NCBI GenBank assembly: GCA_019096195.1
Contig: JAGTXK010000050.1
Span: forward strand, 434,001-498,000
Length of the DNA: 64,000 nucleotides
Direction of reading: 5' to 3'
Source: Boletus sp. NGJ
Taxonomy: Eukaryota; Basidiomycota; Agaricomycetes; Boletales; Boletaceae
Part shown: piece after piece, positions 1 to 64,000 of the stretch
Numbering within the stretch: the first letter of the stretch is position 1
Layout: each line of letters begins with the position of its first letter
Notes under the pieces: model-generated
The model's input: the letters and a program-made list of their open reading frames with translations, nothing else
Databases searched by the model: none
Told to the model about the DNA's origin: nothing
Position numbers and translations under genes: made by a program

Positions 1-300
1 CGTGCGAGCATGCGGCGGCAACATCCATATTTAAATGGCAATGATGCACAGGTTCCACTCACCCAAATAAGTACCGCATGAACTCTATGTTGGGCGAACC
101 TGATGAAATCCGCCTCTGGAAAAGGCTGGCGACTGCACCCTCCAAACGAACCACTCGTTCGCTCTGTTGGAAACCTCTTCGCCCTCTCTTCCTCATCCAT
201 CGCATTATATTGCATTGCACCATCACCGCGGGATGTGGGAGAAGTGGAATGGGGTGTCCCCACGGGATTCTCAGCGTTCTTCTCGCGCAAAAGATAGGTC
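1..300 (-). promoter_or_regulatory. Leader/promoter copy of a TPR-CHAT gene that lies left of the window
   Basis: This segment closely matches the region directly upstream of TPR-CHAT copy A (6467-6795, same strand) and shares blocks with the leaders of C2 and D (43430-43701 and 45190-45454, plus strand). Conserved blocks include a purine-rich stretch, a CATCACCGCGGGATGTGGGAG block and a TATTTAA box near position 30-36. In copy A the start codon lies about 50 nt beyond the part aligned with position 1 here, so the start of a further TPR-CHAT gene should sit just outside the left edge. That the copied leader acts as a promoter is an inference. Positions 301-589 show nothing recognisable. Confidence 0.6.
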
Positions 301-589
301 ATGACGGTCGTCCTCAGAAATACAATCCTTGAATTCTACGTCGCCTGTTTGATACTTGGCGCTGCCTTCCCTAGAGGGCGTCAACTGCCAAAGCACCTAC
401 CGGATCACCACAGTGAACGCAACCATCATATCCTATAAAATCAACTGCGAGTGCACCTGCCACGTAGTGTTCACCCCACGCAACGTGAGGCACGGACCAC
501 ATGCACTGGTTCAGCAAAAGAGAGTAGGACGCTGGGAAAGTGCATGAGACAGTTTCCCATGAGGTTGTGGGAAGCTTTCAAGGATTATG

Positions 590-1800
590 CACACGCAATC
601 GTGTACTGCACCGCGGCATCCGCGTATCGAACATCCAAAGTTGCATCCGCACCAAGGCGAGACTCTGACCACTCCGTCCTCGTCCTCAGGCTCTTCATGC
701 TTCTCCGGAGCAGCAACCGCACTATCGCTCGGAGACGATACCAATTGTGTCTCTGATAACGTTCCAAGACCAAGCGCCGCTCCGCCAACTAATTCTGCTC
801 TTTCGATCCCAGCGGCCACGCTTGTCGTACCCTCGATCGAGCCGCCGCCATTCACGCTCGTGCCCGCACTCGAGAGACCCTACTCGCCCGTGGAAATGAG
901 TGGACTTGTGAACGTGTCCGTTCTGGGGCTTTTGAAGCTTCTAGGGCCAGCCAGCATGGAAGATGGTGGTCATTGAGCATCGTTCCCATGCTCGCGAACA
1001 TGGGACTATTCGATGAGTGTTGCGCTGAGCCACTCGGCGAATGGGCGTGCGTGAACGGTTGAGAGACAGAGTAGACGATACATTGCGTGTGCCGTTGGTC
1101 GGTTAGAATGATGGGAGGTCGACGGTGGCAATTGCAATGCACATGCGCCTCCCAAAAGCCACGATAGCACCCTCTACCTTGAGTGAGAAGGGTCGCTCGA
1201 GCAGGACATCTCCAGTGATTTCTCATTCTACAAGATAGCAACGTCACCAGCCACGGAATCTGTGTCGCCATGTTGCAGGGATGTCGATTCGGGTTCGTTG
1301 CCGAGAGAACTGATCGAGTTGGGTGGGGTGGTAATGCGGTCACTAGACGAAGCAGAGGAGGCACGGACTCCCCCAGACGGTACCCATGATGTCGTACGGC
1401 TCTGAGGAAAAAATCTAACTTTTCCTGCGGTATTACAAACTTTGAAATGAAAGAGCGGTAAGCAATGAATGGATGGGGACATTGTTCAATAACAAGGAGG
1501 GGTAGGGGTAAATGCAGCAGGGGGTGGTTAACATGGCGTTGTGCAGAAAGAAGGATACACAATACAGGACACAAGTGTGGTATCTTTGGATATGAAAGGA
1601 TCATTGGTTGGAGGTGTGCTCACCTGCCACTCTCCGTCATTTACTAGTCGTCTTCCTCGGTGATCTCAATAGGTTGTCCAGGTTCAAATTTGTCCTCGCG
1701 TCTCCCGGGGAACGATATTGTACAGAGCGTCCACATACTCCGGCATCGTAGACGGGGTTAGAATGCAACTCATTGGCCTTGCCTAGAGACGCGAACGTCA
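590..1800 (-). pseudogene. Relic 1 of the Boi-like SH3-SAM-PH-CH gene
   Basis: A degraded copy of the intact gene at 8414-12639, same strand. The SH3 first exon is at about 1640-1750, the start of exon 2 (AGK..FFPQS) at about 1380-1450, and the Pro/Ser-rich linker after the SAM domain (SIILTDQ, HSPSGS) at about 590-1150. The roughly 1 kb encoding the end of the linker and most of the SAM domain is missing: sequence matching parental position about 12090 jumps to about 11060. The reading frame is broken in several places. About 50 bp upstream of the parental start codon is also recognisable, to about 1800. The relic lies upstream of, and points towards, the TPR-CHAT leader at 1-300. Confidence 0.8.
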
Positions 1801-2169
1801 TATACTAAGTGGCAGGTGACGCGAGGGTGGAAGGCAGAAGACTGTGGTACGTCAAGTTGCTCTGAGGGAAGACAAACGAGACTTCCGCGAGTCGGAAGCG
1901 GCCATGCCGTGATCATGATATCCCTCGACAGTTCCACTCATAACTCAACATATTTCGATCACCTCCGAAGTGGTTACATAAATAAACATTTGTTGTTGAG
2001 CAAGTATTCGCGGCGGGTGACTCGGAATAGACCGTCACTGAAGCTTTGACGTGCCATTTTAAACTTGAGGTGCGTTCCATCATTCCCCCTGACATGATAT
2101 TGGATAGCAGCTACAAACGACAAGTACTACAGCAGGGCAAAGCAGGGAGTGAACGGGGATACAGAACTA
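1801..2169. other. Intergenic, between Boi relic 1 and the 3' end of TPR-CHAT A
   Basis: No coding region is supported. The right part is the 3' flank of TPR-CHAT A. Confidence 0.5.
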
Positions 2170-5100
2170 CTAGGCACCGAGATGTATATATAAAATATAT
2201 TGGTCAAATGGTATATCCACTAATTTCATCGTCTTGTTCAGTGCCAACGCTGCACGGGTATAATCCAGACGACCAAACTCGTCTACCATGTTGTCGTAGA
2301 ACACCGAGGTGATCTTGTTCGTCTGAGCATCGTCCACCGCCCACATCGTCCCGATCACAGAACGGAACCCGGCAAACTGCATCGCCGACGCGAGATGCAT
2401 CACCTCGTCCGGACTGTCCTCGTCCCCGACAGTTGTATGACAAGCCGAGAGATACGCGAACTGGGCGTTCTCTAGTTCACACCGAATGATGCGTTCGATC
2501 GTGAAGTGTCCGTCGTGGAGAGCGAACGCGGACTCGAACGGCTGTTTCCGATTTGGGATACCATGACACGCGAGGTGCACCCATTCGTTCGTCCTAAGTT
2601 GCTCGGTGACCTGCGCGATGCAGGATTCTTGACCCTCGATGCGGGTGAAGGTGGCGAGGCCATCAACGCGCTGCTCAATGGTGACTAGTTCGGCGCCGAC
2701 CGAAACAAGTTCGTTCTCGCCCTTGGCCGTCGCTTGACCTATACCAACGATGTGTTTCCCCTTTGATGCAGAATGTGAGAAATCGTGCCGTGTAGCACGA
2801 ATGAGGGCAGCGAGCGTGGGGGTATAAGACGAGATGTACAGATTAGCGAGATTCCGTTGGCCCTTCCTGTACGGACCTGCGGCGTGCAGGGGGAGAAGAG
2901 AGAACTCGGCAGTAGGGCACCACCAGATGCGGGATTGAAATGGATGTACTGTCTGGAGGAAGTTCACAATGGGGGAAACAACCTCGTCCCACAGCTTCCG
3001 CAAGATGATGGCAAGATTCTTTCGTCACGACCATCGACTTTGCGAGCTTAGTCAAGGTGCCGAGCTCCGACGACAGTTCTCGGACAGCTTCCTTTGTGAT
3101 TGACAGTGGGATGTGAACGGGATCCTGGTCAGCTAGGACAATGAGAGCATCGCACCCGTACTCGCTCGCATTCACAATGATGACAGGGCCCCCATGCGCT
3201 GCCTGTTGGAGATCGGAGAAGGGAGAGGGGAGAAGGAAATGGGAGAGACCATGCAACTCGCGGATTCTAGTGACAACTGCTTGCAATTCAATGTTGAGAC
3301 GGTACACCCGATCATGCTGATCTGGACCAGGTGAATCAAGTGCACTCCGGATGAGCAATGTCTGCTGTGTGAACTCGTCTGCCAACATCTTCCCTGTCTC
3401 GCCAGATGCAATGGCATCATCAAGTGGGGAACGGAGGCGAGTGAGCTGGCTCCAAAAGACACCACGACCTTGTTCTAGAAGCTCGACCGCATTTTTGGGA
3501 GAGTGATTGCGAAGACAAGCTGAGAACCCGTCCACTGCAAGCGACGATGTGATGCTCTTGAGGACAATACGATGCTGAGGTAAAGGTGGTAGAGTGGCGA
3601 CATGCAGAGTAAGTAAGCGAAGAGATGTTTGATAGGCTAGAAGTGTTGTGGGATGGTGGAAATCTTCAGCTACACGGATCCATGCTCTAGCGGCAGACAG
3701 ATCGGCGGACGACACCACTGAAGGTAAATATGCCAGCTGAGCATAGAGACTGAATAGCTCCTCCTTATCCTTTAACTGACTCGACCTTGCGAACCGGGCA
3801 CACATGTAGCCGGCAAGGCTCTCCAATGTCCTTGACCGATACGGGTGCCCCGCTGTGCAGAGCGCCAGTGTATTTCGGGCGAGGACAATGGCCTCGTTCA
3901 GGTCCTCCATCGCCCCAAGCTGGCTATAACGAAAAGAGATATTAGCTGCGAGGTTGTTTAAAGACAATGGACGATCCGGGTGCCCTGGTGGGCAAAGTGC
4001 GAGTGCATCTCGGCTGAAAACAATAGCCATGTTGAGGTCCTCTATCGCTCCGAGCTGCTTGTACCGAGTGCAGAAATCGACTGCGAGGCTGTTCAAGGAT
4101 GTTGAACGTTCCGGGTGCCCCGGTGGGCAAAGTGCCAGTGCATCCCGGCCGAGGACAATGGCCTCATCGAGCTCCTCCATCACCCCGAGCCGGATGTACC
4201 GAGCGGATAGGTAATGCGAAAGGTTGTTCAAAAAGTGTGGTCGACGTTGGTTCCCCAAGCTGCAGAGCGCCAGTGCGTCTCGGGCGAGCACAATGGCCTC
4301 GTTGAGATCCTCCATCGCCTCGAGCTGATGGTACCGGGTGGAGAGGTAAATGGAAAGGTTGTTCAGAGATGCTGAACGACCCAGATGCCCCGGTGGGTGA
4401 AGCACCAGTGCGTCTCGGGCGAGGACAATGGCCTCGTTGAGGTCCTCCATTGCCCCGAACTGGTTGTACCGAGCGGAGAGGTAATTGGAAAGGTTGTTCA
4501 AAGACATTGAACGATCTGGGTGCCCCGGCGGGTGAAGCGCGAGTGCGTCTCGGGTGAAGACAATAGCCTCGTTGACGTCTTCCATCGCCCCAAGGCGCTT
4601 GTACCGGGTGGAGAGGCAAAGCGAAAGAGTGTTCAAAGACATTGAACGATCGGGGTGCCCCGGTGGGCGAAGCACCAGTGCGTCTCGTGCGAGGATAATG
4701 GCCTCGTTGAGGTCCTCCATCGACCCGAGTTGGCCGTACAAAGTGGAGAGACGAACTGCGAGGTTGTTTAAAGACATTGACCGATCTGGATGCCCCGATG
4801 GACAAAGCGCCAGTACATCTCGAGCGAGTACAATGGCCTCGTTCAGATCCTCTATCGATCCGAGCTGATGGTACCGGGTGGAGAGGCGAAGCGAAAGGGT
4901 GTTCAAAGATATTGAACGATCCGGGTGCCCCGGTGGGCAAAGCACCAGGGCATCCCGGCCGAGGACAATGGCCTCACCGAGCTCCTCCATCACCCCAAGC
5001 TGGCCGTACCGAGTGGAGAGGTAATTGGAAAGGTTGCTTAAAAACTTTGACCGATCCGGGTGCCCTACTTTGCAGAGTGCCAGTGTATCTCGGCTGAGGA

Positions 5101-6466
5101 CAATGGCCTCGTTAAGGTCCTCAATCGCCCCGAGCTGGCTGTACCGAACGGAGAGGTCCAACGAAAGGTTGTTCAAAGATATTGCACGATCTGGATGCCC
5201 CAATGGGAAAAGAGCCAGTGCGTCTCGGGCGAGGACAATGGCCTCGTTGAGGTCCTCCATCGCCCCGAGTTGCTTGTACCGAGCAGAGAGAGGAACTGCG
5301 AGATTGTTCAAAGACATTGAATGATCCGGGTGCCCTGGTGGGCAAAGCACCAGCGCGTTTCGGGCGAGGACAATGGCCTCATTGAGGTCCTCCATCACCC
5401 CGAGCCGGTTGTACCGAGTGGAGAGGTAATTGGAAAGGTTGTTCAAAGACTTTGACAAAATTGTGTGCCCCGCTGTGGAGAGCACCAGTGTATCTCGGGC
5501 GAGGACAATGGCCTCGTCGAGGTCCTCCATCGCCCCGAGCTGCTGGTACCGGGTGGAAAGGTAAAACGAAAGGTTGTTCAAAGACGTTGAACGATCCGGG
5601 TGTCCCCGGTGGGCGAAGCACCAGTGCCTCTCGGCCGAGGACAATGGCCTCGTTGAGGTCCTCCATCGACCCGAGCTGTTTGTACCTAGTGGAGAGGCAA
5701 AGCGAAAGGTTATTCAAAAACGTTGACCAATTTGGGTCCTCCACTGTGTAGAGCTCCAGTGCGTCTCGGGCGAGGACAATGGCCTCATTGAGGTCCTGTA
5801 TCTCCCCGAGCTGCTTGTACCGGGTGAAGAGGTGAAGCGAAATGTTGTTCAATGACGTTGAACGACCTGGGTGCCCCGATGGGCAAAGTGCCAGTGCGTC
5901 TCGGGCCAGGACAATCCCCTCGTTGAGGTCCTCCATCGCACCGAGCTGGTTGTACCGAGCGCAGAGGTGAACTGAAAGGGTGTTTAAAGACATTGAACGA
6001 TTTGGGTACCCTGGTGGGTGAAGCGCCAGTGCGTCTCGGGCAAGGACAATGGCCTCGTTGAGGTCCTCCATCGCCCCGAGCTGCTTGTATCGAGTGGAGA
6101 GGTGAAGCGAAAGGTTGTTCAAAAATACTGAATGATCTGGGTACCCCAGTGGACGAAGTGCCAGTGCGTCTCGACTGAGAACAATGGCCTCTTCGAGGTC
6201 CGTCATCCCCCCAAGCTGGTTAAAACGATCACGGAGATGACTTCCCAGCTGATTTAAGGAGATATGTCGCTCAGGGTGGCTGGGCGGGCAAAGTTCTAGT
6301 GCTTCGCGATCGAGAACAATCGCCTCGTCGATGTAATTGCTCCCACCTCCTTGCTGAAACTTGGCAACAAGGGATTCCGCCCGTGAATGCAACTGATCTA
6401 CTGGCAATTACATTGTTTCAATGCTCTCCGCGCCGGCAGAAAGAGACAAATACCTTTTGAATCCAT
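2170..6466 (-). pseudogene. TPR-CHAT protein A, 19 repeats, two frameshifts
   Basis: Tandem TPR-like repeats followed by a CHAT protease domain, the fungal version of a caspase/separase-like peptidase architecture. Start: ATG at 6466-6464 opens a 13-nt exon (6454-6466), then a 53-nt intron (6401-6453), then one long exon. A stop just inside the intron in the read-through frame supports splicing. Nineteen repeats of 46 residues run from about 6300 to 3800, with consensus H-P-D-R-S-x-x-L-N-N-L-S then R-Y-x-Q-L-G-x-M-E-D-L. The CHAT domain follows, with HLACHG near 2570 and SACHTT near 2440 giving the expected His-Cys pair. Compared with copies C and D there is one extra base near 5603 and one near 3023, each shifting the frame. 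The product is therefore cut to the first repeats unless these are sequencing errors. The other copies have ten repeats. Confidence 0.85.
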
Positions 6467-6795
6467 CTAGACTGGCTGAAATTGATTCGACGCGGTGGTT
6501 TGGGAAAACACTGGATGTTGTGCGAGCGGGCGACGTCCATATTTAAGTAAAAGCGATGCACAGGTTCTACTCACCGAAATAAGTACCGCATTGATGAAAT
6601 CCGCCTCTGGCACGGGATAGCACCCTCCAAACGAACCAAAGTCTTGTTCGCTCTGTTGGAAACCTCCTCGCTCTCTCTTCCTCATTCATCGGACTAGATA
6701 CTGAATAGCATTGCACCATCACCGCGGGATGTGGGAGAAGTGGGATGAGGTGTCCCTACGAAATTGTCAGCGTCCATCTCGGGTAAAAGCCTGAG
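6467..6795 (-). promoter_or_regulatory. Leader/promoter region of TPR-CHAT A
   Basis: About 300 bp conserved with 1-300 and in part with the leaders of C2 and D. It ends at 6795, where it abuts a Boi-gene relic; the left-edge copy reaches the same Boi sequence. Transcription factor sites were not identified. The promoter role is inferred from position and conservation. Confidence 0.5.
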
Positions 6796-7190
6796 ATAGT
6801 GACTCTGACCACCCCTCAGCCTCCTCTGGCCCCTCCTCCGGAGCAGCAACCGCACTGTCGCTCGGAGACGATGCCAATTGTGTCCCCAGCAACGTTCCAA
6901 GACAAAACGCGCTTCGCCAACTAATTTTTCGATCCCAGAAAGCCACGCTTGTCGTACTTACCTGCCACGTCACGCTCATACCCGCACTCAACCGTTGCAA
7001 CTGACAGTACTGACTCGGAGTTTCGGCGCGCTTTCTCAGCCTTCTCTTGTTCCTCACTGAACGTGTGGATGCTCAAATGTGTGAAGTGCACGTGCTGGCG
7101 GTGCATCTGTTGTTGAGAGGCACTCTGGTCTCATCATCGGTCTCGTCAGCCATCTCCACGTCGATGGGGGAACATCTAGGGCTACTCGAA
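6796..7190 (-). pseudogene. Relic 2 of the Boi-like gene
   Basis: Two blocks match the intact Boi-like gene in order and orientation. 7020-7190 corresponds to parental 11690-11830 (acidic linker, ending at a CTCCACGTCGATGGGGG block), and 6796-6930 corresponds to parental 10465-10600 (end of exon 3, SPSDSAVAAPEE-type residues). The intervening kilobase, with the SAM domain, is absent. The open frames are short and broken. The relic runs straight into the TPR-CHAT A leader. Confidence 0.75.
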
Positions 7191-7499
7191 CTTCCTTTGA
7201 CTTATGACACAGGAGAAACATTGTCGAGCAGGGTAATCCGATGACGATTCAGATGTAGCACTTGTCAAGTTTGTGTCACGGTGAGGTCGTATTGAGCGTA
7301 CGACCTGACCGTGACCCAAACCTGACAACTAGTATCGAAGAAATATCTTAGAAACATTCTGGCAGGATAACCACGGAGTCGTGCCAAAAAGTTAGTAAAG
7401 TATCAGTTTACGCTCTCTCAGGATTCTCAGCCAGCTGCCTGTCCTCGTCGGCGTTCAGTAAGAATGCAGCATCATGATGCTCAAAATGAGGGTACCAAT

Positions 7500-8025
7500 T
7501 TCGTGGAGAAGCTAGCTCAACCTAGTCTAACGACCAGACCGCACCATGAGGCAAGGAGCTTTGTGGGTTTCACCTTGGGTGTCCCCTTCTCCTGCTCCCG
7601 CATCTTCTCAATCGACTTTCCTCTATCCATCTCTCTTATCGGCATCCCCCTCGCTGGCAGACCGACTACGTTCCCAAGACTGCCCAATGTCCAAGCATTG
7701 GACGTCCAATGGCGCCCAGACTCGGATTCCCTACCGCTATACAACCTCGAAAGACCCAACGTCGTCGTCCTCTCCGTCGGACTACCGTGACTGTCCTCCA
7801 ACAACACGGTCCTACCCATCGCATTGTCAACCGCCGCCGTTCTCAACACCAGAATGAAAGAACCACGACGTAACTCTAGGAGGGGCTTCCTCGATCGACC
7901 AATCGAGGACGCCAATGTCTACACTGCGTCTACCCCGAGCGTGCCTCGCTGCGACGTAGGTCTTAAGATGTTGTCAAGACTCACATCGCTTGATACAGGG
8001 AGAGGCTGTTCCTCTCAACCAGTGC
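7500..8025 (-). pseudogene. Relic 3 of the Boi-like gene
   Basis: Matches parental 9760-10280: the end of exon 4 (SIGRSRKP), intron 4 with its acceptor kept, and the start of exon 5 (GLSRLYS, GKSIEKMR). The copy stops before the PH domain. Although this block lies downstream in the parent gene, here it sits upstream of relic 2, so the two are separate duplication events or a rearranged single one. Positions 7191-7499 show no recognisable gene. Confidence 0.75.
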
Positions 8026-8413
8026 ACCGGTGAGCTTAATCTTTGGCGGCAGATAGCGACGGTCGGACTCCAGCTTCAGAGATGCCTCTTCAATGAATCA
8101 TATTCCATCAAACGCAGTGAAAGAAACGTGAGTACAAACGCCTATAACGCGGAAACAACGAAAAGAACGTGTCGATGAATGTCCCAAAGAAAACTAAAAT
8201 AAAATAAAAAGCAAATGAATGTGGGTCACGTTGTAGGCGACGGCTAATAAATGATGGCGCAAGACACAAAATGAGCGTGCTATGTAGTCGAGTAGATCGA
8301 CCTCGAGAATATCAAACAAGAAAATACCTTATGGGCAGCCGGCCCACTGTGCACGCAGCAAAATCTCTCACTTCTCACCCTTTCAATCCATGGAAGCATG
8401 CCAGAATTGGGAC
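8026..8413. other. Intergenic, 3' flank of the Boi-like gene
   Basis: No gene is seen. The AT-rich stretch near 8190-8215 could belong to the 3' untranslated region or polyadenylation region of the Boi-like gene. Confidence 0.4.
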
Positions 8414-11400
8414 TTATCCGATCGTGTGCCAGGTGTTAAGGGGACCGCCTGTAATTGCTCCTTGCCCTAGACTCTTCACAATTTCCTTCCGTCTGTCTTC
8501 CCAGCTTTTGAGCGCCTTGAGAAGATGCATCACCTTGTCTCGCTTGCCTTGTCGAACGTCGTTGATACTGACAGACCCCATCTTCACATCATTGTCGAGG
8601 AGAAAGTCGAATAACCGGAATAGACCGTCCAGTTTGTCGTCGTTGGGTCCAGAAGGGAACGCCGTGTCCGGAATGGAAGGTAAGGCAGACTTGCCCATCA
8701 TGTCTTCCGCAAGCCGAAGAATTGCGAGGCCGCCAAACAGGGGTCCGGTGAGATCCGTCATTTGAAGAGACCTCGGCAAATGTGAATTCGCCCAATCCAC
8801 GAGGTTACTGTCGTTAGTCTGCTGACAAGAAAGGAAGCAGTCAATTGTCACTCATGTGGAAGTAGGAAAGGAACATACGTTCATCAACTCCTGTGCGGGC
8901 GCACTCGCTCGGCGGGCTTGTCTAGACGGCCGGGGTGGCGCATTCTTGGAATTCTTTGCTGCCTCACCCAGCTCGTTATCGTTTGTTTCCGCAGGTTGAT
9001 TCGCAAAAAAAGATTCGAGCCTCCCCCGCTCGCTTTCCTGCGCATCATCGATACGGTTAGCATTGTCTGAGGATGGTAATCCCATGAGAATGCGCGCATC
9101 GCGCGTCGAGAGTTGATTGGGATTCTCCCTCCGCAAAGCCTTTTGTGTCGCGGCTCGGGCCGTGGGTGAAGGCGGTCTGGGGGCTGGGTTCATCGCTTGC
9201 GCTATCGTAAGTGGTATCGTAGAGATGTTGACAGAAGACACTACGGGTTCTGTAAAAGCGAATAAGTATGGCGCCGTAGAAATGAAGTGGCACGTACTTG
9301 AGTAGTCTCTGCCAATGGTGGCCTTCATGATGGCCTTCATCCACTCACGCACGATGACTTGTTCGTCGGAACTGAAAAAGTGGGTCTTATCTGTCTCGTG
9401 GACGATTCGGAATCCATAACGGCCAGGGTCAATGTTCTCGTCCGCAACCACTTTGTAGCCCACAATGTTCACATATCCCTTGATCTTCGTTTCCTGTATC
9501 GAGATCGTGAACAACGTGCCCTGGTATCGTTCCGCTCCACAAAATTGACTTACCGACTTGCTTTTACTCCGCAAGATGTACAGATGAGGTCCCTTGATGA
9601 TAAAGAACCGGAGCTTCCAAGAGTTATAGTGGTCGCCCTTCTTGCGCATCCATCCCTGGTGATCAGGCTGTCCAATCTGCTCGATAATGCTCTTCCCAGG
9701 CTTGAGTGCATTCGGTCCCCGCGATCCCGCACGTCCATCCTGAGGCGTGACCGCCTGCGTGCGAGACGGCTCGGTCTCCTTGAGTACGGTGGGTGTCACC
9801 TTGGGCGTCACCTTCTCCTGGTCCCGCATCTTCTCGATGGACTTGCCTCTCTCTATCTCTCTCCTCTTGGCATCACTCTCGCCAGCAGACCGCACGCCAT
9901 TCCTAACACTGCCGAGTGTCGAAGCATCGGAGGTCGAAGGACGCCCAGACAATTTCCTGCTGCTATATAACCTCGAAAGACCCAACGTTGGTGCCTTCTC
10001 CGTCGGACTGCTGTCTTCCAATAGCGTCCTATCGGTCACCTTGTCAACTCCCGCCATTCTCAATAGCAGAATGAAAGAAACACTCACGACGTAACCCTAG
10101 GAGGGGGTTTCCTCGATCGACCAATCGACGATGTGAAGTTCCCACCAAACAAACTATGCCTCTCCGTGCCCTTGCCAACGTCCGCACCGCGCTTACCCCG
10201 AGCGTGCCTCGCCGCGACATCGGTGTCGTCCTGAGATTCACGTCGTTTGATACGGGGAGAGGCTGTTCCTGTCGGTGATGGCGAGGGTCTGGTACTACTG
10301 TGCGGCTCGGATCTCTCCTTATCTTTGCTGGATCCAGAAGACTCCACCGAACGACCAAAGAGACGTCGGCGGTGCTGTTTGGTAGTAGCCGGAGCCGTCT
10401 CCCCCTAGACGAATCCACCCACATCAGCAAACCTCAACACGCGAGGAAGAACGAACACAGTCACCTCGCTCTGAGCACCCTGGTCCTCAGCCTCAGCCTC
10501 CTCCGGAGCACCAACCACACTCTTGCTCGAAGATGCCAATTGGGATTCCGGGAGCGATCTAAGACCGAGCCCCGCTGCCCCGACTAACCCCGCTCTTTCG
10601 ATCCCAGCAGCCACGGTGGGGCCCTCGGCTGAGCCGCCGCCATTCACGCTCGCGCCCGCACTCGAGAGACTTGACACGCGCTTGGGAACGAGTGGACTGG
10701 TGAACGTGTCGGTTCTGGGGCTCTCGAGGCCGCCAGGGCCAGCCAGCGTGGAAGAGGGTGGTCCATACAGCGTCGATCCCATGCTCGTGAACATAGGGCT
10801 ATTCAATGACTGTTGCGTTGACCCACTCGGTGAATGGGCGTACGTGAAGGAAGGAGAGACAGGGTGAGTGATGGATTGTGTGGGCTGCTGGTCGGTAAGA
10901 ATGATGGAAGGGGGGCGACGAAGCTCAGCGATGGCGTTTGCAATGCGCATGCGCTTCCCGAAAGCCACGATACCGATCTCTACCTTGAGAAGGTTGATAT
11001 CGAGCTCGAGCAGGACATCTCCTGTGATTTCTTGTTCTACAAGACAGCAACGTTACGGGAAGTTGAATGTCAATGTTCCAGGAAACAGACTGACCAATAA
11101 ACTTTTCATACACATCGGCACCGAATCCTTTCAACTTTAACCACTCGACGACTTCTTCGACAGTCCATTCTGAAGGAGGTGTAGATTTCTTCTGCGCTTC
11201 GGTCTCTGGCGCCGATTGCACAGGTGCCTCGGCGGAACCTTTTCCCCGGGACGACACACTATTCTGCTGGGATGCGTGCCGAGAGTGTTGGAGGGTCCCA
11301 GAAGCAGTGAGAGCGGGCGACGGAAGAGCAGCGGGGATGTCATGAGCAACGCTGGGGGCCCGCACCGCTGGCTCAGGGGAAATGGTCACGGGAATCATAT

Positions 11401-12639
11401 GTACACCCATAGGAACAACGGGGACAGGTGCGACGATCTTGATGGCATCAGGCGTCGTAGGAGTCGAAAGGGGCCTTGGCGAACGTCTATCGTTGGAAAT
11501 TGGAGAACGTGTAAACCTCGGCGGAGGACTGCTGGGAGTAAAGGAGGACTGATGCGCCGGTGCGGTGAGTTCCCCAGTCTCTTCTTCTGGAGAGGGAGGA
11601 TCATCCTTGGGGAGGATGTCAGAAGAAGTTGAGTTTGAGTTCTTCCGTCTGTGGTCCCTTGCAACCGAGTTTCGACGGACTTCCTCCTCCTCCTCTTCTT
11701 CCTCAGGAATGTGTGGGTGCTCAGGTGTAAAGCGCATGCGTTGCAGGTGTTGAGATGCAGGGTCTTCTTCTTCGCCTTCGCTCTCGTCACTCAGCTCCAC
11801 GTCGATGGGGGGTGCGCTCGTACGTACGCGCACTTCTTGAGCTTCTCTGGCTTCTGCCGCAGCCTCTGCTTCCACGACCCTGCGAGCTTGTTCGGCAAGC
11901 TTGTCCCGAGCACTCCTATGCCAACCATCCCCGATCTCTCCGTCAGTCTCCGTGCCTTCCGTTTCCCGGTCTGTGTCTCCGTCCCGAGTACTCGAAAAGC
12001 TGAAACTCTGTGCTCCGTCCCGGTCGTTTCTTCCGAGCTGCTCGATGGCCTTTTGGACATCGGTCATGGTCGCTTTCATGACTTCGGCATCAGCAACGTC
12101 TGGCTCTCCAATGGCGATGCCAATCCTAGACTCTGTGTCGGCATCTTGCAGGGATGCCGATTCGGGTTCTTCGCCGAGAGGACTGAGTGAGTCGGGCGGT
12201 GTGGTGATGGGGTCACTAGAGGAGGCAGAGGTAGAGGTAGACACTCCCCCAGGCGGCGCTGCTGGTGTCGTATAACTTTGAGGAAACAATCCGGTCTTGC
12301 CTGCGGTATTACGGCCCTTGAAACGAGTGAGCAGTGAGCACAAGATGAACGGCGACATCGTTCAATGACAACGTGGGGTGGGGGGATGAACGCAGCAGGG
12401 GGAGGTCAGCGTGGCATTTGGGGGGGAAGTGGACACACACTGCAGGCCACGCGTCCGCAGGACACATGTGCGGTGTGTTTGGGAAATTAAACGACGGTTA
12501 GAGGTGTGCTTACCTGCCACCATCCGTCGTTGTACTGGTCGTCTTTCTCCATGATCTCGATAGGTTGTCCAGCTTCGAAGGCAATTTCGTCCTCGTGTTC
12601 GGGCACGAAATTGTACAGAGCGTACACATATTCCGGCAT
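8414..12639 (-). CDS. BOI1: Boi/Pob1-like polarity protein, SH3-SAM-PH-CH, 1228 aa
   Basis: Scaffold of the Boi1/Boi2 (yeast) and Pob1 (fission yeast) type, which links Cdc42, formins and exocytosis at sites of polar growth. Proposed exons, all frame-consistent: complement(8414-8821, 8879-9249, 9298-9493, 9554-10028, 10088-10404, 10465-11036, 11095-12316, 12514-12639). The SH3 domain spans residues 1-57 (ALYNF, DGWWQGRN, GLFPQSY), the SAM domain about 420-485 (WTVEEVVEWL, YEKFI..EITGDVLLELD), and the PH domain about 870-967 (GWMRKKG, WKLRFFII, EWMKAI). After the PH domain a C-terminal module at about 1095-1215 (LVDWANSHLP, SINDVRQGK, LLKALKSW) looks like a calponin-homology fold. Linkers are Ser/Pro-rich and acidic. 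Introns are 48-60 nt except intron 1 (197 nt). The gene is the parent of five relics in the window and is itself intact. The CH assignment is less certain than the other domains. Confidence 0.9.
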
Positions 12640-12985
12640 CGTGGATGGGCAAGTTAGAATGGGGAGAGTTAGCCAAGTCTAGGGATGCTGAGCGTCAAGA
12701 GGATTCAACTTGCAAGTGGTACACACCTGTCAGAGAAATGTCCCTGGATAAATAATAGAAACGTAGTGGTGGAATGACTCGTGGGTTTCACGCTGTCGAG
12801 TTTCTCGGCTGGCAACGTGGAGAGCTTGTCGTCGTAGACGTCCAGCAAGGTGGCGGTGGCGTGATCCGAGTAAGGATAATATCGGCGTGGGACCAAACTT
12901 GGCAAAGCAGCTCAGCGTCAGTGAGATTAATCGTCTTTGATTGGAGATCATTTAGAAACTTCATTTTCCATTGTACGTCTTTGCG
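12640..12985. promoter_or_regulatory. Divergent intergenic region between the Boi-like gene and HAM1
   Basis: A 346-bp region between two divergently transcribed genes; it must carry both promoters. Parts next to the Boi start are copied in relic 1 (to about 1800) and at 32005-32046. No specific binding site was identified. Confidence 0.5.
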
Positions 12986-13841
12986 ATGACCACCCGCCGT
13001 CTAAGTACGATTAATGGCAAGACACGCCGTGCTGCACGACTGATGCGGCGTCCTTCTCTTAGCCTTCGTGACCGGAAATGCGAACAAATTGTTGGAAACC
13101 AAGTATATCCTCTCGCAAGGCATCCCAATCGAAATCGATTCGCAGGATCTCGATAGCAAGTTGGCCTCCTTGTAGAGACGTACTGCAAGGAAATTGACAT
13201 TTGCCGTTCATTTTACAAGTTCCCGAGTTGCAGGGCACCACCCAAGAAGTTGCGAGAGCCAAATGCCGACGGGCTGCAGAGCTGGTGGGTCCCATACTTC
13301 TCAACAAACTCGTACTAATTGCAACAGCTCGGACATGCGTGTATCACGGAGGACACGGCGCTCTGCTACGAAGCACTTGGTGGCCTTCCAGGACCATACA
13401 TCAAGCATTTCATGAAGACACTTGGACATGAAGGTTCGTTGCGCACGTCCCGATTGGCGTCCGATCTGACGTTGTGGCGCCTTTTGATAAGGTTTAAACA
13501 ACCTTCTCGTTGGCTTCCCGACGAAAGATGCCTATGCGCTGTGCACGTTCGCATATAGCGCGGGCCCAGCCTCGGACCCCGTTCTATTCGAGGGACGAAC
13601 TGATGGCACAATCGTGCCCGCACGAGGGCCAACAACGTTCGGCTGGGACCCAGTATTCCAGCCCAAAGGCTTCGACAAGACGTGAGTACTCGAGTTTTGT
13701 TCTCGATGCATGCTGATAACCTCCAAAAGGTATGCGGAGATGACGAAGGAGGAAAAGAATGTCACCTCCCACAGGTATCGTGCTCTGGATAAGCTGAGAA
13801 CACATCTTGCTTCCTTGCCCACCGAACCTGCAGACACCTAA
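12986..13841 (+). CDS. HAM1: Inosine triphosphate pyrophosphatase (ITPase), 194 aa
   Basis: Hydrolyses ITP, dITP and XTP to monophosphates, cleansing the nucleotide pool in the cytosol. Exons: 12986-13004, 13063-13155, 13220-13284, 13328-13433, 13492-13681, 13730-13841; phases agree throughout and the length is typical of the family. Diagnostic motifs are VTGNANK near residues 9-15, [20 protein letters not shown] in mid-protein, FEGRTDG, GWDPVF and [11 protein letters not shown] at the C-terminus. Intron 2 (13156-13219) appears to use a GC donor (GCAAGT) with an AG acceptor. Using it restores the conserved D-L-D-I-P-E-L-Q-G, whereas no GT donor in reach keeps the frame. The start is fixed by a 19-nt first exon followed by an intron with a CTGAT branch site. 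Divergent from the Boi-like gene. Confidence 0.93.
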
Positions 13842-14173
13842 GTTAGACGTGTACTTATACTTAGATGACTTACAATATTTGCCATGTTGAAACACACGAC
13901 AAAGTCGTCGAGGTTACAGTTGTCAATGACCGGCAAGCAATTGCGTTGCCGGTTTCCGATATCCGATCACCACTTTGCTGCATCAATCTGCTCAACTCGT
14001 CCTTTTTTTTCTTTTTTCTGGCTCGAACGTTCAGGCCTGCAGGTATCAAGTCCAACAAAACACCGGAGCGGTCGCTTCATACACGCGTACTGATTTCGTG
14101 CCAACAGAAAGTTTCTGGGGCCACATTTGATGCAGCACCAAATCAACTCGTTTAACCAGACATCGCCATACAC
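13842..14173. other. Intergenic between HAM1 and the DEAH helicase gene
   Basis: No gene is seen. It holds the HAM1 3' end and the helicase promoter. A pyrimidine tract (CTTTTTTTTC-like) lies near 14003-14018. Confidence 0.4.
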
Positions 14174-16720
14174 ATGTCCATACACACACCGAGGAAGAAG
14201 GCACGAACATATTTGGGCCCCGACGAGGGACTGACGAAACCAATTCCCACAAATCCCCTCCAGAAACAGCGCGAGCAACTCCCAATAGCCAAGGGTAAAT
14301 TTCCAAAACCCATTCATTCGCCGACGACTTAGCATGTAATTCGCCAGGCAAGGATGCTCTCATTCACGAAATCCGAGACAACGATGTCATTATCCTTCTC
14401 GGTGAGACGGGATCAGGAAAGACTACCCGTACGTGTTCATGCTCGTTTGTTCCGTTCGATTATGCAGTCTCACCAGACCCCTGAAGCACAGAGGTCCCCC
14501 AATACATACTCGAAGCTGGGCTCGCGGGGAACGGTATGATCGCTGTGACACAACCTCGTCGTGTTGCAGCCACCTCCCTCGCTGCACGTGTCGCCGCAGA
14601 GCAAAATGTCACCGTTGGTGGATTGGTGGGCTACTCTGTGCGGTTCGACGAAGCTTGCCAAGCCCAGACGAAAATCAAATATGTCAGTGACGGTATGCTC
14701 GTGCGCGAGCTACTGTCAGATCCCATATTGTCCCGCTATAGCGTCATTATACTCGATGAGGCGCACGAACGGACCCTTCGTACAGATTTCTTGATCGCAA
14801 ACCTCAAGATCATACAGGCGAAGAGAAATGAAACGGGCGACCAAAAGGGAAAGAGAAAACACCCTCTATCATTATCGAATCCGCTCAAGATTGTTATCAT
14901 GAGCGCTACCCTTGACGCCGAAAAGTTCAGTCAATTTTACAACAAGTTCGTTCTTTATTTTTTGATTTCGTCTGCCGTGCTCATTAGTGGTTAGTGCCCG
15001 GATTTTGTATGTCAAGGGTCGTCAATTCCCTGTCCAGATATTCCATACCGTTGTTAGTCAAATGGACTATGTCGACTCTGCACTACGGACGTTCTTTCAG
15101 ATACATGTCGACAAACCGCAAGGGGATGTTCTGATTTTTCTCCCAGGTCTGCATCGTCTAATAGGAAATTTCTCTGTGCCTTACGTATGGAGACTTACAT
15201 CACCACTGAACAGGCCAAGAAGACATCGAAAGTCTAGATAAATCTATCAAAATGTACGCCAAACGGCTTCCCATAGAACGCATGGAGGTAGGTTTCTTCG
15301 ACCGTGCATCTATTTGTCACTCAAGGTCACATATCGAGTCAGGTTAGGGTATGTCCGATGTACGCATCATTACCGCCTTCCCAACAAGCAAGAATATTTT
15401 CCTCCACTTCACCGAACACAAGGAAGTGTATATTGGCGACGAATATCGCTGAAACGTCTATAACAATACCTGGTATCAAATATGTGATCGATACAGGAAA
15501 ATGTAAAGAGAAGAGATATTTGTCAAAAGATAACGGTTGTGGTAGGAACTCTCTTCGTAGATTTGACTTGATCATTCATCGGAACATTTAGGATTTGATA
15601 CTCTACTGACCCGTGACATTACGAAATCATCCGCCATGCAGCGCGCTGGTCGTGCGGGACGCGAGGTGTGTACGACTATCTGCTTTCATAGTGTTGTGAG
15701 TGACCAATTCCAGGGCCCGGGAATCTGCTATCGCTTGTACACTGAAGAGGCCTTCAACAAGTTGGCGATTTCTGCAGAGCCGGAGATCCGCCGCTGTAGT
15801 TTAACACAGAGTGTATTACAACTCAAATGTCTCGGCCAAGATCTGGAAGAGGTAGAATTTATGGATCCGCCAGATTTCCAATCCAGTGCGTGTCAGTCCT
15901 GACGTACTTGAACCATTTCTGATGGCAGTATAGTGCACTCCGCCCTAAAAACGCTCTGGCTGTTGGGTGCATTGGACAATTCCAAGAATCTGACGACGCT
16001 TGGTCGGCAGATGGCCACCTTCCCTATCGAGCCGTACCTCGCCCGTGTCATCCTCGCATCGACAGCGCACGGTTGTACTTCTGAAGTGATTGACATCGTC
16101 GCCTTGCTATCCTCTTCGTCCAAACTTTTTCTTGACATTTCGGACCAGCGAGACGCCATCGCAGATGCTCGCCGCAAATTCCGACATCCGAGCGGTGATC
16201 ACCTCACGGTGCTCAACGCCCTTCGGTCCTACCAAGAAATCGCAGCCAGCGAAAGTAAAGGCGAGCGCAAGCTATGGTGTCGCAAACATTTCTTGAACGA
16301 ACGAACATTTACGGAGGCGCTCAAAATCAGGGATCAGCTGAGGGTAACATGTCAGAGGGCGGAGTTCGACTGGAGAACATCGAGGAGCGATACGGAGGAG
16401 CCCGTGTTGAGGTGTTTTACCATTGGGCTGATGCAGCAGAGCGCGCTGTTGCAACCGGACGGGTCGTACAAGCAACTTATGGGACAGTTTATCGTCAAAG
16501 TTCACCCTGGGTCGACGTTGTGCGACAAAAAGGTGCCAGCGATCATATTTGACGAGCTGGTATGTCAATGTATTTCCCATCTTTCTCAGTTCTGGAGTGT
16601 TAATGCATCGTGCAGGTGTTCACGAGTCAGATTTATGCACGAGGGGTCTCCTCCGTGCCCCGAGGTTTCCTCAGTGGTATCACACCGACGGCGACAAATG
16701 GGCCGATTACCAGTACATGA
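14174..16720 (+). CDS. DHR2: DEAH-box RNA helicase, DHX33/Dhr2 type, 686 aa
   Basis: ATP-dependent RNA helicase. Yeast Dhr2 and animal DHX33 act in the nucleolus in small-subunit rRNA processing. Ten exons: 14174-14294, 14348-14428, 14492-14945, 14995-15146, 15214-15287, 15343-15535, 15592-15665, 15714-15889, 15929-16559, 16616-16720; all phases agree. Motif I GETGSGKTT at residues 59-67, then TQPRRVAA, DEAHERT (motif II), SATLD (motif III), TNIAETSIT (motif V) and QRAGRAGRE (motif VI). The helicase-associated and OB-fold region follows, with LQPDGSY and VFTSQIYARGV near the end. The intron before exon 9 is only 39 nt (15890-15928), which is short but the only choice that keeps the frame. Length and motif order fit Dhr2/DHX33 better than the larger splicing DEAH helicases. 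Confidence 0.92.
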
Positions 16721-16789
16721 TAGCGTGAATTGGATAACACCCTGTCCATCTATAATCTAATCTATATCCGTCAGTGGGGCAGTGCCTCA

Positions 16790-17062
16790 CGCATTCTTGG
16801 AATTGCAACCGGCCTGCCAATCAGGACAAGTTATTCGAGCTCACATATGAGATGAACCATGTGGGGCCATTTTGACGTCAATTCCCGTGCTGACGACACC
16901 CGGGCGCCGCCGCACTACATCCAACCACCCATGGTTAGGTTCGAAGGCCAGACGATGAGCAAGATCGATAAAGGAGAAATATCGGAAGAACTTCTCCGTA
17001 ACATTCCTGGGAATGCACCTATCGAAGCCAAAAGTGCGCCTTTACTCGCTCAGAGTGGTTGA
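16790..17062 (+). pseudogene. Unrecognised coding relic
   Basis: Two adjacent frames read like natural protein: about 16820-16876 (NQDKLFELTYEMNHVGP) and 16878-17062 (FDVNSRADDTRAPPHYIQ, then IDKGEISEELL). They join smoothly if a single-base shift is allowed near 16876, which suggests a frameshifted remnant. No family was recognised and no start was found. The end overlaps the 3' end of the minus-strand gene beginning at 17050. Alternatively it could be a terminal exon of an unfound gene. Confidence 0.35.
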
Positions 17063-18035
17063 CTCACGCGCCACCCCTCTTTGTAGAACTCGTCCAGCGC
17101 TGGTTGCACGCGTTCGCGAACGGTGGGTTTGGGATGCGGACGACGCAACATCTGGAGCTCGTAGAGATCTCGATCGTACCCAACGTCGATGAACCCGCGA
17201 GACAAGAGGCGAGAGTGGTGTTGGAGATGACCGTCACTGAAGGTCTGTAAAAAAAAAAAAAATTCGTGGAAAATCAGTGCGACCCCGACGCCAGTCTTGA
17301 ATCTGTCTGACATACAATGCTCATCATCATGCATGTGTTCTACATATCCTGTCGTATACGTTGGCCCCCGCGATCCGTGACAAGCAGACATGCTGAATCC
17401 TTCCGGAAAGATGCACGGTGCCTGTATCACACATCTCGTCGACTTGTACGTACCATTGATCTTCTCGGTCAGGGTCGTGTGTTGATCATGTACGCATGCT
17501 TGCAGGTGTACGACGCTTCCGATCGTCGCCATGTCGTTTACAAGTAGCGGAACGGGTTCGGCGGGGGTATCGCAGAACATCAATGTCATCTACCATGCGC
17601 CAGCAAGCCTGCACGTTTCTTCTTCTTTCCTTGTTGGCGACTGGTCCCTGAAGAGAGTATCGTGACGACAGGGGCGATAAACTCAGGTTGATCAATACGA
17701 GCACGACGATCGGGACACGCGCGTGGAGTGTGCGAATTCAAGTGAGCCCCGTGGTTTGGAGTTTATGCTGGGGGGTTGAGATGAGCGTGTGTGTAGATAT
17801 GGGACGTGACGCACCGTCGGCTCGTTGCGTCGGCCACGCAGGTCAAGATGGAAGCGTCGTCATCGAAACTGTAACCTATCTGACGGGGCATCTGCACCAC
17901 GGCCGCGTGCTTTGATGGCGTTCGGAGCGTTCCTGAGCTCGGGTGCTTGGATGGTCGGACGCTGTGGTAGATAATTGGATTGTGAGACGGTCGTCTCACG
18001 ACGCTTGTTTTACCGAGTCGTTGCCGATCCTGCAA
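17050..18035 (-). CDS. Unrecognised minus-strand gene, several exons
   Basis: Three stretches look coding. The first starts MQDRQRLGK at 18035 and contains PRQIGYSFDDDAS. The second, near 17480-17589, contains FCDTPAEPVPLLVNDMA. The third, the last 66 codons (17050-17247), contains LSRGFIDVGYDRD and PHPKPTVRERVQP and ends at 17050. A poly-T run followed by an AG acceptor (rc of about 17248-17265) precedes the last exon. Intron borders in between could not be fixed with agreeing phases, so neither the full protein nor its integrity is certain. No family was recognised. It is tail-to-tail with the relic at 16790-17062 and divergent from TTC27. Confidence 0.4.
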
Positions 18036-18284
18036 CTTTCTAGACTATATCCGTTTCTCGAACATTTGAGACGGAACCGCCGCGTGCGGTAGTCCAATAC
18101 TGTCGCGGGATCGCTATAGCAGCACGGTCGAGTTGTTACCACAGTTTTGAATCTCACTTGAGATAAGATAACGCGGGATCGGACTTGACCGAGCCCGCTT
18201 ATTTAGATAGCATCTTCAAGTGATCAACGTTGCAACTACCGACTGAGTCACTCGATATCACTGATCATCAGGTAAAATACGGGC

Positions 18285-21134
18285 ATGTGCATGAACGTCG
18301 ATTTGTTAGAGACGTGTCTACTGACAGGGCGGTGGGACGATCAGCTCTCTGCTTCCCTGGAAACACACCCTGCGACGAAACTCGCCAAAGCCGTCATCGA
18401 CGGCGACTTTCGAGCCGTCCTCACGTCGACGTACGCGCAGGACGTTTTCAGAGTGCATCCCTCCGTCACGAAGTTTGACGAGCCTTATGAGCGTCTTCTC
18501 CAGTGGACCCTCCCTTCCGTCTCTGACGCACAAGAGCAGGAACTCATCCACCTCATTCTCGGGGTGGCCTGTCTCCACGCCTTCGTCCAGGCAAACTGGA
18601 CAGGCCCCGACCTCAACATCAAACCCTCGGACGTCGTCGTCCCTCCCAAACACCCACTTTCCATCTCAGATCCCCTTCTCAACTCAAAAGCCGTCGCTGA
18701 ACTCGCGTACGGCGGTGAACCCGCATATCACCTCGCTCAATCCGCCGCCTTTCTCCGGTTTGCGCAGATTATATTTAGTGCCCCTCGTGCGCAGTTAAAC
18801 TATACTACGCCCTGGTGGCGCTTGAGGGTATCCATCATCCACGAACAGTTACTCGACGAAGCCGTCCCATTGCCGTCAGACATGCTCGGCTGTTTAATGC
18901 CTCTCATGGAGCGCACTTCCTCCGACCCTGACCTCGCTGGTCGTCTGCAACTAGAACAGGGTCTCCTGGAGCACCTCTTTTCTCACGACAAGTCTGCCGC
19001 AGAGCACTTTGTTCGTGCTGCTCGCGCGACGGGCTTACAGTATGAACTCACAGGCGCGCTGGGAAAGCGAACAAAGTTCCAGCAGAACGCCTTGTCCCAG
19101 CTTGTGCTTCTCGCCGAAAGCAGAAAGCGAGATGGTGACGTCCGTGAGCGGTCCTCCGCCGATGTCGATATCAATACCTCCGCTGGGCCCTTGAACGGGT
19201 CCCGCCCCAGAAACGGCGGATCAGAGGAGACGATGAGTATCAAACCTTGTATCCCAGAGACCCTGCCATTGAATGACGATACCCTCCTTGAGCAAACTGA
19301 ATTCACGTCGTCGAACCCCTCTACGACGGCCCTGCTCAGTCACCTGGACCCGTCCTCACAGCCCCCTTTACACCCACTCGACCAATGCATCCTCTTGTCC
19401 CTGTGTCTAAATGTGCGCAATACGTCACCCTCGCACGGTTTGACAAGCGAACAAATGTCTCCTTACGTCGCACGGGTTATATCGCATGCTAGGAACTGGT
19501 CCGTTCACACCATGGCGCTCCTCCTCCGATCCCGGCTCGAATCGACCCGCACACGGACAGTCGAACGTTCCACGTTACAGCTCCAAGCCCTCGTAGATCA
19601 GATGCCCACCGCCGATTCGGAGCTCTCGGAAAGGCTGCTCTACTTCCACTCGATCCCCTTGCCCAGTAAATGGGAAATGGAGCGTGAGCTCGCATTGCGT
19701 TATCTTTCCATCGGCGTTGTCAAATCTGCGCTCGAGATCTTTGAACGGCTGGAAATGTGGGAGGAAGTCGTCAAGTGCTGGCAATCGATGGAGCGCCGCG
19801 ACCAAGCGATCACCATTGTCCGTGATCTTCTCCAAGGTCGAAAAGAAGAAGCCGATAGCGTCATCTCGAAAGGAAAAGACATTTCCTCCGCCCGACGGAC
19901 CACGCTTGACAGTGCGAGAGAGGCCAAGTTGTGGTGTCTGCTGGGTGATCTCGAGCCCGAGCATGCTGTCGCGCATTACGAGCGTGCATGGCGTTTGTCA
20001 AGGGAGACCTCGGGCCGTGCGATGCGCTCGTTGGGCGGGTATTATTTCGCTCGTGGAGAGTTCGCGAGCGCTGTACGGTGCCTTTTGAGAGCGGTAGCAA
20101 TCAACCCACTTCTGTCCCGACCGTGGTTCATCCTCGGCTGCGCATATATGCGGGTTGAGAACTGGGAAGGCGCACGAGATGCATTTAGCAGATGCGTCGC
20201 CATCGATGACGAAGATGCGGAGAGCTGGAATAATTTGGCGACTGTCTATCTCCGCTTAGACGAAGCTCGCAAGGGCGTCAGCGAAGAGGGAGACGATGTA
20301 CCTAAAGTAAGTTTCCCGCGCGCGAGGAGACAGGGGGAGGCGGGGGAATGTTTTCCGGATAAACTGATCACGACTTGTTCCGTTCAGGGACGCGACGTGT
20401 CCGGTATAACAGTCTCCCTCTCGAACAAGACGCTCGCGTTCCGGGCTCTCAAGCAGGGCCTCAAACATAGATACGAAAACTGGCGCATGTGGTCCAATTA
20501 CATGATTGTCGCCGTGGACGTCGGAGAACTCTCGGAAGCGTGTCGTGCGCAAGCTCGCATCGTCGAAGAACGTGCGGCCAAGATTGGCGTGGAATGCGTG
20601 GACGAACAAGTTCTGGCGCGTTTGGTAGATGCCGTGACGAGATCCCCCGTCGACCCTGTTCCGGCCGCCGGTGACAGTGGACTAGACGCAGTACAAATAC
20701 GTGAGCAGCCTGATGCTGTCACGGATCCGAATGGAGGGCGTGGATTGCTCCGACGCGTTCTGGATCTCTTTGAGCGGACGATTTTACCCCGCCTATCCTC
20801 CCCCGGTATCTTGCACGCCTACGCACGCCTGCTTACATGGCAGACCCGGTGGGAAGACGCACTCAAGGCCCACCTGGACGGCTATCGTTGCGGCACGGCA
20901 GGGACATTTGAAAAAGGAGACACGGATGTTGAAAAGTGGCGTGAAGCCGTACGTGAGGTCGAGGACATGGTAGACGTTCTCAGAAATTTCGGGTCGCGGG
21001 TGCAAGGCTTGAATTGGAGACACCAGGGACGAAGTATCGTGCGGACGTTCGTCGGGCGATCAAAAGATTTCGAAGATGAACCAGAGTGGTCCCGTTTACT
21101 AGAGATACAAAACGAGCTGCGGAGTGAGGAGTAA
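18285..21134 (+). CDS. EMW1: TTC27/Emw1-family TPR protein, about 922 aa after splicing
   Basis: Large helical TPR protein. Yeast Emw1 is essential and linked to cell-wall integrity; animal TTC27 is its counterpart. The start ATG at 18285 gives LLETCLLTGRWDD, and a second ATG six bases on is also possible. The only intron seen is 20307-20387: 81 nt, in frame, GTAAGT donor, CTGAT branch, CAG acceptor. Reading through it would add 27 residues of unlikely composition. TPR units lie in the C-terminal half, around residues 583-660 (GGYYFARGEFASAV, RPWFILGCAYMR, ESWNNLATVYLRL), and continue after the intron (LKHRYENWRMWSNYM). The N-terminal half is helical without clear repeats, as in the family. 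The length is somewhat above the animal protein. Confidence 0.85.
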   Translation: MCMNVDLLETCLLTGRWDDQLSASLETHPATKLAKAVIDGDFRAVLTSTYAQDVFRVHPSVTKFDEPYERLLQWTLPSVSDAQEQELIHLILGVACLHAFVQANWTGPDLNIKPSDVVVPPKHPLSISDPLLNSKAVAELAYGGEPAYHLAQSAAFLRFAQIIFSAPRAQLNYTTPWWRLRVSIIHEQLLDEAVPLPSDMLGCLMPLMERTSSDPDLAGRLQLEQGLLEHLFSHDKSAAEHFVRAARATGLQYELTGALGKRTKFQQNALSQLVLLAESRKRDGDVRERSSADVDINTSAGPLNGSRPRNGGSEETMSIKPCIPETLPLNDDTLLEQTEFTSSNPSTTALLSHLDPSSQPPLHPLDQCILLSLCLNVRNTSPSHGLTSEQMSPYVARVISHARNWSVHTMALLLRSRLESTRTRTVERSTLQLQALVDQMPTADSELSERLLYFHSIPLPSKWEMERELALRYLSIGVVKSALEIFERLEMWEEVVKCWQSMERRDQAITIVRDLLQGRKEEADSVISKGKDISSARRTTLDSAREAKLWCLLGDLEPEHAVAHYERAWRLSRETSGRAMRSLGGYYFARGEFASAVRCLLRAVAINPLLSRPWFILGCAYMRVENWEGARDAFSRCVAIDDEDAESWNNLATVYLRLDEARKGVSEEGDDVPKVSFPRARRQGEAGECFPDKLITTCSVQGRDVSGITVSLSNKTLAFRALKQGLKHRYENWRMWSNYMIVAVDVGELSEACRAQARIVEERAAKIGVECVDEQVLARLVDAVTRSPVDPVPAAGDSGLDAVQIREQPDAVTDPNGGRGLLRRVLDLFERTILPRLSSPGILHAYARLLTWQTRWEDALKAHLDGYRCGTAGTFEKGDTDVEKWREAVREVEDMVDVLRNFGSRVQGLNWRHQGRSIVRTFVGRSKDFEDEPEWSRLLEIQNELRSEE

Positions 21135-21410
21135 GAGATGACGGTGGTAATAGATCATAGACATCAAAGGAGATGGTCGGAGTGTGAGGCGAAAACGGAA
21201 TGGCGCTTGTGGCTAGAGTAAAACATGGAAGCAATGAAGCAAAAAAGGAAGCGAAACAATGATGGCGGAGGAAGAGGCGTTTCACGAAGGTGAGCGGCGG
21301 TACAAGTTCAACGCGCGAGCGGATCAAAATGATGTACACTAGAGCAAATATGATGCGAAATGTGTGGCCGAGGGAAATATGACGGCGGAAAAGAGACGAA
21401 AACAAGAGGT

Positions 21411-22225
21411 CTAAGTCTGCCAACTCAGTGCCATGGCCATGCGATTGAGGGTGAGCGTGGTCAGTATCTCGGTCACGACGCTGAGGCCGGCATGTTTGAT
21501 GGTGATCCGCGCATTGAATACGTCCTCGGGTTGACTCAGTTCCCAAGTCGCGACGGTCGTCCGTCCGTCGACGCACTGCAATAATCGAGTCAGTCAGAGA
21601 GCGGTACCGACGCATACCCGCGCACAGGAGTAAGTGTAACCCCTACCTCCATTTTTTGCGGAAATATCTTCCACTTGAGTTCTTTCCCGTGTGGTGTCGT
21701 GAAATAGCGTGATCTGGCAATCGAGTCAGCGCTTGTACGCTCGTTCCAGTGGCATCTCTCCACCCCTCGCCTGTCACGCGAGAGCACGAGAAACGGAGAT
21801 GGGTGCGGATGAGGCGGACGTACGTGCTACCGTCTTTCTTTTGTCGGATTTGATGGGCCATCGGGACTTCCTTTCCATTTCCGTACACGAGAAACCCGCG
21901 CGCCTTGTTCGGGCCGAAATAGAGGTAGGCGTTGTTCGGGCCCATGATGTCGGGGTGTTGTTGACACCATTCCGCCTCTCGGGCGACTTGAACGACGATG
22001 TTGGGGTGTTCGTGGACCTGATGAGAGGAGAGATCAGGTGAGTGAAACGCCCGAGACGGATAGACCGACCGTTTTCCTGCGAATCGCGAAATGAGTCGGG
22101 TGAGCGGGTACTAGAATGGGGCGAGCGTGGACGTACACTGTAAAGGCGGGTCTACTTTCGAGATCTTCGAAATGGTGGGAGAAGGGGTCGCTACCGAACT
22201 GCAAGAGAGTGTATGCACCGGTCAT
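21411..22225 (-). CDS. DUF6593-family protein, 170 aa
   Basis: Exons: complement(21411-21575, 21647-21713, 21824-22017, 22139-22225); all phases agree. The protein starts MTGAYTLLQFG and contains IVVQVAREAEW, NNAYLYFGPNKARGFLVYG, RYFTTPHGKELKW and VATWELSQPE. It ends in a helical segment (LSVVTEILTTLTLNRMA). The beta-rich pattern with central tryptophans resembles the DUF6593 family that is expanded in Agaricomycetes, whose function is unknown. No signal peptide is seen. Introns are 71-121 nt, longer than the window average. The gene is tail-to-tail with TTC27. Confidence 0.75.
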
Positions 22226-22585
22226 TGTGAGGGGAGGAGATGGGAAGGAGAGAGAGGACATCCATTGCAGTTGAGACGGGTCTGCCTTTTCACGAACAAG
22301 GGCACTCCCGATCTGGAAGTCTATCATGTAGCACTGCCACAAAAAGACGCCCACGTGGTATCCGAAGCACGCCACGTGGGAGCGTGTCAGCACCCACAGC
22401 TTGGCTCCTTCTAGTGCAAGTTTCATGACGGTGTCTTTTTGTTTTCCGAAACAAAATAGTAAATTTATTTTATAATAAAACACTCATAGTGGGCCGGTGT
22501 CATCCAAGCAACGCAACAAGTGTGCACCACGACTACTTTCCTTGGCCCGACTGGCATCAGTCATACACTGTAAAACGAGGGTCAA
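22226..22585. other. Intergenic, upstream of the DUF6593 gene
   Basis: No gene is seen. An AT-rich run at about 22446-22480 lies in the 3' flank of EMC6. Confidence 0.4.
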
Positions 22586-22995
22586 TCATGATCCGTAAAT
22601 CGCCGCGTTCGGCATACCGTGAACGATACCTGACCAAAACATCATCAGTCAACCATTCGCCGCCGCCGGACCAACAAGAAGAACGCACCGTAGAACAGGG
22701 TCCAGACGAGAATGAAGGTAAAAATATTGTCTTGGCCAGGGTTGGCCAGTTCGCCAAGACCGCCAGAGAGGTATCTTGCGGGCTTTCCCTTGCAATTGAT
22801 GGCGTATATCACAAACGACGTCGACAGCACGGACGCGGCGAACAAGGCGAACCCGTGCCAGTTTTCAAGGCCGAGTATACCGGCCACAGCACCAGCAAAG
22901 CATGAGGATAGGAACTTGACCGACGTGAGAGATTGGTTGTGCAGCACGTTCGGCGCAAACACCAGCTGGGTCGCTGGGTCAGAGGGCGATGCCAT
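22586..22995 (-). CDS. EMC6: ER membrane protein complex subunit 6, 116 aa
   Basis: Small membrane subunit of the EMC, which inserts tail-anchored and multi-pass proteins into the endoplasmic reticulum. Exons: complement(22586-22629, 22689-22995) with a 59-nt intron. Start MASPSDPATQ at 22995; an in-frame upstream ATG exists but gives an atypical N-terminus. Family signature: FAPNVLHNQSLTSVKFL, then AGAVAGILGLENWHGF, YAINCKGKPARY, GLGELANPGQDNIF and FILVWTLFYG. Three hydrophobic segments are present, as known for EMC6. The second exon supplies the end IVHGMPNAAIYGS. Confidence 0.93.
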
Positions 22996-23654
22996 CGGAC
23001 ACTTGAACGAGAGGTGCAAAAGTTGTGCGGTGTCCCGGTGTTGTAACTCCCACGCGCTAAATTACCCCTTACATACTTGCAAAAATGTGGAGAAATATCC
23101 TTTTTTATCAGTATTCAGTAGCCAAAAAAAACATCATTGTTAATATGTGCAACTTCACTCCACCCCCGGCAATATTAACTGACGTGGCAATGTGGATACA
23201 GCTGTGAGCAGAAGGCGTCCATGGAAGTAACATATGGACACATGGCTGGTTCCATTTCATATAGGGAGTACAGGGCCGACTAGTAGCGTTAGTGTGTGGT
23301 CGCTGTGGGAATACCCGCTTAACCGATATAAAGGGTCGAAAAATGAAGATCTTAACTTGGTGTGGAGCAAAGAACGAGTCATCTGACATCGATGGCGTGT
23401 GCCAGTTCGTTCGTTCGGATGGATCACAGAGGACGCAACTGCAACAGACTTCATACACGGGAACCCGCAGAATAATCCTCGTCTCGTTTTTATCGTATCA
23501 TGAACTCAAGTATGGTCAAAGTTCCAGGTGCAGTTCACCCCAAAATCGGCAAGTACACCGGAGTGATCAATCGATCAAGACCTAGCCAGCTGGCTTTATC
23601 ATCCCATCACGTGCACTGACCCATCCCACATTTCCTCTCTCTCGTCCCCCCATC
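22996..23654. other. Intergenic between EMC6 and HOM2
   Basis: A 659-bp divergent intergenic region. No gene or repeat is recognised. It should contain the promoters of EMC6 and HOM2. Confidence 0.45.
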
Positions 23655-24839
23655 ATGTGCAAGATATCAGACGGCCCCACTATCAAAGTCGGTGTGATTG
23701 GCGCTACCGGGACAGTCGGCCAGCGTTTTATCACCCTCCTCGCGAACCATGAATGGTTCGCCATCCACGCCCTCGGCGCTTCCGCCAGATCGGCTGGAAA
23801 ACCCTACTCGAAAGCCACAAACTGGAAACAGACGACGCCGATACCCTCCATCGTGAGAGACATGGTCGTACACGAGTGCCAGCCCGAACATTTCAAAGAT
23901 TGCGCTATCGTCTTTTCTGGCCTCGATGCTGACGTCGCCGGAGAACTAGGCAAGCGCCCGCTCCGCTCTCTGATTTGTTTCGCTCACGTTCGGTCTCTCT
24001 CTCTTTTTTTTTTTTTTTGAACAGAGGGCGCCTTTAGAACAGCCGATCTCGCCGTCTTCTCAAACGCCAAGAATTATCGACGCGATCCCTTTGTCCCCCT
24101 CATCGTCCCCCTCGTCAACACCTCCCATCTCGCCATGATCACCCAACAACAAGCCCTCCATGATCCCCCCCTCAAGAAAGGCTTCATCCTCACCAACGCC
24201 AACTGCTCCACAACCGGGCTCGTGATACCCCTCCGCGCACTCGAAAAAGCCTTTGGCCCGATCGAGTCCTGCATCGTCACCACGATGCAAGCCATATCCG
24301 GCGCAGGTTACCCCGGCGTACCCAGCCTCGACGTCGTCGACAACGTCGTTCCTTACATTGGCGGCGAAGAGGAAAAAATGGAATGGGAGACACTCAAGAT
24401 TCTCGGAAATTTGGTGGATGGGGATGATGGGCTAAAGGCGTTTGATATGCGCGCGCGTCAGCCCCTGCGCGTGTCTGCTTCGTGTAATCGTGTGCCCGTC
24501 ATTGACGGGCACTTGATGACGGTCTCCGTTCGCTTCGCGCGGAGACCACCTCCTAGCCCACAGCAAGTGCGTGAGGCGCTTGTTGCGTACGCACCTGATG
24601 CACCAGCTTGCCCCTCTGCCCCTGTACATGCCATATTTGTACATGAAGAATCGGACCGCCCTCAGCCGCGCTTAGATCGCTATTATCAGGATGGTGCGGG
24701 GGTCTCCGTCGGCCGAGTACGGCAATGCCCCGTGCTGGACGTCAAATTCGTCGTGCTTGCCAACAATGTCTCCATCGGTGCTGCAACAAGTAGCATCATT
24801 AACGCGGAGCTCGCAGTTCTGAGGGGGGTCGTGCATTAG
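23655..24839 (+). CDS. HOM2: Aspartate-semialdehyde dehydrogenase, 369 aa
   Basis: Reduces aspartyl phosphate to aspartate semialdehyde with NADPH, the second step to threonine, methionine and isoleucine. Exons 23655-23949 and 24025-24839. NADP-binding loop GVIGATGTVGQRF is near residues 13-25. The catalytic cysteine is about residue 159 in NANCSTTGL, with SGAGYPGVPSLD after it. A conserved histidine lies near residue 261 in RVPVIDGH. Length matches the fungal enzymes. The intron (23950-24024, 75 nt) appears to be GC-AG: donor G|GCAAGC, a long T tract, acceptor AACAG. This choice gives the conserved VAGELEGAF without insertion, whereas GT donors farther in would add about ten odd residues. 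Confidence 0.93.
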
Positions 24840-25004
24840 TGTTGTTACTTGCGGGTTAAAGTATCTACTACAATCGTAGGAAGGATTTAGGGGTAGTGCA
24901 GGATGTAGGATCAGAGCAAATGTCGATCAAAAATAATAGTATGGTATTGCAGAAATTTATTATGGCGGTGTGCCAGCAGCTTGCTATTGGAGATAGGATA
25001 AGGA

Positions 25005-29812
<4,808 letters not shown>

Positions 29813-29988
29813 TGCTGTCGCGTCGTCACGAGGCAAAGGAGAGGCGGCGGAATCAATGCAAGATTAAAGAGAGACGCGTCGCTAGATTGGTACTCGTGAT
29901 GTTACTTTAGGGCAGGTCAGTTCGAGTCACGCCTACCTTCGTGATTGTCTCGTCGTTAAGTATATAACTCCACGCGATCCCATCACCC

Positions 29989-31010
29989 ATGAGCATTCGG
30001 AGAAAGAGTACTACGCACGATCTTGCAACCCTTCGTTTACACCCAGATGGATCTCGCGTCCAGCAATCCTCTGTAAACGCTAGGCGTCGCACGGCAGGAT
30101 ACACCCTTGTAGATTCCAGAGGAAATTGGATCGCAAGAGATGCCGGGGGCAAAACTTCAGTCAAGAAACGAAGGAACGTCAACAGCTCACACGCGGGTGA
30201 TGCTGATGGCGAGTACATCGACCTCTCTGGCGACGAGGAGCGTGGACGCAGGCAGAGCAAGGGTAAGCAGCGAGCTCGCAACAGCCAAACCCCAGAAGAG
30301 GACTTGCCTCCGGAACCGGAGTCCGAACGATTAGATACAAGGACTAGACAGCGTCTCTCCTTCACGCGCGATCTCAGTTTCCTAGACCCTCCTGCAGTCG
30401 ATGTCTCGTCTCTCGAGCATGATCACATAGATCATTCAGATGCCACCTCTGCAAGAGAACCAGCTGTCCTTTTCCCGGACCCAGCTCCTGTAAGTCCACC
30501 ATCCTCGACATGACAGTTCCTCCCTGACGTTACTCGAGGACTTGTTGAAATCCATCCACCATTTTGCTAGTTGCTACTATCGCGAAAGAGGGCAGCTATT
30601 CGATAGTGGTAGAAATTATCGTGGAAAGAAAAAGGAAAGGTATAAGCAATTGCAAGAAAACATCCATACTGTTGCTGCCCACGCTCTCAAACACCAGAAC
30701 ATCGACTCTGAGACTGAACACACAGAAACAGAGGATGATAGCACTGAAGAGGACGAGAGCGAGGCCACGGATGCCGAGGACAATGGGAGAGAAGGACCCA
30801 GCACTACAGTGGAGGCTTATAGAAAGGATATGTACAAAGCTTTCGATGGCTCTGCCCTCATGGCTATAGGTCCGTCGACAAACTTTGATTCGGAAGCTGA
30901 CTCAACGTATTTCAGGTATTGTGCTGCAGGAATACGTGGCACATACACTCTTATCATGGCCTTGTACTCCAGAGGAACCCCGAAGTCCGAAACGGAGAAG
31001 AACCGGGTAG
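29989..31010 (+). CDS. Rrn9-like protein, 308 aa
   Basis: Exons 29989-30489, 30539-30869, 30916-31010, with introns of 49 and 46 nt and agreeing phases. The N-terminal half is basic and low in complexity (RRKSTTHDL, KSVKKRR-like). A conserved core follows: LLKSIHHFASCYYRERGQLF, then after an acidic insert YKAFDGSALMAIGIVLQEYV. This core resembles the Rrn9 domain of the RNA polymerase I upstream activating factor. The tail RSPKRRRTG looks like a nuclear localisation signal. The acidic insert (TEDDSTEEDESE) is low-complexity. Divergent from SMC5 with about 180 bp between start codons. The family call rests on the core motif only. Confidence 0.7.
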
Positions 31011-31105
31011 GAGGACCATGATAGTCAATGTTTTCGTCGTACATGGATAATGGAATGCAGATATATTATGCAAAGCGTTAGAGATGTACAACGAAAGAGC
31101 GAGAG

Positions 31106-31785
31106 CTACTTGGATGGTGATGAAGGTGCTGAGACTTTGTTCTTGGCGTCAAGCTTCAAGATATAATCGTCTGTTAAAGTACCGTCCTCCCACCGCTTCA
31201 GGATGTTATTCCGATAAATGCCCGGATTTGGGCCACCGAATACCTTGAGTCGTGCCATGCGCCGGTCTCGTAGTTTGTTCTTGGGCAACATGCCTGAGAC
31301 AGCATGGTAGATAATCTAGCGAGGAAACCAAACCTAGTTCTAGGGACTTGGTCTACAAGGGCAAAAAAAAAGGAACATACCTCATTCGGTTTCTTCTCCA
31401 TCACGGTCTTATACGGCGTTTCCTTGAGACCGCCCGGATACATGGAATGTTTTCGGTATACAAGTTGCTCATCTTTCCTCCCTGAAACCTTGATATTCCG
31501 CGCGTTGGTCACCACGACATAGTCACCGCAATCCACTAGAGAGCGATCAAACCAAATTCACAGGTCTAACACGACAATACTCACCACCTTTGTCATATAT
31601 TGGCTTATGCTTGCCCATGAGCACAAGCGCTATCCTCTCCGCAAGTTTTCCCAACACCCTATCCGATGCATCGACGTGGTGCCACACTCGGGCATAGGCA
31701 AGCGCGGTCTGTCAGTTTCCTGGGTGAGTCTCACTCTCGGCAGACTGTACAGAAGGTGCTGTACATTACCAACAGCTTGCGACAT
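31106..31785 (-). CDS. MRPL23: Mitochondrial large-subunit ribosomal protein uL13m, 169 aa
   Basis: Exons: complement(31106-31315, 31381-31535, 31585-31708, 31765-31785); all phases agree. The 21-nt first exon (MSQAVGN) joins [15 protein letters not shown], then [50 protein letters not shown] and [22 protein letters not shown] are the uL13 signature. The C-terminal extension ([17 protein letters not shown]) is typical of mitochondrial rather than cytosolic uL13. Yeast MRPL23 is the counterpart. Confidence 0.92.
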
Positions 31786-32004
31786 CGTCAAAGTTCTCGA
31801 CGCAAACAGATGGACGCGAATTTCTGGGGAAAGCGAACACGTGGTCCATATTCATCCGCTTATGTAAATGCATGAATCAGGCAACCGTTGTGATTCACTG
31901 GCATGATCAAGTCCCCAGGCTCAGAGCAAGGTGACAGACCTCGTCACCCTCGCCTTACTCGCCACTTGACACTCGCGTTGTTAGTAGGTTAGGCTTATAC
32001 TTTT

Positions 32005-32046
32005 CATTCTAACCTCGCCCACGATGCCGAAGTTTATGTAGCCCCA
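32005..32046 (+). pseudogene. Relic 4 of the Boi-like gene: promoter edge and start codon only
   Basis: About 40 bp matching the bases before and after the Boi start (ATTCTAACCTCGCCCACGAT then GCCG, compared with rc of about 12625-12660). It is fused at about 32047 to a TPR-CHAT fragment on the same strand. Short, but the match around the start codon is specific. Confidence 0.5.
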
Positions 32047-33060
32047 ACTAGCCCGTGAGGGTCCTGTCATCATTGTGAATGCGGCCAAGTATGGCTGCGA
32101 TGCTCTCGTTGTCCTAGCCGACCAGGATCTCTTTCACATCCCGCTGTCAATCACAAAGGAAGGTGTCCGAGCACTGTCATCGAGGCTCGGCACCTTGACT
32201 GTGCGCGCAAAGTCGATGGACGTGACAAAAGATCTTGCTATCATGTTGCGGGTATGGGACGAGGTTCTCTCCCCCATTTTGAACTTCCTCCAGACGGTAC
32301 ATCCATCTCAATCACGCATCTGATGGTGCTCCCACTGCCGAGTTCTCTCTTCTGCCCCTGCATGCCGCAGGTCCGTATGGGAAGGGCCAACAGAGTCTTG
32401 CTAATCTGTACATCTCATCTTGTACCCCAGCACTCACTGCCCTCATTCATGCTAGACGGCACGATCTCCCACATTCTACATCAAAAGGGAAACACTTCGT
32501 TGGTATAGGTCAAGCGCAAGCCAAGGGAGAGAATGAACTTGTTTCGGTCGGCACCGAACTACCCACCATTGAGCACCGCGTTGATGGCCTCGCCACCTGC
32601 ACCCGCATCGAGGATCAAGAGTCCTGCATTGCCCTGGTCACCGAGGAACTTATGAAGAATGAATGAGTGCATCTTGCGTTTCATGGGATCCCAAATCAGA
32701 CCCAGCCATCCGAGTCCGCGTTTGCTCTCCACGACGGATACTTCACGATCGAACGTATCATTCGGTGTGAACTTGATAACCTCCAGTTTGGATATCTCTC
32801 CACCTGTCATACCACTGCTGGAGACGAGGAAAGTCCTAACGAGGTGATGCAGTTCGCCGGATTCCGTTCTGTGATCGGGACGATGTGGGCAGTGGACGAT
32901 AGTGAGACGAACAATATCATGTCGGTGTTCTACGACAACATGATAAACGAGTCTGGTCGTGGATTCTACCCGTGCAGCGTTGGCGCTGAACAGGACGATG
33001 AAAAATTTGGTGGATATACCATTCGGCCAACGTATTTTATATATACATCAGTGCCTAGTT
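32047..33060 (+). pseudogene. TPR-CHAT copy B: CHAT domain only, decayed
   Basis: Begins inside the CHAT domain (matching the sequence just after the phrase for DLQQAA in copies C and D: GPVIIVNAAKYGCDALVV) and runs to the end of the domain. All TPR repeats and the leader are missing. Recognisable blocks are LSITKEGVRALSS, WDEVLSPILNFLQTVHP, CHTTAGDEESP and GTMWAVDD. The frame is broken several times, including stops and a small deletion near 32850. The histidine motif has changed to HLAFHG. This is a dead fragment joined to a Boi start region. Confidence 0.88.
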
Positions 33061-33364
33061 CTGTACCCTCGTTCGCTCCCTTGCTTTGCCCTGCTGTGCT
33101 TGCCGTTTGTAGCTGCTATCAAATTTGCTATCTTGAACATTTGGGATTCGTGCCAGGGGGAATGTAGAAAATCTGAGCTTCTATTCGACGGAATAGATGA
33201 CAGTCTTCACTGAAATTAGGACAAAGTACAAGGACAGATATCTGTGGCTCAGCAATACAGTAGACGAGCAAGAAGGATAATCACAGCCAACAGTAGATTA
33301 TTTTACTAGGCCTTTCTCGCGCCTTTTATCAAGTCGGATGCCTGAATCACAGCAGTCAGTAATG
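33061..33364. other. Intergenic, 3' ends of CHAT copy B and the GMC gene
   Basis: No gene is seen. Confidence 0.4.
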
Positions 33365-36197
33365 TCATCCCATGACAGGAAGATATGCGCTCGCCTTTTC
33401 TCCGATGGCATAGGCAGTGTCGAGCAAATGCGCAGCGATATGTAGTGGCGCAATGGACATATCCACCACGCGTACGTTTTCCGCTCCGCTATCGCATTCG
33501 CTGTAGTCAACATTGAACAAAACGCATCGTATACGACTCACTAGACACGCAGCTCGTGGTCAACGACACCACCGAGCGATTTTGGCGCCATCGCTGCCGT
33601 GCCTTGAATTCTCATAAGCGACGCCATGGGAAGGGATATCACAAAACATTACGCACCGATGGGATGTTGAATAGAAGCAAGACGGCTGCGTACATACTTC
33701 TCGAAGTCCGCGTATGTTTGGACCTCCGGGCCAGGCGTACTTGGTGCGACGATGATGTCTTTGAGCGGTGCCGTCTCGGAGATCTTGCGCGCAAACTGTA
33801 CAGCTTTCGTCAAGATCTTGGTGTCTTTGGTTCACATGGTCAAAATCATGATGAACACAAGAAAAAGGAAGAGTATTCACCATATACATTGTTCAGATAG
33901 TATGGGTTGATACTGGGAGGGTCCAGGGGGTCAGAAGATGAAATATGCTATGAAGGATATGGTTATACTGGAGAGCACGCTTAGGGTGGAAAGGAGCGTA
34001 CTGTCGAACCACGTGCGACGGGATGCTGATGCAAAAGCACTAGTGAGTTAGCGCTAATAATGCCTGAGCACAAAGCAAGTTCACGTACAGGTAATGATAC
34101 CAATATGCTGATGTAGGACGTGTTTTCCTTTGGTGCTGAAGCGAAGACTTTCGGGACCATAATAAGCTCCACATCACCCACCCCGCTGTGCTCAAAGTAT
34201 TCCCTCTGAATTTCTAGCTGTCTTTTGTAAAAAGGGTTGCTTGCTCTGGAAATTTCTTGGTCCAGTTCCGTCTTCAGTTCATCTACTTCTTCATCTGTCA
34301 AGAAGTTCTTGAGCTTGATGAAACCATATGCAGAAACTGTCGTCGCATAGACACCGGTCCTGTTCTCGCGGCTGGCGAACATCACCGGATCAGCGAGATA
34401 TCATAACCGATGAGCACGATGATCTCACTATTCTTTCTCTTGCTCTGCCCTATATATAGGATCATTTCGCAAACGATCTATTGGCATTAAAACGACTCGG
34501 CTGTTAACGTCGACTGGGACTCACCAAAAGTGAACACCCCGTCCTGGACAATAAAATCGGAGACCACATATGGGTGCTCTTGCAGGTTCTCACCAACAGT
34601 GGGAAGGTCGACAACCGTTGGGATGTTAAACTGTGAGAGTATTGCAGGGTTACCAATACCACTAAGCTCGAGGAGTCGAGGGGTGTTGTAGGCACCTAGG
34701 AATGAGACCGACAAAGTCACCCATCTAGGCATTCGAGGCGTCATCTAACTTACCAGCAGATACAATTATTTCCTTGTTGATTTTCAAGTCAAAAGGGAAC
34801 ACCTTGGTAGCCGGGAACTTCCAGTCAACACCTCCCAAACACGCCAATCCGACTGCCTTGGCATCTTTGGCGCAATCATTGGAATCGAACAGAATCTTTG
34901 TTGCGTAAACACCTTTCAAGACGATGAGGTTTCGTTGAGGCAAAATCGACTTTGGGTCCTGCAAGTAAGCGTTAGCAGCGTAGGATCGTGTCCCCTCCTG
35001 CCGGTTCACTGCCGTGTCAATATTGAACATGCCGGTTGAATTGCCATACCCCTGGCCATTTACATCAGTTCCACAATCTCATAGCATGATTGAAAGGATA
35101 CATACAGGGCTTCTATTCGTCTTGATGCCAAAACTGCGGATTGCCTCGATCGTTGGTTTCAACACGTCGGTGTAAACAGTGTTGTGCGTGGAGTATACTG
35201 GTCCGCAGTGCCTACGGAATACTGGTTCTTCTCGACGTGCCTCTTTGTCTTCCTCCTCTGTAATTCCGGGAAATATTTGATCTGTTCCCCACACGTAAGC
35301 TTCGTAGCGCTCTTCAGCTTTAAAATAGGGGAGGAGGGAATTCCAGTCCCATCCACGACCAAATTCATTCCAGGCATCATATTCGGGGCTGGAGCCACGC
35401 ATTCTGACCAGGTAGTTGATACCACTCGATCCTCCGAGTAATCTCCCACTGGGAGTAAACGCAAAGCATCAGCAACACGAATGAACCAAAAGTGATGAGA
35501 ACAGCCCGTACACAGAGGAGGATACTTGACGACCATCTAGATTTGTTTGGGGGACCTGAAGCAATGGTAAGGAGAATCCCTAAACGCCGCAAGAAACCCA
35601 CTGTATGATAGCTCCAATCATAGTCCTTATCTCCGACTGCCACGCCATATGCTCCTAATACAATCGTGATTGAAATCGATGAAGCAGCTCTACAACAAAA
35701 GACAAACCTGGAACATCCTGAAGATACACTCAGTCATAGGTGACACCATTAAGTTGGTACAACTTACAACCACAGCATCTTCACGATATGCACCAGCTTC
35801 AATCACACATACATATTGTCCAGGCTCCAAGCTTTCTGCCAATCTAAGGGGAGTATTAAAGCTCGCCACCAGCAAAATCAAACGTGAACCAAGACATCCT
35901 AACCCAGACGCAAGAGCTAAACCAGCCGTACCACCGCCTGCAAACAGCTCAGTACTAGTGCCGCATTAATGGTGAGCACTTACCGACGACGATGTACTCA
36001 AACGAGGGGGTGGGGGTGGAATCCTTGATTATTTCATGACCCTTCAGATTGGATTTGATGTCCTCGTGCGTCTGAGCGATGCTTTGCTCAACAGGATGAT
36101 GCGATACCGAGAAGTGTGTCGACAGGGACTTTTGTCTATTACTAGTCGAATCATCAAGACCGATGAAGAGGGTCGGGTCGAGACACCAGGTAGACAT
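33365..36197 (-). CDS. GMC-family FAD oxidoreductase
   Basis: Flavoprotein of the glucose-methanol-choline family (aryl-alcohol/alcohol oxidase or glucose dehydrogenase type); the substrate cannot be told from sequence. Start ATG at 36197 with a 65-residue extension before the FAD loop FEYIVVGGGTAG, without an obvious signal peptide. The next exon gives VCVIEAGAY. Later exons carry [64 protein letters not shown] and [13 protein letters not shown]. The active-site end is [18 protein letters not shown], then [13 protein letters not shown], with a stop at 33365. It is interrupted by roughly a dozen short introns; those tested (33.5, 33.95, 35.85 kb) splice in frame. It sits between TPR-CHAT copies B and C. 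It looks intact, but not every intron was solved. Confidence 0.82.
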
Positions 36198-36926
36198 GGT
36201 TGACGAGATTCCTCGGGTCAGTTATAGGGTATAGGTGGGCCTTTTATCGCTTACAGACCACGATTTGAATCTAAGGTTACGAGGGTAGAATGACGGGATG
36301 TATGACAAGGTACGTCATCCACCCTGTCAGCGGAAATGACTTCGAAGGACTTGCTGTGGATGATTGACGCTGCTAGCATTCGAAACCTTGCATAACGGTT
36401 CACTCGGCAATCGGTGCACATGACCCGCTAGGAGAATACTATCCGTTATCTCTCCCAAGTCCCACTAGGGGTGTGCAACGCCCTTTTCCCGCACTAGTTC
36501 AGATGGACCACGAGGCAACCGGCAATTGAAAGATTAGTAACTGTCATGGTGGAGGGGTGGAATGGAAGCAACAATTAGCACCATGTGGCGTCGAGTCAGC
36601 ATATATTCAAGCGAACTCATGCCCGAACGACGTCCGACTCATCTTGGAAGTTGGAGCAAGCTCCACCGACCTTAGAACGAAAAGGCTCTAGAGCCTGTCT
36701 CCCTGAACATAGAACTCCTGTCTCCATGCAGGATTCTCGGTTCAGGCTTCCCAGCGGAAAAGTGAGCCGGACTGTCGTACTTGGCTCTCCTGGGTCGAGA
36801 CACAGGAAACGAATTGAGATCGTACTCCATTTGGCTGGCCAAGACCTGGACTCACCCCATTAATTTTCTCCTTACGCTAGCCAAGCACGTCGCAGGGTAA
36901 ACGTTCCAAAGGAAGGAAGGTCCGTA
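36198..36926. other. Intergenic upstream of the GMC gene
   Basis: It should contain the GMC promoter. No further gene could be supported. Confidence 0.4.
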
Positions 36927-37136
36927 CTAACCTCGACGTACACTGGTGATACTGGTGCAGAGCTCACGATGCATCTGGTTGCTCCGCGCTGAACGCGGGT
37001 CGTCCGACTCGGATGTCTCCTGGAGGATGGCAAGAGCAAAATTACCAGAGATTTCTTCAATGTTGCGCCAAAGACGATGAACTACTAGTACGGAGTTCAA
37101 ATCCGGACTTCGCAGATCAGTTTCGTGTTGCGACAT
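36927..37136 (-). CDS. Unrecognised possible first exon
   Basis: An open stretch beginning MSQHETDLRSPDLNS with natural-looking composition (VVHRLWRNIEEIS, RSNQMHRELC). It contains a possible in-frame 27-nt segment with GT and AG borders and ends near a GTTAGT donor at about 36928. No continuation was found further left. It may be a fragment of a gene displaced by the neighbouring duplications. Confidence 0.25.
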   Translation of the reverse strand: MSQHETDLRSPDLNSVLVVHRLWRNIEEISGNFALAILQETSESDDPRSARSNQMHRELCTSITSVRRG

Positions 37137-37364
37137 GATTGACAGATGGATGAAAATAAAAAGGTACAGTACATGGTGAAAGACAGACGATTCAAGTTAG
37201 TTTGTGGGGCATAAACAAGACCAACGACAAGTTGTGCCAGTCATTCAGTTGTATTTAGTTCTTCACTCACTACTCGTATGTAGAACGACCGACTGGCGAG
37301 TGGAGGACCACGACAAAATTCAAGTACCTTGTTACGCAGAACGATACCGTTTTTTTGGCCACAC

Positions 37365-37640
37365 AGATGTACAACTTTGCCCGGACACCAGGATGAAATA
37401 GCGTTTGAAGCTGGACAACCTATCGAGATCATTGAGAAAGACGGCCAGTACAACGATGGATGGTAGCAGGTAAGCACACCGCCAACCATCCCAAACACAC
37501 GTGTCCGACGGACGCGTGGCCTGTACTATGTCACATTCATTCTTCCCGCACAACACCATCCTACCCACGATTTCGGCGTTCATTCTTTGCTTACCACTCT
37601 TTCGTTTCAAGGGTACCAATCAGGCGATGTAGAATTCGGA
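37365..37640 (+). pseudogene. Relic 5 of the Boi-like gene: SH3 exon and intron 1
   Basis: Matches exon 1 (DEIAFEAGQPIEIIEKD, YNDGW), intron 1 (GTAAGCACACC start; CGGACGCGTGGCCTG block) and the first bases of exon 2 of the gene at 8414-12639. The first bases of the exon are missing, and the second Trp codon of the WWQ motif has become a stop. Sequence after 37640 no longer matches. The relic lies just upstream of TPR-CHAT C on the same strand. Confidence 0.8.
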
Positions 37641-37797
37641 GATTGATGACCGCCATGACCGTCTATATATGAACGCTGAGAAAAAGTTAGCCTGAACTTT
37701 CTCGTGGGGAGATTTCATGCCACTTCTCCCATATCCCGCGGTGATGGTGCAAGTGTTTTTCCAAACCACCATGTTAAGTCAAGTTTTGTCAGCCCAG

Positions 37798-40700
37798 ATG
37801 GATTCAAAAGGTACTTGTCTCTTTCTGCTGGCGCGGAAAGCAGTGAAATGATGTGCCTGCCAGTTGATCAATTGCATTCGCGGGCGAAATCCCTTACCCT
37901 CAAGTTTAAGCAAGGAGGTGGGACCAATTACATTAGCGAGGCGATCGTCCTCGATCGCGAAGCACTAGATATTTGCCCACCCGGTTATCCCCAGCGATAT
38001 ATTTCCATGAATCGGGTTGGTCTTGGTCTCTGTGATCGCTACAAGCAGCTCGGGAGGATGCCGGACCTCAAAGAAGCTATTTTGCTCGGCCGAGATACAC
38101 TTGCGCTCTGCACAGCGGGGCACCCAGATCGATCAATGGCTTTGAGCAACCTTTCGCTTTACCTCTGCACTCGGTACAATCAGCTAGGGGGGATGACGGA
38201 CCTCGAAGAGGCCATTGTCCTCACCCGAGACGCACTGGCGCTTCGCCCACCGGGGCACCCAGATCGGTCAGTGGGCTTGAACAACCTTTCGTTTTACCTC
38301 TCCGCCCGGTACAAGCAGCTCGGGGCGATAGAGGACCTCGAAGAAGCTATTGTGCTCGGCCGAGACACACTGGCGCTCTGCACAACGTGGGACCCAAATC
38401 GGTCGATGTTTTTGAGCAATTTGTCGCTTTACCTCTCCACTCGATACAAGCAACTTGGAGCGATGGGGGATCTCGAGGAGGCAATTGTCCTCGCCCGAGA
38501 TGCACTGGCGCTTCGCCCACCGGGACACCCGGATCGATCAGTGGCTCTGAACAACCTATCGTCTTATCTCTCCACTCGGTACACACAGTGCGGGGAAATG
38601 GAAGGCCTCTACGAGGCCATTGTCCTCGTCCGAGATACACTGGCGCTCTGCACTGCAGGTCACCCAGATCGGTCAATGTTTTTGAGCAACCTGTCGCTTT
38701 ACCTCTCCATTCGGTACAGCCAACTTGGGGCGATGGAGGACCTCGAGGAGGCAATTGTCCTCGCCCGAGACGCACTGGCGCTTCGGCCACTGGGGCACCC
38801 AGACCGGTCAATGTCTTTGAACAACCTTTCGCATTGCCTCTCCACTCGCTACACACAGCACGGGGCGATGGAGGATCTCAACGAGGCCATTTTGCTTGGC
38901 CGAGATGCACTGGCGCTCTGTACAGTGGGACGACCAAATCGGTCAATGATTCTGAGCAACCTTTTGCATTGCCTCTCCACTCGGTACACACAACGCGGGG
39001 CGATGGAGGATCTCAATGAGGCCATCGTCCTCAGCCGAGATGCACTCGCGCTCCGCCCCCTGGGGCACCCAGATCGTTCGTTGTCTTTAATCAACCTCGC
39101 AGCCAATCTCTCCACTCGATACACCCAGCTCGGGGTGATGGAGGATATCAACGAGGCCATTGTCCTCAGCCGCAATGCACTAGAGCTTCGCCCACCGGGG
39201 CACCCCGATCGATCGCTGTCATTGAGTAACCTTGCAGGCCAACTTGTACGCCACCTCCGTACTCGGTTCACACAGACCAGTCAGTTAGAGGAGCTGTTCA
39301 GTCTCTTTGCTCAGCTGGCACATCAACCCTCCGAGTCAGCGGTGTCGTCCACTGATCTGTCTGTTGCAAGATCATGGATCCGTGTAGTTGAAATTGTCCA
39401 GCATCCTACAACACTTCTAGCCTATAAAACATCTCTTCGCTTATTCACTCGTCATGTCGCTACTCTACCACCTTTGCCTCAACATCGCACTGTCCTCAAG
39501 GGCCTCACGTCGTCGCTTGCAGTGGACGCATTCTCCGCTTGTCTTCGCAACCACTCTCCTGCAGATGCGATTGTGCTTCTAGAACAAGGTCGGGGCGTCT
39601 TTTGGAGCCAGCTCACTCGCCTCCATTCCCCACTTGATGATGTCATTGCATCTGGCCAAACAGGAAGGTTGTTGGCAGACGAGTTCACACAGCAGACCTT
39701 GGCCATTCGTACTGCCCTTGATTCACCTGGTCTGGATCAGCATGATCGAGTATGCCGTCTCAACGTTGAATTGCAAACAGTCGTCACCAAAATCCGCGAG
39801 TTGCCCGGTCTTTCCCGTTTTCTTCTCCCCTCTCCCTTCTCCGATCTCCAACAGGCTGCCTGCGAAGGCCCTGTGATCGTTGTGAATGCGAACAAGTATG
39901 GCTGCGATGTTCTCGTTGTCCTAGTCGACCGAGATCCCGTCCACGTCCCATTATCAATCACAAAGGAAGCTGTCCGAGAATTGTCATCGCAGCTCAGTAC
40001 CCTGACTGAGCTCGCGAAGTCGATGGACGTGGCAAAAGATCTTGCCATCATGTTGCGGAAACTGTGGGACGAGGTTGTCTCCCCAATCGTGAACTTCCTC
40101 CAGATGGTACTTCCATTTCAATCACGCATCTGGTGGTGCCCCACCGCCGAGTTCTCTTCTCTTCCCCTGCATGCCGCCGCTTCGTATAGGAAGGGCCAAC
40201 AGAGTCTCGCTAATCTGTACATCACGTCTTATACGCCCACCCTCCTGCCCTCATTCGTGCTAGACGGCACGATCTCCCGCATTCCACATCAAAAGGGAAA
40301 CACATCGTTGGTATAGGTCAAGCGCAAGCCATGGGGGAAAATAAACTTGTTTCGGTCGGCACCGAACTAGCCACCATTGAGCAGCGCGTTGATGGCATCG
40401 CCACCTTCACCCGCATCGAGGATCAAGAGTCTTGCGTCGCCCGGGTCACCGAGGAACTTAGGAAGAACGAATGGGTGCACCTTGCGTGTCATGGTATCCC
40501 AGATCAGACCCAGCCATCCGAGTCCGCGTTCGCTCTCCACGACGGACACTTGACGATCGAACGCATCATTCAGTGCGAACTCGAGAACCCCCAGTTCGCG
40601 TATCTCTTTGCCTGTCATACGACTGTTGGGGATGAGGAAAGTCCTGACGAGGTGATTCATCTCGCGTCGGCGATGCAGTTTGCCGGGTTCCGTTCTGTGA

Positions 40701-40906
40701 TCTGGACGATGTGGGCGGTGGACGATGCTCAGACGAACATGATTACGTCGGTATTTTACAACAACATGATAGACGAGTCTGGTAGTCTGAACTATACCCG
40801 TGCAGCATTGGCGCTGAACAGGACGATGAACAAATTGGTGAATATACCATTCGATCAACGTATCTTGTATATGCACCTCTGGCGCAGGGGTAAGTCGTTG
40901 AGATGA
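37798..40906 (+). pseudogene. TPR-CHAT protein C, 10 repeats, one frameshift
   Basis: Same architecture as D. Exon 1 is 37798-37810 (13 nt), the intron is 37811-37863 (53 nt), then one long exon. Ten 46-residue repeats (about 37970-39240) are followed by a helical linker (LLEQGRGVFWSQLTRL) and the CHAT domain from about 39870. Relative to D one base is missing near 40243, in a CTC-CTG context where D has CTCACCG. The main frame then ends at 40316 with a short wrong tail, and the rest of CHAT continues in another frame to 40906. The catalytic region lies beyond the shift, with WVHLACHG near 40480 and FACHTT near 40615, so the 870-codon frame would lack it. Copies of the TPR-CHAT leader are present only in part upstream (37715-37750). 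Confidence 0.87.
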
Positions 40907-41004
40907 ATTTGTCACGGAGATGCCATAAAGCGTCTTCAAGCACCGAAACTAGCGTAAGAGTCCCATGCAGCATCCATGGCATAAAATAGCTCACACATTT
41001 TTAG

Positions 41005-41859
41005 CATCATGACAACCTCAGAAAGCAGAGACGTGATGGTAGAGGCCAACGCAACCTCACGGTCCTCACGGTCTGCCTCGACAATACAGCCTTCCGCCGC
41101 TATGCTCTCCTTGCCGCCATCAAAGCTCTTTGGCGAATTCGTCCCCATGTCGGAACTATCCAAGTCCTGACAAACAGGCTATGTGTCAAATATGGGCCCC
41201 TTCGGCAGCTTTCGGAAGCATCTACTCTCCGCTTTGTGGCCGAGCATACTTTCATTCCAGTGCCAAAGGTTCACTGTGCATTCGTGCATAAGGGTTGGAC
41301 ATACATCTTGATGGAGAGGATTGAGGGTGAGATGCTTGTCTGCGGGTGGTCGTCGCGATCTGCAGAGTCCAAGGCGAGGATACATGCCCAGTTAAAGCAA
41401 ATGGTGGATGAACTGAGGTCACTTCCTCCACAGAGCCCACAGATCAGCAACGTAGATGGTGGACCCTTGTATGACCCTCGCTTTCCTAACTCTTTGACTA
41501 TTGGGCTATTCGAAACCATTCATGACTTTCACCTCTTCTTACGCAATGGCCTTGACCACCATCCAGAGGGTTACCCTGAGGTGGGAAGGATGATGGAACT
41601 ACAGGATCGACCCTGGCCAATGCCGGTATTCACCCATGGCGATCTGAGCAGCCTAAACATTCTGGCACGTAACGATGAGGTTGTTGGGATTGTTGACTGG
41701 GAAACAGCTGGGTGGTATCCATCATATTCGGAGTATTCAATGGCATGGTATGTTAATCCACGAAATGTCTTCTGGAGGGAGGAAGTGGGGAAATTCTTGG
41801 ACCCCATGCCAGATGTGCTGGAGATGGAACAGATACGACTCATGTACTTTCGATGGTGA
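41005..41859 (+). CDS. APH-family phosphotransferase (aminoglycoside/choline kinase-like)
   Basis: Kinase-like fold of the phosphotransferase enzyme family found in large numbers in Agaricomycetes. Blocks: VLTNRLCVKYGPL, LSEASTLRFVAEHT, IPVPKVHCAF, GWTYILMERIEGEML. The catalytic loop is FTHGDLSSLNILA, followed by VVGIVDWETAGWYPSYSEY, the DxD-type metal site. The C-terminus is complete (stop at 41857). The 5' end is unclear: the frame opens directly after TTTTTAG at 41004, which looks like a splice acceptor, but no first exon was found between it and TPR-CHAT C. Either the first exon is tiny or it was lost when the cassette arrived. Confidence 0.75.
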   Translation, partial: HHDNLRKQRRDGRGQRNLTVLTVCLDNTAFRRYALLAAIKALWRIRPHVGTIQVLTNRLCVKYGPLRQLSEASTLRFVAEHTFIPVPKVHCAFVHKGWTYILMERIEGEMLVCGWSSRSAESKARIHAQLKQMVDELRSLPPQSPQISNVDGGPLYDPRFPNSLTIGLFETIHDFHLFLRNGLDHHPEGYPEVGRMMELQDRPWPMPVFTHGDLSSLNILARNDEVVGIVDWETAGWYPSYSEYSMAWYVNPRNVFWREEVGKFLDPMPDVLEMEQIRLMYFRW

Positions 41860-41984
41860 TGTTTAGTTAGGCATTAGCTATATCAGAACATAGGAAGTGA
41901 CTGCTTGGAGCTGCAAATTTTGTTTCAATGTAACTGTTTTATTGATCATGCCTTCCCATGCCAGTGAACACACAAATACATGTA

Positions 41985-43070
41985 TGACCCTCCCCGTCCC
42001 ACAATAACACACACTCAAATCAGATCCAGCGACGCCCATCGTCAGTCAGTCTTCCTCGGTCAACAGGTCGTCCGTTGTCGTCGCAGGATGGATCACGAGC
42101 ATCTTGGTATCGCCCACATTGGCGAGGTTTCTCGCAAGTCGGAGAGTGTCCACCGCTTTGCTCGCAACGTTGTGGTCGTCGTCGAATCAAAGTTCATAAC
42201 GCCGCTGTACGCATTGGGGCGGAGCAGTCTCTTGGATAATTATAACTCTCGAGGCCCAAGTTCGGGTCCCACGCGACTTAGGAGTGCTTTGGGAGCCAGC
42301 TAGGAGTGTGGGTGGCACGGTTTGAGTAAGCTGAAACGTTTCGATGGAAGTAGGAAAGAAAGGTGACGTACGTTGCTAGCGCTAGCGTGTATCGCAGTGT
42401 CTCTGACGCGCAGACTGAGCGTCTCGAGACCTTGAGTGAGGAGGAAGGTTCCAAAGGTATTCAATGCGGGCCCGAGGTCGCACAAGAGTTTTACGCGAAG
42501 CTCCATGAGTTCAGTCAAACTTGCCTGTCACGGTCGTGACAATCAGTAGTTGCCAATCGGTCAAAGAATATACATACCAGACGATGACAACACCCGTGAT
42601 CGCGGTTCCGTGACCTCCATTCCATTTGGTGGCACTGTGCATTACACAAATATCCTCGCGATGAATTGACCGAGCCGGATGTGATATTACCGATACTCTC
42701 GACGAAGTTCGCTTTCGTATGGCCATCCCTGTTGGCAAACTTCTTGCATGTCACTGTGGGCTACCTATAACAAGTCAAGACGTGAATGAGGACTTACGTC
42801 GACGATGTTATCGCCCAAATCCGCAATCGCGGAAATGGCCAGGAGCTGCGCGGATGGACCGGACGCCGTCATCCTCGAACGTTGCATACGACTCTCACAG
42901 GCATACTACAGAACTTGATGAAAGACATGTTACACGGGACGCTGGGTGGCCGGTGACGGCTGTGTATGGACGCACGACGGTGGGGTTTCCGATGCGGGAG
43001 TGAATGTGACCAAACGTCCTGGCAGGAGACGGTCAGTTGCCCATGACTCGGAAGAACACGGTGCATCCTC
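41985..43070 (-). pseudogene. MET17: Decayed O-acetylhomoserine sulfhydrylase gene
   Basis: Pieces of the pyridoxal-phosphate enzyme that makes homocysteine or cysteine from O-acetyl amino acids and sulfide occur in the right order on the minus strand. These are HSRIGNPTV (about 43000), SAQLLAISAIADLGDNIV (about 42830), TKANFVESIGN (about 42700), MHSATKWNGGHGT (the PLP-lysine region, about 42640), LLCDLGPALNTFGTFLLTQG (about 42470), GVMNFDSTTTT (about 42200) and ANVGDTKMLVIHPATTT (about 42110). Several frameshifts and stops lie between and within the blocks, and much of the N-terminal half is gone. The host presumably has a working copy elsewhere. Confidence 0.85.
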
Positions 43071-43429
43071 GAAACCAAAAAAAAAAAGTAGCTGCGTTGG
43101 ATGCTTATTGTCGCGTCGACATGGATATACGGACCCTCGTGAACTGATCGGCAAAATTTGGTACCTACCCTTTTCTCTCAAATGAAATTCATGTAATATC
43201 AATGATTAGAGCAGAGGCCGACGAACCAAACGTGTTCGCCGTAGTTGACTCGTTTTCTTCAGCTGACGAGGATGAGGGTAACAATAATGTTTAATTTTGG
43301 GGGTCATTACTCCGTGGTGACTCTGAATCGGAGTCCCCAAGTCCAAATGGAGTATGCACTCCGACGAAGAAAAACGAAAATCGAGCGCGGTTGTCCAGGT
43401 ACATCATGCCCGTTCCACTTTCCGCTTCT
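43071..43429. other. Intergenic between the MET17 relic and the TPR-CHAT C2 leader
   Basis: No gene is seen. Confidence 0.35.
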
Positions 43430-43701
43430 CCCACATCCCGCGGTGCTGGTGCAATGCAATCAAACGCGATGAATGAAGAAGAGAAGGCGAGGAGGTTTCC
43501 AACAGAGCGAACGAGTAGTTCATTCCGAGGGTGCAGTCGGCCTTTCAAGAGGCAGATTCATGTTCACCAGACCCAGCACAGTCTGTTGCGGAATTTGGGT
43601 GTACAGTAGAACCCGTGCATCGTTGCCTTTTTGGACCTGGCCCGGTCGCACAATATCCCAGCGTTACCCAGACCACTATTTCGAAAGTTCGGTCAGCAAA
43701 G
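43430..43701 (+). promoter_or_regulatory. Leader of TPR-CHAT C2
   Basis: Shares the CTTCTCCCACATCCCGCGGT block and the purine-rich AGGAGGTTTCC stretch with 1-300, 6467-6795 and 45190-45454. Promoter function is inferred. Confidence 0.45.
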
Positions 43702-44500
43702 ATGGATTCAAAAGGTAATTGTCTCTTTCTCCTGGCGCGGAGAGCAGTGATATGAAGTATATGTGCCTGCCAGTTGATCAGTTGCTTTCTCGGGGGAAAT
43801 CCCTTTTCACCGAGTTTGAGCAAGGAGGCGGGACCAATTACATTGACGAGGCGATCGTCCTCAATCGCGAAGCACTAGAACTTTGCCCAGCTGGTCATCC
43901 CAAGCGATATCTCTCCATGAATCAGCTTGGACGTCATCTCCATGTTCGTTGTAACCAGCTGGGGGAGATGACGGACCTCGAGGAGGCTATTGTGCTTGGC
44001 CGAGATACACTTGCGCTGGCCTCGCTACATTGAGAGTCAAGAGTCCTGCATCGCCCGCGTCACCGAGGAACTTAGGAAGAACGAATGGGTGCACCTCGCG
44101 TGTCATGGTATCCCAGATCGGAAGCAACCATTCGAGTCCGCGTTCGCTCTCCACGACGGGCGCTTCACGATCGAACGTATCATTCGGTGTGAACTACAGA
44201 ACCCCCAGTTCGCATATCTCTCTGCCTGTCATACGACTGTCGGGGATGAGGAAAGTCCTGACGAGGTGATTCATCTCGCGTCGGCGATGCAGTTTGCCGG
44301 GTTTCGTTCTGTGATCGGGACGATGTGGGCGGTGGACGATGCTCAGACGAGCAAGATCGCCTCGACTTTCTATGACAATATGAAGGATGAGTCTGGTTGT
44401 CTAGATCATACTCGTGCAGCGTTGGCGCTGAACGAGACGATGGAAAAATTGGCGAATATACCATTCGATCAACGTATCTTGTATACATCTCGGTGCTTAG
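43702..44500 (+). pseudogene. TPR-CHAT copy C2 with large internal deletion
   Basis: Exon 1 is 43702-43714. The intron (43715-43773) is 59 nt against 53 in the other copies, yet has the same remainder modulo 3, so the frame is kept. The first repeat and part of the second follow, to about 44018 (LGRDTLAL). The sequence then jumps into the middle of the CHAT domain (ESQESCIARVTEEL), losing about 2.2 kb relative to D, and the join is out of frame. The remaining CHAT end (44040-44490) is about 97-98% identical to D, with both HLACHG and SACHTT present. A 2-nt loss near the end alters the last residues. It is a recent tandem relative of D. Confidence 0.88.
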
Positions 44501-44639
44501 TCTTCTCTATCCACGTTTGCTCTTTTGCTTTTCCCTACTCTAACTGAATTTGCTATTTAAATATTTTAGACATGGATGTGTAGAAAATCTGAAATGATTA
44601 GGTAAGTTTATGAAGATCAAATCTCGGACAACTACTACT

Positions 44640-44986
44640 AGCAGCCGTTGGCATATTGGTGTATCGTATTCGCAGGCATCCCATCCACATCCTGCCAGGT
44701 GAGCCTATATCTGGGAACATTGAACTCGACGAGCGGCGAACGCGACCGTACGTTCAGTTCCCGTTCAGGTATACATTGTCACGAAAATGCATAAGCACCA
44801 CTGTTGACATGTGAATTTATTTACCATAGCTTCCCACCATCCAGGCCCGCGATCCACTGGTAGACAGCCCGACTTCAATGGCTCGTGCAGAGGACCGTAC
44901 AACTCCATTCCACTCAGCAAAGTCGTCCTAACCTCACTGACAGGACCAACTAACGTCGAATCGGACTCTGAGTTGTCATTAGACAT
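44640..44986 (-). CDS. Unrecognised small gene or fragment
   Basis: ATG at 44986 opens MSNDNSESDSTLV followed by YGPLHEPLKSGCLPVDRGPG and ends at WWEAM before a GTAAAT donor-like site. A second stretch near 44640-44765 (SPLVEFNVPRYRLTWQDVDG) ends in a stop at about 44640. Both have natural composition, but no intron with matching phase and acceptor could be placed between them. Family unknown. It lies between TPR-CHAT C2 and D, in DNA not shared with the other units. Confidence 0.3.
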
Positions 44987-45189
44987 AAAGGTTGCGAGGT
45001 GCCATTACCGAGTTATACACATGACATGGAAGCCACTCCCGCGATCCAATCTATGCGATTCAGGGCTACTGGTATCTGAGAACAGGACAGCAATGCGATG
45101 AGAAGCCTCCTTGCGTGTCCATGATGCCAGACAGTTTACGCGACTGATGACCGCTAAGCATCTCGCCACTGGATACATTCCATCCCACT

Positions 45190-45454
45190 TCCTACTCCTC
45201 CCACATCCCACGGTGGTCGTGCAATGCAATCGAATGCGAGGAGGTTTCCGATAGAGCGGACGAGTAGTTCTTTGAGAGGTTGCAGTCGGCCTTTCGAGAG
45301 GCAGATCCATGTTCGCCGAACAAAGAGTCCATTGCGGTGTTTCGGTGTGGGAAGGCCTTTACATCGTTAGCCCTTCTCGGACCAAGTGGCCCGCTCGCAC
45401 AGTATCCCAGCGCTATCCCGAACCACCATGTCAAATCAAGTTTGGTCGACTCAG
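45190..45454 (+). promoter_or_regulatory. Leader/promoter of TPR-CHAT D
   Basis: Directly precedes the intact copy and shares blocks with the leaders of A, C2 and the left-edge copy. An open frame runs through it into the gene and would add 75 residues. This is rejected as coding because copies A and C2 have a stop at the same junction. Confidence 0.5.
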
Positions 45455-48400
45455 ATGGATTCCAAAGGTACTTGTCTCTTTCTGCCTGCGCGAGGAGCAG
45501 TGAAATGATGTGCCTGCCAGTTGATCAGTTGCTTTCTCGGGGGAAATCCCTTTTCACCAAGTTTGAGGAAGGAGGTGGGACCAATTACATTGATGAGGCG
45601 ATCGTCCTCAATCGCGAAGCATTAGAACTTTGCCCACCCGGCCACCCCAAGCGGTATCTTTCCATGCATGAGCTTGGACGTCATCTCCATGTTCGTTGTA
45701 ACCAGCTCGGGGAGATGACGGACCTCGAGGAGGCTATTGTGCTCGGCCGAGATACGCTTGCGCTCTGCACAGAGGGGCACCCAGATCGGTCAATGGCTTT
45801 GAGCAATCTCTCGCTTTACCTCTCCACACGATACAAGCGGCTTGGGGCGATGGAGGATCTCAACGAGGCTATTATCCTCGGCCGAGATGGATTGGAGCTT
45901 CGCACATCGGGGCACCCAGAACGGTCAAAGTCATTGAACAACATTTCGTATTACCTCTCCATTCGGTACAAGCAGCTCGGGGTGATGAATGACCTCGAGG
46001 AGGCCATCGTCCTCGCCCGAGACGGACTGACGCTTCGCCCACCGGGGCACGTGAATCGGGCAATGATTTTGAACAACCTTTCGTTTTACCTCTCCCTTCG
46101 GTACAAGCAGCTCGGGGTGATGGAGGACCTCGACGAGGCCATTGTCCTCGCCCAAGACACGCTGGCGCTTCGCCCACCGGGACACCCAAGTCGGTCAATG
46201 GCTTTGAACAACCTTTCGTATTACCTCGTCACTCGGTACAAGCAGTTCGGGGCGATGGAGGACCTCAACGAGGCCATCGTGCTCGCCCGAGACGCACTGG
46301 CAGTCTGCACATTGGGACACTCAGATCGGTCATTATTTTTGAGCAACCTTTCGGATTACCTCTTCACTCGGTACAAGCAGCTCGGGGTGATGGAGGACCT
46401 CAAGGAAGCCATTGTCATTGCCCGAGAGGGACTAGCGCTTTGCCCACCGGGACACCTAGATCGGTCATCGGCTTTGAGTGACCTTTCGGTTTACCTCCTC
46501 ACTCGGTTCAAGAAGCTCGGGGAGATGAAGGACCTCGAGGAGGCCATTATCCTCGGCCGAGACGCACTGGTGCTTCGGCCTCCGGGGCACCCGGAGCGAT
46601 CACTGGCTTTGAACAACCTTTCGCATTTCTTCTCCACTCGGTACAAGCAGCTCGGGGCGATGGGGGACCTCGAAGAGGCCATTGTCCTCGCCCGAGATAC
46701 ACTGGCGCTCTGCACAGCAGGGCACCCCGATCGGTCAATCGCTTTGAATGACCTTTCGTCTTGCCTCTCCATTCGGTATAAGCAGCTCGGGGTGCTGGAG
46801 GACCTCGAGGAGGCCATTGTCTTCAGCCGAGATGCACTGGCTCTTCGCCCACCTGGGCACCCAGACCGGCCAACGACATTGGAGGGCCTTGCAGGCCACC
46901 TGTGTACTCGGTTCACAACCTCGGGTCAGTTAGAGGATAAGGAGGAGTTATTCAGTCTTTATGCTCAGCTGGCACATCCACCCTCAATGGTGTCATCTGC
47001 AGATCTGTCTGCCGCTAGAACATGGATCCATGTGGCTGAAGATTTCAACCATTCCACCACACTTCTAGCATATGAAGCATATCTCCGATTGCTTACCCAT
47101 CACCTTGCCACTCTACCACCTTTGCCTCAACATCGCACTGTCGTCAAGGGCCTCACGTCGTCGCTCGCGGTCGATGCATTCTCCGCTTGTCTTCGTAATC
47201 ACTCTCCTACCAAAGCACTCGAGCTTCTAGAACAAGGTCGCGGCCTCTTTTGGAGCCAGCTCGCTCGCCTCCGTTCCCCACTTGATGATGTCATTGCATC
47301 TGGATCGACAGGAAAGATGTTGGCAGACGAGTTCACACAACGGACCTTTGCCATTCGTACTGCCCTTGATTCACCCGGTCCGGATCAGCATGATCGAGTA
47401 TGTCGTCTCAATGTTGAGTTGCAAGGAGTCGTTACCAGAATCCGCGAGTTGCCTGGTCTCTCCCATTTCCTTCTCCCCTCTCCCTTCTCCGATCTCCAAC
47501 AGGCTGCCTGCGAGGGCCCTGTGATCGTCGTGAATGCAAGCAAATATGGCTGTGATGCACTCGTTGTCCTAGTCGACCGAAATCCCCACCACATCCCATT
47601 GTCAATCACAAAGGAAGGTGTCCGAGAACTATTGTCGAAGCTCAATAAGTTGACTGTGGATGCAAAATCGATGGACGTGACAAGAGAACTTGGGATTTTT
47701 ATGCGGGAACTCTGGCACGAGGTTGTTTCTCCCATTGTCAATTACCTCAAGACGGTGCATCCATTTCAATCACGCATTTGGTGGTGCCCTACTGCCGAGT
47801 TCTCTCTTCTTCCCCTCCACGCTGCTGCTCCGTATCGGGATGGCCAACGGAATCTCGCGAATTTGTATATTTCGTCTTATACCCCCACGCTCACCGCGCT
47901 CATTCGTGCTAGACGGCACGCTCTCCCGCATTCTGCATCAAAAGGGAAACACTTCGTTGGTATAGGTCAAGCGCAAGCCAAGGGCGAGAACGAACTCGCT
48001 TGCGTCGGCGCCGAACTAGCCAACATCAAGCAGCGTATCGATGGCCTCGCCACATTTACGCACATCGAGAGTCAAGAGTCCTGCATCGCCCGGGTCACCG
48101 AGGAACTTAGGAAGAACGAATGGGTGCACTTTGCGTGTCATGGTATCCCAAATCGGAAACAGCCATTCGAGTCCGCGTTCGCTCTCCACGACGGGCGCTT
48201 CACGATCGAACAGATCATTCGGTGTGAACTACAGAACCCCCAGTTCGCGTATCTCTCTGCCTGTCATACGACTGTCGGGGACGAGGAAAGTCCTGACGAG
48301 GTGATTCATCTCGCGTCGGCGATGCAGTTTGCCGGGTTTCGCTCTGTGATCGGGACGATGTGGGCGGTGGACGATGCTCAGACGAGCAAGATCGCCTCGA

Positions 48401-48537
48401 CTTTCTATGACAATATGAAGGATGAGTCTGGTTGTCTAGATCATACTCGTGCAGCGTTGGCGCTGAACGAGACGATGGAAAAATTGGCGAATATACCATT
48501 CGATCAACGTATCTTGTATATACATCTCGGTGCCTAG
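45455..48537 (+). CDS. TPR-CHAT protein D, intact, 1009 aa
   Basis: The only unbroken member of the cluster. Exons 45455-45467 and 45521-48537, with a 53-nt intron (GTACTTGT to CTGCCAG). The N-terminus is MDSK joined to VDQLLSRGKSL. Ten TPR-like units of 46 residues (residues about 35-470; consensus H-P-D-R-S then L-N-N-L-S and R-Y-K-Q-L-G) resemble the kinesin-light-chain class. A helical linker follows (LLEQGRGLFWSQLARL). The CHAT domain is residues about 665-1009, with VIVVNASKYGCDALVV, FQSRIWWCPTAEFSLLPLHAA, the catalytic His likely 878 in HFACHG, the catalytic Cys likely 919 in LSACHTT, and SVIGTMWAVDD. CHAT domains are caspase/separase-like peptidases. A role as a repeat-sensing protease in cell death or self/non-self recognition is inference; the target is unknown. 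Confidence 0.93.
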
Positions 48538-48784
48538 TCTTCTCTACACTACGTTTGCTCTCGTGCTTTCCCCTACTGTACTTGCTGTTTGTAGCTTAAT
48601 TTTAAACCTTGGGCCCCTTCGGGTCCAGGAATAATTAGGTAAGCTTTACTAGCAGCCGTCACGGGTACTCGACTTTCTCATACCGTATACGCTTGGGAGC
48701 CAGCTTTCCCCAATACATTATCAGAAATATGCAGTAGCAAATGTTCCCACGATTGACAAACTCTGAGGAGCCAGTGCTGCACAT

Positions 48785-49020
48785 CAGTAAATTTACATGC
48801 ATCTTAATCTGGCTTATTCTAGCTAATTCTGCTTGTCAAATTACAAAATATATTCATTACCATGATAATGCATTCCAGAACATTAGAAACATCATCATAA
48901 ACCAAGCTAATCTATTTTTCAACAAAATGAGGGTTAGAATTTGTCTCTATGTCAGATTTGGAAATGTTGTGCAAGTCAATAAGCTGAATAAGACAGAATA
49001 AGGTGCATGTAAATTTACTG
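48785..49020. mobile_element. 236-bp MITE with CAGTAAATTTACATGCA inverted ends
   Basis: Starts CAGTAAATTTACATGCA and ends TGCATGTAAATTTACTG, perfect inverted repeats with further weaker matches inside. It is AT-rich with no coding potential. The equivalent place in the inverted pogo copy (about 63945-63960) lacks it: GCTGCATATGCTATGAC there, against GCTGCACAT, then the MITE, then ACGCATTCACTATGAC here. That proves insertion and leaves a short, degraded target duplication. Confidence 0.8.
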
Positions 49021-49047
49021 ACGCATTCACTATGACAAAAACACCAA

Positions 49048-49190
49048 CTACTTTGACCTCATAAACCTATGTAAAGTTGTTTGCTTTGCACTCTTCATGT
49101 CCTCATATTGCAATTTAGCATGGAAAGCACAAATATGATGAATGAAATCAAGTGAGGCATCAGCATCAGTCTGGGAAATGCATGCGTCCT
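49048..49190 (-). pseudogene. C-terminal end of the pogo-like transposase
   Basis: Encodes ACISQTDADASLDFIHHICA then KSAKQTTLHRFMRSK and a stop at 49048. The pattern of a helix followed by A-K-Q-T-T-L is the usual C-terminus of pogo/CENP-B-like DDE transposases in fungi. It is the 3' remainder of the frame broken at 62925. Confidence 0.7.
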
Positions 49191-49384
49191 CCCACATGAT
49201 GCAGTCAAATTTGCCTGTAGCATATGGTGAGCCTGCTTGCAAAACACCCAACATGTATAGATGATACTGTGACGGGCCTGAGATATATGAGATGTGTAAG
49301 ACACAGCCGGGCCTGCCTAACATGCATATACATAGGATACAGAAGGCCCTGGAAAGGGTAACTAGATGAAGGATTGATAGATAC

Positions 49385-49812
49385 AAAACAGCCCCCAGTG
49401 GGGTGAGTAAGATTGAGGTCAATGCATATGATGGGACTGAGCAGGGTGGGGGTGACCAAGTACTGAGATATACGATAGGACCGAGCAGTGTGAGCATGGC
49501 TGACCTTGATGTATATGATGAGACCAGGCAGGTTGGGGGTGACCAAGGGCTGATGTATATGACCACACCAAGCAGTGTGAGGGTGACTGACCTTGATATA
49601 TACAGTGGGACCAAGTAGGGTGAAGGTGACCAAGTACCAATGTATACGACCACACTGAGTGGTGTGAGTGTCACTGACCTCAATGGATACGATGAGACTG
49701 AGCAGGGCAGAGGTTACCAAGTACCAATGTAGACAACCACACCAAGCAGGATGAGGGTGACTGATCTCAATGGATATGATGAGACTGAGCAGGGTAGAGG
49801 TCACAAAGTGAC
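49385..49812 (+). repeat. Subterminal tandem repeat array, left arm of the KDZ-type element
   Basis: Imperfect units of about 85-90 bp, each with two related halves: GTGACTGACCTTGATGTATA, a GGGACCAAGCAGGGTG-like block, GGTGACCAAGTACCAATGTA, and a CACACCAAGCAGTGTGAG-like block. The array continues at 55397 beyond a copia insertion. Confidence 0.8.
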
Positions 49813-50352
49813 AGAATCTAAGAAAGGGCAGGAGTGCCCAAGACTCAGCCACTGCCTAAGAGGGCGAAAACAACTGAATTATTCATCTAAGAAAGGGCAG
49901 GAATGCCCAAGACTACAGTGCATTAGCTACAGGTAAATGATAAGTAAAAAGAGACTCACCTCAGCCACTGCCTAAGAGGGTGAAAACGACTGAGGTGTGT
50001 CAGTGAGTGGAAATTATATATGTATACTATGGGCGGAGATATGCTCATATTATATTATGTGAACAGGTCCAAAAGAAGCATAATATGTGTAAATATTAGC
50101 TAAGAAATGATGGAAAGTTTAACTATAATAAAAGCTCATTTTGAGTTTAGAATGAGCATGGAAAAGTTCTGGAAACAGTTCCGGAGCAGTTCTGAGATGA
50201 CCATCTTGAAACCTGTAGAAGGGTGTGGGAAAATCTTGAAAGCAACCCTCAGAACTGGAGGTTCCAGGATGTGGTTTCGGAATGATACTTCCAGGATCAG
50301 AAGTGATGGAACTAGAATGGTTTGGGACTTAATTATGGGTGAATATTGTCAC
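49813..50352 (-). repeat. LTR (3') of copia element 1
   Basis: Direct repeat of 54958-55396. It contains an extra segment of about 100 bp that partly duplicates the LTR start. It ends GGGTGAATATTGTCA like its partner. Confidence 0.85.
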
Positions 50353-53300
50353 TCCCACTCAAGTATAACCATAGTCCCATGACTTTAACAAACTTCCAGT
50401 GTTGATCCCTTATAAGTGGTGTAAGTATACTGTATCTGCCACCATGTCTCCAGTCGGAACATAGTGAATAATTGCTTCTCCCTTTCCAACGAGGTCATCT
50501 CTGATGAAGTGGTACTTCTGTTGGATGTGCTTGGCACGTGCTCAAAACTGTGGATCACAGGATAGGATTATAGCAACTTGATTGTCACAGAATGGCTCAG
50601 TTGGATCCTTTTGTGTATGTCCAATTTTATCAAAGAAGGTCTGGAGCCATGCAAGATGTTGTCCAGCATTGCTAAGTCCAATGTATTCTGACTTGGTAGT
50701 GGAAAGTGCAACCATGCTTTGTTGTTTACTGGGCCAGGAGATGGCTCCATGATTGCTCATGAAGAGAAAGCTGGAAGTAGATTGGGAATTGTTGGGGTCC
50801 TGAGACCACCCAGCATCAGTGTATCCATGGAAGTCCAAGTCCATTGAGATCTTAGTTCCATCAAATCTAAGTTCCATGTCCTTTGTGGCTTGAATGTATC
50901 TAAATGCTTGTTTTGCTGCCTTCCAATGAACTAGTTTGGGTTTTGCACTGAACTGACTAAGTGTCCCAATTGTGTATGTGATATCTGGACATGTTCTGAG
51001 CATGAGGTACATCAAAGACCCAATGATAGTGAGGTAAGAGACTTGACGTCCTTCAATGACCATTTCTGAAATGGTACAATCATTCTCTGGATCAGTTGCA
51101 GAGAGGTGGGAATTGTGTGCCATTGGAGTCCATACAGGTTTACAGTTTGACATGCCAGTATGTTACAGAGCTGTCTGGGAGTACTGCAATTGGGATAGAG
51201 AGATGGTTCAAAGCTCACAATTATGCTTGATTTCGATCCCCAAGATGTACTTGGCTTCTCCAAGATCCTACATTTTGAAACTGGAAGAAAGTTCCTTTTT
51301 GACAGAATCCATGAACTTCTAAGAGCTGGCAGTTAGGAGTAGGTCATCAACATAGACCATCAGGAAGCAGACCTGTTTGTCCTTCTGGTAGACATAGAGG
51401 CAAGTCTCTGCATCCAAACGAGTGAAGCCAAGTTCTCCAAGCTTTCAATCCAGGGTTTTGTTCCAAGTTCTTCCAGCCTGTTTGAGTCTATACAGGGAGC
51501 ATCGGAGCTTCCAGAAATATCTGGGTTGGATAAAGATGTCATCTGGAGGTAGCATGTATAAATCTTCCTCAAGTTCTCCATTCAGATATGCTGTGGAGAC
51601 ATCCATTTGATCCAACTCTAGATTGTGTTTTGCAGCCAGGGCAATCAGAGTACAGACTGAATTGAGGTTTGCTATTGGGGCAAAAACTTCCTAGTAATCA
51701 ACTCCTTTCCTTTGGGTGAATCCCCATGCAACTATCCAAACCTTGTATTGTTCCACATTTCCACTTTGGTCTCATTTAATGTAAAAGACAGGTTTGGAAG
51801 TGATGGGGGTGACTCCCTCTCCCTCTGGGATGAGAACAGTTTCATAGACATGATTGGAATTGAGGCTTTGAAGCTCTTCTTCCACTGCTGATTTCCAGAA
51901 TTCTGTATGTACTCCAGAGTAAGCCTCCTTGAGTGTTCTAGGAAGGGGTTCATTTGAGTCTGAGTTTGCAGAACCAGCAAATATGAAGTACTCCATATTT
52001 TCTATGGATGCTGAAAAGGCTCCTGAAATATTGGGTTCATCTCCAATGTGTTCTGGCAATTCCAGATGTTCTAGTGGTGGTTCCAGGTGCTCTGGTAGTG
52101 GTTCTGGTGGTTCTGGTGGTTCCGAGTGTTCTGCTTGTTCTTGCCGTTGATGGGCTTGTCTCATAGCCACTTCATCCAAAGTATGTTGATATTCTTTGTT
52201 CTTGTTTGCTGGTCGTCATGGTCAATTACTTCTACATACATTAACTGCTTGTTGAGCAACAGGATGAGTAGGAATAGGTGCAGGAATAGGAGGGGCTGGA
52301 ACAGCTGGGAGGATTAGAACAGCTGGGAGGATTGGAACAGCTGGAGGTGCTGGAATAGCCAGAATAGCTGGAGGAACTGGGAGATGGAGTGCATCTAGAT
52401 GAAGTTGTTCAAATTGATCTGCGAGCTCTAATATGACAGGGCTTGCTGGTCATTCAGGAACATCTGCTGGAGCTACATCTTCTCCCACTGGTCTGGAATT
52501 GGATGGACAGCAGTCTTCATCATCTCCACTGTTGTCCTCTGGTTGACAAAGATGCTCTGGAATTAGGCCCTCCCACTGTCCCTTAATAGCAGGGCCATTA
52601 TATGGAGCTGAGTCAGTTTCAGAGATGGTTCTGGTTTCATCAAAAGTAACATGTTGACTGGAGATGATAGTTCGATGTTCTATGTCCAGGAGCTTGTAGG
52701 CTTGTTGTCCATACATGTATTCAATCATAATGCATTTCTTTCCATGTGGTTGGAATTTCCCTCCTTGTTGTTCCTTTGGTATGTAGACATATGCTGGACA
52801 TTCAAAAGGTTAGAAGAAGGAGGGATTGACTTGGTGATTGAAAAAGACTTGATAGGGTACCTTTCCATCAAGTCCAGAAGTTGGGCTCCATGCAGTAACA
52901 TAAGCAGTGGTGGCCATTGCATCAGCCCAGAAAGACTTTGGAGGTTTGGATTCTTCTAGCATGGTGTTTGCAAGAGTGCATAGGGTCTGGTTCATCCATT
53001 TCACTCATCTGTTATATATGGAGCCAAGGTCTCATAGAGTGTTCTGTCAGTTCAGAACTAACTTTGGAATGCCTTATTGACATACTTGGTTCCTCCATTA
53101 CTTCTGACAAACTTGACATAGGATTCTGAGAAGTTCTCTTGTCCTATCTTAGTGTGAAGGAGTGTTTGGACATCTGTTTTCCACTGGTTGTAGATTCCAA
53201 GTGCTTCGTTTTTGTGTTTCATAAAGTAGACCCAAGGGAAATGGATGAAGTTGTCTACGATGACAATCCAAAATCTATGGCCTTCCTGGAATCTTGGAGT

Positions 53301-54957
53301 TATTGGGTCTCCAACATCTATGTGGATCATTTCAAGTGGGCAAGTGGTGCAAGATCCATCTTAAAGTTTGAAGGGTAGTTTCTTCATCTTTCCAAGAATA
53401 CATGCTTTACAAAATGTTGGTGAACCACTTAGTGTGTCTATCCCTTGGAGTTGTCCAGATTTCACCATCTGTTGAATGCGGTGAACAGAGACATGGCCCA
53501 TGCATCAGTGTAGAAGATTTATGTCTACTGTGGCATGTGCTGCTTCCTTCTGATCATTTGGATTAACCCTTGCATGCTATAGTCTATTTTTCTGTGTGGC
53601 AGCAAGTATGGTGTTCCGGTGCTTCCGAACATAGCACATGTCAGAACTGGCCAGAAAGGTAGTGGAAAGGCCAGCAGAAGCAAGTCGGTTCACAGAGATG
53701 AGGAAAATCTGGAACTCAGGAATTAGGAGAACATTAGATAGAATTATCTCATAGGTGGTTCCAGACACTTGTGAGATAAGTGGTACTGTTCCAATTCCTA
53801 TGGCCATGGTATTGGAATCATCTCTGAGGGTTACGGAATGAGGAGGGTGTAGTGGACGGTATGTCTGGAACCAAGAGCGATGAGGAACAATGTATGAAGA
53901 ATTGATGATTAGTGTGTTGCTCCCACTGCTTTTAGGTTCAGATGACAAGTAGGCATGAATACATTGCATTGTGGAGCAAGATACATGTTCTCTAGCTATG
54001 TTCACCATATCTGGAGGATCTGGAGTTTCCTCCACTGCATTTGCCTTACCCTTTCCTTTCTCCACTTTTCTAAACCCTCCTTTCCTCAGCTCAGAGATCC
54101 ACTTTTTGTAGGTGTTACAGTCAGAGGAGTTATGAGTTGATGAGAGGTGGTGCTCACACCAGGAAGAGGTGTTTGAGGGATGAGTCGATGATTTGGAATG
54201 TCCAGAAGCTTTCATGGCAGACTCGGGATGGCTGGAAGGGTAGAGCCATGCATCTTCTGCAGTGATCCGGGTTTCTATGGTGTCAAAGGTGAGTTTGCTA
54301 TCTTCCACAGTGTTGATGACAGAAGATTTGAACATTCCCCATTTCAGAGTTTTCAAAAGGGAGTTTAGAAGGATGAATGAAAGGACTTTGTCATCCACTG
54401 AAAACTTCATTCCAGCAAGGCAAGCTTCCACTGTTCAAAGTGTGGAGATGCATTCGGCAACAGCAGAAGTTCCATTCCATGTACTATTGAAGAGTTGTTG
54501 GAACAGATAGAAGGCGGAGGAGATATTTGGGCTTTCATGAAGTTTCACAAGAGTGTCAAAGAGTTTCTTGGCACTGGAGCAGGTGCAAGTTTTCATTAGA
54601 AGGGCATCAGAGATGTATTGCTGAATGATGCCATGAGCCTTTTCATCATGTTGCTGCCATTCATGGACATCAGAAGTGGTAGCAATGCTTAGTGAGCCAA
54701 CAATGGGATTTATGTCTGTTCCAGCAGTAACACCAAAAACCTTTTCAGCACAAAGTTTTGCTGAGATGCAAACCTTCCAGATTTCATAATTGTTTGGTCC
54801 AGTGAGGGTTTCCTCTGGATGAATGGTGTCTGAGGGAGACATGGTGGAAGGTGTGGAAGTGAGTTCATGATGAACTGAGGTGCACTGAGGGATGTGTGAG
54901 GTGAGGTTGAGTTGTCGCTGAGTGTTACCATTTAGCTTGTACCAACAGGGCTCATAA

Positions 54958-55396
54958 CCTAACAGAATCTAAGAAAGGGCAAGAATGTCCAAGACTCAGC
55001 CACTGCCTAAGAGGGTGAAAACGACTGAGGTGTGTGTCAGTGAGTGAAAACTATATATACTATGGGCAGAGGTATGCTTGTATTATATTATATGTGATAT
55101 TATGTGAACAGATCCAAAGAAGCATAATATGTATAAATATCGGCTAAGAAATGATGAGAAGTCTAACTATAATAAAAGCTCATTCCGAGTTCGGAATGAG
55201 TGCAGGAAAGTTCCGGAAACAGTTCTGGAGCAGTTCTGAGATAACCATCTCAGAACCTGCAGAAGGGCACAGGAAAATCTCAGAAGCAACCCTCAGAACT
55301 GAAGGTTCTGGGATGTGGTTTCAGAATGGTACTTTCAGAATCAGAAGTGATGGAATTAGAATGGTTCGGGACTTGATTATGGGTGAATATTGTCAC
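54958..55396 (-). repeat. LTR (5') of copia element 1
   Basis: Direct repeat of 49813-50352, ending ATTGTCA at 55396. The KDZ-arm repeat resumes immediately with CCAAGTACCAATG. Confidence 0.85.
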
Positions 55397-55850
55397 CAAG
55401 TACCAATGTAAACGACCACACTAAGCAGGATGAGGGTGACTGACCTTGATGGATACAACCACACTGAGCAGTGTGAGCATGACAGACCTCAATGTATATG
55501 ATGGGACCAAGCAGGGCAGAGGTGACCAAGTGCTGATGTATATGACAGGACTGAGCAATATGGGGGTGACTGACCTTGATGCATATGGTGTGACTGAGAA
55601 GCATGGGTGTGACTTACCTTAATGCATTTGACCAGAACCAAGCAGTGTGAGCACTGCTTACCTCAATGGATATAGCAGGACCAAGCAGGGTGGGGGTGAC
55701 CACTTGCCAATCTATGTGATGGAACCAAGCAGTGTAAGTGTGACTGACCTTGATGCATATGATAGGATTGAGTAGGGCGAGTGTGACCTAGTGCAATGGA
55801 TACAGAAGAGACTGAGCAAGGTGCATGTGATACACCTTGAATATGGGGAG
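55397..55850 (+). repeat. Continuation of the left-arm subterminal repeat array
   Basis: Same 85-90 bp unit as 49385-49812, interrupted by copia element 1. It ends near 55850, where non-repetitive interior begins. Confidence 0.75.
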
Positions 55851-56330
55851 ATGCTATGGCTAATGCATTGTTCTGTCCAAAATCTACTCTTCTTGGTGGC
55901 TGTGAATGAGTCTCCAAATCTGGACTAACACTTGAAACATGAGTTTCCATGGGAACCTACCACTCTATATATTTTCCTGATTCCTGCTTTCCCCAATCCT
56001 CTCAGATCTTCCTTTCACCATAAGCCCCCCTGAAATTCCTAACAATTGGGCCATTTCCTATACCAATAAATTAGCTGCCTATATGGTGTCTAGATTTCAG
56101 AATTCCCTACCGTCTACCAATGACAATAGTCAGCCAAAAATTACATCTCCATGCATTCCCATGCAGACAGTTTGCAAGGCAAACAGGATGGTCACCATTA
56201 TTTCAAAAGCATATCAAAACAAGGGTATGGCTCTCACATTTGATAATGCCCTGCTAATTCCCATCCAGTGATGATCAGCAATGTTGACATCATTCGGCTT
56301 GGTGAATGAATCAAAAGGAGGAGACATTCA
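55851..56330. other. Interior of the KDZ-type element, unassigned
   Basis: No recognised gene. There are short open stretches on the plus strand only. This is possibly the upstream part of the oxygenase gene that follows. Confidence 0.35.
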
Positions 56331-57240
56331 ATGGTGCCATCAGATGGTGATGATCAGGAATATGCCATGCTCACCGAATCTGCTGTTGTTACTGATTGTT
56401 CAGACTACATCTTACTTTGGTACTTACCCAGTGCAATCAGCCACCCTAATCAAGTAAGTATGTCCCTAGGTTCCACAACCATCTCACCAATAGATCAATC
56501 AAGCAATACATCTGGGAACAGCTACTGCTGCTGTCTAGGTCTCTTTTCCACAGCTTGACCAGAAATACTCACTGGCAAATCTCAGAGGCAAACTTCCACC
56601 CTACAGCAAAGCTGTGAGGGACAATCAACCTATCTCCTGCTTGGTTTCAACAGGGCCAAAATGTCGATATTTATTTGGCTTTCCCTCTTTTTCATCAACC
56701 TGACATTGGTCAACAGGAGGAAAATGGGCCACCTGAGGTCATAGCACTGCTCAAGGCAACCAAAAATGATAGCAGAGCATGTGAATGGCTGCTGGCCATG
56801 AAAGAGCATTTAGCTCTTTTGATGATTTGGGTTGGGAGGTATTGGTTTGGCTTGGCAACTGGGCAGCCACACAGGAGGACCTTGACATGAAGGATGTACT
56901 TCCTTTGTGGTCATCGGTTTATAATGTTGTTTCCGTCATGGCCAACCAAGCTAGCCCATTTCACACCAATATAAATGGAAAGCCCCAGTGGTTGGATCTT
57001 CTCGTCTCAATTGGTAACTACACTGGGTTAGATTTTGTGATCCCCATCATCAAGCATCAGCTTTGGTATGACCCAGGGACAGTGATTGTATCCTCGGGGC
57101 AAATGCTTGAGCATGGAGTCAGTCTAGTTGAAGGGGAGCAGGGGGTGCTCTCATACTACATGCAGGACAATGTTCATGAATACATGGATGTTTCCCACTG
57201 TAATTACATGAAATATGAGATTTGGGGAGGACAGTAAAGA
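56331..57240 (+). pseudogene. TET/JBP-type 2OG-Fe(II) oxygenase relic
   Basis: The best segment (about 56785-57234) reads DVLPLWSSVYNVVSVMANQ, then a degenerate metal site HTNINGKPQWLDLLVSIGNY, then DPGTVIVSSGQMLEHGVS, EGEQGVLSYYMQDNVHEYMD and CNYMKYEIW before a stop at 57235. The order (S-V-Y-N, H-x-D-like, G-x-P-x-W-x-D-L-L, D-P-G-T, L-x-H-G-V, Y-Y-M-x-D-x-V-H-E) is that of the fungal TET/JBP family linked to KDZ transposons, which oxidise 5-methylcytosine in related proteins. The usual Asp of the metal triad is Asn here. The upstream part (56331-56785) is in broken frames. The relic is probably inactive. Confidence 0.68.
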
Positions 57241-58374
57241 ATAGACAGGCAGTCAAAGTCAGACGTAGATTTGTTGCCTCAGTCTGCACTTGGTTAGTCA
57301 TATTTGCTGAACTCAGCCAAGATATCGCCAGATAAAGCTTTGAATTACAAATTACAACCTTTAACTATGGACAAGGAGTCTGGATCACAGGCCAAGCATG
57401 CATCACTGATCCTTCCAAAACAGTTTCCACAACCGAACCATATCTACCCAAGACTCTATCATCATTGCCTCTGCCTTTGCAAGCTCAGCAATATTTTGCT
57501 GAAGCTCAGCCAAAATCCTGGTTGCCAGGGGGCATCTAGCTGAGCATTGTGAGCATTGTCCAATGGAGACTCATCCATTGGCCAATAGTCCTTGTGATGA
57601 ATTAGCTAATGACCATGATCCAAGTGATCCACATACCTGGAAGAAGATTTCCACCCTTGCAAAGGAATTGGAAATGAATAATTGAAATGCCTTGAGATGG
57701 TAGTCTGGAATGTTGGCCACCCACCATGGATGCTTGAATCCAAAGGTGGGCGCACCGGTGCTTGGCTGCCAACCTGGCAAGAGCTCTGGGGTTCACTTCA
57801 TGCCATTGAGGCCAATTTCTGAGGTGGCACAGATGATGTCCTGTTGGAGATCCTCTGGACTGGTGCCAACTTTGATGAATCAGGCACAGGATGGGGTCGG
57901 TGGAGGTGTGGTGTGCATGGGCACATATAGGCCTAAGTAAAAGGCCAAGACGTTCTGCAAATCAACAATGTCAAAGGGCCGATCTGCAATGTGAAATGGA
58001 AAAAACATCCCAATTCCATGATCATATTATCATGCCAAGTTACCAGCCACTGCTTGGCAGGAAGTCATGCAAGATGTGCCATGGCCACTTCAATCCAGCA
58101 CTTCTAATATCACAGCATCATGTGGAGAGTGGTGACAGATGTGTCATCAGAAAATGTTTCCATGGCAGAATGGGGAATATGATGAAATGGAGGGTGTGGA
58201 GAGACTGTGGTTATATATTCAGCCCATGCAAATCTTGGAATATCCCAAATTCATCAATAATGCATGACAGTTTTGGACAGGCTGTGTATTTTTGTCATGA
58301 TATGATGTCTACTTATAAAAAGAGGCTATCATCCAATGTCTCCATAAGTTGTGACTCTCAGCAGCTTTTCCACT
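57241..58374. other. Interior of the KDZ-type element, unassigned
   Basis: No gene could be supported. Short open stretches occur on both strands (for example 57891-58382 plus and 57571-57796 minus) without a recognised family. They are probably decayed transposon coding sequence. Confidence 0.35.
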
Positions 58375-58640
58375 CTGCCTGACACTGTTCCTGAAGTCGA
58401 GCATAGATGGCCTGCTGGTGGGCAGCATAGCATGTTTTTCCTCAGCTGTCATTTTGCCGACTGTGTGCTGCATGCTCTTCCCATTTCCTTGATTTGTGGT
58501 TGAAGTAACCAATGGTCCATTCAAACTTGGCCATTAGTAGCTCTGCCTCCTCTCTCCACTGATCCATTGTGGCTTTTGCACACAATCAATGTAGCTCTGC
58601 GATCTCATATACATTCATGTCTTTCATGGTCTGTAGCTCC
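58375..58640 (-). pseudogene. KDZ transposase-like C-terminal fragment
   Basis: The minus strand reads DQWREEAELLMAKFEWTIGY, then FNHKSRKWEEHA and GKTCYAAHQQAIYARLQEQ. A pattern of M-x-R-W-x-E-E-x-x-L with an aromatic W-x-x-x-F and a W-E-x-R/H-A is seen near the C-terminus of KDZ transposases in Agaricomycetes. It is interrupted and lacks the catalytic core. The assignment rests on this short stretch and on the nearby TET/JBP relic. Confidence 0.45.
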
Positions 58641-61600
58641 ATCTTCATCGCCATGAGCCATAGTTCATGGTTGGGTCAGAGCATGGCCTCCTCATATGTA
58701 GCTGGTGGGATGGACATGTCATAGTCTGATGTGGAGGGATCTCAACACTTGTCGCTTCTGATGGTGATATAAGCTTGCTCTTTGATGACATGAGCTTGCT
58801 CGCCTATAGCAATGTCTGCTGCAATGTTTGGGATGTTGTTGTTCAATTCAATGGCTCCCAGAGAGTCAGTATCCATGGCCTCGTTGCCTATCACCCCCTC
58901 TGACGAAGCAGGGTGGCCCAAATTGTCTGATCACACCCCCTGAGTTGTGACAAGCACATGTTGATCACGAAGCACATCCAGATGGGCCTTGACAGCCACA
59001 CGCTCTTCAGCATAGGCTTTACCAGCTTCATTCATGTACCGTGTGTGACTGGACTTGTGAAGAGGGTTAGGAGGCAGTAGTGCCATAGCAGGAGGGGGGA
59101 GGATGGGCACAGCAGGTGTTCCAGGCACCATAACCACATCTGTTGAAGAGGTGAATGTGGGAAGGGGGGGAGAGGGCAGTGCAGGCTTATCCCTGTCCTC
59201 ATCTTCCTCATTCTTAGTACTCCCAAAGTCCTCATCAAAAATGATGTTGTGTGCAATAAAGAAGGCACCACTGGAGGTGTCACATAGGCGATAGCCCTTC
59301 ACCCCCTCTGGATAGCCCATGAAGAGTGCCCAACGTGACCTTGGTCCAAGCTTATTCTGCATCTTAGTGGAAATACACACCCAACATTGCAATTCAAACA
59401 TGCGGAGGTGGGACAAGTCAGGTTTCTTGTTGTTAACCATTTCATAAAGCGTCTTTCCAGGTGGGAGGACTGTGGACTCAGTATGGTTCCATAGGTAGGC
59501 AGCAGTAAGGACAGCCTCACCCCAGAGGGTCAGGGGTAGACCAGCTGCCTTGAGTATAGCGAGAGAATGGCCCTCAAGGGTCTATATCACCCATTCAGCT
59601 TTACCATTTTGTTGATGAGCATAAGGTGCTGCTAGCTGTCTCTTGATCCCAGCATCCTCCAGCACTTTTATAAACTCTGCACTCAGAAATTCCCCACCAT
59701 TGTCGGAATGAAATGCCTTCACCCTGCACTCTGCATGATTCTCCCACAAGTTCTTGATGATTTGCCATGCATTTAATGCTTGGTTCTTGGTAGCAAGCAG
59801 TTGAACATTGATGACATGCATGTGGGGTTTGAACAGGAAATGGTCCACAGATATTGGAGTGGATTAGATCCAGCATATTTGCCATGTGCAGGGTCTTAGA
59901 TGGGGGATAGGGTTTGCAAGGGTGCTTGGCCATGATGCATGCTTCACATTGAGAAAGTGGCTTGGAATGGTCTATACTTATGCCGGTTGCAACTAATGGT
60001 AAGCACTTCACTGACTCGCCCCCTTGGTGACCTATCCTAGCGTGCCATAGGTCTAAGCTTACTGTGGTTTTGGTGACCACGGAGATCTCCTGTACCATTG
60101 ATGCTTGCAAGAGGAGCTTACTGGGGTGAATGAAGTGTAGCTCCACATGACAGAGATTCCCTGTCAAGAGGAGGTCACCCAGAGCTTCACTATGATAGGA
60201 AAGTTGACACTGAGCCGACATCCCACTGTGCGACTCTTTGAACTCACAGTCCCAGCCTTTCTCCAACATGTGCCCAACTGAAAGAAGGTTGGTGAGTGCG
60301 TCTGGAGCATGGAGGCAGTCATACAGTGTGACCTGGTACTTCTCTTCTCTGAGGATGAGATCTGCAACACATATACCCCTGCCAGTGGTGCATAACATAC
60401 CATGGTTGGCAGTCTGGACACCTGGGTTGTCCTCTGTCTGGAAGTCCATGAAGTACTCCCTATTGATAACAAGGTGAGATGTCATACCTGAGTTGAGTAG
60501 AGTGGAGACGAAGTTGTCAGGAAGTTCAGTAATTGCAGTGCAGGACAGTTCACACTGGTATTCACTAGTAGAAGGGTTCTGGGGAGTTGATGAGGGTGAA
60601 TCAGAAGAGGTTGCCATGGCCACCACTGTGGTCTCAGGCTTCTGACTCTTGTTGCGAATCCATGCAGGGGCTTTGTTCTCCATACTGCTGCCAGGCCAAT
60701 AGCAGTGAGTGATATTGTGGTTGTCAGCATGTGGGAGGCTAGCGCATAACACATTGGTGCATTTCACCCCTTTAGGGTTGTTGCAATGCATCCAGAATCC
60801 AGTGACAGGATCTGTTTTGATGTTCCCCCCATGCCTTGTACAATCACGACATTGGTGTATTCTGACCCTGGTCCTGCTAATTTTCTCCTTCCAACAATAG
60901 CATTTGCCTTTTTTGTGAACAATTTGGCAACAGCATCGAAAGTCAGAGTTGAGGGAGTGGTGGTGCTCATGGTAGAGGTGGAGGAGCTAGACATACAGTT
61001 CATAGTGAACTCCTTAAAAATCTGCCATTCAATGCTGTCTGGGAGACCCTGGAGCAAGTTTAAGATTGATTCATCATTGGAGTAAGTAATTCCCATTTGA
61101 ATAAACCTGAGACATGCGACCTCAAAGACCCTGAGATACTGAGATGTGTCATCAGCATCCTTGAGTTTTTCTGAGTGTATTTAAGTGTGAAGCTCATACT
61201 GGGAAAGTAGGTCATTTTGAGAGTAGCGTTCAGATAGGATATCCCATTGTTCATGTGCTGTCTGGCTTTTATTGAGTTGGTTTGTGACAATGGAGGAATT
61301 TTTTTGGTTGATCAGTGCCTTGGCTTGTGCATTCTTCGCCAACCAGTTGAGGATCTTTTCCTTTTCCTCGTCAGTAACAGCAGTTGGGTTTGCTGGTATT
61401 GGCTTATCAATGGCGAACTCTGTGAAATCAATCGGATTTGTGCCATTACTGCAGTGGTTCCAGAGACATTTGCCCTTAAGGGCTAATGTCATCTGACAAT
61501 GCCACTGTGCATATGTAGTTTTTGGCCCCTGTAAGTTCACAAATGTGGTCACATTTCCCCATGGTTATTTCTGTGGTTCTAAGTGAGTGCTCTGAGTCTA

Positions 61601-61965
61601 GATTTTGATGATTAGGGTTCTGCCTGGTCAGAACCTAGGGCTCATAACCTGATCGAGCTAGATGAAGTAACTCAGTGAACATAAAAGTGTGAGAGCACTA
61701 ATATTAATACCTAGATGAAGTAACTAGGTACTTATAAGCATGAAACAATGTGAGTCTAGCTGGTCAACATACATGAAAGTGTGAGAGTGCTGAGGAGAGA
61801 TGTTGATCAGATGACGCATGTTCTAGCACTACAAGATTACATAATATGATAAATGTGGTAAGACGAGTGCACAAAGGTGCTACAAGCTGCCAAGTGCAAG
61901 ATGGTGCAAGATATGGAGCAGCCAAATGAATAAGATAAGATAAATAAGTTCAACAACATTAGCCC
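58641..61965 (-). mobile_element. Ty1/copia LTR retrotransposon 2 (fossil, partial)
   Basis: Minus-strand gag (from 61552), Cys/His knuckle and protease region (60791-60400, with the D-S-G-like active-site segment), integrase (about 60150-58950, with GHQGGESVKCLP and FHSDNGGEFLS) and the very start of reverse transcriptase (ATYEEAM near 58700) can be recognised. A GGTTATGAGCCC block at about 61630-61645 matches the primer-site-like block of element 1, so the 5' LTR should be about 61650-61965. No second LTR was found. It is broken, with several breaks, and looks old. It differs clearly from element 1 and is a separate lineage. Confidence 0.8.
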
Positions 61966-62745
61966 TTGGTCACCTCCACCCTGCTCAGTCCCATCATACA
62001 CATTGAGGTTGGTCACACTCACCCTGCTTGGTGTGATTGTATATATTGGTACTTGGTCACCTCCACCCTACTCAGCCCCACCATATACATTGAGGTCAGT
62101 CACAGTCACACCACTTGATGTGGTCGTATACATCAGCCCTTGGTCACCTCCACCCTGCTCAGTCCCACTGTATCCATTGAGGTCAGCCACCTCTACCCTG
62201 CTTGATATGGTTGTATCCATCAAGGTCAGTCACCTCCACCCTCCTCGGTGTGGTTATATCCATCAAGGTCAGTCACCCTCACACTGCTTGGTGTGGTCGT
62301 ATCCATCGGTACTTGGTCACCCCCACCCTGCTCAGTCCCATCATACACATCGAGGTTGGTCATGCTCACACTGCTTGGTGTGGTGGTATACATTGGTACT
62401 TGGTAACCTCTGCCCTGCTTGGTCTCATCATATCCATCAAGGTCAGTGACACTCACACTGCTTGGTGTGGTCATATACATTGGTACTTGGTCACCTCCAC
62501 CCTACTTGGTCCCACCGTATATATCAAGGTCAGTCACCCTCATACTGCTTAGTGTGGTCAGATACATCGGCCCTTGGTCACCCCCAACCTGCCTGGTCTC
62601 ATCATATACATCAAGGTTAGCCATGCTCACACTACTCAGTCCTGTTGTATATATTGGTACTTGGTCACCCCCACCCTGCTCAGTCTCATTGTATGCATTG
62701 ACCTCAGTCTTACTCACCCCACCAGAGGCTGTTTTGTATCTATCA
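61966..62745 (-). repeat. Subterminal tandem repeat array, right arm of the KDZ-type element
   Basis: Reverse complement of the left-arm array: units with CTTGGTCACC(C/T)CCACCCTGCT, TACATTGAGGTCAGTCAC and CTGCTTGGTGTGGTCGTATA. About nine units of 85-90 bp, including partial ones. Confidence 0.8.
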
Positions 62746-62924
62746 ATTCTTCATCTAGTTACCCTTTCCAGAGTCTTCCATATTCTATATATATGCATGT
62801 TAGGCAGGCCCGGCTGTGTCTTACACATCTCATATATCTCAGGCCTGTCACAGTATCATCTGTACATGTCGGGTGTTTTGCAAGCAGGCTTACCATATGC
62901 TATGGGTGAATGTCACCACATGGG

Positions 62925-63555
62925 CTCATCCTCCAACTTTTGACTGATTCCCATCAGCTCTGTCGTAGTAATAGTTGGCCCACTATTACCATCATCATTG
63001 TCATCTGAGTCTACCTTGATGATATCTCCATTCTGAACAGCCTTCCAACGATGAACCTCAGTGATAATGGCCACATTGTTCTTGAAGACTGCAGCATCTG
63101 TGTCCATGGTCTCCTCCTCCTTGATCAGGTTGAGAATCTCATTGACTGTCAGCAACTCCCAAAAGCCTCTATTCCTGCTCTTGAGATTTGCCACAGATGT
63201 GCTCAAATCCTTTTCTAGTGATTTGAGCTGTGATGGTTTTGCACAAGGTGGAAGTTTGACCACAAGACCTGTACACATGCATACAGCAGCAGCAAGCTTG
63301 TCAACTGCTTCAGTGGCTTGCACAACATCACCCTCAGCAGCCAAAATGGCATCAAGGGCAGTATTCCAGTTGAATGAGGTGTAGCGAGTGCCCAGATGCT
63401 ATTTGAGTGAAGTGTGCACTTGTGGGAGTGTTGTGTCACTTGATGCAAATTCATGAATGATAGCCCATGTGCCAGGATCAGCATGAGCAGGATGAGACAA
63501 TGGAGCAGTCTCATTCTGAATTCCTATGTGATTCCAGCAGTGCTGGATGATTGAG
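62925..63555 (-). pseudogene. Pogo-like transposase, part upstream of the KDZ insertion
   Basis: The minus strand reads LPKDSIIQHCWNHIGI, EGDVVQATEAVDKLAAAV, FWELLTVNEILNL, DTDAAVFKNNVAIITEV, NGDIIKVDSDDNDDG and GISQKLED, where the KDZ-type element enters. A C-terminal region with D/E-rich tract and E-x-V-x-W-x-x-V-Q-x-G-D-I is typical of pogo/CENP-B-type transposases. At least one stop interrupts it, near 63400. Confidence 0.68.
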
Positions 63556-64000
63556 TCTTTGGGGAGTTGCTGACAGTTGATGAGATTCTTGATCCAATTG
63601 AGGAGAAGGAGACCATGGACACAGATGCTGCAGTCTTCAAGGATGATGTGGCCTTTATCACTGAGGTTCATCATTGGGAGGCTGTTCAAAATGGAGATAT
63701 CATCAAGGTAGACTCAGATGACAATGATGATGGTAATAGTGGGCCAACTATTACTACGACAGAGCTAATGGGAATTAGTTAAAAGTTGGAGGATGCATGC
63801 ATTTCCCAGGCAGATGCTAATGCCTCATTTGATTTCATTCATCATATTTGTGCTTTCCATGCTAAATTGCAATACAAGGACATGAGAAGTGCAAAGCAAA
63901 CAACTTTATATAGGTTTATGAGGTCAAAGTAGTTGGTGTTTTTGTCATAGCATATGCAGCACTGGCTCCTCAGAGTTTGTCAATTGTGGGAACATTTGCT
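63556..64000 (+). pseudogene. Inverted copy of the pogo transposase C-terminus
   Basis: The plus strand reads GELLTVDEILDPIEEKETMD, FKDDVAFITEVHHWEAVQNG, then GIS and, after one stop codon, KLEDACISQADANASFDF and RSAKQTTLYRFMRSK. It then gives the pogo 3' flank to the window edge (TTGTGGGAACATTTGCT), the reverse complement of 48736 onward. It lacks both the KDZ-type element and the MITE, so it shows the empty sites for both. It joins the minus-strand copy head to head at about 63555. Confidence 0.75.

What the first reader, a model, noticed from the sequence alone, without database searches (positions are those of the whole stretch)
49191..62924. A 13.7-kb KDZ/Zisupton-type transposon with resolved tips, 8-bp duplication and internal empty site
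Inverted tips (CCCACATG / CACATGGG side), arms near 1 kb, duplications TGCGTCCT and CTCATCCT, and an uninterrupted target (TGCATCCT) in the fold-back pogo copy at about 63785-63795 together define the element exactly. The insertion point lies inside a transposase gene whose two halves are now 13.7 kb apart. The TET/JBP relic inside fits known KDZ cargo. Few fungal KDZ elements have such a clean boundary.
Basis: partly seen in the sequence, partly recalled or inferred. Interest (0 to 1): 0.82.

Follow-up and report, generated by a model that had tools for sequence, protein, structure and literature searches.

The report
Gutted TET-carrying fungal DNA transposon
A decayed copy of a mushroom-type jumping gene that carries a DNA-demethylation enzyme gene; its two ends and the uninterrupted target are really there, but it has lost its own transposase and the family is of a known kind.

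Summary
Tips of many copies in the same genome show that the ends are CACATG... and ...CCACATGGGCTC, so it spans 49193-62927 (13,735 bp) with a 7-bp target duplication GTCCTCC/ATCCTCC. The uninterrupted target ATCCTCC lies at 63788-63794 (minus strand), in an inverted copy of the target, the end of a DDE_1 (pogo-type) transposase gene. Three related copies show 7-bp duplications (7/7, 7/7, 6/7). The arms, about 1 kb, are inverted arrays of an 87-bp repeat; the outermost 6 bp are not inverted. The window copy has no KDZ core: it holds a dead TET/JBP relic, a copia element in the left arm, and a truncated second copia element at the edge of a deletion that removed the transposase. Full-length relatives (16.1 and 17.7 kb) carry TET and KDZ genes; 11 of 19 left tips lead into TET then KDZ. 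Duplication length and TET type fit published TET+ Kyakuja, not Zisupton; the long inverted arms and the TC end differ from the published Laccaria Kyakuja. An ordinary fossil that helps define its family.

The parts
49186..49192 (+). left target-site duplication GTCCTCC (7 bp)
   Evidence: 6/7 with the right copy
49193..62927 (+). whole element, 13,735 bp, CACATG...CCACATGGGCTC
   Evidence: tips shared with other copies
49193..49808 (+). left inverted arm, outer part (87-bp tandem repeats from 49422)
49809..55395 (-). nested copia-type LTR element (RVT_2, gag, Pol_BBD, SH3-like; LTRs 84.0% alike over 407 bp), 5-bp duplication CAAAG/CCAAG (4 of 5)
55392..55846 (+). left arm repeats resuming after the copia element
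55850..58596 (+). TET/JBP gene relic (86.8-90.5% to 10 other copies, two of them identical to each other)
56785..57234 (+). open stretch with the TET/JBP core, HTN where relative C33 has HTD; 34-bp gap at 56822 relative to C33
   Evidence: PF12851 27.7 and 33.2 bits, cut-off 34.9
58591..58596 (.). deletion junction: local alignments of TET part and copia fragment overlap by 6 bp, of which GTA (58591-58593) is exactly shared by window, C33 and C36
58597..61955 (-). second copia element, truncated: one LTR (61655-61955) plus gag/integrase side; RT side and other LTR missing
61956..62927 (-). right inverted arm (8.3 copies of an 87-bp repeat at 61965-62689)
62928..62934 (+). right target-site duplication ATCCTCC
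62928..63398 (-). C-terminal part of a DDE_1 (pogo-type) transposase gene, cut by the insertion; continues at 49030-49192
63550..63950 (+). inverted uninterrupted copy of the target; empty site ATCCTCC = complement of 63788-63794

Best explanation
A fossil, internally deleted copy of a TET-carrying KDZ (Kyakuja-like) cut-and-paste DNA transposon family of about 16 kb. Inferred mechanism: the family's CxC2-KDZ transposase recognises the tips and the 87-bp repeat arrays in the inverted arms, excises the element and inserts it with a 7-bp staggered cut; the TET/JBP enzyme would oxidise 5-methylcytosine and relieve silencing. Shown here: tips, arms, 7-bp duplication, empty target, gene content of full-length relatives. 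In this copy the element entered a DDE_1 transposase gene and a copia element entered the left arm (both shown by duplications); a second copia element entered at or near the right arm, and a deletion removed, measured on C33, about 10.6 kb including the whole transposase gene, and part of that copia element (inferred from the junctions). The TET gene is dead and CpG decay is heavy. The copy could at most have moved with transposase supplied by a relative.
For: Shared tips (reversed control patterns give 0). 7-bp duplications in four facing same-contig pairs: C33 CACCATT 7/7, C97 CATCAAG 7/7, C68 6/7, window 6/7; among 399 left-right combinations only these two reach 7/7, and four reach 6/7: C68, the window, C133:56448 with C133:136905 (same contig, 80 kb apart) and C114 with C133:441005. 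Full-length relatives C33 and C68, C33 with CxC2 and KDZ and a TET matching CcTet structures at about 4e-16; 11 of 19 left tips lead to TET then KDZ; empty site; no KDZ in the window; copia identities; H-x-N in the TET core; lowest CpG ratio of 11 copies.
Against: Other same-contig pairs printed do not match: C3 4/7, C133 1/7 and 2/7, and C133:56448 with 441005 (385 kb apart) 0/7; I read these as tips of different elements, not proven. 8 of 19 left tips have no KDZ core inside by the rule. L059 and L060, 5.5 kb beyond the KDZ hits of C133 and C3, showed no arm, explained only later by the 16-kb length. The right end is TC, not TG, and inverted arms exist, unlike the Laccaria Kyakuja families. 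The transposase was not placed on a tree. Transposase binding to the repeats and TET activity are untested.
Confidence: 0.9

Rival explanations
1. A Zisupton-type element with 8-bp duplications ending at 49191/62924, as first read.
For: KDZ core in relatives; inverted arms; an 8-bp reading with the element one base shorter than mine fits C33 8/8 and the window 7/8.
Confidence: 0.06
2. A non-autonomous derivative that itself transposes as a family, with TET and copia cargo.
For: Both tips and arms are kept and relatives with transposase exist.
Against: Among 52 listed matches to 55850-61950 (40 of 57 candidates scored) only the window's own copy runs across the 58591 junction; the copy has the lowest CpG ratio of 11 TET copies.
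Confidence: 0.04
3. A composite: arms of two neighbouring nested elements, with no single insertion.
For: The region is densely nested, and facing tips on C3 and C133 do not pair.
Against: The duplication matches 6/7 with a transition, and an uninterrupted copy runs through the joined flanks.
Confidence: 0.02

Closest known systems
TET+ Kyakuja (Kyakuja-1_LB, Kyakuja-2_LB and others; Kojima 2025, PMC12730594, sections read)
   Same: KDZ transposase in relatives, TET/JBP gene related to CcTET, 7-bp duplications, 5' CA end
   Different: inverted arms of about 1 kb made of 87-bp repeats; 3' end TC instead of TG; the window copy has no transposase and a dead TET
Zisupton (8-bp duplications, TIRs; statement in PMC12730594)
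   Same: KDZ superfamily, inverted arms
   Different: 7-bp not 8-bp duplication; outermost 6 bp not inverted
Cryptococcus KDZ1-KDZ3 (PMC12810828, passages seen)
   Same: KDZ transposase, TIRs, elements of about 9-11 kb that move today
   Different: CxC1 not CxC2; TIRs of 139-241 bp; 8-bp (KDZ1) or 4-8-bp (KDZ2, KDZ3) duplications; no TET mentioned in the passages seen
CcTet of Coprinopsis cinerea (PDB 7vpn, 7w5p, 8jkk)
   Same: same dioxygenase family; H, D, the downstream D (Asp337) and H align in the C33 copy
   Different: in the C33 copy an Arg stands where CcTet has Gly331 (numbering); the window copy lacks the metal-binding Asp

Membership tests
KDZ superfamily | KDZ transposase core (PF18758) inside the element | tested here: met
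   met in relatives that share the tips (11 of 19 left tips); not present in the window copy
Kyakuja | 7-bp target duplication | tested here: met
   4 pairs (two 7/7, two 6/7); four other same-contig pairs printed do not match
Kyakuja | CA..TG termini (stated for two Laccaria families) | tested here: not met
   CA...TC
Kyakuja | no TIRs (stated for two Laccaria families) | tested here: not met
   arms inverted, 544 of 616, though the outermost 6 bp are not
Kyakuja | transposase groups with Kyakuja in a tree | not tested
   no labelled reference transposases were fetched
Kyakuja | AG-type TET/JBP with H-x-D and Asp337 equivalent | tested here: met
   C33 relative HTD...D; window copy has HTN; Gly331 equivalent is Arg in C33, where the paper reports Gly or Ser
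Zisupton | 8-bp target duplication | tested here: not met
   the eighth base mismatches in 2 of 4 pairs; it is a conserved element base in 10 of 11 right tips
pogo/DDE_1 transposase as target | DDE_1 core (PF03184) in the gene | tested here: inconclusive
   no Pfam match in the flanks; the same C-terminal peptide lies 136-254 bp behind a DDE_1 core at 14 of 24 genome places

The most novel reading that the evidence does not exclude
This genome's TET+ KDZ family is a structural variant between Kyakuja and Zisupton: 7-bp duplications and non-inverted 6-bp tips like Kyakuja, but kilobase inverted arms of 87-bp repeats that act as a transposase binding array, with left and right arms of one element partly homogenised.
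Probability: 0.4. Interest if true: 0.42.

Novelty: new member of a known kind. Interest (0 to 1): 0.3.

Why it matters
It gives exact ends and duplication length for a TET-carrying KDZ family and shows that such elements can have long repeat-built inverted arms, which the published Kyakuja text that I read does not mention. The family carries a putative methylcytosine oxidase, yet nearly all its CpG sites vary by transition, so it is a place to ask whether the enzyme ever protected its own element.

Tried and rejected
KDZ core in 55850-58640: rejected; that stretch is the TET part. The 58.6-61.95 kb segment as an unknown KDZ gene: rejected; it is a copia fragment. Eight-bp duplication: rejected. 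A 6-bp microhomology at the deletion junction, which I first believed from overlapping alignments: the letters printed share only GTA, so no repair mechanism is claimed. Right arms searched in L059 and L060: no match. Whether arms are homogenised within elements: inconclusive; C68 left and right arms are each other's closest (94.2%), the window's are 92.7% against a best of 93.2%, C33's are not close (29 of 30 arm loci, L029 left out for lack of a tip; tree printed without support values). A 311-aa open frame in the second half of the parent (C33:28102-29034, minus): one relative, nameless, among 5.8 billion proteins, weakly alike in C3 and C133 and with a stop in C68; function not resolved. 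The host species was not identified. Papers: PMC12730594 read in abstract, sections 18, 23, part 1 of 2 of section 24, figure legends and passages; PMC12810828 passages only; two PNAS papers on fungal TET/KDZ expansion and on Coprinopsis oxidised methylcytosine are not held and are known to me by recall only. Searches of print; the word Kyakuja occurs in 12 held papers, of which I looked into two; no held paper has Zisupton together with 'terminal inverted repeats' and 'subterminal'; supplementary files could not be read.
Full report
What was checked. The window is C73:434001-498000 of a 32.8-Mb genome in 141 contigs, no name given.

Ends and duplication. The two arms align without gaps from the tips for 616 bp, 544 identical, 57 of 72 differences being transitions; the best slipped control gives 0.316. 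An arm query gives 40 matches in the genome (40 of 62 candidates scored); 30 of these came with loci. Oriented, 18 of the 30 show a left tip, 11 a right tip, and one (L029) neither. Pattern searches with up to 3 mismatches give 19 left and 20 right tips and none for the reversed controls. Left tips share CACAT(G/A)ATGCAGTC with few changes; the two bases before vary. Right tips begin GAG in 10 of the 11, which were found without using those bases (18 of 20, where the pattern contains them). The element therefore runs from 49193 to 62927. One search printed eight same-contig pairs: four show 7-bp duplications (C33 7/7, C97 7/7, C68 6/7, window 6/7) and four do not (C3 4/7, C133 1/7 and 2/7, and a C133 pair 385 kb apart 0/7). 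Over 399 left-right combinations two reach 7/7 (C33, C97) and four reach 6/7: C68, the window, C133:56448 with C133:136905 (same contig, 80 kb apart) and C114 with C133:441005. An 8-bp reading adds a mismatch in C68 and C97. The empty target, in an inverted copy of the flanking gene, reads ATCCTCC at 63788-63794 on the minus strand; the right flank matches that copy at 90.65% over 246 bp and the left flank at 93.4% over 166 bp.

Arms. The arms are arrays of an 87-bp unit (4.5 copies at 49422-49809 and 8.3 at 61965-62689). The outermost 6 bp match at 1 of 6, bases 7-25 at 11 of 19, bases 26-100 at 71 of 75. So the arms are inverted but the very tips are not.

Inside. A copia element (49809-55395, LTRs 84.0% alike over 407 bp, 5-bp duplication CAAAG/CCAAG) splits the left arm. 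The TET part (55850-58596) is 86.8-90.5% like ten other copies, two of which are identical. Its core has HTN where the C33 copy has HTD, and a 34-bp gap against C33; the C33 copy matches CcTet structures at about 4e-16. The Pfam TET match in the window is below the family cut-off (27.7 bits, 33.2, cut-off 34.9). From 58597 to 61955 the sequence is a second copia element that has lost one side: its C36 relative carries gag, SH3-like and RVT_2 matches over cut-off and an integrase match below it, on the same strand; one LTR is at 61655-61955. The alignments to C33 and to C36 overlap by 6 bp at 58591-58596, of which GTA is exactly shared. C33:20900-31600, with the transposase gene, has no match in the window at E 1e-10, and none of the 88 PF18758 matches of the genome lies in the window. 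Of 52 listed matches to 55850-61950 (40 of 57 candidates scored) only the window's own crosses the junction.

Relatives. C33:16955-33059 (16.1 kb) and C68:34010-51661 (17.7 kb) are full-length relatives. C33 has TET on the plus strand and KDZ plus CxC2 on the minus strand. Eleven of 19 left tips lead into a same-direction TET within 12 kb and an opposite-strand KDZ core within 16 kb, against an expected 0.02 KDZ hits per tip by density. The 11 include two nested tips on C17 that share one TET-KDZ pair and two C133 tips with identical TET regions; 9 are independent. Of the eight that fail, the window is one, C127 lies at a contig end, and C81, C41, C114 and C75 have TET sequence but no KDZ.

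Target. The flanking sequence has no Pfam match itself. At 14 of 24 genome places where its peptide (62928-63398, minus) matches, a DDE_1 core lies 136-254 bp upstream on the same strand (my reading), so the target is most likely the C-terminal end of a pogo-type transposase gene.

Mutation. In 11 TET copies, columns with C or C/T vary at 125 of 127 CpG, 123 of 252 CpA, 91 of 197 CpC and 39 of 176 CpT sites; columns with G or G/A vary at 116 of 116 CpG sites. The window copy has the lowest CpG ratio (0.131 against 0.217-0.309). This fits deamination of methylated CpG (inference), with more change at CpA and CpC than at CpT, which I did not explain. The copia elements and the target gene in the window are also low in CpG (0.09-0.20).

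Comparison with what is known. PMC12730594 (sections read) reports TET+ Kyakuja with 7-bp duplications, CA..TG ends and no TIRs in two Laccaria families, and 8 bp for Zisupton. PMC12810828 (passages) reports mobile Cryptococcus KDZ elements with TIRs of 139-241 bp and CxC1. The family here fits the KDZ superfamily and is Kyakuja-like by duplication length and TET type; arms and 3' end differ; the transposase tree was not made, so I do not file it as Kyakuja outright.

Verdict. A real, well-bounded, dead member of a known kind of element, with corrected ends, duplication length and content.

Noticed in passing
window 48784-49021: A small insertion of about 240 bp with inverted ends (88.9% over 45 bp, CAGTAAATTTACATG...) in the left half of the target gene, absent from the uninterrupted copy (complement of 63931-63975): looks like a MITE.
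   Followed up: partly
window 2109-6334, 37761-40879, 45418-48596: Three related gene copies about 81% alike with 135-bp (45-aa) tandem repeats; Pfam finds TPR_10 in all three and a CHAT domain in 45268-48534.
   Followed up: partly
L081 about 1265 (C73:499265, beyond the window end): Another, more diverged left tip and arm (71.8% to this arm over 213 bp) starts 1.3 kb after the window; KDZ cores lie at C73:510111 and 514569.
   Followed up: no
L061 5673-6605 (C33:28102-29034, minus): The full-length relatives carry about 7 kb between the CxC2 domain and the right arm, with a 311-aa open frame with an acidic end and no known function; one nameless relative among 5.8 billion proteins.
   Followed up: partly
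L043 and L044 (C133:57552-60339 and 44913-47701): Two opposite-facing copies with 100.0% identical TET sequence, suggesting a recent inverted duplication, although their tips and flanks differ.
   Followed up: no
L020 (C133:56448) and L025 (C133:136905): A left and a right tip 80 kb apart on one contig have duplications matching 6 of 7 (CAAGGTC/CAAGGTT), perhaps one element torn apart by rearrangement.
   Followed up: no
[quoted passage not shown]
   Followed up: partly
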